A stretch of DNA of 64,000 nucleotides from Branchiostoma floridae (lineage: Eukaryota > Chordata > Leptocardii > Amphioxiformes > Branchiostomatidae), in the NCBI RefSeq assembly GCF_000003815.2, contig NC_049994.1:15232659-15296658 (forward strand), given 5' to 3'. The translations under genes were made by a program, and so were the position numbers. The number at the start of each line of letters is the position of its first letter. The first letter of the stretch is position 1. Below are positions 1-64,000 of the stretch, one piece after another. The notes under the pieces were generated by a model. That model saw only the letters and a list, made by a program, of their open reading frames with translations. It ran no database searches and was not told the DNA's origin.

Positions 1-86
1 GATCATCCCCTACAAATTGAAGTTGCAAGATACCACCAGGCTCCTCCGAATAAAAGACCCTGTATACTTTGTAACTCCAACCGTAT
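1..86 (-). CDS. possible further 3' exon of the TAZ-NIK gene (speculative)
   Basis: On the minus strand an open frame from an AAAG acceptor near 80 to the window edge encodes VYRVFYSEEPGGILQLQF and continues. Its phase matches the alternative donor at 405 of the last kinase exon. The acceptor has a poor pyrimidine tract and I do not recognise the peptide. It may also belong to another gene or to none. Confidence 0.2.
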
Positions 87-396
87 AGAAAATGATGTCC
101 ATTAATTTTGATATTAGTGTTCTTTATGCAATGATATACATGTACACAATTCTTTAACCAGTGCTCTCAATGTAGACGTAAACAGCTAACCAAAGACTAA
201 CTATTTGTTTGTATAATGACAGGCAGACGACATTGTACCAAAAAAACTCTGGGAGTTTTATGAACACCAGTTTTAAGAAGAGGGATGAGGCAATTTCAAA
301 ATGCCACTTCAATACCAATGGACTAGTCTGTATGCACAATGGTCTATAGAAACAGAGATGGCCACCACCCATATACATGACGGAAGGACATCAACT

Positions 397-558
397 TCAC
401 CAACCTTCAGTAAGTGCATCATCAGCCATGGTGAGCATGGCGGCAGCAGAGGGGCGTGTGGTGGGGTTGGGGTCCAGACCACAGCGCAGCAAACTCTGGA
501 AACTCTCGTGGATCAACGAGGGAATCTCTGTCTTGATCTCTTCAGCCTTGCTAACAAT
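397..558 (-). CDS. MAP3K14: TAZ-NIK gene, exon 14, end of kinase domain
   Basis: Acceptor ATGTTACAG. The exon encodes the last kinase helices (LLRCGLDPNPTTRPSAAAML) and reaches a TGA at 397-399, giving a kinase with almost no C-terminal tail. An alternative donor GAAG|GTTGGT at 405 would avoid the stop, and the same weak donor type is used by exon 9. No AATAAA is visible on this strand down to position 1, so a longer C-terminus is possible. Confidence 0.75.
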   Translation of the reverse strand: MVSKAEEIKTEIPSLIHESFQSLLRCGLDPNPTTRPSAAAMLTMADDALTEGW

Positions 559-3500
559 CTGTAACATAAGACAAATCAATTCAGAACTGCAAATACTACA
601 TGTAGGGTGTATCTATTGTTTTTAATAACTATGATGATATTTTTCATTTGTAATGTTTGTGACTTATAAACAATGCATGCAAGGTCATTATATATGACCA
701 TTAACTTAACCTGAACATGTTTATTCTCTCTGTATAATTACAAAGTACCAAGTTGAACCTGTTGATGAATTCTTTCTGTGCAAAGTACTAGTAACCACAT
801 TTGGATCTTTCCACACCACCAACATGACCCAAGCAGAAGATGAAGACTATCATGATTAATAAGTTGATAAAGGTTAGACATACAGGTAACAAGATACACC
901 AAAAAGCAGTCAATAATGCAACCAGTTCTTGAGTAACTGCTTTTGACACAACATGACAATTTGCAGTTCAACTTTCACATCTTTTACAGATCCAGAAGAA
1001 CTAGTCCAACACAGACGAATTTTCAAATTATGATAAATGTGTGTGGGATGATCTTAAAACGTAACACTTACGATGAGCAGGAGCGTGGCTGCGTGGCTGT
1101 AGCGCCGTATCCATGGGTGACACCCGTTCAGCATGTGGAGTCCCACGCAGCAGCCGCTCCACACGTCCACCTTACAGTTGTGAGGCTTACACTCCGCCAC
1201 TTCTGTAGGCATGTGAGTTTGGGTGCCCTGAAAAAAAAACTAAATACTTAAAACCTTCTCCCTGGTGCCTAACCCTGAAATGATCCAAATTTGGTACAAA
1301 AAGGCTACAGTGCACATACTTCCGTGGGGGGAAGGAAAACAAGCTCTAGAAACAGTGTACAATTTTCGTCCTGGTTACAATACTATGAAACAAGCTTCTT
1401 AATCAAAGTATCAGCATTTACAATGTCTACATGTATGTACCAAAAAACAAAACTTAAAATACAAAATCTGTTTCCTAGGTACTGTACTTAATACTCTACA
1501 AAATCACAGAATTGTATGTACTTGTAATCTGTGACAAGATACATATTGTATACGCACAATCAAAGAGCTGGCTTTACTTACAGAGTTTAAAAAAGATATC
1601 TTGTAAACAAGTGAGGCAAAATGTTACAATGACTGAACAAGGGAAAGAATTATCATAGCCATATCAGTGATCAGACATGGCCTATGCAGCACCCACCTCA
1701 GGAAAGGCGTTCCGTTGTGGTTCCACCCAGTCCGCCCCATCAGGAATGGTGTGCGCCATCCCGAAGTCGATCAGTTTGAGGTGTGCCCCATCAGAAGACA
1801 CCATCATGTTGGCAGCTGTAGGGAACATAAGAGTGGTACTTGTAGTAACACACATTTGATGTAAAAAGTTCCATGCTCCTTTGTTAAATGTGTCCTCAAC
1901 TCAGACAATAGCAATATAAATATATCTAATAGTATATAAGATGTGCCCCATCAGAAGACACCATCATGTTGGCAGCTGTAGGGAACATAAGAGTGGTACT
2001 TGTAGTAACACACATTTGATGTAAAAAGTTCCATGCTCCTTTGTTAAATGTGTCCTCAACTCAGACAATAGCAATATAAATATATCTAATAGTATATAAG
2101 ATGTGCCCCATCAGAAGACACCATCATGTTGGCAGCTGTTAAGGAACATAATAATCATACTTGTATTAACACATTTAAAGCAAAAAGTTCCACACTCCTT
2201 TGTCAAATACATCCTTGACAATACATCTTAGACAATAGGAATATAAAACGGATAATCCACTCAGAGGCCTTCTTACACTGTCACTTGTGGCAGCAAAACA
2301 TTAGATTGGTTTACAAATAGCTTGTTGTAATTTAGCCACAACCTATGTGTATATTCTACTTTATATGTACCTATAGCCACATTTATATGTTGTTTTATGA
2401 TGCGATGATATCGGCAATACCTAAGATAGATAAATCAATGCAGACATCAACTTTATGATGTTTTCATCTATATTTCATTCAAAACCAGTAAATTTAAATT
2501 TCCCATTAAGACAGAAGAAATATCAAAAATCTAACTGATGTATGCCCTCTCTCTCTATGTATTTGAGAGCTACTGCCCTCTGTGTGTACCTATTTTGAAA
2601 GGTACGATCTTACTCTAATTCAAAAGGTGAACATTACACTCATAGACTTTAACCCCTCTACACCTATTGGACATAGTCCCACACTCCAATACTTAACAGG
2701 TCATCAGTGTTACTGTAAATGCATTTAAGTTTGCGGAGATTTTCGCGGTGGTTTTAATTTCTCGGTAGCACCAGGCCCTGTAGTATCTTACTGTTATGGA
2801 AAATGTTCGCGGTGGTTTTAAGTTCATGGTGAAGGGACCGCCTCGAAAACCACGAACATTAAACCACCGCAAAAGTTTCTGCATTTACAGTACCTTTGAC
2901 GTCAGAGTGGACGATCCTTTGCTCCTCCAGGTACACCAGCCCCTCGAACACCTGGCACAGGTAGAACAGAGCCATGTACTGGTGAAGGGTTCGGTACTGG
3001 TCGATGATCTTCTCCAAGGTGTAGCCTGGATGGTAACATGACAATGCCTTAGAATTATCCAACATTCGATTTCAGGCTTCCATATTATTTTTATTCGCAT
3101 TTGTCTAATACCATTATGTATACATAGTCTTATGTAAATTTGTCTTGTACCGTTGTAAGTTATGTTATTTGTAGACCTATGCAATCAGCTGTGCTGCCTA
3201 TCGGTCTGTGTAATGTACCGTCGCATTTTGAATAAATAAATAAATCCAACAGCTATGAAGTTAAAGTCCTTCTGCACCAAATAGTGCATAGGGCTGAGCC
3301 CATCTCCGTTTCAGTAGCCCTGGGCCACACAACACCAGGAGGCTAGTCCACAAGCGTTGGGTGTTAACCTTCCATACTTGTTCACGAATGCTGAGTGCTA
3401 AGCAGAGAAAGCAGTCTTTGGTATGAATTTGCCAGGGCTCAAACTCATGACCTACCAAATGCAAGGTGGACACTCTACCAACTTGGCTAGGTTGGTAGAG

Positions 3501-6500
3501 AGCTGGCATGATTGTAAATCTCGGCACAATTCAATGTTTACTGCAATGCCGATTTTATAAATGATTTTGTCAATAAACAAATCACTACTACTAGGTTGCA
3601 TAGGAGTTACCAAGGATGTTGAAAATTCCCAACCTACTAACAGACACTTACATTAGTATTCATTTAGCAGTGGGATACTAAAACCATTTACATTATGGTA
3701 ACCAGACCTACCTTCAAGGAACTCCATGAAGATGTAGGTCTCCCTCCCTTCCCGGACGGCGCCGAAGTGGGCAGCGATGTACGGGTTGTCAAGGCAACAG
3801 CAGATCTCCAGCTCATCCCGCCGAACTTGGGTCACATCCAACTTTGGGAGACGGTAAAAATTCACTATGTTACAGGCTTTGTAATAACTTGAGAGACTAC
3901 ACTTCTAAAAGTTCTCCTCTGACAATGCGTTCGTAAAGCAACAATGGAGAAACTGTCAGTATATAGTCTTAAACCTTCAATCTAACAATCAATGTTAGAT
4001 ACATATCAGTATGCTTTAACACAGCTTGTAAGGCAGCCAGTTTACCACTCGTGAAGTATCAAGAACTGAATTTTCAAATTATAACCGTCTTCGTAGAAAA
4101 GTAACAAGTTTTGCTCCTCTGACCAGTTTGGATCTTAATCTACAATCTAATGGTCACTACTAATATCAGTATGGTCTAACATTGTACACAGCTTGTAAAA
4201 AAAAAGTTGGCTTATGTGAGATATTGGGAATAAGAGGTATAAATTTTCCAACCTTCTTAGCAGCGAAGTGGAACTCTTGCTCCTCCAATGCTTCTGGAGT
4301 GAAATGCCCTTTTAATCTACACATACTAATATCAGTGTGGTATTACACAGCTCGTAAAAACGGTTGTTTGCCGATTATGTGAGACATCGAGAACAAGAAC
4401 TATGAATTGTCCAACCTTCTTAGCAGCAAAGTGAAACTCCTGCTCCTCCGACGCCAGGCAGCTGAGGTATACAGTTCCGAACCTGCCGCTGCCCAGCTCC
4501 ATGATGCTCCACCAATGTTGATCCAGACGGAACTGATCATCACATGGTGGGAGCTTCTCAGCATGGAGATCCAAGACGAAACCTTGAATAAGACATTTAA
4601 GTTGAGTCCCTCTTTTGCTACATTCAAGAGTCACATTAAATTGCTTTACACTTCCTTTTTTAATGTTTAGATATGTTTACATTCTATCATTTCATTTGAT
4701 TATTTCATTAAATATCCATACTTATTTGATTGTGTTATTTTCTTTGATTTGTTTTGTTTAGTAAAGGCAGAAGCTTTTGGGCCTCCCTTGCCCAGTTATG
4801 TTCTTTAATTTATAATTCATTGTCATGTATTTATTGTTATATTCTTTAAGTGCGAAACTAACAAACAAACCTTCGTGCTCCTGGTTGGTGACTCTGCGGT
4901 TTGTCGTCAGCAGCTCCTCCGCCAGCTGTTCCCAGTGCGCGGCGAAGATGGACGCGTGTCGCGGCGGGACGACGGAAACCGCTCCGAGCGGCGGCAGCAC
5001 CGGTTGTTGTACCATGCTCAGGAGGCTGGAGATGGCCTCGGCGGGGAGGGAGGGCATGGTGGAGACCAGCTGGGACAGTCTGTCGGGGAGGGCTGTGGTT
5101 GACGGGACTTGTAGTTGTAGTCCGTCTGGGGGTGGCGCCACCACCTGGCTATAGTTATATAATGTGTTGTTGTAGGATGGAAGCAGCCCCCTCACTGATG
5201 ATGTTACCTGTGTACAGAGGTGCATATGCATGGAGTGAGTCGTCTCCTACAGTAAGACTGTTTATGTTATTCTATACATGCAGGGAACGCCTGTAAAGCA
5301 GTGTGCTAAGCACTAAGCATGCCTACCCTGTATAAAGAAAAACAGAAATCATCATCATCTTCGTGTATCTGGTTCACACCGGTGAGGTACATTAGATAAA
5401 GCTTTTCCAGTAAGACCTGTCATTCATGGAATACCTTAAAGCTTGCAGCATTGAGCCGAGGGCGGTGGAGAACTCTAGTGCATGCAGTCGGCTCTACGCA
5501 CCATGTTCAAGAGAATGAGTGAGTGAGTGAGTGAGATCCTAACATTCCAATGTCCTTTTCGATCATTGTCTTTGACGTTATGTAAATAAATACCTAAAGA
5601 AACAAAGAAATAAATACCTGGATGGAAGAGCTGACGAGGCTCTGCACACTCCGCTGCTGGAGATAGTCGCCGCGCGTCGCGACAAGGTCTTCTCGTCTTT
5701 CCTCACCACCCGTGGCCTTCTGCAGACACGGCAGCTCGTTGTCGTTGAAAGTCATCTCTCCGTACCTGTCCTGGAAGTAGGCATGCACCGCAGCACGGTT
5801 GTTTTGGGTGACGTCGTCTGCGTCTGTTTCTCCGCCAGACTCGATGTGTCGAAGCTTGACGTCGCGGCGGCCTATCGGATTTTCCAGCCGGAAGTCATCA
5901 TGACAGAAGCCTTCCAAAGCCCCTACATTGAAGTGAAGCTCCTCTGGTGGATTCTGTGCAGCATCTTCTTGTGGTGGTGGAGAATGAGGTGGTTGTTGTC
6001 CTTGAGGAAGTTGTGGCGTTTGTTCTTGAGGGTCGATGCTGGATTTCTTCCGACGTCTGCGAGGGGGTGCAACAGGTGCTGCTGGGGAGTTTTCAGGCTC
6101 CTTCTTGCCTCCTCTAGGCCTAAGGCAGGCAGGTAGCTTCCTTTCTTTTTTCTTCGGGTCAGCTTGCTCAGATGACGGTGGCAGTGGTTGCTGGGTCATT
6201 TTTGGTCGGGCACCAAGCATGACAGACTGCCCAGCTTGCCCGAAGGTGTTCACTTGCTGTCCTACAAGAGGAGGACCTGCTGGTTTGATGTCGAGAGTCT
6301 TCGGGCGAGCGCCAAGCATGGCGGATGGAGGCAGTGACGGCGGCGGCTGGGTGCCCGGGCCGTAGGGCAGAGACATGTACTCCTGTCGCAGCTGATACCC
6401 TGGGAAGACAGGAAGGCTGGCTGGGCCACTAGCTCCATACTGCAGATCAGGCTGATGGTGAGACCTTGGTGCGGCCCGTTTGACCGTGATCTTTAAGAAG

Positions 6501-9500
6501 CCCCACAGCTTCTCAGCGATTCCTCCCACCGGCCCCGGGTCGACCTCGTGAAGCTTAATCTTCACATCCCGACAGAAGGCAATGGGGCACAGGCGGTGGG
6601 TGTTACAAGCCCGGGAGTGGGATACAGCGCAGTAGAACACCGCAGTACAGATCTCGCACTGCCCGGCGGGTTTGGAACACGCCGTGACGTGTTTGACGGC
6701 TCCGTGGACCACCTTACACGACGAGCAGTTGCAGGAAGCCCAGTTGGCGGCACCGCGGTGCTGGCGATGGAGATACGAGGTCATAAGCGCCTGGATGAAC
6801 TGCTGCACTTGATCCTGCTCTGGAAACACGACACCGTCGCTCAGCAGGGCAGTCTGGAAAAACATCAAACTCATCTTCAGAGACATTGTCAAGTTTTAAT
6901 GTTTTTTTTAATAATTCATTGTGACATGTACGGCCATTAAGTTTCTACTGTGTATTTGCAATTGTCCAACAATCATCATTCTTTTAGTGGTTTTAGCTTA
7001 ATAAATCTTTTGTTTACTGTACAAGTTTCCTTTTCCTGTTTTGAAGCCATCTCTACAACAGGCAATTTAGTCCTTAAAAGCACAATCAATAAGAAGACAA
7101 TTTGTTATTTCTTTACCAATGTGGTGACTATGTCCTCTGGTGGTTCCTCCTCTTCTGCTGTCTCCTCCCTCTTCATGACCACCTGTCCATCAAGGGGGGT
7201 CCTCTGTAGGGTGGAGGAGGGGGGTCTCCTAGGGGGGTCCCCATCACCATCATCACCACTGGCTGAGGACTGGCTGGTGGTGCGATGAAGGGGGAGGGGG
7301 GCACTTGGGGAGCCAGCGCTCGATGTGGTCTGTACACAACAATGGTAGAATGTGAGTTTGAATGGAACATAAACAAAACATATTTCTGTAAGTGTTACCA
7401 TGACATAAAAGGCTTCCTTTTTTTCTCTATCTCCTTCTTCTATAGAAGTAATATAAACACAATACTGAGCTACATTAACATATGCCATTTAGATATAAGA
7501 TTTTGTGAAAGACTGTAACAACAGCTAAAGTTTTGCCAACAAAGGCACCTTGTATCAAATCAATTTGTATGGCTAGGTTGAGACTGTAAAACAAAGACAG
7601 TTGAGGATATATATGTATACAAAATTCTGTTTTCTATGTTATTTGTTGCATACAACCTTATAGATTTCCTGTGGCCTTACCTGTGTCTGTGAGCCAGAGT
7701 TGGACTGTTGGCTGTTCTTGTCCCCGGGTGCTCTCCTGGCTGCCTGCCGCCCCCCTCCCCTCCTGCCTCGCCTCCTGCCGTGGCTGTTCTTGTACCTCGA
7801 AGGTTTCCTGTGGAACTGCCGCCTGATGAGGGGATTCATAAGGTCAATGTTACGTTCAATGTACAATAACACTATTCCTTCCAAAGCACAGTTCATTAGT
7901 AGAAACTCTGGGGAAACACTGGAGAAACACACCCTGCAGAAGAGGAGATATCTCCTGTATGTATGTTCCATTTTTTCCCTAGTCAGAGGGTTTCTAATGT
8001 TTGCTCTGGAGGATATATATCTGAAAGCTTTCCTTATGGCCAATTAGCGACTGTGATTCCAATGAGTTTCTCTTGAGTTTCATGGTAATCAATCACACCA
8101 ACTGGTCATGGATATTAGCTATGTTTTCCATTAGGTTTCACATGTGTGTCCTTCAGTCACACATTAAAATCAGAATAGAAAAGTGCCCCAGTATGTGTCT
8201 ACTGTATGACTGAGCTTTGCTTATCTATGTTCAATTTTAACGACCACTGTAATGATAACTGATTGTAATGGCGTGTCGCAATTCAGCCGTTTGGCTGCCG
8301 TGTCATTGTTGTTATTTTGAACTAAACAAACCAGTCATATGTTACAGTAAGTAATTGTAAAATGACAGTATGAAGAGCAGTATGTCCTTAATCTTAACAA
8401 TACTCTATTTCCCTCCAAGATTTATGTGACCATAATATAACAATCCTCAACTAAAACAGAAGCCTAAACAACAATATTCTAAGACACAAAAGGAAATAAT
8501 TTGAAACTTCAGAAATACACTGAGTACATTTAGTGTTACAACGTACCTTTTCACAACAGCACACTGTGATCTTGGAGAATGCTTCCTTGTCTTCTGTTTG
8601 AGTACCTGCTTCTTGTCTACAAAAAGAAAGAAATGAAGTTGAAAAGCCTTTGTTATAACTTAAGTCTTCATAATACATAATACCAGGCACATACAAACAT
8701 TAGTCATTACAAGGTTCAAATGAAAAATCTTATTACATATACTAAAGAGCTGAAACAAAGTTTATTTTTTAAGGAATGGCTACTAATGCTACAACAGTAA
8801 AATGAACATCCCAAGTCATTCAGTATCAGGGTTCAAAATACCACCTGCATAAGCAGGTTAGTGCATGTAAAATTGGAGCTGTACAGGTATTTCTGGTGTC
8901 TACCTGCACGTATCCTGCACTGGTCCATGTACTGGGTTTTATACATAAATGTCATATGATGTAGGTGCATGTGGATTGTTATTAGCTGTATTGAATGTTA
9001 CCACCTATAAAGAACAATTTGAGTATGATCCATACTTTCTAAATTTAGAGTGGTGCAGGAAAGATTTGTCTGGTGCAGGGAATTTTCAATGTTACCTGCA
9101 CCGGTGCAGGTATGCAGAAAAAAGTCTTTCAAGCCCCGAGTATGGTGCTGGTACTTACCCCCTTTGAAAGCCCTTCTCCCAGCATGTGCTGGCTTCTTCT
9201 TGTCATGCTCAGTCTTGGTGGGTGTCCTCTTTTTCAGCTTCTGTTGCTTCTTACCATGTGCCTTGGTCCTGTAAATTATTGCATGGAGTTAGCTTTACCA
9301 AAAAGTGGAAAGAGCACTTATTCACTGTCATAACTATAGCTTGGCCTATACTTTCTCAGATTCCAACCAGCATTGACATAACGTCCATCATAACATACAT
9401 TTGTACATTATGGCACAGAGTTGGCTCATACCCAAAAAGCCCATAGCATGCTTTTATACATGTGCATTTTGTCCATATGATGTACTCTCCAACCAGAGAT

Positions 9501-11378
9501 TTGGCTCCAGCTTTTTATCGGGCTTTCTATTTTATCTGGCTTTCTATTCTGTACCATTATCTCTCTGGTGGCCAAACATAAAGCAAATGGTACAAAATAG
9601 AAAGCCAGATAAAATGCCTAAAAACGTGTCTTTCAACAGCCGGAGTCGATCCTCTGCTTGGAGAGTTCATATGACACTGTAAATGCAAAAACTTTCACAG
9701 TGAGTGGTCTAATGTTTGCGGTTTTCGCGGTGGCCACTTCACTGTGAACTTAAAACCATCGCAAACATTTTTCCATGGCAGTAAGAGACTATAGAGCATG
9801 GTGCTACCGCAAACTTAAAACCACTGCAAAGGTCCTTTTTCCCGCTGACGGGATATCGAACTCCCGCTAACTTAAATGCATTTATAGTACTGTACGATAA
9901 TATCTCCTTTTTTAGTTAAATCCCACACTATAACTTATAGTATAAGAACATAAGTAGTTGCTTAATGTGGGCTAACATGCTTGAAAATTGTTGCAAACTA
10001 CATCATTCTGCACTCACCCCATGGTTCCCTTCATGGTCTTCTCCAGAGCCTCCTCTGTGTCCTTTTCAAAGACAGCTTCATTCTCCTCCACATCTTCCGT
10101 GCTGTTGTCATGGCAACTGGAGGCAGAATTCTCGTCTGCAAAGGTGTCAATCTTCTCTGACTCTTCCTCGACATCCTTGTCAGGGTCGGGTTCCTTCAAG
10201 TCTTCTGTCTTCTCCTTGTCTTGACTCTCTGAGGAGTTTGCAGAATCTTTCTCGAGAGCTCCGTCACTCATAAGATGCAGAATGACTTCTGGGTACTGAG
10301 TGAGCAGCACCTTGGCAACTGCCCAAGGGTCGCTGGACCAGTTTGTAAGAGGAGGGCAATTTTCTTCTTCTCCTTCTACATCGCTCTTCTCACAGTTTGC
10401 CTCGAGATCAGCCTTGCTCCATCCCTGCTGGTCTTCGTCGACAAAGTCGGAGACTTGCTGCTTGCCAGTTTGCTGTTGGGGTTGTGTGGTGATGGTACAT
10501 GAAGTGGGTTCTTTCTCACTAGACAGGCTCACTGACAACTCACACTGTTGGGGCTGTGTGGTGATGGTGCATGACGTGGCTTCTTTCTCATTGGATGCCA
10601 GGCTCACCCACAACTCACACTGTTGAGGCTGAGAGGTGGTGGTGTTGTCATCCTCCTTCTCATCTGGCAAACTCACCTGTAGGACACATTTTTGACATAC
10701 AGTCTCTTTCTAATGGTGCTTTCAAAACACTCTGTACTTTGTTTGGATTCTCCTCTTTGCAAAGTCTATACTACAAAATGTATGGTTTGACTTGAATTAC
10801 ATTGTACAAACTGGTTGTTTTGCACCCTCTTAAATCACACAACTTTGATTAATCAATCAGTGTCCTACCAGACACCTACAGAGGGGGAGTCAGGATTTGA
10901 CTTCTACAAATTATCACCAATTAATTAAGACATTGTTTACATTCATCTGTCCGTTCATGACTTGATATATCTTTGTAACTTTCTTGTTTGATGGTGGTGC
11001 TAACTAAAGTTGACCTAGCTCGTGTACACTGTCATTTTGTTTGTACTTGTTCATTTATGTTTGTTTGATTAAAAAATTAAAAAAATAAAAACTCACCTGT
11101 AAGTTGTCATCATCATCAGATTTCTCTGCAAAGATGTCAGTTTCCGTTACTCCAGCCTTGATGCTGTCTTCTTGCTCTGCTTCATTGATGTACCTGTTGT
11201 CAGTGACTGTGAGGATTTTCAGCACTCTGTCTGTGCCGTTATCCTTCAAGACTGAAGGATCAGGGGAAGAATCGGGGACATCTTTGGATGCATCTGACTT
11301 TTCTTTTTCTTCCTTTTCTTTCAAATGGGCCTCCTTTGGAGTTGTATGATCTCTGTCAGAGTTACCGGTGATGGCCAT
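397..11378 (-). CDS. MAP3K14: TAZ zinc finger - NIK-like protein kinase, complete gene model (14 coding exons)
   Basis: Seen: 14 exons (11378-11097, 10676-10018, 9268-9159, 8616-8547, 7822-7681, 7329-7117, 6853-5618, 5207-4871, 4582-4416, 3841-3712, 3025-2894, 1815-1697, 1227-1072, 558-397) join with matching phases into 3915 nt, about 1304 residues. Order: acidic Ser/Glu-rich N-terminus (1-310), Lys/Arg-rich segment (about 314-410), TAZ finger (about 505-593), Pro-rich region with PPRRRRKKSS, linker, kinase (about 1040-1250). Known: NIK (MAP3K14) is the kinase of non-canonical NF-kB signalling; vertebrate NIK has no TAZ domain. The kinase part carries NIK hallmarks: [30 protein letters not shown]-like [10 protein letters not shown]. 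Inferred: a cephalochordate NIK orthologue or close relative with an added zinc finger. Uncertain points are the 3' end (possible further exon at the window edge) and whether every transcript joins the TAZ and kinase parts. Confidence 0.8.
1072..1227 (-). CDS. MAP3K14: TAZ-NIK gene, exon 13, kinase C-lobe NIK signature
   Basis: The 156-nt exon (52 codons, phase 0) lies between TTTTTTCAG and ATC|GTAAGT. It encodes GTQTHMPTEV (APE-like motif as PTE) and [20 protein letters not shown], which is the strongest NIK-specific match in the gene. Confidence 0.9.
1697..1815 (-). CDS. MAP3K14: TAZ-NIK gene, exon 12, DFG exon
   Basis: The 119-nt exon completes the catalytic loop (AAN, metal-binding Asn about 1162) and contains SSDGAHLKLIDFG, the DFG Asp at about 1176. 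Acceptor CCCTACAG, donor GAG|GTGGGT. Its acceptor and first about 36 nt are tandemly copied twice in the upstream intron. Confidence 0.85.
1783..2230. repeat. 160-bp tandem repeat, about 2.8 copies, including an exon edge
   Basis: Units start at about 1783, 1943 and 2103. The first two are nearly identical and the third has diverged. Each holds the first about 36 nt of the DFG exon plus its acceptor and about 120 nt of intron. Confidence 0.95.
2713..2890. mobile_element. short inverted-repeat element (MITE) at a 5' splice site
   Basis: 178 bp with ends CTGTAAATGCA / TGCATTTACAG, an internal inverted repeat (cgcggtggtttta, aaccaccgc) and a TA duplication (2711-2712, 2891-2892). No coding capacity. 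A relative lies at 9677-9887. Confidence 0.8.
2894..3025 (-). CDS. MAP3K14: TAZ-NIK gene, exon 11, kinase catalytic loop
   Basis: The 132-nt exon ends in the catalytic loop IVHSDVK. HRD is replaced by HSD, comparable to HGD in NIK, while the catalytic Asp (about 1157) and Lys (about 1159) are kept. The donor AAAG|GTACTG abuts an inserted inverted-repeat element: intron bases from +4 on come from its terminus. Confidence 0.85.
3190..3515 (-). mobile_element. probable tRNA-derived SINE
   Basis: Read on the minus strand, TAGCCAAGTTGGTAGAGTG matches a pol III A box and GAGTTTGAGCCC a B box at tRNA-like spacing. The body ends near an ATTTATTTATTTATTC tail. The reading frame across it is not a gene. 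The exact ends are uncertain. Confidence 0.5.
3712..3841 (-). CDS. MAP3K14: TAZ-NIK gene, exon 10, kinase helix C to hinge
   Basis: The 130-nt exon encodes the helix-C Glu (RRDEL, about 1082), then PYIAAHFGAVREG and the hinge IFMEFLEG. These two motifs are near-identical to NIK. Donor GAAG|GTAGGT. Confidence 0.85.
3900..4445. repeat. degenerate tandem array containing the glycine-loop exon's donor edge
   Basis: At least three diverged copies, about 155-165 bp each, share caacct-tcttagcagc-like, ttgctcctc and actaatatcagt blocks. The copy at about 4182-4300 is closest to the true exon edge at 4340-4450 and keeps the AAG|GTTGG donor; copies near 4026-4180 and 3900-4020 are weaker. Confidence 0.75.
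4416..4582 (-). CDS. MAP3K14: TAZ-NIK gene, exon 9, kinase glycine-rich loop and VAIK lysine
   Basis: The 167-nt exon contains LGSGRFGTVY (Gly-rich loop, residues about 1046-1055) and HFAAKK, whose first Lys (about 1071) is the ATP-binding lysine. The donor is the weak AAG|GTTGGA, but ending here gives a helix-C region of exactly NIK length. The 3' edge of this exon is copied in the flanking intron. Confidence 0.85.
4830..4835 (-). promoter_or_regulatory. intronic polyadenylation signal AATAAA
   Basis: A minus-strand AATAAA lies 36 nt into intron 8, while the exon 8 reading frame stays open for about 38 codons into the intron. Use of this site would give a TAZ protein without the kinase. Presence is seen; use is inference. 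Confidence 0.35.
4871..5207 (-). CDS. MAP3K14: TAZ-NIK gene, exon 8, linker before kinase
   Basis: The 337-nt exon is spliced in phase to the TAZ exon (CAG / GTA) and leaves one base for exon 9. It encodes a linker with a helical-looking stretch (HWEQLAEELLTTNRRVTNQE). The junction residues EG plus the next exon's VLDLHAEKLPP resemble, from memory, the stretch directly before the NIK kinase domain, which supports the exon 8-9 join. Confidence 0.75.
5618..6853 (-). CDS. MAP3K14: TAZ-NIK gene, exon 7, TAZ zinc finger and Pro-rich region
   Basis: The 1236-nt exon (412 codons, phase 0) holds a clean TAZ finger at about 6551-6817. Its ligand-type clusters CNCSSC, VKHVTAC, CEIC, CAVSHSRAC and CPIAFC match the three HCCC sites of CBP/p300 TAZ2, and the closing FCRDVKIKL matches the family's FCLNIKxKL. 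In CBP/p300 TAZ domains bind transactivation domains. After it come a repeated Pro-rich unit (two copies of MLGARPK), a basic PRRRRKKSS stretch and an acidic C-terminal part. Acceptor TTTTCCAG; donor CAG|GTATTT. Confidence 0.85.
6551..6817 (-). other. TAZ zinc-finger domain
   Basis: About 89 residues with 13 Cys and several His spaced as in the CBP/p300 TAZ domain. A helix-forming lead (QQFIQALMTSYLHRQH) corresponds to the first TAZ helix, followed by three Cys/His clusters. Family membership is clear from spacing; the binding partner is unknown. Confidence 0.85.
7117..7329 (-). CDS. MAP3K14: TAZ-NIK gene, exon 6, Ser/Pro-rich then acidic
   Basis: The 213-nt exon (71 codons, phase 0 at both ends) runs between TGTACAG and TTG|GTAAAG. 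It encodes a Ser/Pro-rich, probably disordered linker ending in an acidic run (EETAEEEEPPED) just before the TAZ exon. Confidence 0.7.
7681..7822 (-). CDS. MAP3K14: TAZ-NIK gene, exon 5, Arg/Gly-rich segment with two possible acceptors
   Basis: The exon ends ACACAG|GTAAGG and encodes GRRRGRRGGGRQAARR, an RGG-like basic tract, then a Ser/Gln-rich tail. Two in-frame acceptors 15 nt apart (exon starts 7822 or 7807) would add or drop five residues. The upstream site has the better pyrimidine tract. Confidence 0.65.
8547..8616 (-). CDS. MAP3K14: TAZ-NIK gene, exon 4, basic segment
   Basis: The 70-nt exon runs between TTTTTGTAG and AAAAG|GTACG. Phase agreement with exons 3 and 5 selects the Lys/Arg-rich frame (KKQVLKQKTRKHSPRSQCAV), extending the basic region. 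The other frames either stop or break the junctions. Confidence 0.6.
8828..9145. repeat. palindrome-rich repeat with GTGCAGG motifs
   Basis: This intronic stretch has many direct and inverted copies of cctgca / tgcagg, including the palindrome cctgcaccggtgcagg. It resembles a decayed inverted-repeat element; ends and duplication are not clear. Confidence 0.4.
9159..9268 (-). CDS. MAP3K14: TAZ-NIK gene, exon 3, basic segment
   Basis: The 110-nt exon lies between acceptor TTTACAG and donor GGGG|GTAAGT and is phase-matched on both sides. It encodes a strongly basic peptide (KKQQKLKKRTPTKTEHDKKK) that could act as a nuclear localisation or nucleic-acid-binding stretch. Only this frame joins both neighbouring exons without a stop. 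Confidence 0.65.
9525..9625. repeat. imperfect hairpin
   Basis: tatctggctttctattctg-taccat and its inverted copy atggtac-aaatagaaagccagata lie about 40 bp apart in intron 2 of the kinase gene, so the transcript could fold into a stem of about 25 bp. No function is known. Confidence 0.55.
9677..9887. mobile_element. second copy of the CTGTAAATGCA inverted-repeat element
   Basis: Ends CTGTAAATGCA and TGCATTTATAG with internal gtttgcgg / ttcgcggtgg blocks as in 2713-2890. It is more decayed and non-coding, in another intron of the same gene. Confidence 0.7.
10018..10676 (-). CDS. MAP3K14: TAZ-NIK gene, exon 2, acidic region with internal peptide repeat
   Basis: The 659-nt exon begins after CTACAG and ends ATGGG|GTGAGT, leaving two bases that complete a Gly codon with exon 3. 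It encodes about 220 acidic residues. Two near copies of a segment with the shape QPQQCEL.VSL.S.EKE.TSCTITT, followed by a partial third, show a recent internal duplication. The rest is Glu/Asp/Ser-rich with no known fold; a short hydrophobic stretch (AVAKVLLTQYPEVILHLM) may form a helix. Confidence 0.75.
11097..11378 (-). CDS. MAP3K14: TAZ-NIK gene, coding exon 1 (start codon)
   Basis: The first coding exon encodes 94 residues starting MAITGNSDRD and ending in an Asp run (DDDDNLQ) before donor CAG|GTGAGT. The ATG at 11378 sits in a good context (GGCATGG). Ten bases upstream an acceptor (CTATAG) ends a 5' untranslated intron. The exon then begins ATGTGA, a start codon directly followed by stop, so translation should reinitiate at 11378. 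The peptide is highly charged (KEKEEKEKSD) and shows no recognisable domain. Confidence 0.75.
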
Positions 11379-11387
11379 GCCTCACAT

Positions 11388-14300
11388 CTATAGGAGGAAA
11401 CAAGGAAGAATCATAAATGGAAAACAGAAAAATGTTGATGTCAATCAACCACATAACCATTTTGCGTTAAAAAAATGATTGATGTACAACTTAATTATAA
11501 TACATGTCTTACTTCTTGGTAATATATATTTGAAGACATTTGTAACTTGGGTTTATGCCAGGCATATGGACCCTCTTCTGCATACTAACATTGTGTGACT
11601 CAAAGATGGCCTTCCTGAGGTCAATCTACAGTTGAACATGTAGCTTGAATACAAATGAAATCGCTAATTTCAAACCATGTATTTGTCTTATAGCTACATG
11701 CATACATCATTCTTCTTTTGGGGATGGATTTTTTTTCTACAATAGAAGAGTTTCTGAGAAATGCCTATGATAACTAGAAAGGCAACATTTTTGAAAAAAA
11801 TGCAGGATGTGGGCGAAGGGAAAAGAAAGTAAAAATCGCAAGAGAAGAAACAGCTAGAAAGGCAAGATTTTCGCGAAAATGCAGCAAATCTTTCCCTTTC
11901 AAAAAGCTTGAAACGTACAGAGCATGGAACAGCCCCAGCTTTTCCTGTGTTTTGGAAGAATATCTGAGCAAAAATAAAATGTAGGCTTCGCCCACATAAA
12001 TATATCTGTATGGTATATCACAGGCCCTACTTACATATGTAGTACATGTACTTTCACTTTGTTTCCATGGGATGGGCTCTAATCTGATCAATGACTCACC
12101 AGTTTCTATGGCCTGTTCCATCTAGCAATTTCAAGAGGGGTGTAGTGGTTATGTATTTATCTAAACACTCACAGGAGGATACAATTACCAGTGTAAGCTT
12201 TTTGGTATTGGACACCAATGTTTCCAACAACAACAAAAAAGAAGGAAGTTTGATGTACTAGTCTACCAATCCATTCCATACAAAATATTACAGTTACACA
12301 AATGACCAGCATGTACACGGGCAAACCTACAAGCTAAACGATTATCAGGTAATTAATAAATCATCTGAGTACAAATGCATTACCCGAGGGGAAAAAACTA
12401 CATCTCAACCTTGCAATAAATTTTGGAAGATATGTCTTGCCAAGAAAAATGAAGTCCTTCAACTTCATATACTAGTATTCATCTACATACAGCAGCATTT
12501 TAAATCTGTCTGACAAGAGAAAGGGGAAATGGAAGGGGAAGTACCATGTTTCCAAGTATTTTGAAACATTTGTATCACTGTTAGTGTTACAAGACAATAC
12601 ATTAGAAGCCGCTTAATTGCGCGGACTATTTGCCAGTGCATTTCGTGCAATTATTTGACTGGTGCAATAATGCGAACTTATCTAACTGGACCGCACTGTT
12701 TTGGGATTTAGGGTATCCGTGCAGTTAACAAAAGTGTGCGATAATCCGGTGTGCAATTAAGTGGCTTCTACTCTACTGTATACGTAGTACCACATATATT
12801 GTGCAAGTATCACATCTGTTAAGACACCCAGTAGCTTTTTACACATTAAGCAGGAAATACAGTTGATCACATGAAAGGGGAAGTACCTGGCATTACTCAG
12901 CAATTCGTACAATGGCTTTGTTTGGATTTTGACACCCCCTAAATTGTTTTTCACAGATCATCAAACAAAGACATGGAAATAAACACACCTTTACAACAGT
13001 TAGTACAATGTGTTTGGAACCTATGTCAATTCAATTGATAAAATGCCGACACCACTTCAAAAATGTTCTGTCAACATTTGGCAAAGTCTCAGAAATTCAT
13101 CCTTCTAATATACTTTTTGCACATACTATTCTGTGATTGTTGATTTCAAAATCCTATATATCTAAACAACTTTCCTAGAAGACCCCATGTTTTTTAGCCT
13201 TTAGACAGAATAAAGAACAAAGAAACTTTTCGTCTTTCTAAAAAAAAAAACACCAATCTCGCCAAGACAGCCTATCACTGTATCAGTCTACCTGCCTGAT
13301 GCAATAATCTACAACATAATGCAACCTAGCTTACCTGAATAACAGTATGTGTATCCTCACTGCAGATATAGATTACAAAATTTGACTCCCAGCACTACTG
13401 ATTGCTGTATAAAACCCCAAAGAAGTTCAAGTCTAAACAGAGTTACAAAGAATGCAAGATGGCGGGTCCCCTCCTACTTCCCCGTGTCCAAAAACAAAAG
13501 TTCCCGGATGTTGAATAACAAGGCGTTTAGGTCTGTGTTGTGTATGTAAATGAACTCAAAGGTCAGCATTGCTTAGACTCAGAGAGAGCCTGAAGGCAAC
13601 ATACCACACAATAACAAGTGCTAATGTATATAAGCAAAAGTCTCTTTCTCCACTGCAGATTTGGCCAGCTAGACAGCATGCTATGCGAGACGTTTGGCTT
13701 CATTGTACTTGTACTTGTAGGCAGTTTTTGCGACCTCAATAGTTTTACCTTGCTTCTTAATTAAGGGAGTTGACGACCTTAAACCATGCCCGTTCCTACA
13801 AATTGTACAATGGATGGTGAGTGAGTGTGACTGTATAACACAAGTGTCACATGTTATATAGATACAAGACTGATACTGTTAAATGTCAAGTTTGACAACT
13901 TAAATCTGTCCAGACGATTTGTCAAGTTCCTTTTTCAGGTTGAAAGATCGTGACTTAGATCATGAAATTAGCTATATGGGTGCTCAGGGTATCATAGTAG
14001 TACAGTCTGCACAGTATCATATACACCATTGAATGTCTTGTTTTTGGAAGAGGGTGATACAAGTTTTGCTAGGTGCTCTTTGAAAGCTAGCAAGACTCAA
14101 ACTCAAAGCAACTGGACCTGAAAATGTTCTACTCAAGTCAAATGCTAACTCAACCCATGTCATGAAAAATATCAACTCAACAGGTCCCAAGGGATGAAAA
14201 ATAAAAACCTGTTTAGTATATATTTTGGAGGTCATACATTGTAGCATGTAAAGAGGAATCTTATAACCTGGACCATGTCATTGTTGTAAAGGTAGTCCAT

Positions 14301-15851
14301 AGTTGATCTAGCTTATCAAGTCTTATACTGAAACAATGTTTTATTATTTTGGTAGAGAGAAAGCGAGTCCTTCAAGCATCTATGTAATGGTAGAGTTATA
14401 AATCAGCTATTGTTAAGAACCTTCCCTCACTAAACATGCAATGAATAAAGGAATTCCAAACATACTTCCTTTGTGGTTTTTGTATTTCTGAATGCTGAAA
14501 TTCATTTCTAGCTCAAGTTGCTTAACAATAAAAAAATTAGATGCTACATAAATTTTGCCATAAAACATACTAGTAACAAGTTACAACAGTAGTTCCTGTT
14601 CCGTGCTTTACAACCAAACCCAGACGGTAAACATTGATAAGGCGGATACACTGCACTGCCGCCATATTGTTGTGGCGTAGCAAACAATTCCGACAACGAC
14701 ATGCCAGCCTATCTCACAACACAAGAGAACACAAACTTGTCATCTTGTATACATTTCAGAATCTCTGTATCATTTTAACAGTAGAGCAACATGGCATCAA
14801 CTTCACATTCTGTCAAAGACAAAAACTTTTTAAGTCAGAAGTGAAAACCTGGTCTGTGACATCATTTTCACAACTGTTGCTGCTGAATCATTTATCGTAA
14901 ATAAGCAAATATCTAAATCCTTCTGCATATGTCAATTCTACCTATGACAATCCTGTCAACACATTTGGTAAGGTTTGTCGGAATCATAAACACTGCCCGG
15001 GCAAGTTTTAAGTATGACGTCACCTTGATTTTTTAAGGTTACTTGAACAACAGTGGCCAAAACAGGTTTTTGACCGCCATTTTTTTTGAGAATCCGTTTC
15101 CTCAAATTCAAAAACAACAGCACTGTTTTAATAGTCCCCACTGTCAACATATCAGCAACAGTAATACTGACCATAAAATGTTGCACCAATTCTCTACTAG
15201 TGAGCATTTCAACAAACTCTTGATAAGAACTTATTTTTTTTTACAGTTAGAGGCCCTAGCTGTCTTCCTAGACATCACATGACCCCAGTTCCAGGTATTG
15301 AGGCCATGTCCATTTCGAGGAAGTAATAGCTAAACAGTGACAACATAGCTACAGATCTAAACATTTAAGTACCACAAAGGTATGAATGCCTAACAAATAT
15401 GTATAAAATACATACCCCCTTTTAGGGAAGGTGTATTTGGGGCATAGGGCCTAATAACAACTAGTGAAAGTGACCAGGTTCTAAACACCTACAAATTTGC
15501 ATGTCTGTAAAATAACAAGCCCGCCAGACAATAGGGAGGTGTTAAAAACGTGAATACGACTATCTAGCAACAGTTAGTGCCTCCTTAGCACCATTTATAG
15601 CTAATCTACACATCTGTAGTACGATTTAACAAGGAAGAGGGCATTCAAGTAAGGAAATCGCAGATTTTAGCTGCCAACACGGAGCTCGAAGTTGTTGAAA
15701 TCAACCGACCGGCCGTTGGGCGATCCGTATATACGGGGCGGTCCCCCCGAACCCCCTTCCGATTACATGCCCTTTACCGGCCCCTAAACCAAAATACAGC
15801 CCTCTAATTTCAGAGAGAGTACAAGGGAGCATTCATAAGATGGCTACTCAC
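11388..15851 (-). other. inferred first (5' UTR) intron of the TAZ-NIK gene
   Basis: The acceptor at 11388 and the strong minus-strand donor CTAG|GTGAGT at 15852/15851 are the best pair for a 5' untranslated intron. In between I see no gene. The stretch holds AT-rich unique DNA, the inverted-repeat element at 12603 and a YY1-like CAAGATGGCGG at 13455-13465 that could mark another start site. Confidence 0.35.
12603..12770. mobile_element. short inverted-repeat element (MITE)
   Basis: Ends TAGAAGCCGCTTAATTGC and GCAATTAAGTGGCTTCTA are near-perfect inverted copies. The interior also pairs (gcggac, gtccggt-like) and contains no coding sequence. 168 bp. Confidence 0.75.
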
Positions 15852-16260
15852 CTAGAAGGTTGTTCAAACTCCCCGATTTCCGTAAAACTTCGACATAAAC
15901 TCCTGAGAAGTACGTGACCGATCATCGATCAGTACATGAACAGATCACTGTAACTTGTGATGGGGACTGTTTACAACGTAAAAAAATCCTGACGCCGGAA
16001 AAAGTAGACCATGTGATAAGACGAAGTAAAATGCCATCAATCAGATGTTTGCCATCAGTATTTTACAACTGGGCTGTGTATTTTCTGATGAAGAAAATTA
16101 GTGGACATTTCAACGATGTATTTGTCGAAGGAAGTTCAAGGGACTCACTGAGATCGGCGGATGGATTTTGAAACGGATAGTTTAGTGCTGACATCATCCT
16201 CCCAGTGTTTGGCGCGAACCTGGCGACCTTTGAACTCTGAAGCTGGCCCTGATTGGTAGA
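15852..16260 (-). promoter_or_regulatory. candidate promoter and 5' exon of the TAZ-NIK gene
   Basis: Minus strand: a CCAAT box (ACCAATCAGG, 16250-16258), then an E2F-type TTCGCGCCAAA (16208-16218), then about 350 bp ending in the donor CTAG|GTGAGT at 15852. The arrangement fits a TATA-less promoter with a non-coding first exon. Linkage to the gene at 11378 is inferred. Confidence 0.4.
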
Positions 16261-18031
16261 CAGTATTCTCTCTGCAACAGGTGGCTACAAGTAGAATAAC
16301 TTTCAAATACTAGAAATACTATTTCCTGATGATATTCCCTTATCATAATGAAGAAAGGAGAAAGTTATTGACCATATGTGACAACACCGTCGGAACAACA
16401 TAACCTGAAACAAGTAGAGAAGTAACTGAACTTTAATCCAACGCAACTTTAATCCAACACTTTTCAGAACCCATCTGTCAGTCAAAAACTAGCTCCGGTT
16501 TGCAAATTCTTTTGAGTGCTTTACAAGACCAGTAAGGTATACGACTTAAAACCTTGTAAGTTTGAGCTCACAAAGATCGCATGTTGCAGCGAAAAGTTAA
16601 TCAATCTTCTGGTATGTTTTCATGCTGTTAATCAAGCCGTGGGAAGAGGGCAGCGATTGTACTTTCAAGCAACCCTACTCTTCGTCCTCACATTACACAA
16701 TCATCATCACAGTAAATATAGTGAAATATCAATATACTGTCCATCCAACACAACCAACATGCCTTGAAGTATCCCTCTTTAAAGTACAGGGCCAGGCTTT
16801 GTTACACAAATTCAGTGGAAATCCGAACACGCGCCATTTTGAATCATATTTCAGCACGCCCCTTCACCCCTATTTTTGAAAGTGATCACATCCAAAGGCC
16901 AGTAGGACGGATCTCACTGGCGATACCATTACAGCCCCACATGGGGGACGTGCTGTAGGGAGTTTGTACTGTGTTTTGCAGGGATATTTTTTGGGAGCCA
17001 TTCACAAACAACGTATTTTGCCACCATTTGCTGACCAAACAACGGATGAAAAGTTTGATAGAACGTCATAACTGTGTAGTGGAACAGCAGAACGGATTTG
17101 CCGCTGGTTGATGTATTTTCGGGCCGTGTTTTGATCGCTGCTATCAGCAGTTTACTGACATGCCGATTTGCCAATTTAACCTTGAGTAAGTGCCTGCCGA
17201 TTGATACAAATTTGTCGTTGTAAATATGAAATCCATAGATAAACAGCCTTGTTATATTATTGTGTTGGATTAAAGTTCCACTGGGAATAGAATCCCAAAG
17301 GACTTGCTATCAGTTACACTGTCTTTGAAATGTTATTTTCTCGCGACACAACAGAAAGTGGCTGACCAATGCATGTGTAGCAATGGCCGGGGAAACATAG
17401 TAAACAATGCACTTAACAGTTTCCAGAATGCGCTAAAGCCCGCTTGTTTATTCATGGTTCAGTTTAGAATTTGTTGGAATGTGTTGGATTAAAGTTCAGT
17501 GCCGTGTATTCAATGCGGCGTTACTTCTATCATGTCCCGACTCCGTATCTGTCCACCTACGCCAATATAACGTTATATAACGTTAACGTTAACGTTACAT
17601 GTAACGTTACTGCCTTGCAATGCCATGCAGAAGAGAAGTCCTGCAATAACAATGTGAAACGGTCTATGCCACTATATTTTGTATTGTGCGTAACAATGTT
17701 AGATTAGTACACTAATATTGATACATGTAGCTTATACCTGTTAGTTATATATGTTGACTTCTTGATCTCTCGTTATGGGGTAATCCCATCTTGTTTTTTA
17801 TCACTTAAATGGCAGACAATATTAATTGTGCTGGGGACGGGACCAGATGACTACAAGACGCAAAAAGTAGCCTGTGTCCTCAGTATACATTAGGCCGGGG
17901 ATGTGTTTTGAGCCGGGCCCAGCGGGGGGTGTCTGCGAGGGAAAATGGGTTTTGCAGTGAAGTGAAACGTAAGGCCTACCTGCCTGAGTGCGTAGACCAT
18001 CCCTGACTGGCTGACGTGTTCTATGGACATG
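16261..18031. other. no gene seen
   Basis: AT-rich sequence with only short random frames on both strands. It includes a palindromic run of taacgtt/aacgtta units (about 17565-17612). The same motif recurs near 19325 and 21815, so it may come from a dispersed repeat. Confidence 0.6.
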
Positions 18032-18674
18032 AGGGGTGCCTAAGTAATCATACGATCCTTACGGAAAACATACGATCCTTACGGAAAACATACGATCCTT
18101 ACGGAAAACATACGATCCTTACGGAAAACATACGATCCACTACTAAGAAACATACGATCCTTACGGAAAACATACGATCCACTACTAGGAAACATACGAT
18201 CCTTACGGAAAACATACGATCCACTACTAGAAACATACGATCCTTACTAATTTGCTGGACCACGTGACATCAGCGGCAAATTCAAGGTGGCGGACTCTGG
18301 AGAACTTCCTTTTCTTGCCGGCTAAGAAGTCAGCAGTGTAGATTGGGGTTTTGGTGTTTAGGAGGATGTGATAAGCCCGTACGCAAAGATATCGTAACGA
18401 ATAATAAGCAATCCCGAGGCCACCATAGTGAATCTGCCGCTTGTGTGACGTGACCCATGCGTTGGTCCAAAAGATTAGTAAGGATCGTATGTTTCTAGTA
18501 GTGGATCGTATGTTTCCCGTAAGGATCGTATGTTTCTAGTAGTGGATCGTATGTTTTCTGTAAGGATCGTATGTTTCCTAGTAGTGGATCGTATGATTTC
18601 CGTAAGGATCGTATGTTTCCTAGTAGTGGATCGTATGTTTTCCGTAAGGATCGTATGATTACTTAGGCACCCCT
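18032..18674. mobile_element. fold-back element with tandem 20-bp repeats in its arms
   Basis: Outer ends AGGGGTGCCTAAGTAATCAT and its inverse at 18655-18674. Each arm (about 18048-18250 and 18476-18660) is made of catacgatccttacggaaaa units, partly alternating with catacgatccactactag variants. The arms enclose about 220 bp that are themselves imperfectly inverted (accacgtgac, gccgct blocks). No open reading frame and no clear target duplication. Confidence 0.85.
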
Positions 18675-18799
18675 GGAAAAGTACTCAGCTTGTTTTTAAA
18701 GATATAGATGAGTATTGATGAAAACCGTCAATGGCCGTTGTTACTGTTGTATGATATGAAGTAAGAAGGCTGCAGTTTGAACTTTTATCTTGATCTCGG

Positions 18800-19100
18800 A
18801 ATCTTGAGAATATGAAATAACAAGATTGTAGTTCGAAATATGAAATAAAGAGATTGTAGTTCAAAATATGCAATAAAGACGATCGTGATTTGGAATACAG
18901 AATAAAAAGATTGTAGTTTGAAATACGAAATAAAAGATTATAGTTTAAAATATGAAATAGCAAGATTGAAGTTCAAAATATGAAATAACAAGATAGCACT
19001 TCGAAACATGAAATAACAAGATTGAACTTCGAAATATAAAATAACAAGGTTATAGTAAGGAATACGAAATAAGATTGTGATTGTAGTTCGAACTTTACCT
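18800..19100. repeat. minisatellite, unit about 34-37 bp
   Basis: About eight diverged units of the form agattgtagttcgaaatatg-aaataa. The reading frame across it is an artefact of the repeat. Confidence 0.85.
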
Positions 19101-19555
19101 AGACCTCTATGCCCTTGGTCATGGTCATTCCACGTATAAACAGGAGCACCAATTGCCAGTTAATGCTGACCCATACCTGGGTACCGTGCTACGAATTTTG
19201 CAAATTCTTCATTCCGACTGGTTCTGCTTGATTTCTTTGATTCGGTTTCAATGTGAAGGCCGTAATAGGGTTGGCCCAAACCTGGATACCGTGCCAGGAG
19301 GTTACGTTGGCGAGATACCTAGTTATATAACGTTAGTTATATAGTTCACTTGTGGGGTCGCACCACCGCTAGTAAGATGAATCGGAGGTCCCCAATCAAA
19401 AACAGGAGGTCGATAGAAGTCCGAATGAAAGTTCATCTGTGTTGGTAAATTCCATAGTGAAAAAGTTTAAACTTTGTCCCAACACAATAAGAAAACTGAC
19501 TCACAGCAGCGAGTCATCCATCTGACGAAAAAAGTCTTGTCAACATAGTCACTGT

Positions 19556-20495
19556 CCCTGATCCTGTCCCTAACCCGACACTTTCAAATATACTTTGTTT
19601 CTTCCTTTATTCTTTATTCTTTATTCTTTATTTCAGGTTAAAACCCATAGGTACACAAACGATACATACATATACATTAAAACCTCTACCTGTATAATAA
19701 GCTATAACAGTTGCGGAAAAAAGGGCATACTAAGGGCATCAAAGCTTTTAAGCGATGGAACTCAAAAGAGGGACGATACAACGTCATATTTTGACGTCAT
19801 CAGCTAACATTATTCAGCTCTACCCTTTCACGAGAACGGACGAATGGAGTCGTACCGTATATCATAGGCGAAGAGAAAGGCGAGGAAAGCCCGTCAACAA
19901 AGGTCGCCAAAGCTGTAGACTCCCGGCCCCATTCTCCAGAAGGAGTGGCTGTCCATCATATTGTTGTACTGAAAAACGTTTCATCCATCAGAATACAGTA
20001 TACAACAACTTTAAACAAAAATTTCATTACAACCACTAAACGCTTTACATCCTGATTTATTCTTCCGAGCTTTTTAGTTCTCTGTAAATTTTGACCTTTT
20101 TTTACTGGAGTAGAGGATCGGACACGCGCGCATATCAACTTTTGTTATACACATCATTTAATTTCCATTTTTTATCAGTATTGTTTACATCTTCTTTTAT
20201 TCTGTATTTCGCTTAGTTATGTTTATGTCCTTGTATATGTGTATCTATAGTGGTGGCGTGAATATAAGTTGATAACTTGAGTGCGCCACAACTACGTCTG
20301 TGTTATCTGTCAATGTGAATAAAAAACATCCAAATAACGAACAAACGCCGGCAATCAGAGCTATGAATTTCTCAAACGTATCCTTGACGACCAACGCGTC
20401 TGATGCGGTGTCTTCTTCAGCGAGATTGCCCGTATCGTCACCATAGCCACGTTGGCCATCGCCGGCAAACATTTCGTTATCGTCGTAAGAATACA
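19556..20495 (+). pseudogene. broken duplicate of the GPCR gene's 5' region
   Basis: At 20363 ATGAATTTCTCAAACGTA starts a copy of the first GPCR exon (MNFSNV, then LTTNASDAVSSSARLP), but an internal deletion of about 13 nt shifts the frame into a stop within about 28 codons and the copy fades out near 20495. Upstream, 19556-19830 matches 20590-20730 (ctgtccctaaccc, cactttcaaat, gagggacgat, tgacgtcatcagct). The segment was therefore duplicated in tandem with its promoter-proximal sequence and then decayed. Confidence 0.75.
19792..19799. promoter_or_regulatory. CRE-type palindrome TGACGTCA (duplicate copy)
   Basis: A full TGACGTCA lies in the duplicated upstream segment, in the same context (gacgtcatcagct) as the copy at 20694. 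Its position upstream of the pseudogene mirrors that of the intact gene. Confidence 0.5.
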
Positions 20496-20693
20496 TACAT
20501 CCTAAATTTTACGGGCCACACTCGACTGGTAGCTTATTCTAAAGAAAAAACATGTTTTCACCAGTTCACTCAAAAGCTCTGAGCGTGTCGTCAGTAATTC
20601 TCTAACCCTGTCCCTAACCCCTAACCCAGCACTTTCAAATCTACACAGGGCAACAAAGCTCAAGCTATATGGAACTCAAAGAGGGACGATAAA

Positions 20694-20701
20694 TGACGTC
20701 A
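20694..20701. promoter_or_regulatory. CRE-type palindrome TGACGTCA upstream of the GPCR
   Basis: A full cAMP-response-element consensus 186 bp upstream of the GPCR start codon. Conservation of the octamer in the decayed duplicate suggests both came from the ancestral promoter. Factor binding is not shown. Confidence 0.5.
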
Positions 20702-20886
20702 TCAGCTACGCGTTATTCAGCTCTACGCTTCATAACTGCCTTCGACTCTCCCGAGACCAGTTGAGTAATATTTTTCGTCGTATCGTATACAACAGTTATT
20801 TGTACTGAAAAACATTCGAACAATCCAGCAGTATCTACAGAAACAACATCCAAATAACGAATCAAACGCCGGCAATTTATAGAGAT

Positions 20887-21226
20887 ATGAATTTCTCAAA
20901 CGTACCCTTCACGACCAACGCGTCCGATGCGGTGTCCTCTTCAGCGAGATTGCCCGCGGAGCCCGCCGCCATCATCACCGTAGCCGCGTTGGCCATCGTC
21001 GGCAACTTCCTCGTTCTCGTCGCAACCACCAGACGACAGACGTTCCCGTCCGCCAGTCGACTCTTCATCGCCTCCATGGCCTGGTCGGACCTGCTACATG
21101 GCTCGATCTTCCCGTTCCTGGTGGCGCCAGCCCGGGCCGGGGAGTGGGTGTACTCACACACCGCCGCACAGGCTATTGTAGTCATAGGAGCGTCCTCCGT
21201 AGCGACAACTGCCTTCGCTCTCGCAG
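20887..21226 (+). CDS. GPCR exon 1 (N-terminus to TM3)
   Basis: Starts at ATGAATTTCTC and ends with one base of a Gly codon at CTCGCAG|GTACAG. Encodes a Ser/Ala-rich N-terminus, TM1, TM2 and TM3 up to the residue before the DRL motif. Frame extension past the donor stops shortly. Confidence 0.8.
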
Positions 21227-22843
21227 GTACAGCTTCTACTCTTCAAATTCAATGATACCATGATCTGTTGTACCAACTCTGGAGACTCCGAATGGGCGTG
21301 AACGTTTCTGCTGATATCTTTTATTTGTTCACGTAATGCTGGTTCACCTTTATCCGAGGGTAACCTATATTCGTTGTTTGTACAAAAAACGGTTTTAGGA
21401 ATATACAGTAGGTGGACGGTGGTTTAAAGTCGGAACATTTTGAAAATATTGCAAATTTGAAACCACTGTCAGCAGCCTTAATAATCCTAGTCCTAAATGT
21501 GCTGTTTTTAAAGGCAACGGATAAAGGTCACCCCACGGATAAAGGTGAACTAGCGTTACGTGTAAAAGACATCGGCAGAAACGTCCACGCATTTGGAGTC
21601 TCCAGGGCTACTGTACTGCTGTACTAGAACAGATGTTCTGGATGCAACAGATGTTCTGAATGCTTTTGCCGCTTATTCGTAACTCCCAGATTTCCTGGAT
21701 GTGTTTGGTGCCATTGGTAAATCTCACTTTTATTCTGTAATAAGCCCTCCATACCCAGCGCCCGATGTTATTTAAGCTATTACAAGATTATTTCCCTGGT
21801 AGGTCTGACCTATGTAACGTTATATAACGTCCTTGGTCTGACGGTTGCATAGAGAAATGGTTGCCTTATAAGTAGTGATAAATCCTATATAACTCTGATA
21901 ATCGTTGTTGCAAGTACCAAATCCCAAAAGCAACCATTACCAGAAATGTTTGCTATTATCAAATCCCGCTCTTCGTGCAGTGTGTGCTTTGAAGATTGCG
22001 CTCAGGCAATATACAAAGAATTTTGCCATTGCACTCAAAATGGGAAAAGAGTTTTTTTCATATTTTCATAGATATTGTTGTTTGAAGACATCCACAGCAT
22101 ATCACTTACACTGTATAATCGTTGTCATTATAGGTCTGAATGTAGATCGCCTCTGTGCTCTCAAGAACGACGGAGTTGGCATGTCTCGCAAGAAGGCCTG
22201 GATCTTTCTCATCTCAACTTGGGCTGGGGTATACGCTTTTTACATCTTCTCTACAGTGTACGGGGTTCCCGTGTATTACGATCCAGTTATGGCCTTACCA
22301 TCATATGATTTAAAGGCCCACATATGGTTTAGCGCCGTTATGTTTATCATAATATGTAGTCCTCTTATCGTTACGCTGTATTGTGTTGTCCGGATCCTGA
22401 GAGCACTGTGCGCTCAAAACGAGCCACCGGCCGCACAGGCCGCTATCTACATTAACGTGGTTGGGGCTGGGGGTTCTCCACCTCAGAATGCACCCCAGCA
22501 CCAACCCGCGCCCCAGAATGACACCAGCGATCGGTCGTACGCCAAGGTTGTGTTAATTTTAACCCTCGTACAGATAATAATGCAACTTCCAGCTGTATGT
22601 GCTTTCGTCGTAAGCCAGCTGCCCGTTGGTGATGATCTGCCAACCTTCGTGTTTTGGTCAGCCTGGATAGGACTGTCCAACATCTTTCTGGACGTTGTAG
22701 TGTACAGCGTGTGCCAAAAGTCCTTTCGTATAGCTGTGAAAGAGACAACGATATCTGTGGTCTCTTGTCTGCACAACGTGTGCTGTAGGAGAAATCGTGT
22801 TAACGTCGACGACCAACAGAACATAGACATGAGCAATCTGTAA
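20887..22843 (+). CDS. rhodopsin-class GPCR, two exons
   Basis: Exons 20887-21226 and 22134-22843 join (CTCGCAG|GTACAG, TTATAG|GTCTGA) into 349 residues. TM1 has the conserved GN (IVGNFLVLVA), TM2 has WSDLL with Asp2.50, and TM3 ends DRL instead of DRY, directly after the intron. A Pro-rich third loop precedes TM6 (LPAVCAFVV, without the CWxP Trp). TM7 has DVVVY in place of NPxxY, and the expected Cys at the top of TM3 is absent. NFS and NAS near the N-terminus are likely glycosylation sites; the tail has Cys-Cys pairs. It is an atypical orphan receptor; I cannot name a ligand. The intact frame argues against a pseudogene. Confidence 0.8.
22134..22843 (+). CDS. GPCR exon 2 (DRL motif to C-terminus)
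   Basis: Begins after TTATAG with GLNVDRL and carries TM4 (FLISTWAGVYAFYIF), TM5 (AVMFIIICSPLIVTLYCVV), the third loop, TM6, TM7 and the tail ending MSNL before TAA. Confidence 0.85.
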
Positions 22844-23306
22844 CGCGGTTAAAAATACAGAGCAGTACTCGTCAGTACTCGTCAGATCCACTATCTAAAG
22901 TAATTCAGCTTCATTTATCTTCCTATGTATATCTATATGATTGGAGCTGTCTATGTCATCACTAGACCAACTTTCTATCAACTGTGTACAATGTATGGTT
23001 TAAGTAAGAGGGGCATATTTGTAGCGTCACACGTTTTGTTTTTTTGTCGAATCAAATGAATATAGGGTGTTCAATGTCAGCATTTTAAACAGTGACTTGT
23101 AACCATATCCAAGCCCAATGTGTCAGTCAATCTTTGTACACACGAGTATGGATGAAAAATAATGATGTATGTGATCTGAATGTTAACATTGATTTTGATG
23201 TAAAGAAAAAGTGTGCAACAATAGTGTCATAGTTATATGTGGAGCTCTTATAGATATCATGCATTTGGCTAACGAAAATAAAAAAACTAGTTTGGCCGAC
23301 AGGCTG

Positions 23307-23312
23307 AATAAA
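23307..23312 (+). promoter_or_regulatory. polyadenylation signal AATAAA for the plus-strand GPCR
   Basis: CTGAATAAAAG about 465 nt after the stop codon, preceded by another A-rich run at about 23276. It is the first convincing AATAAA downstream of the gene. Confidence 0.5.
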
Positions 23313-25369
23313 AGTTCAAAACTTGAATCATATGGCTCCAGATGTCTTTCTGAGGGACGACTGCAGTGTGCAAGATGTCGGTAGCTTGAGGAATGAATCT
23401 ACACTACTATAAACTGAAAATGAAGGATTGTGCGTCAGTTGAATCAACGTGTTGATGGCTATGATTCAGGTGAGGAAATATGAAAATAGGTTCCTAGATT
23501 TAAGAAAAAGGAGAGCATAATTCTGAAAATCACACGTCTCCGTAAAATAGTTGACTTTTGATCGTCCGAAAATGGGAAAATAATGATATGATTTAAAAGG
23601 CATTCCATACATATGATATTACGTATAATATAAAACAAAACGAGTGGTTGTAAATTGGTGGTTGAAATGTAGATTGAAATCTTGAAATCTTGAAATCTTT
23701 ATTAACATACCACGTTGCAGACTTTTAGTTAAGTCTGAATTGTGTTGGCATTTACATATGCTCCTCCAGGGAGAATTGCACCAAGAGTTAAGTACAGCAA
23801 TTCAAAAAGACACCATAGTTAAAAATCTTAATTGCTAACAATACGATTTTTATCACAAATTGGAGATTGAAGTTGGTGCACCTAACTGTGCCTTCCGGCA
23901 ATGAGTGACATGTTATTCCTTGTGCTCTCATCGCTTCGGCGCATTTCAGTACCAAACGTATAAACAAACTCACTAATTGCCAGTTAAGACTGGCCAAACC
24001 TGCGTACCACCACAGGAGTTTGCGCTCGCTTCCACTAATCACGGGGAGAGAGTCAAAGCGAGCGAACGTCATTGACTCATCAGGGTGGTTCCCACGGAAA
24101 TGAGCTGACACAGAGGGTTAAAAAAATATGCCTTGTTTGGTTGCTAATAAGCAGGTGTGAGGCCGTGCACCACGGTATTGCTTGGATACCTGGATAATTA
24201 TAAAGGAACTGTCATCTCAAGTCGTCTGTCAAAAGTTACAATCTTTTGAATACTCGATTTCAGAAAATGATTTCTACTAGCTTATGCTTAGTTTGGCTCT
24301 AGAAGAAATTGTCGATCCTCTGGCGATGTTTTAGTCTTAAACTGCACTATATCATGACAGTAGAACGCTAAAAAATGAGATGTTTCTACCATTTCCTTAC
24401 ATAGAGATCATGAGGTAAATCGAGCCTACAGCCTTACACACGGATATTCAGAGAGAGCTGTTACAACACCATTGCACCCAAGGAACTCCTTGTTGCGCCA
24501 TACAAACATATTTAAAAGTTGCGATCCTTCAACCATCACATGGCCACTGCCAATGACCTGTGGAGCCTGACTGCCGAGAAGGCCGGGGTGCCTTTTAATA
24601 CTTTTAGTGTAGTTTCTGCAAAACCTCATTTCTAAAACGTTTCGTGCAGTTTTCAAGGGAAAAATAACCTACGTTTGTTGTTACTCTACAAGATAGACTA
24701 AGTTCATAAGTACATGTATATCCATCCTGAAGTAAAAAAAATTGATTTGATTTATTAAAAGATATGAGTGTTAGTGTTAGTGTTTCCAAAGACGAAGATC
24801 TTGCCTGTGCTCTTATCTGGCCAGTATGGAGTCTGCCTAACTGATTACCCTATTCAGGATATACCGGTGGTCAGCATGTTGCTGTCATGTGCAGCTGGTT
24901 TCTTCACAGATCACAAACATTAAGAATATTGACCTCACATTCAAATGTGCTAAAAAAACGTGTTGTATAAGTCATTCACATAAAGGTTTTGTTCTAGAGA
25001 ATACTTTCAATTTTAGGGCCCGAATGTCACATAGTACACCTTTTAGGTATGGTAGAGCCTTTATCCTCCACCCAAAAAGCATTCACCCACGCATCGCGCC
25101 CTCAACATGCATTAGGCCGGAAATTAATTTTAAAATGAGGATGCGGGGGCTATGAGTGACAAAATGCTGCTGAGATGGTGCATGGTGCTTGTACTAGTGC
25201 GAGTCGGTTTCCGTGCGATTCGTCTGAGTAAGGAGCTTTCATCAAGCTGCAAGCTCATTGGTCTTTGTAACTGCTTTTTGATGTAATTAGTACGTCACAA
25301 GTGAAGTCCTTTATCATTTTGTGTGGACCAATCCATATAGCCATGGCATATTACAAAAAATCCCTCAAA

Positions 25370-26055
25370 TCGCAGGTTGAGTTACAGTTTTCTGTGGATT
25401 TGATTCCACAGGTTCTTTCAAAGCAGGTCAAATGAGGACTACAACTTGGGCCAACAAAGGCAGGCGAAGTTTTAGTAACGAGAAAAAGCTGTTTGCCCGA
25501 GTGGGCTTGTCATGAATACAAATTGCACGTCTAGTTCCCTGTCACCCAAGCAGCTTTCGTCGAGTTGGGTACAATTATTTACTGGGCTTCAAAGTAAGAG
25601 TGTTTGATAATTGTGTACATATAGCTTTACTAAACTGATAAATAAAGGGGTTTCCTCAAAAATATGACAGCTTCTCTTTAATGTTGACTAACAGAAGTTT
25701 ACCTACGTAGATCCCTTTAATTAGACTGGGTTATAATTTTCTGTGGATTTGACTCCACGGCTTCTTTCAAAGCAAAGGCCGACAAGGTCAATTTTGTGAC
25801 GAGAAAAAGCTGTTTGTCAGGATACAAATGGACATAAATTGTACTTCTAGTACCCGGACACTTATGCAGCTTTACTTAAGCCTGGTACAATTACTGGGCT
25901 GCAAAGTGAAAGTGGTTCATGTAGCTTCACTAAACTGACAAAGCATTTTCTCGAAAAATATGACAGCTTCCCTCTTAAGTTGACTAATGGCTTCACTTCA
26001 ATGATAAGAGTTTCCTGAAAAATGTGACAGCTATTATCTAAAGGGTGGCTAATAT
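25370..26055. repeat. tandem duplication, about 2.3 copies of about 360 bp
   Basis: 25370-25690 and 25728-25985 share ttttctgtggattt, ctttcaaagca, gacgagaaaaagctgtttg-like, ggtacaatta-ctgggct and tatgacagcttc blocks in order. A partial third copy (tttcctgaaaaatgtgacagc) follows. Confidence 0.8.
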
Positions 26056-26472
26056 CTATATGTTATTCAACAAGCTCGTTGCTCAAACTGTATAGTCGTC
26101 ATAGTTTCCACATCAAGGCTAACTATAGTATTATGTTGCAACCCGCCCAGCTTCGTGAGTAGTGTGTTGCCATCCAGCGAGCGTCGTTGCGTTGGGCAGG
26201 GTGTCGGCTCCAGCATGGTCATGTTATAAAGGATAGTTTGTTTGTTTATCCATTTAGAGTTTAAAGAAAAAACAATAGATACATGCCAAAAAAGGTATAA
26301 AGACATAACAGTGCAATATTTTACATTCGTCAGTTCCGTTGGTGACGTAGAGCCGGCCGTCCCATGTACGAATAAGCTTCAAGCGGACTGGTAAAAAGCA
26401 CAGGCTATGAGTGTACTGGGTAATTTTGCTTCTACTAACGGTTAGTCCCTGTTGATTAAGCTAATTCTACTC

Positions 26473-26538
26473 GCCATCCATCCATCCATCCATCCATCCA
26501 TCCATCCATCCATCCATCCATCCATCCATCCATCCATT
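26473..26538. repeat. (CCAT)n microsatellite
   Basis: About 16 perfect ccat units in a row, with no interruption seen. Confidence 0.98.
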
Positions 26539-26788
26539 AAACAATATACCGCTACAAGTCTGGCTCCCAGAGTAAGTTAGTATCCAAAAAGCCCCGTGCT
26601 TCTTCCGAGTTTGAGTTTGGTTTGCGTCTAAGTCTGGTCGTTATTATATTCGTGAGCTTTGATAAAGGAGGCCAATCAAAATCTCAATCCTTTGATTCAG
26701 AAAAACCGTTTGGAGTTTGAATTAGTTTTTTTGCCATCGTTTTCCACAACAAATCAAGCTTCAGGCGGACAAAGTCTCAATTTATACA

Positions 26789-26794
26789 TTTATT
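26789..26794 (-). promoter_or_regulatory. candidate polyadenylation signal of the minus-strand GPCR
   Basis: Minus-strand AATAAA (TGAAATAAATG) about 750 nt downstream of the stop codon at 27544. Confidence 0.4.
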
Positions 26795-27543
26795 TCAACA
26801 CATCAAACAAGGTTTCATGATGAAAAGGACCGACAACAGCTATTTGAACATCACAGAGAAGAATACACTTGCCGCTTATTTGTACCACTGTAGGCTAAGG
26901 TATACATGTACAACGCTTTTGCACAAGAGAATAAATAACATGAATATGACAATGTGACTGAAATTACTTACTGTACACACACGGCTCCGTACGCTGTACA
27001 CATGACGTTAACTACATTCATAATCATCAGTGTTGAAATTGTAACAACGCAACACAACAAAACTGTACAACCGTCTATGACTAAGACATTTCTTCAGCCA
27101 GGTAGATAATAGGAAAATTGTTTATGAAATTTCTTTTCCACTCATGGAATGAATGTGTCATACACATGTATAACGGGTTGTTCACCATGTGAAGCTGGCG
27201 TGTCACGCCGAAGGGCGGTTTTACCGGATAATAGATATAGATATTACCCCTTGATAAATGACATATTTTCATATTCTTGAAAACAAGCTAAATTCACATG
27301 ACCCGCAAATGTACTACCACTACTACCACTACTATCAGTCAGTGTATACAGGTTATGGCACATAACTGTGCAGAAAACAAAAATTACAATACAAAAGACA
27401 TGCACTCAGAAATATACATACTGTCCAATCAGACGACCCATGCAACTGAACGGGTCAAGAAATAGTTCAATACAATTGTACACATTCAATTTCACAGCAG
27501 TATTAAACAAAAACGATTCTCCTTGGAGATCAGTTTACCTTGC

Positions 27544-28875
27544 TCACTCGATGTCTTCCACGCTGGCCAAGGCTTCAACAGCTGGCGTCTGCACTGACTT
27601 TGGCGGGGCTACGAACAGCACATCTGCGCGACTGGAGCTCTGTGCGTTTCTCGGATTCTCTGTTGGTCTTCGAGGGAATACCCGTCTGGCCGGCTGGTCA
27701 GTCCGATTGCCCGTACTCGGTCCAGCGGTTCCCATTCCTCGCGGCGCTCCGACCACCTGAATGTTCACCACTTGATTCGATGACCAGCCAAACTTTTCAC
27801 GCACCGCGTTGGCGAGTCGTCGCGCCCTACGATGCATAGCGTCTCGAATCTTCTCGATCCTGAGTGCGTAGATGACCGGATTGATAACCGAACTGCAGAG
27901 ACCGATCAACATCCCCCATTTTGGCTTTGCCTCCATCTCACAGTCTACCCTTGCAAAGCACAAAAACTGCCGCACCATGTCGATGCAGAGCGGCAGCCAG
28001 CTTACGACGAACACCGCTGCAATAATGACAACTGTCACCTGCTTCTTCTGACTGTGTAGGAGGTGCTGGAATTTTCTTGCAGCAAGTCGTTGTTCCCTGC
28101 GTCTTGCGGCGGGGAGGTTGTCTTGAGGGCTCTCGGTAGCCATGGGTCTGGTTCTAGAGATGCGCCGCTTCAGTACGATGAAGATTCTGACGTTGGTGAA
28201 GATCACTATCACTACGGCCATGAACAAGATGATGTTGATAAGGATGAGGTAGCCCACTGGTACCTGCCCTATGCAGTTCTCTGTGTTCATATCAACATCG
28301 ATGCAGTTCCAGCCCATGGCAGGGGACAAGCAGACAAGCACGCAAACTGTCCATGCGATCCCCAAGCTCACGGCAACGTGTCGCTTGGACATGCGGGTCT
28401 GGTAGAATATCGGGTGGAGGATGGCCAGATAACGGTCCACGGATAGAAGGACCACGCTAACTGCTGATAAGACCAGCACTAAAAGGAAGGTACAGACTAC
28501 GCTCACTGATGTCAGTGGTTGAGGCACTTCCGTCTGGAAAATGGCACAGAAGAAGAACGAGAAGAAACCTGCCGCGCAGTCCGCCACAGCCAGGTTTGCC
28601 ACGAACAGGTGCATGGGTTTGGACAGGTGGTGGTTTTTCAGCACCCCGGCCAGGACCGCGCCGTTCATGAGGAGAGCGACTGTCCCGACGGTGGCGGCGA
28701 TGATCCCGACTTTCCGGTTCTCGTCCAGATGCGGAGCTGGCAGATGAGTACAGGAAGTTACCGCCAGGTCGTAGTCAACGTTGCTTTCTAGCTGCCCGCG
28801 GAAGCAAGGCCAGAAAGACTCGAACACCGTGGAGTTTCCTCCGGTGAAGTTCGCGGTGCTTTCGTTCATCCTCAA
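27544..28875 (-). CDS. rhodopsin-class GPCR, lysophospholipid/cannabinoid-like, single exon
   Basis: 443 residues, one exon. N-terminus with NES, NFT and NST glycosylation sites; TM1 LLMNGAVLAG; TM2 LFVANLAVADCAAGF; TM3 ends SVDRYLAILHP; TM4 GIAWTVCVLVCLSPAMGWNC; TM6 VVSWLPLCIDM; TM7 SSVINPVIYALR. The Cys normally at the top of TM3 is absent and loop 2 instead has two Cys nine residues apart after GWNC. This combination is typical of the S1P/LPA/cannabinoid (MECA) receptors, which lack the usual TM3-loop disulfide. Long Arg/Pro/Ser-rich C-terminal tail. Ligand unknown; it could also be a lancelet-specific member. The start ATG is the first in frame, and an ATG two codons downstream is nearly as good. 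Confidence 0.88.
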   Translation of the reverse strand: MRMNESTANFTGGNSTVFESFWPCFRGQLESNVDYDLAVTSCTHLPAPHLDENRKVGIIAATVGTVALLMNGAVLAGVLKNHHLSKPMHLFVANLAVADCAAGFFSFFFCAIFQTEVPQPLTSVSVVCTFLLVLVLSAVSVVLLSVDRYLAILHPIFYQTRMSKRHVAVSLGIAWTVCVLVCLSPAMGWNCIDVDMNTENCIGQVPVGYLILINIILFMAVVIVIFTNVRIFIVLKRRISRTRPMATESPQDNLPAARRREQRLAARKFQHLLHSQKKQVTVVIIAAVFVVSWLPLCIDMVRQFLCFARVDCEMEAKPKWGMLIGLCSSVINPVIYALRIEKIRDAMHRRARRLANAVREKFGWSSNQVVNIQVVGAPRGMGTAGPSTGNRTDQPARRVFPRRPTENPRNAQSSSRADVLFVAPPKSVQTPAVEALASVEDIE

Positions 28876-29734
28876 GACAGCCCTTTCCTCTCCCTATGGC
28901 AAGAAGGACTGATTTGGGGCTTTCCACCTTTTCTTCTAACTCATGACGACTTCGGCTACATGACTTTCTACAATAATCTCTCGGGTCTACTGACAACTGA
29001 GGAAAATGTAGTACATTGTATTTTGCTTCTGTACGTCAGTGTTACCACGGCTTCACACCTGCCACATGTGTTGCCATGACAATCAACAGTCACGATTTGC
29101 TTGTCACCCATTTGATCAAAATGTCAATCCGAGCGAGAATGCTGTGGTGCTGGACACAAACATAGCTCAGGGTTTTGCCCCCTCATAGCAAATACCAATC
29201 CCTTTCAATTACAAATTGCCACAAGCTTTTCATCCATGTCTTTAGAAACATGTCTGAACGGAGGTGACGCATATAAGGCCACAGCCTGGCGCGCACGTTT
29301 CATCCACCCACCGTACACGTGGCCTTAAATATATATAAAGTCCTTCTACAGTAATAGTTTCTTTCACCGGACAGCAAACTTACGGAACTCGACGATACCT
29401 GTTTCCCTCCTGTCTACAACTTATCAGCCTTCAAAACAAATGTCCAAAGCTACCTCCGTACACAGTTTCCAACTTTTTAGTTCATTCCATTGAAGAAGAC
29501 AGAAGCCTTAACCTTGTGTGGAGAGCAAGAATACAAATGACTTATAACTATTAAAGTAAAGCCCTAGCCTCATGCATAGCTACGAAGACAGAGAAGCCAG
29601 TATGACCAAGAAGAAGAACTGTCGCAACTGGGCAAATCCGGGAATGAGAGATCAATCGCCTTGTTTGCCAACGAGTCTAAACGTTTTCAGTGACAGAAAT
29701 GTGCTAAAATATGCTTACTTAGTAAAATGTCTAT

Positions 29735-31105
29735 CTTTTCTGCCTCGACTTTCAATCGAGTGTAAAACTGAAGTTTCTACGAAATGAATACTGGTAAAGT
29801 TTGGAGTGTTATTTCCTTGCCATATGGATGTCTCTAAAAGTAGGTGCACTCTGTGCTGCACGTCAGACGTGAATACCAAGAATATTCTAATAACTGTTAA
29901 TATTACTCTGCCGAGCATTGATAGAATTACAAAATTAACATGGTAGCTATCAGAAAATTCTTCCTATGTGTTAGACGGCGATCGCTCTGATGATGAAGGA
30001 AACCGAAAGCGTGAAATACAAAGGTTGGTATCTTCTGCAGTTATTAAACTGTAATGTAAAGATCAACCGCTGAATACCTTTGACGCCAGAGTCGAGCTTT
30101 AATCAGAAAGGTTGTTAAAAACAACATTCTTGTTCGCTGAGACATCACGTTGCAGTTCCTGAATAAATTATCTCTCCTTAGCCAGTAGTACTTGTTGGTG
30201 AGTATTCTGAATGTAAACATGTCTCGTCTTTTTTCGTGACAGCTATATGATCAAAGATACAAATAGTCTAAAATAAACACGCATCATAGAATATGTTTGT
30301 GGCACTGAGGACAATGGTGTTTTTGTTGATGGACTTTTTATTGAGAGTAAAACTGAAGTTTCTACGAAATGACTACTGGTAAAGTTCGGAGCGTTATTCA
30401 CTTACTTAGTGGTTGTGTCCAATTGTAGGTGCACTCAGACATGAATACCAAGAATATTCTAATGGCTGTTAACGTTACTTCGCCAAGCTTTGATAGAAAA
30501 CACTTGTATAAAAATGACATAGTAGTTATTAGGAAATTCTTCCCATGTCTTGATGATCATGACGCACCGAAAGCGTAAACAACAACGGTTGGCAATTTCC
30601 AGAGTTATTAAGATCTTCATGTAGACTGTCTTTTTTCGTGACAGCAATATGATCAAAGATACAAATAGTCTAAAATAAACACGCATCATAGAATATGTTT
30701 GTGGCACTGAAAACGACGGTCTTTTTGTTGCTGGACTTTTTATTGAGAGTAAAACTGAAGTTTCTACGAAATGAATACTTGTAAAGTTTGGAGTGTTATT
30801 CGCTTGCTTGATGGTTGTCTCTAAAAGTAGGTGCACTCTGTGCTTCGCGTCAGATGTGAATACCAAAAATATTCTAATATCTGTTAACATTACATCGCCT
30901 GGTTTTGATAGAAAACAAAATAACATAGTTATTAAAAGATTCTTTCCATGTGTTCGATGACGCACCGAAAGCGTAAATAAAGGTTGGCAATTTCCAGAGT
31001 TATCAAGATCTTCATGTACACGTCATCCAAAAAATATTTTCGACTTCAGTCACAAAGGTTGTTAAAAACAACATTCTTTCCCGCTGAGATATCCCGTTAG
31101 CCACT
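29735..31105. repeat. about 400-bp tandem repeat, three to four copies
   Basis: The block aaactgaagtttctacgaaa, then ggagtgttat, aataccaa-aatattctaat and accgaaagcgt recurs at about 29745, 30350 and 30750. The upstream block (tatgatcaaagatacaaata) recurs at 30245 and 30645. Non-coding. Confidence 0.85.
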
Positions 31106-31349
31106 GAATATATGTTGGTTTCTTAAGCAAGGACATGTCATTGAGCATACTGATGGCACTAATCCAAAGTACACTACACTGCACGAAAAGTGGTATTTAA
31201 CGTAGTAAATGTCAGGTGCTTGCTGCTTTAGACAACGATTATCAGACTTATGTAGGATCTATCGCTATCGTCATGGCAACCATAACCAGATGCACCTGCC
31301 GGACTTACCTTGGAAATAATCTCGTGATAGCTTAAATAACACCTGGAGT

Positions 31350-31600
31350 TGGGTATAGAGGGCTTACTCCACAGAAAAAGGGGAATTTACAAATGGCGAC
31401 AAATGCATCCAGGGAATCTCTACTGGCGACTTGTATCGCTCAAAGTAAGCCATTTAAAATCCTATCCAAAGGACGGCCCTTATAGTAGCGAAGTATACCC
31501 ATTAAGCACGGGAAGTCGTGATAAGTCCCTTTCCAAACGACACAAGTAGCATATCAACGGATTCGAACACAGGGCCTCTTGGTTATAAGACAATTCAATG
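31350..31600 (-). mobile_element. possible tRNA-derived SINE fragment
   Basis: Minus strand reads GGCCCTGTGTTCGAATCCG, with a near-perfect pol III B box (TGTTCGAATCC). No convincing A box is visible. It may be a tRNA pseudogene or a SINE head. Confidence 0.3.
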
Positions 31601-32009
31601 GTTTTGAATTTTGAATGATTTTGTTTGTTTTTCATATCCGGTAAAACGCCTCATGGCGTAACACACCAGGTCTGTACTGAACAGTACCAGCTGCATAACC
31701 GGACAGATTCATTCGATCCACTCACACCGGGAAGGACCCATATTATTTTCGATAAGTGCGGTGGGTTCTTCAGCGCGCTGGAGGTGTGGGTCTCCTCAAA
31801 CAATATTTATACGTGCACTGTAGATACAAACAGTTCATTTATCTTCGTATGATAGTGGTAGGATTGGTGATTTCGACCGTAACGGAGATGTCACCTCAAG
31901 ACTAATGTCCATCAAGGTCATTTGATCTGGACCTGAGGTCCATTTTTTTCTGTCTGTCTGTGGAATCCCTGCTTTCAGAAAGAATCAATCAAAACTACAC
32001 GCAGCCTGT

Positions 32010-33470
32010 ACAACGGGGGGTATAACTTTATTGTCTAGAGATGTGTAGATGCGTGTTAGGTGATATCATCACATTGTAAGACTACACCAGAGTCTTTGGT
32101 ATAGCGAGGCACACACCACGCATGCATGTTCAGGGACAATGACATTTAAAAAAATTGTCTACATATTGAAAGGTAAGATGTAAAAGTTGCGACTTAAATT
32201 GCTGTGCCGTTATATGAGGTAAGTCATGATTCTTTAGTAGTGCTTGACGCGTAACGTTGCTATGCATTTAGGGGGCTGTTGAACTGGAGGTGGGCATATA
32301 AGACATTGGGGACCACCTACGGCCATAGGAAAAAAACAGAGGTCTATGAAAGATCACTGAGCTTTGGAAGATGTCACTGGGAGATCTTGGAGGTCATTGA
32401 AACATCACTAAGAGCTCTGGAAGATCACTCTATTAGGAGACTTTGGAGATCTTTGGTTGTGATTAAAAGACCTTGAACATAATTGAGTGAGTACGCACTG
32501 GATGAAATACCATGAGATTTGACGCTCAAAATAGAATCCTCACGTCAAAAATCACTCAAAGAAAACAACACACAGATCTGTGGTCTTGGAAAGATCACTT
32601 CGCTTTGGAAGACCATTTCATCGGAAGACCTTAGAGGTCATCGAAACAGCAAGAAAGGAATTCTGGAAGATAACTTTACTAGCAAATGAGTGTTAGGTGA
32701 TGTCATCACATTGCAAGACTACGCCAGAGTCTTTGGTAAAGCAAGGCACACACCACGCATGCATGTTCAGGGACAATGGCAAAATTCAAGCGTTTCGTAA
32801 CGTTACATTGAAAGGTAAGTTGTGATGTAAAATTTATGACTGAAATTGCTGTGCTGTAACATGAGGAAAAGTATCATTCTGAGGCAGTGCTTGACACGTA
32901 ATGTTACTGCCATTGGAGACAACTTAAAGGTCATAGGAAGATCTTGTAAAGATCACTGAGCTTTGGAAGAACTTCATCGGAATACCTCATTACAGGTCAT
33001 CACGCAAAACATTAAGCAAGGAACTCTGGAAGATCAGTTTATCAGAAAGCCTTGGATTTTTATCCGATCGCTGTCGCATTTTAAAAGTTATATTTATGCA
33101 TCAATGTTTTAAAGGTAATTGTATCACTTTCAAGCGATTCTGTGACTGATGGCGCATTTCATGTGTTTTTTGTATATGACACATGCCGATTCAATCTGAA
33201 ATAGGCTGAATCTTAGGTCTTTGATTATGATTAGTAGATCTTGAACATAATTGAGTACTGACTGAAAGGCAGGGAAGAATTTGATGCTCAATCTAGAATC
33301 CTCACAAAGAAGAATGACTCAAAGAAAACCGCCACGCACGCTGTACATCAGGGGATATAACTTTATTGTCTAGAGATGTGCAGATGAGTGTTAGGTGATG
33401 TCATCACATTGCAAGACTACGCCAGAGTCTTTGGTAAAGCGAGGCACACACCACGCATGCTTGTTCGGGG
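32010..33470. repeat. about 650-690-bp tandem repeat, three copies
   Basis: The block gtgttaggtgat-tcatcaca followed by agagtctttggta and caccacgcatg recurs at about 32055, 32690 and 33385. ataactttattgtctagag precedes the first and third copies, and ggaagatcactgagctttgg segments lie between. tttatt within the block is AATAAA on the minus strand, so it may derive from a duplicated 3' end. Confidence 0.85.
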
Positions 33471-34506
33471 CGCGGCGTATTAACACAGAACGTGTGCAGC
33501 CGCTCTGTGCTCCGCCCCACCTTACTGCACTCACATAGGTTCACTCACGCTCAAAGAAATTTTACAAGTTTCACCCAAAAAAAAAGTTCTCTTAAAACAT
33601 TCCCTGCAAAATGTCCATGAACTGGTGAAGGGAAAGGTACAGTACAGTATGGCACGGTACTTAGAAATGTTTCTTACAAAGTTTTTTTTTGCTATGTAAG
33701 CCTCAAGTTACTAGATACAAGGGATAAACTCCCTAACTTAGGTATAGTTGTCTATACATGCACAACAGTCGAGGTTTCACGGCCATTCACTCTACACAAA
33801 CTCTCAAACTTGCTAGTTTCAGATTAAAGCTAACAAAAAGCCGATAGTTACAATGACTTAGTGATAAAGTACACTAAAAACGAACAAAATCACCTACGTA
33901 TGATCAATGATAAATAAAATGCTATTGCAGTGATACAACGTTTGATCATTTTCAAACTCAAAGTTAACGTCCTACAAATATAAAGGCACATGTTTAAAGT
34001 TCAGCTTTCAAACTAGTTACTGCATCTACCTCTACTATTTCTATGGCTGAAAGGTAAGTTATACACCCATCCAAACATAATAAGGTCTACACGTTTTGTA
34101 GTGTTTCGCAAAACATGAGGTTTGGTTCCCCTGTGGAATAGACCGATTCAGGGGAATCTCTCACATACTTTCCGGTCCTTAAAATAATACAAATCCCAGA
34201 AACATCAGGAATATGTAGTAAAATCCTGGCATTCATTCTCATTCATCAAATCCAGACAAAGAGGAGTTTTTGTCACTCCTTGTTTAGACATTAGACGTGA
34301 AACTGGGAAGACGTTCTTCCAGGCTAGAAGTGGTCAGCCCTAAGTGTAGAAAAAGATCTCACATCCTGGCATTTTTCTCTAATTTTTCGTAACATTCAAC
34401 TGTTTCTTCATTGCAATTATAGATTCCTCAAAACCTATCTTCTAGATTACAGTTCAGCTCGTAAAAAGTTCCATATTTTTTACCAAAAAAGCGCCGCAAC
34501 TGTTAC

Positions 34507-34512
34507 TTTATT
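34507..34512 (-). promoter_or_regulatory. candidate polyadenylation signal of the nebulin gene
   Basis: The first minus-strand AATAAA after the SH3 stop codon, about 155 nt downstream (GGAAATAAAGT). Further AATAAA copies occur in the repeats at about 33360 and 32030, so a longer 3' UTR is possible. Confidence 0.45.
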
Positions 34513-34666
34513 TCCGTTGCCAAGGATGGTGCAGTGCTAGTATGGCTCCATAGCTAGCTAGGTCGTCCGCAATCTGTCGTTGTTATAACATCGTGTATGT
34601 GAAGAGGTTGTGATTTCTTTGACGAGTGGAGTTTTTCTTTTTTGTTTAAGCGTTGAATGCTGCTGT

Positions 34667-34846
34667 CTACGACATGGGCTCCACGTAGTTTGCCGGCAGC
34701 ATGCCGCTCTGTCCGGTACGCTGCACCGTCCCGGTCATCCACCCGTCGTCGATCTTCACGCAGTTGACAATGACGTCACCGTCCATGAAGCTGATCTCGT
34801 CGTCCTCAGCGGCGGTGTAGTCGAACACCGCGCGCATCACGTTTTG
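34667..34846 (-). CDS. NEB: nebulin terminal SH3 exon
   Basis: 180 nt with stop TAG at 34667. The SH3 domain has the ALYDY-type AVFDYTA, an acidic RT loop (AEDDEISF), DGW, and the closing GMLPANYVE. It matches the SH3 domain of nebulin, nebulette and LASP-1, which binds Pro-rich Z-disc and actin-associated partners. Acceptor CGCCCACAG. Confidence 0.95.
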
Positions 34847-37800
34847 CTGTGGGCGGGAATGATACAAGAAGTTAAGATCATTTCATGCTTAATGGTAAAG
34901 GTAGTGCCGAGGGTTGTTTTAAAGGCCATATACACCTTTCTCACGCGGCGGCCATGATAGATCGAAGAAGAGGTCAATGAGGCAAACAGACAAAACTTAT
35001 TTCTAAAATCAGGTCCCATTTAGTTTCCCCCCAAACCACACAAATTTTCATGATATAAGATAGAATAATAAATATTACAAGAAGTGTTATGCACCGAAAG
35101 ATGTAGCAATTTAGAGTAGTGTAGACTGACCCCATAGTCCCTTAAGAGATGCAAAATAAAAACATAATAATGCAAATCTTTAACGAATTTGCAGCCATTC
35201 ACTTACTGGTCGATTTCCTAATTGGCAGGCTACCATTGGTCGAACTGCTAATTAAGATGGACAGCCTTTTGTTTGCCACATTGAACTCGTTTTAGATCTA
35301 TCATGGCCGCCGCGTGAGAAAGGTGTATAGGGGCAATAGATTCTAATCCACTGTGTCTGGGGCATGGTATTGGGGGGGTGGAGCCTAACCCTCTCCTCCC
35401 ATCCGCTTTTATCTTCCTAAACGAAGTCAGGTACCCATTTTCCCCCAGCATTTTTTCATGCTTAAAGACCTGTAATAGTTTCTATATTGCTCACACGATA
35501 TTGTACAGGTACATGTTGGTTTTCACGATTGTACAACGAACTCGGCTGTACAACAAGCCAAAGGAAAAATGAAAGCTTTGACACGACTTGCACTTGCAAA
35601 TAAACTTCTACTGATTATAAGCATAGCAAGAGAAGCTCTACTTCTATGTAATTATCATCAGTGTGAATTCAACAAAGACATAGAGTTTTTTCTTGTTGTT
35701 AGAATACGTACCCCTGACTGGATTGTTGGCTCTGGTTCACTGACAGCAGCGGGAGCCTAGAGGAGGGGTCAGTAACAGCAGCACGGTCAGGTTAGGCGCT
35801 ACTCTACTACAGGGGTCTAGAATAAGTCACACAAGCGAAAGGTCTTCTGCTTTTAAGCCCCGGTCACACATGGTCGACAAAGGCCTCCCGAATTTCTTCA
35901 GACCATAGTTCATAGTTATCAAGGAAGCTCATCCGGTGGCACTGCTTGGGGAGTGGTTGGAAGAAAAGTCATACATGGAAAGGTTCTGTATGTGTGACAA
36001 GGGCTTAAGACAAGGTACAAGCTAATAGATGGGAAAGAAGGCTTTCAACATCTTTTAATCACTTTCTGCTGCAAGCAAACAATATACAGTAACACATAGG
36101 AATGACGGCTCTAGTGTTATTGCATCAAACAATGTAAGGAAATCACAACACTTTAAACTGCAAGGAGATTAACATATCATAGGAATACCTTTTACGAAAC
36201 TGTGGTAGCATAGATTTTGAATCTTGCACAACATTTACTACTGATTAACAGCCATAGCTCAGACACAGAAAAGACCTCTACGTTACAACATACATATCAG
36301 CTGTTGTTAGGGAATATTAAAGAGTTCTAAGGCCTCACCAATATATTTTCTTGTTTCTCGCACTGTTTAAGGCAAATATATAAAAGGTGGACATCTTAAA
36401 AGCAGAGGGCGGAGAGGAAAACTTGAGAAGGACTGTATTCACTCCATGAAACTGGGGTTAGCAATGCATAAACCTTGTCCACAGGTTTTGTTTTCATTAT
36501 GTTGTTTTTCAAGTTAGAAACTTTGAGCATACATTTTTAAAGTCTGGGAACCAACAACTTGGATTGGTGTGGTCGAACTTAGAAATACCAGTCTGCGATG
36601 GTCAAAGACTGGTATTTCTGGTACATCTTTCAACAGAACAACGTTGTGAGAAAGTTGTAAGACGGGCGAACGTACCTCAAACTTAGGCTGCTGTGCATCA
36701 GGATGGGTCATGGGGTCGTAGTCTTCAATCTTGCCTGGCTTCAGCCTGACCTGTTGGTAGCCTGAGTAATGAGGGAAACGGGATTCGTTAATCTTTGACC
36801 CACTCATGATACCATGGAGACCTTTCCTTCAGCTTAATGGTAGGAGTATACCCAAAAAGTGATTTTTGTTTTTCTTTTTACTTAATGGTCATTACGTAAC
36901 AAGGCCTGAAGGCCACTCAAGGTTACGGGTTACACGATTGTAACTGTAACAGCATCTCTTCTCCCTATGTCAGAAACATCATGATTGAGACCAGCCCAAT
37001 TGCTCACTATGAGTGAGGACTAACTGACCCAATATGCGAAGCGCGGGTTACGAGGGCTGCTCGGGAGATTCCCTACCCCATTTTGGCCGGAATGATTTGA
37101 AATCTGTATGCCTTGGTTGATAACTTGATACCCAAGCAGCGACCTGTATACCGTATGACTGGTGAACCATCGTGAAGTAACAAAACCCATTCTTGCCAAA
37201 TTGGCAAGCTCAGAGAGTACTGTTTAAGCAGTAGTTAAACCAACCTTCAAGCAACATTGGAACAAGTTTTGCCAATGGCATTGTAAGTCCTTGTTAATAT
37301 TGCTTCTAATAAGCAAGGTACATGTGGTTCACAACATTTGTGAACTGTATCTATAAATACTAGATGACAATTCCTTCTGAATTCATTCAATATAAGTTTA
37401 CAACTAGATAACTGTATGTAAGTCTTCAGTTATGACAAAACTATGAACAACTAATTAGATGGTCAAAGCTAGAAATGGGGAGAAAACTATATCATATAAC
37501 AATATTTAGAAGAGGATCATACAGGATGTTATGATATCTTGCACAGCAGCTAAAAGAACCTAACATTTCATTTTAATGACAATCAGCTGTCCCCAAAGAT
37601 ATCAAAATAATAATGTACTGGGTAGTCCTGCAATAGCTTGAATAAAAAAATGACTTGAAGAATTTGTAGCTGAGTAGGCCTCTAACCACTGAAGAAGTTG
37701 TGAGCAAAGACACCTGGTCTGGGTGACAGACTAAATAAAAGTTCTTTAACAAGATCTACACATGTATGCAGCTCCAGATGTCTTACTTTACATTCTCTTC

Positions 37801-40800
37801 TGAGATCTTAAGTTTCATGAGTCCCACCACGCATACTAATCATGAACTTAATATGTTCACCAAGTGTGCTCTTCTCAGTACAAATTATGAATTTAGTACT
37901 ATATAAAAGACCTCGCAGTATGATACTTAACTGTTGGATCAGGAATAACGTCATTGTTCTGACCTTTGTAGCATCTAGTGGTGCATACGAGGGGCGTGCA
38001 ATTAGTAATGGTCCTGACCCATTTCCCATAGCAGGAGATTAATGAAACTTGGCACAGTTATTAGTCTTTCTCTTCATAGGAATCACCCAGAGTTATGCAT
38101 TTCTCCCATCGTTTGATGCAGCTCTGGACACCGATTTTGTAGGACACCCCAGGTTGGTCCTCCAACTGATGCCTCATCAATGGCACAAGAGGGACGACCA
38201 GGTCTGGGAGCTGTTTCCACAGACTTCCAGCCACGTTTGAATTCAGCATGCCAGCGTTTTACAAGGTCATATGATGGGGCATCATCACCATAAGTTTCAT
38301 TTATTTCATCAAAAGTCTTCTTTGGTGTGCGTCCTTTCAAATACAAAAACCGGATCACTGCGCGACACTCAACTGGTTCCATTTCACACCTGGTCCATTT
38401 CGCACCTGACTAAGTTCAAACACCAGTAAATCAGAAACCACAATTAGTTCAGAGCTGTCTTTTGCAACATAACCCATAGAGATATGAATTATTACACATA
38501 CAAAATTTAGATCAGACAACTGGAAGTGGGTCAGGACCATTACTTATTGCACGCCCCTCGTAGGTCACCACGTTTGCAGGCTGTTTCTGTAGCAAGGTAT
38601 TTTTCTAAGACAGTGGTTACTAACCTTCTCCTTTAATCTGCATCCCTTTCAAAAAACTGATACAGCCCCAACTAAGATGTCCTAACCCAGAACATCTGAA
38701 CCCTGAACCGGGCCTTCCAGCTAGCAACTAATTGGACCTAGGAGCACAACTGCTGCTCGTACCAGTTCCTCCCTTGCATGACACCATACTAATAATTATC
38801 CATCTAAAGTGCCAGGAGCAACACTTTGATACAGAACACCAACTTACGTTGTTCTGCAGAGATTCTGTATCCTGTTGTGTGTGAATGAGAGATCAGGACG
38901 GTAGAGACATGGCAGGAAGAACAGATGGAGAGAAGAAGAAATGGCCAGAAATGAGAGCAGAAATGAAATGAAAAGAACAGATTGGCAGAAGGTGCAAATA
39001 GAGGAATGATATATGCAAAGATAGGTAAAATATCAACTGATAGACAATACAAAGCAAGCAGTACAATGAATAGATGAAATTAGAAAGAAAAGTTTTGAGA
39101 GAATGAAACAAAGAGAAAGTTCAATGGCAGCAGAACTTTAACATCAACTCTCATAATTTTACCGGGTTACCTAAGACCACTGCATTTGCTAAACACTCAC
39201 TCACATTAGATATTGGTGTTATCAAGGTTTTCCCAAGAATGTCTCAAACACCTGGATGTCTGAGTGCATACTTCGGGTACATTTGTATTACTGATGTTGC
39301 ACCAAAGACGTTGCACTTAGTAGAACACTTTGGACTCACCACATATTTTAATGTCTTAGCGTATCCCATGTAATTATGAGAGTTGACGAAAGAGCTTTCA
39401 CAAACGAAAAAGCCATTTTTTAAAAGTTATGGAGGATGTAAGATTGCATGGAAGGAATGAGGGCGAAGTTTACCCCTGGCTTTCCAGTACTTGTCGGGAT
39501 CGTAATCCCACATGCCCGACGACTCGGAGGCGCTCTCTCTGGTCGACGACTCGTTCTCTGTGGTGTAGATTACTGTTGGGTCATGGGTCAAATGTCGGGT
39601 CGTGGGCCAAATGTCGGGTCATGGGTCAAATGGCATGTGTGGGAAGGAAAGAAGGAAGAAAGCAGAATCGTGAAGGAGAGAAGCAATGAAAGAAATGAAC
39701 AAAAGTGAAAAGCATGCAGCAGAGTTTTCATGAAGGCAAAATGAAAAGCAAACTACAAAAGAATAGACAGGCAGACAAAAGATTTTAAGTAGGTTACGAT
39801 ACAAAAATAAAGTGTGATTTATAACATAGGATGAATAACAACAAGACCACGGCATGTTGGCATGAAATGTAAGGACACGTACAGTCTGCATTGAGGTTGA
39901 GGAAGTCCTCGATCTTGCGGTACTTCATGCCGGAGGTGGTGACTGAGGGGGCGACGAACCAGGGTGAAAATGTGCATAGACATGAAAGGAAGTACGAAAA
40001 TGTTCAGAGAAAATGAAAGAAAAGCATAATGTCTGTGAAGACTTCTTTGTTATGGCTTTAAGAAAGAAGAAGACAGTATGAAACAGTGAGGCAACAAAAT
40101 TTGTAATTGGCAGCAAAATGAGAACAGAGCAGAAACTTACCAACTCCACCCAGTTCACCTTTATGGGGAGGTGGGAAGAACAGAAAGTGAGAATGAAGAA
40201 AAGAGGAAGAAATGAAGAAAATGAGGGATGCTTCCAGGCCACCACAATGCAATAATGCATTAGAACATTGTAACATAAATCTGTATGCAGAACATATAAA
40301 CACAAACAAGGGCCTTAAATGGTGTAGAACTGGTAATTCTTCTTAACACTCATCACCAACTCTTAGTTCCCCATCCACGTTGATCCAAGAAAAGCAGGCA
40401 ACCCCACAAAGCCATTCTTCTTTAACCAGTGACAAGTAGCTATGAGATGCAGCTTTCTTTCAAGCAGTATTCGAGACCCTACTCAATGTTAACCATAAAA
40501 TATCACAGCATTGCATTAGCTACTAATACATGACAAGCTTGAGAACCTTAAATTTTGAACAAACTCAAGTATTTGCATCATATTTTATTCTTCATGCTAC
40601 AAGTACAGGTATATTCAATCAATCAATACCAGGCAGTTGGCCATAACACCTCAAGTCACAGAATTCTTATTCCAAAACCAGAGTGCTAATTACAATACAC
40701 CATTCAATTTCCCTTTAATGGATATTTATGAGTGCACTGATGCAGCTATGGATTGTTTGCCGTATTAACCTGTGGTCTTAGACCAGTAGTGGTGGGAATA

Positions 40801-43800
40801 TTTCTCTGGGTCGTACTCGTACGAGAGACCCTCCCCTTGCCTGCGTTCATACTCCATATCCATCTCTGTAGGCCAGAAAATGAAAGTGTTGATGAAGGTA
40901 AAAAATGAAAGTGTTGGTACAAGAAAATGAAAGTTTTGGCACAAGAAAGTAAAAGTGTTGGCACAAGAAAAAGGAACTTGGATAGACAGGAGGGAAGTTA
41001 ACATGAAATATGTTGTTCCTGTATGCTATTATGATTAATAAGTACAGCCAGAAACAGAGAGAACAAAATGGCAAACTTTCAAAGTGAGGGTTGACAGGAA
41101 ATAGCCCAGTGGTAATTCCTGACAAGTTGATCTGACGTTTTGTGTTTTTCATTCCAACATATCAACTTTACCTCTGCTGTATCTTATACAAATTTGGTAC
41201 TAGGATGTGGGTGTTAGCCACAAATTTTGATGATCTAATTAATATCGGTCTCCAAAAAAGCAATTTGTTTGGGATTGAGGATGTACTTCAATCAAAACAG
41301 TAATTTATTTTGGATTGAGGATGTACTTCAATTAAAACAGTAATTTATTTTGGACTGAGGATGTACTTCAATTAAAACAGCAATTTATTTTGGATTGAGG
41401 ATGTACTTCAATTAAAACAGCAATTTATTTTGGACTGAGGATGTACTTCAATCAAAACAGTGATTTATTTTGGATTGATGACATTAAAAATCACCACTGG
41501 AAAGATACATATGTGCAAAAACAGAGTGGACAGAAAGAGAGAGGGAAGAAAAGAATGAGACAGAAAGACAGACAGTACCAGTAAGTTTGTCTCTGGCCTC
41601 CATGGCTTCTGATGAAAGTAAACAGTAGGACAGACATTAGTGACAGAAACTGTGATCAAACTTGACAATTAAGCAGAAGATTGTGTAAAACTGAATTCTG
41701 ACCAAGGAAGTCCCCATGGAATGCTGCTGATGTATGCTGTTGGCAGTTAATATTGTTAAAGAGAAAAACTCAAATCATTTTGATATTATGCAGAAATGAA
41801 TTAGTGCAGATATAAAACATGCATATATTAAGGTACAATTGAGATGAGTGTAAAGTATATTAATAGAAACATTGTGGCAATTGGAAATTTCAGCCACATT
41901 ACTTTTCTTCAAAGGATCGCTCACTTCTGTGTCATATTTTGAAACAAACTATTTGGACCGTTGTCTTTTTTCTTTTACTATGTAACAAGGCATTCTCATC
42001 ATGGCATCATTTTGCAATAATTTTGAACATCATGATAGTGTTGCTATGTTATTACTACATGTGTATAGCATGAACGAAACCAGTTATGCAGATGAACTGT
42101 GTTATCTTGCAAAACTTGATTTGTTATGCCTTAGTCAGAACAATATTTTCCATCTTAAGTTGCAACAAACGTTCTTAAGAACAGAATTTTCATTTTTATT
42201 TGAAGATATGAAATATATCTTTCCTCTTGCTGCAGAAATGTTTGCACGATATCAAGCTTGACAAAAGACAGCATGTTAGGATAGGCGCAATGAGGGTGGT
42301 GGGGACGGAACTACAAAGCTTTTTTTATCCAAAGAAGTCGTTAAGACAAAGAAGCACAAAGAACAGATTGTGAAGAAGAGAGGAAAGGAAGAAGCAAGGG
42401 AAATTGTCCAAAAGAAACAGCACAGAGGATATTACCCTCAACTTTGGCAGCGCTGACTGTTTTTCGGGAACAAAAGGGGGAGCGCTTGTTATTATTCAAA
42501 AGTATTAAAGAGGACTACAAATATTGTAAAATATATATTAGGGTATTACTTGGCAAAGGAAATGAACAAGAAAGACAGCATATACAAAAACAAACATGCG
42601 TTAAGAAGTAGAAACATAGAAATCTAAGAATAGCATTATCTTATTAATGGTACACAAATTAATGCCAACTGTACAAATGTACAGAAAAGGTTTATGAATG
42701 TGACAGAACGGAGACAAAAGCTTACAGTGACATTGAATATTCAGAGGATTGTTTAAAGCAAAACACAAAGGTATGTAAAGAAGATAAAAATCTAAGCGAT
42801 GTGATACACTTACATATACAGCTTTAGAAGGACAAAGAAATGGTAGCGATATACATGTATGAATGAATAGACAAATTGAAAGAAGCAAAAGATAAACAAG
42901 ACAGAAGAAGAAGAAGAAGATGAAGGGATGATATATGTACCATCTGTGGATTCCTCCACCACAAAGTCTTCAATGGTGCGTATGGGCTTGGCTGGCTTCC
43001 ATGTGGCAGTGGTAACTTGAGGAGCGGGGACAGAAGGAGCATGAGTGGAGGAGTACTTTTAACAGTTACAGAAGGCAGGGTTGGACAAGTCCATTAGTCC
43101 GATTGTCCAGGGCAAGTCAAAGTGCCAATCGGACAAGTGCATGCCCTGCCCCGCTTGTCCGATCGGGCAAGTAAAATTTTTTCATGAGTGAGATTTTGAT
43201 ATACTTGTTACCTTTCATAGTCATGGCATCAAGTATTGGTCAACAGAGAAAAATAGAGCCAATAACAAAAGAATTCCATTGCTGGAAATGAAAATCCATA
43301 GAAATTGTCAATTAGATTGCGGGCAAGTGAAAAGTTGATTTGGGCAAGGAGATTTTTTAATGTACTTGCCCAATAGGACAAGTGAATTTTATAAAACTTG
43401 TCCAACCGTGAAAGGAGTGTTAGCTGTACAAGGAAGAACTGTATTAGTAAGAGTAAAACCTCAGGTGTTCAATGATGCTTGAACTTATGAGTTTCACATC
43501 GACATGAGAGGTTCAACTGGTGGTGGCAGATTTGCAAGAAGCAGTAGCAGTGAGAGTTACGTGCAGTGGTAACAAGGAATTAGCTATATGGGCTTTGACT
43601 TAACGCAATGCTTATATTTTTTATAACGCAAGCTTGCACATGACATGCAGTGGAAAGGGATGGTACATATGCACAGACTCAAGAAGTGTAGTTTTTCAAT
43701 GAAACAAAGGGTTGAAGGAGAAAGCATGGCCTGTTTTCCCCCTGATGTTGTAATCTTGTTAACTCATTCCCAGTATCACAATGTAATTCATGTTCTAGCA

Positions 43801-46800
43801 TTTGATAATATATGGTATATAACCAGTATGATGTGAACACATATTCTTCCATAGACTGTCAGGCTCCATACCTTTAACTGAACATGCTATCTTACAGTGT
43901 TACTTATATGAACAGGAAACTAAAGGGAATACCAAAGGTCTTTTTCGTGTCCTTTTCTGTAGTTTATAGGAAGAAAACAACAACAGAAACTTGGTGGTCA
44001 GTATTTGTTGGATAACTTATCTATTAAGGCTTCTTATGAATTGGTAGCTAATTTTGAATCGTGTCATTCTACTTTTAAAACTTAGCATATATAAATCCTG
44101 TAGTAGGATTTATCTATGTCTTACTCTTGGACCTAAAGTGACTGCAAACCTTCTTCAAAGTATTGTCTACAATGTTATATACGTTTTGGGGTACAACATG
44201 CTTGTCTGTATATTGTTTGTATTGAACCAAATTGCAGGGAAAGGAAGCTAGGAAGTTGCCTGGGTGGGTGCAGCCAGGTCAGCCATTCTTTACAGGCATC
44301 TCAATATTTTTAACCTCAAGTGGAAATACTGAACTATTTTGGAACAGTGTAGTCCTATACAAAATGAATGTCCTTTCACACTTAGTTGGATATTGCTCCA
44401 AGAAAAGGGATGTAACGTTACAAAGGAAGGAGTGTGTTTGCAGACAAGGCCAGGGATTGAAGCCTGCTACATTTTGCCTTTTGAAAATGGTACAATATTT
44501 CCACTTGAAGGTTGCTTCATATTATCTGCACCTTGCTGAAAAGTAATCACCATCAAATGCAAGAGGACTAATGTAAAAAAACAAAACAAAGGAAAGCAAG
44601 AAATGACAGAAAGAAAAAGAAGAAGAAAAGAAAGAGAAAAAGGTACCATAGATAGCCCTTCCTGCCTCCTCCTTGCCTTGATAGGGTTCGTAATCAAAGA
44701 TGGAGCCTGGATCGCCCAGTCTGATGGGCATGTAGCCTGGTTAGTGACAGGAGAGGGACACACAGAAAACAGGAGAGAGAACAAAATCACAAGGAGGAAA
44801 GAAACTTCTAACAGTTCTAAAAGGTGTTCTAACAGTTTTAAGAGGCGTTCTAACAGTTCTAAGAGGTGTTCTAAATGTTGTTCTAAATGTTCTAAGCGGT
44901 GTTTTTACAGTTCTAAGATGTGTTCTAAAAGGTGTTCAACAGTTCTAAGAGGCATTCTAACATTCTAAGATGTATATACTAAGACAGTAGACAAACAGGA
45001 GATTATGTCATTCTATTCTTAAAGAACAAAAAACGTTGCAGCTTGCATACTTCTTACAAGAATCATTAAACTGTTTTACAATCTGAAGAACCTTAGCAAA
45101 GATGTATTAACCCCCCAAGTTGCAGATAAATATACCTTACATGCATATTCATTTTAAATACTATAAAGAACAAGGCATTCAAGCAACTAACATCATCTGG
45201 AACAGACTTCCAATTCAAGCAGTCATTGGAAGAGATAGCAGTTCAATAATAGTACCTTCAGCACCAAGGACAGGTCACAACCAACAAGACAACAGTCCAT
45301 TGCATGGTCATTACTTCTTCTACCTTATCAAACAAATATCCATACGCCAATGCACACGATATATGCATACCTTAAGTTGATATAAAAAGTCGGACAACCT
45401 CTCAGTCCAGGTAGCAACTGACCCAATCAAATGACATGCTACAAATGTCCCAACCAGCGAAAACTTATGTCACACTCATATCAGTCCATGATGCATTAAA
45501 CCCTATTCTTAACTTCTCACACAACATTGTGTCTTGCTCTGTCAAAACCAAGCACAAGTCTTCCAAAGCATTCACCCACCATGCATTCTCTTACAGTTGC
45601 AATGCACAAAATGCCACATGCATTTGGTATGTGTACACAGATTTGCAATGCATTTGGTATGTATTCATAAATGATGATGATGGCAATACTCCTTTGCATG
45701 CTCTTGCCCACATGGGCGAGACTCGGTATGCTTGTCATTTTTCTTCTTACATGTACACATGTCACTATCAGTAATACAGTGGGAATACACATGAATAAAA
45801 TGCATGAAACAAGCTCTGAAGAGGATGCAATTTATGTATACTGTTATCAGTAACGATGGCAAGTGCTGTATATATACTAACAGCACCAGTACATTTAAGT
45901 ACATGAGCCATTGTTTTCATGAACCCCACAATGACTGTATAGACAAACTTAGATGCAACTTTGTGTAATGACTTAAGCTAGAATCACTGATGTACACAAG
46001 ACATAACAACACTTCTGTCTACGCATTGTATCATAATGGAAAGGAAGGCCTCCAAGACACAGTATTGAGATAACAGTGACTTGTGGGTATACGTGTACAG
46101 TTTTGGAAAAGAAGCTTTTCACAGTACTAAGAAATCAGAGTTGAGAGTGAATAGAGAGTACAGAATGAGAGAAGACAGATTTGGTGCTGGAAAATGGGAT
46201 ATATCTGTATAGAAATTGTGCCAAAAATGTGCACAAACTGGTGGCAAAATTGCTGAAAATGAACAAACTTTTCCTGTATTTGTCTGCATGTAATTGTGAT
46301 CAAAAGGGTGATTTTTGACAAATAAAAACGGCTTTTGTGCTGGAAAAACGACTCAAAGGCCTCCCTGCTTGTTGCGCTAGCCGTCTTTAACTTACGTCCT
46401 CCAACTTTGCCCTTCCCCTTGGCCTTGAACTGGGCATAGGAAGCATCAGCAGCCATCCGGGCTTCCATTTCTACAGGGTGACCACAAGGGTTTAGTGCAC
46501 AGATGGGGTGAATGTGTACAATGTGTGGACTTTGGTAGTGTGTACATGTACAATGTACATGCACAAAGTGACCTCAATATTCAAGTGTACAGATGTGGTG
46601 CTTTTGGTACATGTAGTATGCACATAGACTTATAATGGATGTTGTTACAGACATTATACGAATTGTGGAATTTAGGTACATACAAGTACAGAGCTGGCTC
46701 AAATTTTAGTACAATGCACATTTTGTAATGGTAAATGGCAGGATGACAAAAAAGCTAGGCGCAAACACTTCATGAAGTTGTTTTGAAGACAAACAAAGCG

Positions 46801-49800
46801 ACAACATGTTTTACATGATGACTGTGTCAGCATGCATCATGAAGACATACAGTGAGAAGTGTTACCACAGTGAGAAAGGTAGTAACAAAGGTTATAGAGA
46901 AAGTGGTGGACAAGTATACATGTAGTTAAGAGATGCATTGTAACATGGGTGCACAGCTTGGCTATTTGTAATTTGTATGGCCCAGCTGCACTAGCTTCCA
47001 TTGTTAGCCAGCAGTTATACAATGGTGTCAATAGGAATTGCAAGCCAACAGGGGGGTTGATATGGTAGATAATCAATGTCAGTTGCTATTGATGAGGCAC
47101 AACCACAAGGAACTCTACGATGGTATCACCATGCATGCTAAAGTGAATCAGAAATATGTTGTTTAATGATTAACATGTAGTACTAGATGTAGTGTTACAG
47201 ACAAATGCAACTGATGTTAACATTCTGCAGACTTATTCACGGTGACAACATTACACAACTCCACAAAATGAAACATAGAACGGTACTGGCCACCATGTAA
47301 TATATGATGTCTATGTGTGATGAAATACAACAAGATGTACCTACAATGTAAACATGTACATGTAGTCTGGTAAAAGTGCACTTTTGAGCACACAGTATAA
47401 ACTACATGATTCTAAGCAAATGGTATATGGCAAGTAGTAAGGCTGTGAACTGAATACAATGCCTATAACAAGATATGGAATAGCTACATGATGGGAACAA
47501 AATGATTGCACAAGTTATACAGTGGATGTAACATGACTACTGCACAGTCTGCATTGAAGAAAATTGATGGTTCTGAGACAAAGCATGGAGACGTAAACCT
47601 TACCTCCTTACCCAGAGAGAAGTAGATTCCAAGATGTCTTAAAAATTGCTAGACAAGCTGTTAATGCAATGTAATCATCTCAGTCATGTGGTTGTAATGA
47701 TTTATGAATGAAGAATGGTACCACAGCTACTGATGCGCCAGCTTCCAAGTGTCATCTTAGTTTTTGGACTGCTGAGATTCAAACTTTAATAATATTATTT
47801 GCTCATACTTAAGAAAGGTTAGGAGCTTGGATTTTTAACATCTTGAGCAGATCTGAAGTATGCATTGTAGTTAATTGTCCCGAAAGAAATTTCTCACACA
47901 GAAAATGGAAGATATAGTGTTTGATCTATATTGTTCTTGTTTCGATCAATTTAGCATTAAAGGTGGCCCAAACACAGAAACTGCAGATGAAAATGACTGT
48001 ATCTATGTTGCTTTTCAATCTGTTCCTCTGAAAATTTGTACTACTTCAAAGTACCCCAAATCAGACAAATGGGGCAGCCTTAACATGGTGGAGCAGCTTA
48101 CTTTGTATGGAGATAGGGAGTATCCTTTTTTTTTTAACTGTTCCTTTCAAAGTTACCCAAAAAAGACAAATGGGACAGCCCAGACAACCTGTAACACTGG
48201 TGGAATGACTTACTTTGGATGGAGATAGGGGGGTTCTCCTGCCTGCGCATGCTGGCCAGGTGCCGGGCCTCCTCCTCCTGTTGTTGTTGTAGTTGTTGTT
48301 GCATCATGCGTTCGTGCCCGTCCTGGATACTCATGCTTTCCATGCGGTGGGTGGGGTCCATCACTACAGTACAGGTGACCACAAACTTCAGTGCACAACA
48401 TGCTTCAGGCAGTTACCACACAGGGGTGTGACCACACAGTTAAGTACAGAGTCAAGCTCACACATACTAGGTTACTTGTAAGTAAACATTTCCCAACTAG
48501 TAGCTTTGTGACTCCAAGATCCTAGCACACACGTTAGATTGTACCAAACCTTCTAAAATGATTATTGCCATGCGTCAACCTCTAGTGATAATGTTTTATA
48601 CTTTACAGTACAAGTGCAAACAAACTGTGACATGTGACCTCTGAGATACAGATATTAGCTTTTGCCTTGAAGTTGTAGTAAAATGTACATTCTGCAGTCC
48701 AATTTCACACACAATTAGCATGACAATGAATTATGGAGTTGCAATTCCATTCAAGATTGGTGAATGCAAATGTTGAATGGGCATGTTGTACAATTTTGCA
48801 AGGCACTGACGCACATTTCTAAAGATTAGTCAATGGCATAATCTTAAAGAATTTTGTACATTGTTAGTAGAAGTGCATAATACTGAGTGCATGATCAAAA
48901 AACATTATTATCACATGCACCTCTCCTTCTTCTGCTAGGTAGACTTACCTGACTTTTTTCTTTCTAACAAGAAGGCCACTCAAAAAAGGGACATACATTG
49001 TACTTACCTTAGTTACAAACCTTACTTACCTCAGTACCTCACTGCCTGAAAGGAAATAACAATCTTATCTCTCCCTTGCCCTGTTGGTATAAGAGGGTTG
49101 TGTTAACTTCACTCTAGGACTTGTCTGTTAGAACTCACGTGTTCCGAGCTGCTGCCCTGCCGGCTGTGGCATGGGGTGTTCCCCTGGGATCATCTGTCGC
49201 CGCGACTCCATCGTCTGAAGCTTCTCCTTGACGCCCTGGTACGCCAGGTTGCTCTGGATCACCGTGTTCTTCTTGACCCGCGTCAGCTCCGGGTCGTCGA
49301 TTACCGTGTGGTACGCCTTCCCCTTCTGCTTCTCGAAGTCCTCATGGTACTTCACCTGGAGGGTTCAGAGGTCGGAGGTTATGACATGGTGTTTCTATTA
49401 CCACGAGGTCAAACCCAGTTCTATTTGACAAAGTAACATAGAACATCGTGTCAGCCATTTTGTTTGCAGATAAAAGAGCTCAAGGGTTGCAGTATGAGCA
49501 AAATGGCAGACATAATGCTTATTCTGTCCAAAGGTCGAACAAGATTCTATTTAGTAGAGGTCAAACATAGAGACAACATGTCAGCCATTTTGTTCACCAC
49601 AGAGGACTCTTCAGGTATTTCACTTGAAGGGGTTTAGAGGTGAACAAAATGGCTTACTTGGCATTGCTGATGTTCTAAAGACAAACAAGGTTAGAACAAG
49701 CATGATCAACGTCACTGTTAGAATCAGGCAAAATGGATGGGCAGTCTTGTTCCTCCAAGTATCCTTTGTAAGCTGTAGCTACTGGTGTTGAAATGGCTTG

Positions 49801-52800
49801 TAATTTAGCAACAACCTCAAACACCACAAGTTCCAAGATCATGCTATACAAGACATATGGAAAAGAATCATGACATGGAATGTCCTCTCTATAAAGTGTT
49901 CTCAGTGCACTATTTTAACTTCTTTGAAAAGGTAGCGAGACATTCAAGTTTTAATCAAGAAATTGCAAAAGATCAATATACGCAATCAAACATTTTCATT
50001 CACAGTGAGGGTAGAAAAAACATTGAAAATCAGGCAGTATTTGTATTTTTGAAATCCTCTTCATGCTTACAATTAACATGTCATGAGATAATACAACATG
50101 ATAAACCTATGAAATGCTGAAAAGGGAACAAACATTATAAAAATCTAACCAAAATCCATGCTTTGGCACAATAGATGGAAATGTCAAAAATCAATCTTTT
50201 TGACATCACAACATCATGCTACACATCATGTATACACAGCAACAGTTTCAACCCTAATTCACACAACGGCTGAGTCTCCAAGTCTACCTCGCTGGAGATC
50301 TTTGTTGCGTTTCTGATTCTGGCCATGTCCGGTGTGTCCAGGACGGCATTGTACATGTTTATCTTCCTCCCCTTCCTGTACTCATTCTGTGGAGGAAAAT
50401 GGCGGATTGCCATGGCAACAAGTCAGTACAAGAAGAATAGATATGGAATATATACTTTACTTGAAACCCTGGGTGATTTCATGGATGAAAATGACTGAGA
50501 AAATGAAGAATGGTTTTCCAGGATTTGAGTATGACCCACAAAATGAGATGAAAAACACTGTATCACTTCTACACAATATCATATGGAAATTGACTATCGA
50601 CTTCAGGCTAAGTGATACAATAAAACCGGAATAAAGGACAACCATTGGCACAACAGAAGACCAAATCTTTTCTACCATGTCTGTACTTTCATGATGAGAA
50701 ATCTAGAATCTAGAACAGTTGCTTTAGATCAACAAAGATGTCCCTGCAACAGTACACAACAAAGGAGACAACTTGACACTCAGGACATGAGACCAACAGA
50801 CTTACAAAACCATATGTCCACATGACAAGCCACAACACTTTCTTGTTGTATGAGCCAATATATATATACAATCCATCAAAACTAATGCAGACTGAAATTT
50901 TGCAAGATGTCAGTAACGCAATTAACAACAGTATTCTGACATTTCCACATCAGTACAGGAATACACCAAATGCCTTGTAACTTTGACACACTGTACAGAC
51001 TTTTGTCATCTTTTTTCAAATGATTAGTAAGTCTTGATTCCACAGGACACTACTGGTCTGTAATCTAAACAATTGCCATGTATCTACAACAAAAGAAAGA
51101 CATAAACAGCTAACTGAAGGCAACACAAAAACAACTTCACAACAATTGACGTTTCAGCACCATGAACAGCGACACCCACACCACAAGTCTTTACCTCACT
51201 ACTTAGTTTGGAAGCTCTTTTGATCCTTTCGTAATCCATAGAGTCCATGATGCCATTGGTACCAGTAAAAGTACCCCTGCCCTTGCTGAAGTCCTTTCTG
51301 TACAGGGTCTGGTCGTGTCAAAATATAGAGACGGTTATTTTCAAAAGCAACTTTCACAACTAGTTGAGCATTGGACCTTCCACTGTCTCCCAAGAGTCAG
51401 CAGCTTTACAGACCCAATAAACAGGCAGAACTAACAATAGTAAGAATCTCAAGACAAATAACCAGCCATGATTTGCTTTGAGAATACAACACAAGAAATT
51501 CAAAACAATAACCTAGCAAACGCAATGAAAAAAGGCCCAATACAATAAATTTGACCTTTCTCCTTTTTTTTGAAGACACTAGGCTATACCATTTTCGTCA
51601 CGGCATTCCAGTTCAGCATTCCGGTTCAGTCGAACATTTTCTTAATTTATCAAGCTACCATGAAATTGAAGCTCTTAATATGCTAGGCATAAATTACATG
51701 TCTTAACATAAAAGGAATGTATGGGGAGCTCTGTAAGCAAAGGGGGTAGATTAGACTTACAGTTTCATAACAATTAATAAAAACAATATATCCTTGCTAG
51801 TTTATGAACTAGGGTGTTTTAAGGTGTAAATGTTTACTTACTTGCAGCAAATTATGTTTCAGGGAGTAAAGAGCACTTTAAAGAGTAAAAAAAAAGCATC
51901 ATAAGATTGCAAATTTTCTTGGCATTGTAGGGGCAGCCGGCCTACATGGCACAGGGTGGTTGTTGATAACTTGCAGCCAATTAATTATCTTTGATGGGGA
52001 ACACATAAAGCATCTTAACGGAGTAACTACTGCATCTTAAAAGTTTTCTTTCTTTGCACAGGCTCATGAAGGGGTAGCCAATAGATAAAGGGCAGGGTGG
52101 GGCGTTCGTTGGAGATACCTTACAGCCAATTACCTTTCAGGGGAGGAAAAAAAAGCATCTTAGATGGGGTAAGGTCATAGAAGAAAGCATCTTAGAATTT
52201 AAAAACGTTTCTTTCTTAGCATTTTGGTTTAAGGAAGGGGCAGCCTGCGTCATAGGGGAGGGGGGCGTAGTTGATAACAGCCAATTATATTTCAGGGGAG
52301 TAAAAAAGCATCTTACAGGGGGAAAGAAAAAAGCATCTTTGTAACTTTTCTTTCTTGGCATTTTGGTTTAATAATGGGGCAGCGTGAGAGGGGAGGGGGT
52401 GTTGTTGATAACTATCAGCCAACTATCTTTGAGGGCAGTCAAAGAAGAACAAAAAGCATTATATAAAACTGCGACAAGTTTTCTTTCTGGCACGGGAAGG
52501 TCAGCGAGTTCAATAGGCACGGGGTGGGGGAGGGGGGCAGTGTTGATACCTCGCTCTGTATTTTGGTGTTCCGTCTGATCCTCTCGGCATCAATGTCATC
52601 AGTGACCACGTGTAACTTTCCGACCTTCAACTCTTCATCGCGATACTGGAGCTGATGTTTCCATGGAAATGGGGCATTTTATGGACCGTGATGAAGTTGT
52701 AAAATTACTAGCATTCAATATCCAATAAGAGAAAAGCTTTCAGCATGAAATAATCTATTTTTACCATGTTGCCAGCAAAGCTTCTCTGGACTAAGCAGAT

Positions 52801-55800
52801 GAACATACTTTGATAGAGCAGGGCTTATTGATTGGAGCAAGGGCTATTATAAGGGTAAATACAATTTCAAGCAAATTGCTTTTATCTAAAATTTCCTTCA
52901 TTCCTTTCTTCAAAAACAGTCTTAACTCTGCTGAACTTTTATGAAAGCTAAACTTTGCTAGGACATTTACAGTACCCAACAAGTCATGAAGACCCTGACT
53001 TTAAGGCACATTCATGTTCAGGGAAGCACTTTATTTAAAAGTTATGGCAAAAAGCTTAGGGTACTAAACGTTGGCACTGGGGATAGTAGGGTGGGGTTTT
53101 CTTGTACCTCGCTCTGTATTTTGGTGTTCCGTTTGACGCGCGCGGTGTCCAGATCGTCTGTAACTGCTGTCAATCTTCCTGCCTTTAACTCTCGGTCACG
53201 ATACTGCACCTAGTCACGTAACCGGGGGAAACGGGAGGGTGGAGATGATCATATGTAATGGAATGATGGGAGGTCACAGTCAGCCATTTTTAGTGTGTCA
53301 AAAGTCAATTGAAAGGTCATTAACAAAAATCCGTGTGGTCCATAATTTTGTATGGTGCCACCTTTTTGAAGTTAATTTGACAAAAACTGTTTTGAAATTC
53401 AAAGCATTTTAGCATTGAAACAATCCTAAAAATCTAACTCTGTGACAGCTGTTTTGCTTGTTAAGAGAGAAAAACGATACAGAAGTATGGTTTGAAGACA
53501 GACTGTGATCTCAGAGAATGGAGAAAAAAGTGGAATAGTGTGGAGAAGACATGACTTTGAACTGTAGTCATCTGATAAAAGAACTAGAAATATTTCAAGT
53601 CTGCTGACCTCATTTGTTTTTTCAAACAACAGAAATTGGTGGAAATTTTACATTTCCAAGCATTTTCAGATGACGAGTCATCAATTTAAAATGTTTCCCT
53701 ACCAAAAAATTACTGTTAATCCAGTTCAAAGTCATGCAAATCAAGAAAAAAAAGAAGATGGTACAGTGGATTATAGTCAGTGAAATATCAACACATAGCC
53801 AGAGCCATTCAGTTACTTGGATCTTGAATCTGATCTTTAAGAAAAGTTAAAAGTGTCTTTAAGATTATCTGAAAGAAAACCAAGCAATGAAACATGTCTG
53901 GCTTAGTGCTAAGATTGTTGATATTCCATTAGCTATAATGAAGATGAAGAATCAGAAATGCACATGAGAATGAAGCAGAGTCGCAATGGGGTGAACCGGG
54001 AGGGTGTGGCTCTAGGTTGCCATGGCAATGGGAAACTTTGCACTAGGCCAGCAACTTTACAAAAGATATGTCTATGGGGTATTCTTTTACCATACATGTA
54101 TAGAGCTCTTTGAAGCAGCTTGGTACATGGGTTGTTTACAAAAAGGAGCTTCAATACTCATTTTAGAGCCATACAGTAGGCCATTATCAGAGTGCTTTTG
54201 GGCAGGAAACTTGCAAAAGGGTAGCAACTTTACTAAAGCTAACTATGGGGTATCTTTACCTTACATGTGTGCTCTTTTAAGCTGTTTACAGAAAGGAGCT
54301 TCTAGGTCGCCATACAACAGGCCATTACCACTGTGCTTTACAGCTTTAGGGGAGAGGAGATGAATGATTTCCAACCATTATCAGCAGACCATTGCCTTAT
54401 AAGGGAAGGGGGCGATTTTCCTGGGGGGGGGGGTCTGTATTTACCTCGCTGAGCATCTTGGTCACCCCCTTGATTCTGTTCATTTCCGGATCGTCCAGGA
54501 CGTTGGTGTAGCGGGCTCCAGTCTTCCTGGTCTTCTTGTCCCTGTATTGCAGCTGGGGGGGGGGGGGGGGGGGATTCCACAGGTTTTATGGACATGTCCT
54601 TGGTGAAGAGGTGTCATGCTCATCCGCAGACCAAGAAAGTAGTATCCAGACTTTCTCTGCCATAACAGTTTTGATGGACATGCTCTTGATGGAGAGACAT
54701 CATGCTTATTCACTGACCAAGATGATATAGCGTTTTTCTCACATCCTTTACCTTAGACGACCATTATCAAGAACTTGCCTCCCGAGCATCTTTTTAACCA
54801 GAGGGTTTTCAGAACTGGTTCAACACACATGCTCTTGAGGATGCCACTAGGACGTCATCATAACCACTAAACCAGCATCTCAACACAGCAGTTTGCTGTG
54901 ATATGCTGATGGGTACATCATGCTTATCAACAGGCCGGAACAACATCATCCAATCTTCCTCTGCCACACGAATCTACCACAGGCAGTCAAGAATCTGCTC
55001 CTTCAGAATATTTGTCTCAGGCATTCTTGGTACCATCTAGCAGGCAATGTATTGAGTAAACTACTTAGTATAGACTTTGAGCATTCCTGTAATACTGATC
55101 ATCAACAATTTTTTTCTGTGATGCAATAGGATGCTTAAACAGCCTTGTAAGGTCAAAGACCATGTACATTGTACCCTATAACCTCTTTCTCTAGTTCATG
55201 TTATGAGATGCAGATATGACATGGAGGACCAGACATGCTCAAGACATGTTCCATTGTCATCATTACATCTAAAGATTGTATATTTTCAAGAATTCATCAT
55301 ATACCGGTACCCCTAGCAGTCATGCCTAAAGGTTCATCTATAGCAATGCACTTTAAACTTAATTTATAAGTCTTTATATATAGGTATAGGTAGACTCCAC
55401 AGTAATTGTCATGCTTAATTGCCATAGATTGGAGTCACATTCAACCGAGCTGTACCTGTATATACTTCATTCAGAAACAAGTTAACATGCTATTTCTCCA
55501 TCTTTTTCAGGTTTGTAGATTGAACTACGTATGTACCTCACTCTGGAACTTGCCAACGTTCTTCATACGGTTCAGTTCTGGATCGTCCAGAACCGTGGTG
55601 TACCGATTCTTTTCATCAAACTTTCTCACTGCTACCTGAGCCTACGTGTTGTGAGGAAAGGTGCAGATGAGAGAAAGAAAGAAAGAAAGAAATGAAACAA
55701 AATGACAGCAAGACTCAATAAGAAGGAGAAACAGAAAAGCAAGGTAGTTATAGGACAAACAATACAGAAAAGAAATACACAGCTCCTTTAATATATTTGG

Positions 55801-58800
55801 TTACAAAGTTCACGTCCTCTTCCAAAATGTTTCATATATTGTTTTTGTTTCTCATGTTGTTCAACCTTGCAAGGCAGGGATAACCAACAATTTGTTTATT
55901 TGTTTGTGTTTACCTCTGATGCATAGGCATTTGCCTCCTTCAGTCTCTTCATCTCTGGATCCTGCTGGATGGTTGTGTACTTGCCACGCCCCTTGCTGGC
56001 ATCGTCCTTGTCCTTAATCTCTCCATAGAGAACCTTAGGAATATCCCAACCAGCCATTGTTTGTTTATGTTACAATTCACTAGACATTAGCTGCTGATTA
56101 GCCATTGATACAAGATCAGGGAAAGCCCATCACATTGTCTGTGCTGACTGGATTCTGCCTCCAAAAGGCACTTAACCATTCTCACGCTATTCATACTAGT
56201 ATTAAAGCATTCCAGATGTCAAGAATGACCACCAGACCACAAAGGTACAACCATAGCTACAAGCAGATTCAGTAAGCCCAACCTGTGTTGGTCGATCTTC
56301 GACATAAGAGACTGTGCCATGCTATTCACAAATAGAATATGTTTATCAAAAAGCTGTACTGCTTTGAGGGGAGGACTACATGTAAGTATGTAGTATATTT
56401 AAGGCAAGCATCACTTATTGAGGATTTTGACTGCCAATTCCCCAACATGAAACTTTCCCAATCACAAGCAGTTTTCTGAAAACATTATGCCTTCCGACAT
56501 AATCCAAAGTCCAACACCTAGACTTGTATTTGATATCAAGTCACACAACATTCCTTGTGGCAGGCATGAATACCTGGCTTTGGAACTTTCCAACTTCCTG
56601 GAGGCGCTTGAGTTCGGGGTCGTCGATGGCGGCATGGTACTTCTGTCCATGTTGCTCCAGGCGAGTGTGGCCATAGTGGATCTATTGAGAAGTGAATTAG
56701 GCAGAGGAGAAAGATATAGACACCGAAAGGGACAGCCAGCAATACAGGTAGGAAAAATAAATGATCAGCCATTCAAAATTAAGAAGAAAGCGTTAAGACT
56801 AAAATAATATAAAAAGAAATGAAGGGAAAAGAAAATAGGCATGCATCTAACAAAGGTTAAAATAGTGCTACCAATAACAGTGTACACATAAGGGTGTTTT
56901 GGAAGGTAAGCTAGGGATAAGGTGCACTACATGTACATGTGTAAAGTTGCTTAAAGGTATACATGGCATGATTTTTCCAATTTTCTAATGTCAATTTTCC
57001 TTGAAGAGCACAAATCTTGCCTTGTATACTTTTATTGTGAGCAAACTGAAAGAAAAGCATTACAGGCAGGCAGAAAGGTTTCAACATAAACAAAACAGAG
57101 AGAAGAGAGATAGAAAGGAACAACAAAGAGCAACAGGTGTCCAGCAAGTGGTGTGTAAGAAGATGGGAAACAGTACACAGATAGATAGAAGGCATGAGAT
57201 GCATCAGAGCAAAGAAAAAAACACCAGAGAGACATGGTGGAAGAGAAAGGTTTAGGTTCTGGGAGCAGTTGGAAGGATGGAAGAGGAGAAAGCTTCTTCG
57301 AAGGAAGAGACAGTGGTCTACTGTAGCTTTGGTTTGGTTTGGTTAGCTAGGCGGATCCTACGACTACAAAGTAAGCTTCTTCTACGAAGGGAAGGGACCT
57401 CGTCTACTCTTGTAAGGCTTCCCTAACTGTTTAGTACTGTTAGTGGATAGTTTCGAGGTCCATGTACCTGACAGTAAGTGAGCGCCTCAGGGTCTGCCAT
57501 AGTGCACACCGTCCACGTTGGCTGCCTATATCTTGTTGCCTCCACGACCTTATTATTGTTATTGTTCCCATTCAAAGCCGCTAGGTCCTCATCGAGGGTG
57601 CGCACTATCCCCCGCATCGATTGCTCGTGGAGTTCGATAAGACGGCGCACCATGTCCTGGGTCATGGGGGTGTCATCATCCTCCTCCTGACCCCCATCCC
57701 TGAGCGCCTCAGGGGGAGTGTCCGAGCGGCGACTCGTAACCGACACCCCTGGTTTCTCATCTTTCACCGCCCCTGCTGACTTCAAACCCACCTGCTCTAT
57801 CGTCTGTTTCACCTCTTCTACCTGCTCTTTAGTCTCTACGACATCCCCACCCTTATATATAACCTCCAGCTCCGCCTTTCCAGCAGAGTCGGCCCCTCTT
57901 AACTCCTCTCCGGACAGGCTAAAACCTACCTTCTTCTTCCCACGGTATTTAGGCGCCCCTTTACTACTGCTTGTACCCTCAGTATAGGATGGGATCTCTG
58001 GTTCACGATGCTTACCAGAGGCAACATCTTCGTAGAATTTGGCCATGCTTTCAATATCTAGGGACCACTGAGGTTCCTCAAACTGTGTGCTTTCTGATAC
58101 CCTATCCCCGAAAGAGCTCTCAAAAACTTGCCTTTGGTATTCAGCCTGAGCGGTAACTTTGGACAGAGTCAGGGCCCGCTGTGTCTCTGGATCATAAAGG
58201 ACTGTTGTGTAGCTACCTTTAGTTTCCTTAAACCTCTTTTCATAGTTAACAAAGCTGTCTAGACGCGAGATCTCGATAACGCGGCTGTTCTCGGAGTTGA
58301 ACAGCAGGGTCCTGTAGTTGCTGGTTTCGATGATGAGCTCTTCTTCGAATGCAACTAAGTTGTCAACCCTGGTCAGGTCTATGAGACGTAGGACCACCTT
58401 GTTTGTGGCACGTTTGACAATGGTCTCAAAGCTTTCCACGTAATCGTTGCGGAAATCCTTCTGTGATGAGATTGAAGACAAGTTCATGGCCTTCTTTGTG
58501 GCTGGGTCGTACAAAACTGCAACATGAGGCCCAACCTGGTGCGTGAACGCTTCCTTGTACTTGTCAAGGTGCTGGATTTTGGATATTTCCATCACATGCC
58601 GTGTTTCTGGGTCATACAAGATGGCATTGTAGTTCGCCTTTGCGATGTCATAGTCCTCGTGGTATCGGGTGACACCGATAGCCTGGGACATTTCGATTAC
58701 CCTTAGGATGGACATGTCTATGCTGGCGGAGTACGCAGCCCGACCCTCCATTGTTTGAGGGTAGTCTTTGCGATACCTAACCGAGCTCTGAACCTGGGTC

Positions 58801-61800
58801 AGGTCAAGAGCCCGCTGCGTTTCTGGATCAAAGAGGATCGTCGAGTATTTCCCCCTGCCCTTCTGGTGCTCTTCCTGGTACTTTGAAAGGCTCAGGATCC
58901 TCGAGAGTTCGACCACACGTTTGGTTTCTGGGTCATACATAACGGTGGTGTACTTGTCCTTATCCCTGAGGAACTCCTCCTGGTACTTTATCACACTCTG
59001 AACATTTGAGATGTCGATGAGTCTCAACAGCTCTTTGTCACCGTATGTAGAGATGTGAGGCCTTCCTTCGAATGTAATCGGGAAGTCCTTCTTATACCCA
59101 ATCTGTGACTCTGTCTTTGACAGCTCAATGCATCTCCTAGTCTCAGGATCGTAGATGATGGTTGCGTAGTGTCCTTTCTCTTTCTCGAAGTTCTTCTTAT
59201 AGTTGACGTAGCTCTGTATTCTGGTCAGCTCAAGGACCCTCTGCGTCTCAGGATCATACATACAGGTGGTGTAGTCGCCCTTAGACAAGTCATACTCTTT
59301 CTGGTATTGTATCAAACTCTGTAGTTTAGTGAGCTCGATGATGCGCAGCGTCTCCTTGTCGTCAGGAATGGGGATGTAGGCTGCCCTGCCTTCAAACTCT
59401 TGTGGGAAGTCCCTCCTGTATAAGAGAGTGCTCTGAACTCGGGAGGCTTCTTGTGCATGGCGGGAGTCGATGCTGTCAGTTGCCAGAGTGTACTGTCCCT
59501 TCTCTTGCTCAAACTGCTCGTGGTACTTGAACACACTCTGCATCTTTTGCATCTCAATCACCCGTTGCGTTTCAGGATCGTAGAGAACAGTTTGGTACTG
59601 ACCAACATTCCTCTTGTACTCATCCTCGTATTTGACCAGACTCTGGACTGCTGACAGTTCAATGACTCTCTGTGTCTCTGGATCAAAGAGCACTGTTGTG
59701 TATTTGCCCTTGTCCTTCTTGAACTCCTCATGATACTGTGCCAAGCTCTGAAGCTTGCTCACGTCAACGAGACGGAGGATTTCCTTATCAGCCTCATCAG
59801 CGCCCTTTCCACCGCGGCCTTCCATGCCAACAGGGAAATCCTTCTGGTACTGAATCTGACTCTGCAGTTTCGTAGACTCTACCGCTGTCTTGGTACGGGG
59901 GTCCCACAAGACAGTTGTGTAATTTCCCTTATCACGATAGAACTGCTCCTGATAGTTTATCAGGCTCTGGACTCTGGAAATCTCAAGGAGTCTCTTGGTT
60001 TCCGGGTCGAACAGGATAGTGGTGTAACCACCCCTTCCCTTCTCATACTCAGAGCGATACTCGGCCAGGCTGTGCAGTTTGGACATCTCAACAAGCCTGA
60101 CCATTTCCTTGTCTGTTGTGGATGAAGTGTAGCCAGGCCTTTGTTGATACTCCAGCGGATAGTCTCTCCTGTACTCGAACGTGCTCTGGAGATGAGTGAC
60201 ATCGGTGGCTCTACGAGTCTCCACATCGTCCGTAATCTGCATGATGTTGCCCTTTCCTTTTTCGAAGTCCTCGTGGTACTTGAAGGCGCTCTGGATTTCA
60301 GACATCTCCATAAGGCGTTGTGTCTCAGGATCAAACATAATGGTGGTGTACTGACCCTTCGATCTCCTGTAGTCCTCTTCATATTTGATCAGGCTCTGGA
60401 TGGAGCTAACCTCCACAACCCTCTTAGTCTCTGGGTCGTAAAGGACAGTGGTATAGTTGCCCTTGCCTCTCTGGAACTCCTCTTGATACTTCGACAAGCT
60501 CTGGAGCTTGCTGATGTCCACAAGACGCAGGACCTCCTTGTCCTGGTCGTCTATCACACCAGCATCTCTTCCTTCCATGGCAACTGGGAAGTCCTTTTGG
60601 TATTCCAGCTGGCTCTGAGTTTTGGATAACTCTACCACCCGCTTGGTCTCAGGATCGTACAGAACGGTGGTGTAGTTGCCCTTCTGTTGTTGGAACTGTT
60701 CTTGGTATTTCACCAGGCTCTGTACGTTTGAGAGCTCCATGGTTCTCCTTGTTTCTGGATCAAACAGAATCGTGGTGTAACCGCCTCTTTCCTTCTCGTA
60801 TCTCTCGTGATAGTTGATCAGGCTGTGAAGCTTGGTCATGTTCACCATCCTGACCACCTCTTTTTCGTCGGCAACAGGAGTGTACTGTGGCAGCTGTGCC
60901 CGAGCTTCCTTCCCGTACTCAACTGTACTCTGGAAGTGGGACACCTCCTCTGCCCGTTTTGTCTGAACATCATCTGGTATCTGTGAGTAGATGCTCTTGC
61001 CCCTCTCAAAGTCCTCCTGGTATTTGAAAGCGCTCTGGATTTCAGAAAGCTCCAAAAGACGCTTGGTCTCTGGATCGAACATGACAGTTGTGTACTGTCC
61101 CTTATTTTTTTTGTACTCATCTTCGTACTTGACCGCGCTCTGAATTGAGGACAGTTCAACCACCCTTTGAGTCTCGGGATCGTAAAGAATGGTGGTGTAT
61201 TTTCCTTTGCCCTGCTCAAACTCTTCCTGGTACTTGAGGATGCTGTGGAGTTGAGACATGTCCACAAGACGGAGGATTTCTTTGTCAGCCTCTGCACCTG
61301 ACTGTGCAGCCCTACCCTCCTTGAAGTCCTTCTGATACTCGACCTGGCTCTGAATCTTGCCAACTTCGATGGCACGTTTAGTCTCAGGATCGAAGAGAAC
61401 AGTCGTGAAGCTGCCCTTTTCCTTCTGGAACTGTTCCTGGTATTTGATCAAGCTCTGGATTTTGGACAGCTCAATCAGACGTTTGGTTTCAGGATCGAAC
61501 ATCACAGTGGTGTAAGCACCCTTTTCATCTTCATACTCCTTGTTGTACCGGATGAGACTGTGGATTTTCTGAAGGTTCACAACTCTCAGCAGCTCTTTGT
61601 CATCAGGGATCGTTGTGTAGCCCGATCTACCTTCGTAACGAAGCGGGTAGTCTTTCGGGTACACCACTGAGCTTTGGACCTTAGTTATCCCTGTCTGCCT
61701 CCTTGTCTCAACATCGTCAACAACCGATGTGTATTGGCCCTTTTCTTTTTCATACTGCTCATGGTAATGAACATCGCTCTGCTTGCTGGACAGGTCAATG

Positions 61801-64000
61801 AACCTCTGAGTTTCGGGATCATACAGCACAGTTGTGTATCCACCCTTTTCACTCTCAAACTCTTCCTTATATTTGAGGAGACTTTGCACCTTTGACAGTT
61901 CCAGAACACGCTTGGTCTCAGGATCGAATAGGACAGTGGTAAACTTGCCAATGTCATCCTTGTGCTGTTCTTGGTATTTGATCAAACTTTGCAGTTTTGT
62001 AACATCCACAATTCTCAAAGTTTCCTTGTCGGCAGCCAACGACTGGTACTCTGGACGACCTTCGAACTTGGACGGGAAGTCTTTCTGATATTCGCTCATG
62101 CTCTGCCACTTAGAAACAGACCTAAGACGTTCAGATTCAGGATCATCTGTTACAGTTCTGTAACTACCCTTCATCTCATGATACGCCTTCTGGTATTCAA
62201 CATTGCTCTGTATCTTTCCAACCTCCTGAACACGTTCGGTCTCCGGATCGAACAATATGGTGGTGTATTTTCCCTTGTTCTTTTCGAATTCCTCCTGGTA
62301 TTTGTTGATACTCTGGATTGAGGAGAGTTCCACAACTCGCCTGGTTTCTGGATCATACAGGACAGTGGTGAAGTCTCCTTTGTCCTTTTCATACTCTTCG
62401 TGGTACTTCACAACACTGTGCAGCTGCGACATTTCTATCACTCTCAACATCTCTTTGTCAGGGACCATTGTGTAGAAGGCCTTCAGTTTCTGATATTCTT
62501 TCTGATATTCTGTCTCGCTGGCAAACTTGCCAACATCCTTGAGTCTCTTGCTGTCAATGTCATCAGCAACAGAGTGGTACTTGCCCTTCTCTTTCTCATA
62601 CTCGTCATGGTAAGATACTAAGCTCTGTATCTTTGACAGCTCTGTGAAACGCTGGGTCTCAGGATCATACAAGATGGTGGTAAACTGGTCCTTGTCCTTC
62701 TGATACTCCTTCTGATAGGCAATTGCGCTCTGGATACTGGACAGTTCAACCACCCTCTTGGTCTCGGGATCAAAGAGGATCGTCGTGTACTTGCCCTTGT
62801 CTTTCTCAAACTCTTCCTGATACTTCAGCAAGCTGTGAAGCTGAGACATCTCCACCACTCTGACTGTCTCCTTGTCTGCAACAGGAGTGTACCCTGTCCT
62901 TCCTTCAAACTCTTGAGGGAAATCCTTTTGGTACTCCAGCTGGCTCTGATACTTCCCAACATCCTTCGCTCTCTTGGTCTGCACATCCTCTTCCACAGAG
63001 GTGTACTTTCCTCGTAGTCCACGGAACTCCTTCTGATATTCTACATCGCTCTGCCACTTTCCAACCTCCTTGTATCGCTTGCTTTCAGGATCGAACAACA
63101 CTGTGATGTAATTGCCCTTGTTTTTCTCAAACTCCTCGTGATATTGCACTGCACTTTGTAGCTTGGAAAGCTCAACCACACGTTTGGTTTCTGGATCAAA
63201 TAGAATGGTGGTGTACTTTCCTTTCTCCTTATTGTACTCATCAGTGTAGTGCAGGAGGCTCTGAAGTTTGTTGACCTCGACGATTCGCATGTGCTCCTTG
63301 TCATCAGGAGCTGAGTGATAGATGCCTCTCTCTTCCAACCACTTCCTGACATACTCATACTGGCTCTGGTGGCGGGACACCTCCCTGATCCTCTCAGACA
63401 CAGGATCGTCAGTGACCAGCTGGTACTGACCCTTGTCTCTTTCAAACTGTAGATGGTACTCATTTAAGCTCTGAAGCTTCGACATCTCCATCGTGCGGGA
63501 GGTCTCTGGATCGAACATTACAGTCGTGTACTTGTCTTTGTTTGCTTGGTATTTCTTCTCATATTGGATGACGCTCTGAATGCTTGAAAGCTCCACGACA
63601 CGCTTAGTCTCGGGATCGAACAGAACGGTTGTGAACCTGTCCTTGTCTTTCTCGAATTGCTCCCGATACTTGATGAGGTTGTGGAGCTGGGACATCTCGA
63701 CCACGCGGATGGTTTCCTTGTCGGTTACGGGGGTGTATCCTGCCCTCTCTGTCATCTGTTGCGGGAAGTCCTTTTGGTATTCAAGCTGACTTTGCAGTTT
63801 GCCAGCCTCCGTTGCATGTTTGGTCGCAACTGTGTCTGCAGTGGCTGTGTACTTGCCACGGAGGTCTTTGAACTCTTTCTGATACTCCACATCACTGGCG
63901 AGTTTGCCCACTTCCTTGTATCGCTGAGACTCGGGGTCAAACAAGACAGTGATGTAGTTGCCCTTGTTCTTCTCAAACTCTTGCTGATAGTAATTCATGC
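34667..64000 (-). CDS. NEB: nebulin, 3' part of the gene (runs off the right edge)
   Basis: Nebulin is the large actin-thin-filament protein of striated muscle, built from about 35-residue actin-binding modules and ending in an SH3 domain at the Z-disc. Seen here: a giant exon (57468 to beyond 64000, at least 2177 codons, about 55 modules), eight single-module exons (56574-56681, 55914-56033, 55537-55641, 54445-54552, 53108-53209, 52550-52651, 51195-51308, 50288-50386), a module-plus-linker exon (49139-49355), phase-1 linker exons, and an SH3 exon (34667-34846). All junction phases agree; the part after the giant exon gives about 646 residues. GMLPANYVE and DDGWMxGTVQRTG are shared by nebulin, nebulette and LASP SH3 domains; module number favours nebulin. 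The N-terminus (LIM or modules) is outside. Confidence 0.9.
34931..35327. mobile_element. 397-bp terminal-inverted-repeat element
   Basis: Perfect 33-bp inverted ends starting TACACCTTTCTCACGCGGCG and closing in its inverse, flanked by TA (34929-34930, 35328-35329). No transposase. Lies in the last nebulin intron. Tc1/mariner-type target preference. Confidence 0.85.
35330..36675. other. rest of the last nebulin intron, nothing recognised
   Basis: AT-rich sequence with only chance frames on both strands. No repeat or splice-flanked coding block was found. Confidence 0.5.
36676..36761 (-). CDS. NEB: nebulin last linker exon before SH3
   Basis: 86 nt, phase 1 in and phase 0 out, acceptor ATTACTCAG, donor GAG|GTACGT. 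Encodes [20 protein letters not shown] then DAQQPKFE. A second CAG 11 nt downstream would break the frame. Confidence 0.78.
36762..39473. other. nebulin intron holding a mariner remnant
   Basis: Apart from the element at 37988-38560 this 2.7-kb intron shows no coding block with plausible splice sites. Confidence 0.5.
37988..38560. mobile_element. internally deleted mariner-type transposon
   Basis: 573 bp with inverted ends CGAGGGGCGTGCAATTAGTA / TACTTATTGCACGCCCCTCG flanked by TA. On the minus strand 38382-38195 encodes the transposase N-terminus ([20 protein letters not shown], helix-turn-helix). 38061-38150 encodes the C-terminus ([20 protein letters not shown]). The catalytic DDE/D core is missing. 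Confidence 0.88.
39474..39557 (-). CDS. NEB: nebulin linker exon, alternative B with WDYDPDKYW motif
   Basis: 84 nt, phase 1-1, acceptor CACCACAG, donor AGGG|GTAAAC. Encodes [20 protein letters not shown] then DKYWKAR. Only a preceding exon ending in G reads through. Confidence 0.7.
39883..39942 (-). CDS. NEB: nebulin linker exon, alternative A
   Basis: 60 nt, acceptor CCCCTCAG, donor GACT|GTACGT. Encodes [19 protein letters not shown] and leaves a T. Splicing to the next exon (39557) would make TAG, while splicing to 36761 reads through (TGC). Confidence 0.65.
40770..40865 (-). CDS. NEB: nebulin linker exon with YEYDPEKY motif
   Basis: 96 nt, phase 1-1, acceptor GGCCTACAG, donor CACAG|GTTAAT. 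Encodes [20 protein letters not shown] then [11 protein letters not shown]. Confidence 0.7.
41262..41480. repeat. 40-bp tandem repeat, about 5.5 copies
   Basis: gaggatgtacttcaatt, then aaaacagtaatttattttgg at exactly 40-bp spacing (41281, 41321, 41361, 41401, 41441), with few substitutions. Confidence 0.97.
41579..41608 (-). CDS. NEB: nebulin linker micro-exon (30 nt, tentative)
   Basis: Between CTTTCATCAG and ACTG|GTACTG lie 30 nt that are phase 1-1 and encode [10 protein letters not shown], resembling the MEARMAADA start of the exon at 46396. The phase fits both neighbours; the small size keeps confidence low. Confidence 0.45.
41609..42940. other. nebulin intron, nothing recognised
   Basis: AT-rich sequence; the 86-codon plus-strand frame at 42001 has no supporting features and runs antisense inside the gene. 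Confidence 0.5.
42941..43015 (-). CDS. NEB: nebulin linker exon, VTT/IEDF type
   Basis: 75 nt, phase 1-1, acceptor CCTCAAG, donor GATG|GTACAT. Encodes [20 protein letters not shown]. Similar in shape to the exon at 39883-39942. Confidence 0.7.
43079..43407. mobile_element. inverted-repeat element with GGACAAGT motifs
   Basis: Ends GGTTGGACAAGT / ACTTGTCCAACC, with many internal direct and inverted copies of ggacaagt / cttgtcc / gggcaagt. 329 bp, non-coding, in a nebulin intron. Confidence 0.6.
44647..44736 (-). CDS. NEB: nebulin linker exon with GSIFDYEP motif
   Basis: 90 nt, phase 1-1, acceptor CTAACCAG, donor TATG|GTACCT. Encodes [20 protein letters not shown]. DPGSIFDxxP is also remembered from the Ser-rich linker of vertebrate nebulin/nebulette, which supports the assignment. 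Confidence 0.78.
44810..44970. repeat. minisatellite of about 22 bp
   Basis: Repeats of ttctaacagttctaagaggtg with variation, about seven units. It lies just upstream (minus strand) of the exon at 44647-44736. Confidence 0.85.
44975..46395. other. nebulin intron, nothing recognised
   Basis: AT-rich; a small aatgcatttggtatgt duplication at 45618-45665 is the only structure noted. Confidence 0.45.
46396..46470 (-). CDS. NEB: nebulin linker exon, Lys/Gly-rich
   Basis: 75 nt, phase 1-1, acceptor CCCTGTAG, donor GGAC|GTAAGT. Encodes [20 protein letters not shown]. Confidence 0.7.
46471..48040. other. nebulin intron, nothing recognised
   Basis: AT-rich with tgtacatgta-type stretches; no coding block with matching splice phase found. 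Confidence 0.45.
48050..48238. repeat. 111-bp tandem duplication of an exon's donor edge
   Basis: cagcttactttgtatggaga at about 48094 matches tgacttactttggatggaga at about 48204, together with the preceding tcaaagt-acccaaa and gacaaatggg blocks. The second copy contains the real donor of the exon at 48214; the first carries a decoy GTAAGC. Confidence 0.85.
48214..48363 (-). CDS. NEB: nebulin linker exon, Gln-rich
   Basis: 150 nt, phase 1-1. Encodes [20 protein letters not shown] then [14 protein letters not shown], a probable helix. Donor CAAA|GTAAGT; that donor edge is duplicated about 111 bp away in the intron. Confidence 0.75.
49139..49355 (-). CDS. NEB: nebulin last module plus start of linker
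   Basis: 217 nt, phase 0 in, phase 1 out (C|GTGAGT). [20 protein letters not shown], then [20 protein letters not shown] strongly resembles the last repeats of nebulin/nebulette/LASP. It then turns into a Gln/Pro/Met-rich linker. Confidence 0.88.
50288..50386 (-). CDS. NEB: nebulin single-module exon (33 residues)
   Basis: Acceptor CTCCACAG, donor [29 protein letters not shown] then [12 protein letters not shown], a slightly short module. Confidence 0.85.
51195..51308 (-). CDS. NEB: nebulin divergent single-module exon (38 residues)
   Basis: Acceptor CGACCAG, donor GAG|GTAAAG, phase 0. [20 protein letters not shown] then [13 protein letters not shown]: module ends are kept but the DDPE core is replaced by GIMDSMD. 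Confidence 0.8.
51870..52545. repeat. about 140-bp tandem array ending at a nebulin donor
   Basis: About five diverged units with gttgataact, cagccaatta, ttcaggggag, aaaaagcatctta and ttttctttcttggcattttgg-like blocks. The last unit runs into ggcagtgttgatacc, the donor-proximal intron of exon 52550. Confidence 0.85.
52550..52651 (-). CDS. NEB: nebulin single-module exon (34 residues), sister of the preceding one
   Basis: Acceptor ACATCAG, donor [21 protein letters not shown] start and RNTKIQSE end match the exon at 53108-53209 almost residue for residue at both ends. Confidence 0.85.
53108..53209 (-). CDS. NEB: nebulin single-module exon (34 residues)
   Basis: Acceptor GTGACTAG, donor GAG|GTACAA. 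LQYRD-type start (VQYRD), [18 protein letters not shown] end. Very similar to the next exon, so the two probably arose by exon duplication. Confidence 0.85.
54000..54440. repeat. about 185-bp tandem repeat next to a nebulin donor
   Basis: gcaactttac-aaag, tatggggtat, ttaccataca-like, aaggagcttc and caggccattac blocks appear twice, with a third partial copy whose gtctgtatttacc is the donor region of exon 54445. Confidence 0.75.
54445..54552 (-). CDS. NEB: nebulin single-module exon (36 residues) behind a poly-C acceptor
   Basis: Module with [20 protein letters not shown]. The acceptor AG is preceded by an uninterrupted C19 run (G19 at 54555-54573 on the plus strand). The donor GAG|GTAAAT is followed by a second C run (plus-strand G run at about 54422-54433). 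Confidence 0.85.
54555..54573. repeat. G19/C19 homopolymer forming a splice acceptor
   Basis: 19 uninterrupted G on the plus strand. On the coding strand this is C19 followed directly by the acceptor AG of exon 54552. Confidence 0.95.
55537..55641 (-). CDS. NEB: nebulin single-module exon (35 residues)
   Basis: Acceptor ACACGTAG, donor GAG|GTACAT, phase 0. Canonical-length module with [20 protein letters not shown] and QSE at the end. Confidence 0.85.
55914..56033 (-). CDS. NEB: nebulin single-module exon (40 residues)
   Basis: Acceptor ATTCCTAAG, donor GAG|GTAAAC, phase 0. Module with [20 protein letters not shown] and YASE in place of the QS ending; it is longer than the 35-residue norm. 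Confidence 0.85.
56574..56681 (-). CDS. NEB: nebulin single-module exon (36 residues)
   Basis: Acceptor CTCAATAG, donor CAG|GTATTC, phase 0. Encodes one module with [20 protein letters not shown] and the closing FQS motif. Confidence 0.85.
56682..57467. other. intron after the nebulin giant exon
   Basis: 786 bp, no module-like peptide in any frame. Purine-rich on the plus strand (gaaagaaa runs). Nothing else recognised. Confidence 0.5.
57468..64000 (-). CDS. NEB: nebulin giant module exon (5' part outside window)
   Basis: Open for at least 6.5 kb without an intron, ending TACTGTCAG|GTACATGG. About 55 modules of 34-38 residues carry the core YxTxLFDPETxRxxELSxxQS and a Tyr starting each unit (vertebrate modules have SDxxYK at the same place). 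Three module types recur: A ([11 protein letters not shown]), D (DDVET/DDPES) and K (YQKDFPxxxEGR..DKExLRxV). Their order is A-A-D-K in the first part and A-A-D-K-A-A-K in the middle. After the last module (about 58150) a 230-residue Glu/Ser/Lys-rich linker with an Asn run (NGNNNNNK) leads to the exon end. Vertebrate nebulin spreads modules over many small exons. Confidence 0.92.

Follow-up and report, generated by a model that had tools for sequence, protein, structure and literature searches.

Introduction

NIK (MAP3K14) controls non-canonical NF-κB signaling, and TAZ domains grip the amphipathic helices of transactivation domains, B-Myb and MITF being examples. PMC7696043 describes NIK as having a TRAF3-binding N-terminus, next a negative regulatory domain, then the kinase, and lastly a C-terminal domain that serves IKKα and p100. 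TAZ2 is reported to hold three zincs through HCCC motifs (PMC12022988), and an autoinhibitory role is given for the TAZ2 of p300 in PMC10475075. Little was found on the design of NIK before vertebrates; a survey in Aplysia, according to PMC9334734, could not identify NIK. Within the library and terms searched, no title or abstract start deals with a NIK that has a TAZ domain.

We analyzed a window of 64,000 nucleotides from a lancelet genome (C16:15232659-15296658 of an assembly with 513 Mb in 431 contigs), and the region beyond its left edge was also read. The gene models of the window gene and of its paralog are known here from the genome sequence alone. One gene that runs from the window into its left flank is probably the NIK ortholog of this animal and would encode about 2,066 residues with a TAZ docking module in the N-terminal regulatory region.

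Results

Gene structure within the window

On the minus strand, the predicted chain of 14 exons (11378 to 397) was found as described in the genome sequence. Its 3,915 nt are open with no internal stop, all introns are GT...AG, and the exon phases are consistent (Table 1). Directly upstream of exon 1 there are a TGA in frame and a TAG that resembles an acceptor, which makes a 5' UTR exon likely.

Table 1. Features of the TAZ-kinase gene, numbered by window position
Feature	Position	Strand	Remarks
Exon 1	11097..11378	-	ATG at 11378; N-terminus acidic
Exon 2	10018..10676	-	acidic; TTQPQQ-type peptide repeats; one PxQxT match (aa 160)
Peptide repeats, exon 2	10473-10644		TTQPQQ type, unit 24-25 aa
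Exon 3	9159..9268	-	basic
Exon 4	8547..8616	-	basic
Exon 5	7681..7822	-	basic (RRRGRRGGGR)
Exon 6	7117..7329	-	weak donor; alternative end 7183 in frame, higher score
Exon 7	5618..6853	-	412 codons; TAZ-like domain followed by a Pro-rich tail, which has two MLGARPK motifs
TAZ-like zinc-finger domain	6545..6793	-	exon 7, about aa 513-595
Zinc site 1, altered	6716..6760	-	H524, A528 for Cys, C533, extra C535, C538
Zinc site 2	6647..6691	-	HX3CX6CX2C (H547, C551, C558, C561)
Zinc site 3	6572..6619	-	HX3CX5CX4C (H571, C575, C581, C586)
Exon 8	4871..5207	-	linker; tail HWEQLAEE; last six residues open the NIK alignment
Exon 9	4416..4582	-	NIK N-terminal extension, glycine loop, AAKK
Exon 10	3712..3841	-	GAVREG
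Exon 11	2894..3025	-	HSDVK catalytic loop
Exon 12	1697..1815	-	AAN, DFG
Exon 13	1072..1227	-	GTQTHMPTE, LHMLNGCHPW
Exon 14	405..558	-	kinase end; proposed donor at 404

Splice-site strength is expressed as the share of decoys scoring as high (1,306 decoy GTs for donors and 1,480 decoys for acceptors). The donor of intron 6 (TTG/GTAAAG) is poor, being equalled by 50% of decoys, and the in-frame alternative CAG/GTGGTC at 7182 scores better. The link between the TAZ-like domain and the kinase is independent of this intron. When the three forward frames are compared for codon preference, the proposed one ranks first in 17 of the 21 exons, among them exons 7 and 8, and not in exons 3, 4, 5, and 13. 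This measure decides little; the reverse frame equals the proposed one in some exons.

Two duplications are found in the kinase part. A 160-nt unit that takes in the beginning of exon 12 forms a tandem repeat extending into intron 11 (1779-2139), with two complete copies (99%) and a third of 41 nt (98%), and the extra copies reach a stop. Intron 9 has a second copy of the end of exon 9, the AAKK region (4212-4291 versus 4375-4454, 84% identity). Elsewhere in the window, a rhodopsin-type GPCR is encoded in a single exon (27547-28893), and a GPCR-like fragment below the Pfam cut-off lies at 20809-21252. An uninterrupted frame of 2,191 codons extends to the window edge (57426-63998), with nebulin repeats in the part examined (57426-59999).

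Identity of the kinase

Among the best 60 of 2,262 matches of a phmmer search against the PDB, eleven NIK sequences come at the top with 185–189 bits (best 188.9, E 1.5e-54). MAP3K8 (TPL2), the second kinase family in these 60, follows with 99.5 bits, and the next match has 90.4. A tree of 16 rows places the window kinase together with vertebrate NIK and a paralog on contig C3 on a branch with support of 92/92, with MAP3K8 outside, while the window kinase groups with vertebrate NIK alone at only 70/62. With nine rows the branch is at 85/94, its interior is unresolved, and the three NIK rows do not form one side of a branch. The N-terminal extension of the NIK kinase domain can be aligned with NIK in the PDB, and against human NIK no shuffle out of 3,000 scores as high in any of three schemes. 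Because of the PDB scores, the 92/92 branch, this extension, and a modestly NIK-like C-terminal domain described below, the kinase is, as read from its sequence, NIK/MAP3K14. The identity proposed in the original prediction is thereby borne out, and the phylogeny does not place the kinase far from NIK.

The motifs GAVREG and LHMLNGCHPW are present, as had been stated. The further statement that every catalytic residue is kept applies to the AAKK lysine pair, HSD (the HxD motif), AAN, and DFG, but APE reads PTE. The activation-loop threonine is also retained (GTQTHM) and is presumably T559 of NIK. The position of the proline that is replaced by Thr in PTE should be noted, since we take it to be P565 and thus the place of the P565R mutation; kinase activity is therefore not to be assumed from the sequence. 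P565R is listed among the patient mutations of NIK in PMC7696043.

In a genome search with the kinase (136 of 204 candidates scored), six of the 116 matches listed are exons of this gene, and none of the remaining ones exceeds 47% identity. The C3 paralog (about G000:C3:11717600-11723800; L021, L022) was joined by hand from six exons. Its best PDB match is NIK with 99.9 bits, followed by MAP3K2 (87.6) and MAP3K8 (85.7). By manual reading, its junctions match introns 9–14 in place and phase, the counterpart of intron 14 being a candidate. The acidic N-terminal part and the kinase start of the paralog are in one exon; the acidic N-terminus of the window protein shows no significant similarity to the paralog (235–495 of 1,000 shuffles as high). 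A search of 29.7 kb around the paralog, one stretch of which reads N, detected no TAZ domain (best E 0.23) and no NIK C-terminal domain (best E 0.34). From the paralog it follows only that a TAZ domain is not obligatory for a NIK-like kinase.

The TAZ-like domain in exon 7

In a sequence search, the exon-7 segment matches TAZ2 of p300 with an E-value of 6.6e-8, and PDB chains that we take to be TAZ1 give 0.023 or worse. The alignment score is 117, while shuffled sequences have a mean of 28.9 and a maximum of 60, with none of 5,000 as high; against the CBP-type TAZ2 of the same genome, none of 5,000 is as good. The shuffles keep the same letters, and therefore cysteine content does not explain the score. 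The genome carries five CBP-type TAZ2 copies, one on C7, two on C215, and two on C2 (L001, L002, L003, L004, L008), against which hhalign gives 89.9% with an E-value of 1.7e-6. The segment is 26–29% identical to them. The TAZ exon is found once in the genome, and the next best match (E 0.0066) is at a CBP-type TAZ2. We conclude that the exon-7 segment is, to judge from these comparisons, a divergent TAZ domain homologous to TAZ2 of p300.

The zinc finger named in the original prediction is thus recovered by homology, but not in every respect. The Pfam model zf-TAZ (PF02135) gives 18.9 bits (E 0.0021), below its gathering threshold of 25 bits, and the nine places found with this model in the genome do not include the segment. 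Sites 2 and 3 are canonical and retain all eight ligands, and zinc binding is predicted for the domain. At site 1, an alanine replaces the cysteine at +4, and there is an additional cysteine at +11. A single-sequence AlphaFold model of the segment is uninformative (pLDDT 36). The Pfam score and the lost cysteine might suggest a decayed remnant that has neither the three-zinc fold nor helix docking left. We regard such decay as improbable, given that sites 2 and 3 are complete, that the extra cysteine could complete site 1, and that the frame stays open across 412 codons.

The join of exons 7, 8, and 9

Exon 8 joins the TAZ exon and kinase exon 9 with phases 0 and 1, exactly as had been claimed. 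The tail of exon 8 (HWEQLAEE) is similar to the stretch ahead of the kinase in the C3 paralog, which carries a WEQL motif. Compared with this stretch in three schemes, 21, 14, and 28 of 3,000 shuffles are as high for the whole exon, and 3, 2, and 7 for its last 50 residues; with the start of exon 9 added, the numbers against the paralog fall to 2, 1, and 0. Since the stretch shares one exon with the kinase start in the paralog, this likeness argues for assigning exon 8 to the kinase part.

Intron 7 is 410 nt long and contains neither AATAAA nor ATTAAA; the nearest AATAAA, at 4835, is in intron 8. Its splice sites are ordinary for the gene, with the donor equalled by 2.3% of 1,306 decoys and the acceptor by 9.5% of 1,480. 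On the basis of phase, ordinary splice sites, and the short intron, splicing of exon 7 to exon 8 is plausible, and we infer that it occurs in the animal. Of the proposed single gene, the join of exons 8 and 9 is thus supported through the likeness to the paralog, and that of exons 7 and 8 is plausible by sequence only.

The chain might also be an in-silico fusion of two neighbors on the same strand, one a TAZ protein made of exons 1–7 or exon 7 alone, the other a NIK that starts at or near exon 8. False fusions of neighboring genes are a known class of error in lancelet annotation, as documented in PMC4967905. That work disputes PMC4284660, which reports that genuine domain shuffling is very high in lancelets; in the disputing work, 43–53% of 93 ortholog pairs, depending on the release, differ in domain architecture, and its authors blame gene prediction. 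The reading frames would also permit two genes, with ATGs shortly before the acceptor of exon 7 (6886, 6874, and 6865), a stop 21 nt beyond the end of this exon, and ATGs before the acceptor of exon 8 (5231 and 5225). Furthermore, exons 1–8 have no significant similarity to human NIK upstream of the kinase. In three schemes with 2,000 shuffles each, 1,350–1,396 are as high for exons 1–6, 1,872–1,908 for exon 7, 610–821 for exon 8, and 1,166–1,433 for the exon 7 tail with exon 8. Against such a division, with exon 8 going with the kinase, the whole gene boundary would have to fit into the 410-nt gap, which has neither AATAAA nor ATTAAA and is flanked by phase-matched, ordinary splice sites. A NIK that begins in exon 8 would, moreover, have hardly any N-terminal regulatory region. 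Two separate genes are therefore unlikely in our judgment.

An alternative promoter or start that adds a kinase-only isoform to the TAZ-kinase form is compatible with a single gene, and we consider it possible, though somewhat doubtful. The in-frame ATGs ahead of the exon 8 acceptor would serve such a form, and intron 7 has a higher GC content (0.42) and CpG ratio (0.56) than introns 6 (0.30 and 0.17) and 8 (0.28 and 0.18). This CpG ratio is nevertheless lower than those of exons 7 and 8 (0.77 and 0.82). Altogether, a protein in which the TAZ domain and the kinase are joined probably exists.

The end of the gene

The stop at 397–399, with which the original prediction ended the gene, was rejected as the gene end, since there is a strong donor at 404 and seven further exons (15–21) lie downstream. 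This donor of exon 14 (AAG/GTTGGT), which is nearly the same as that of exon 9 (AAG/GTTGGA), is equalled by only 0.3% of the 1,306 decoy GTs, and the end of exon 14 is very probably at 405. The stop is probably reached by reading through into the intron. With exons 15–21, which lie outside the left edge of the window (locus L009), the full model has 6,201 nt and 2,066 residues. Two junctions among these exons are weak or unproven, including the donor of intron 19 (40% of decoys as high). The C3 paralog likewise permits a reading that stops behind its kinase, which calls for caution over the extension past 397.

The full model ends in a long tail and a NIK-like C-terminal domain, which is found once in the genome. 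This domain is modestly similar to human NIK: 47, 26, and 18 of 3,000 shuffles are as high in the three schemes, 37 of 3,000 globally, and 46 of 5,000 in a separate test. The human pre-tail helix has no significant similarity to exon 19 (286–605 of 3,000 shuffles), and Pfam gives nothing above cut-off for the tail and the C-terminal domain. In an alignment with human NIK, the first glycine of this C-terminal domain presumably corresponds to the place of mouse G855. A mutation of G855 in mouse NIK is named in PMC7696043.

Discussion

The order of the proposed NIK ortholog would be an acidic and basic N-terminal region, a divergent TAZ finger, a proline-rich linker, the kinase, a long tail, and the C-terminal domain. 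The TAZ domain lies between the basic stretch and the kinase, which is the place of the negative regulatory domain in NIK, and has no significant similarity to that domain. The kinase may act as vertebrate NIK does and phosphorylate an IKKα-like kinase, while the C-terminal domain would hold IKKα- or p100-like partners. By analogy with TAZ domains that grip helices and with the autoinhibition by TAZ2 of p300, the most likely role of the module would be to dock an acidic amphipathic helix. In trans, such a helix might come from a Rel-type or other factor, in a segment resembling a transactivation domain. Alternatively, an acidic helix of NIK itself might bind in cis, and the module would then be an autoinhibitory clamp on the kinase.

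If the join is real, this kinase has a design absent from vertebrate NIK and represents a new domain pairing. A TAZ domain on NIK would mean either that the kinase is physically connected to transactivation domains or that it is autoinhibited in a new way. NIK may even have once carried a TAZ domain that bound Rel-type transactivation domains directly, so that kinase and transcription factor formed one complex; this animal would have kept the module and vertebrates lost it. An old capture would agree with the low identity to the genome's own CBP-type TAZ2, but we consider this history rather unlikely.

The window protein and vertebrate NIK have in common the kinase with its N-terminal extension, GAVREG, the lysine pair, the non-RD catalytic loop, the activation-loop threonine, LHMLNGCHPW, and, by modest similarity, a putative C-terminal domain in the last position. 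Unlike vertebrate NIK, the window protein has a TAZ-like domain, an N-terminal region of about 1,000 residues, a threonine in place of the APE proline, and a longer tail. No match to an ISIIAQA-like TRAF3 motif was found in the protein, which has only bare motifs, the PxQxT in exon 2 and one PxQxS at residue 1547. With TAZ2 of CBP/p300 the exon-7 domain shares two of three zinc sites and can be aligned across about 80 residues. It differs from TAZ2 in the changed first zinc site, in one extra residue in site 3, and in its host protein, which is a kinase and not an acetyltransferase.
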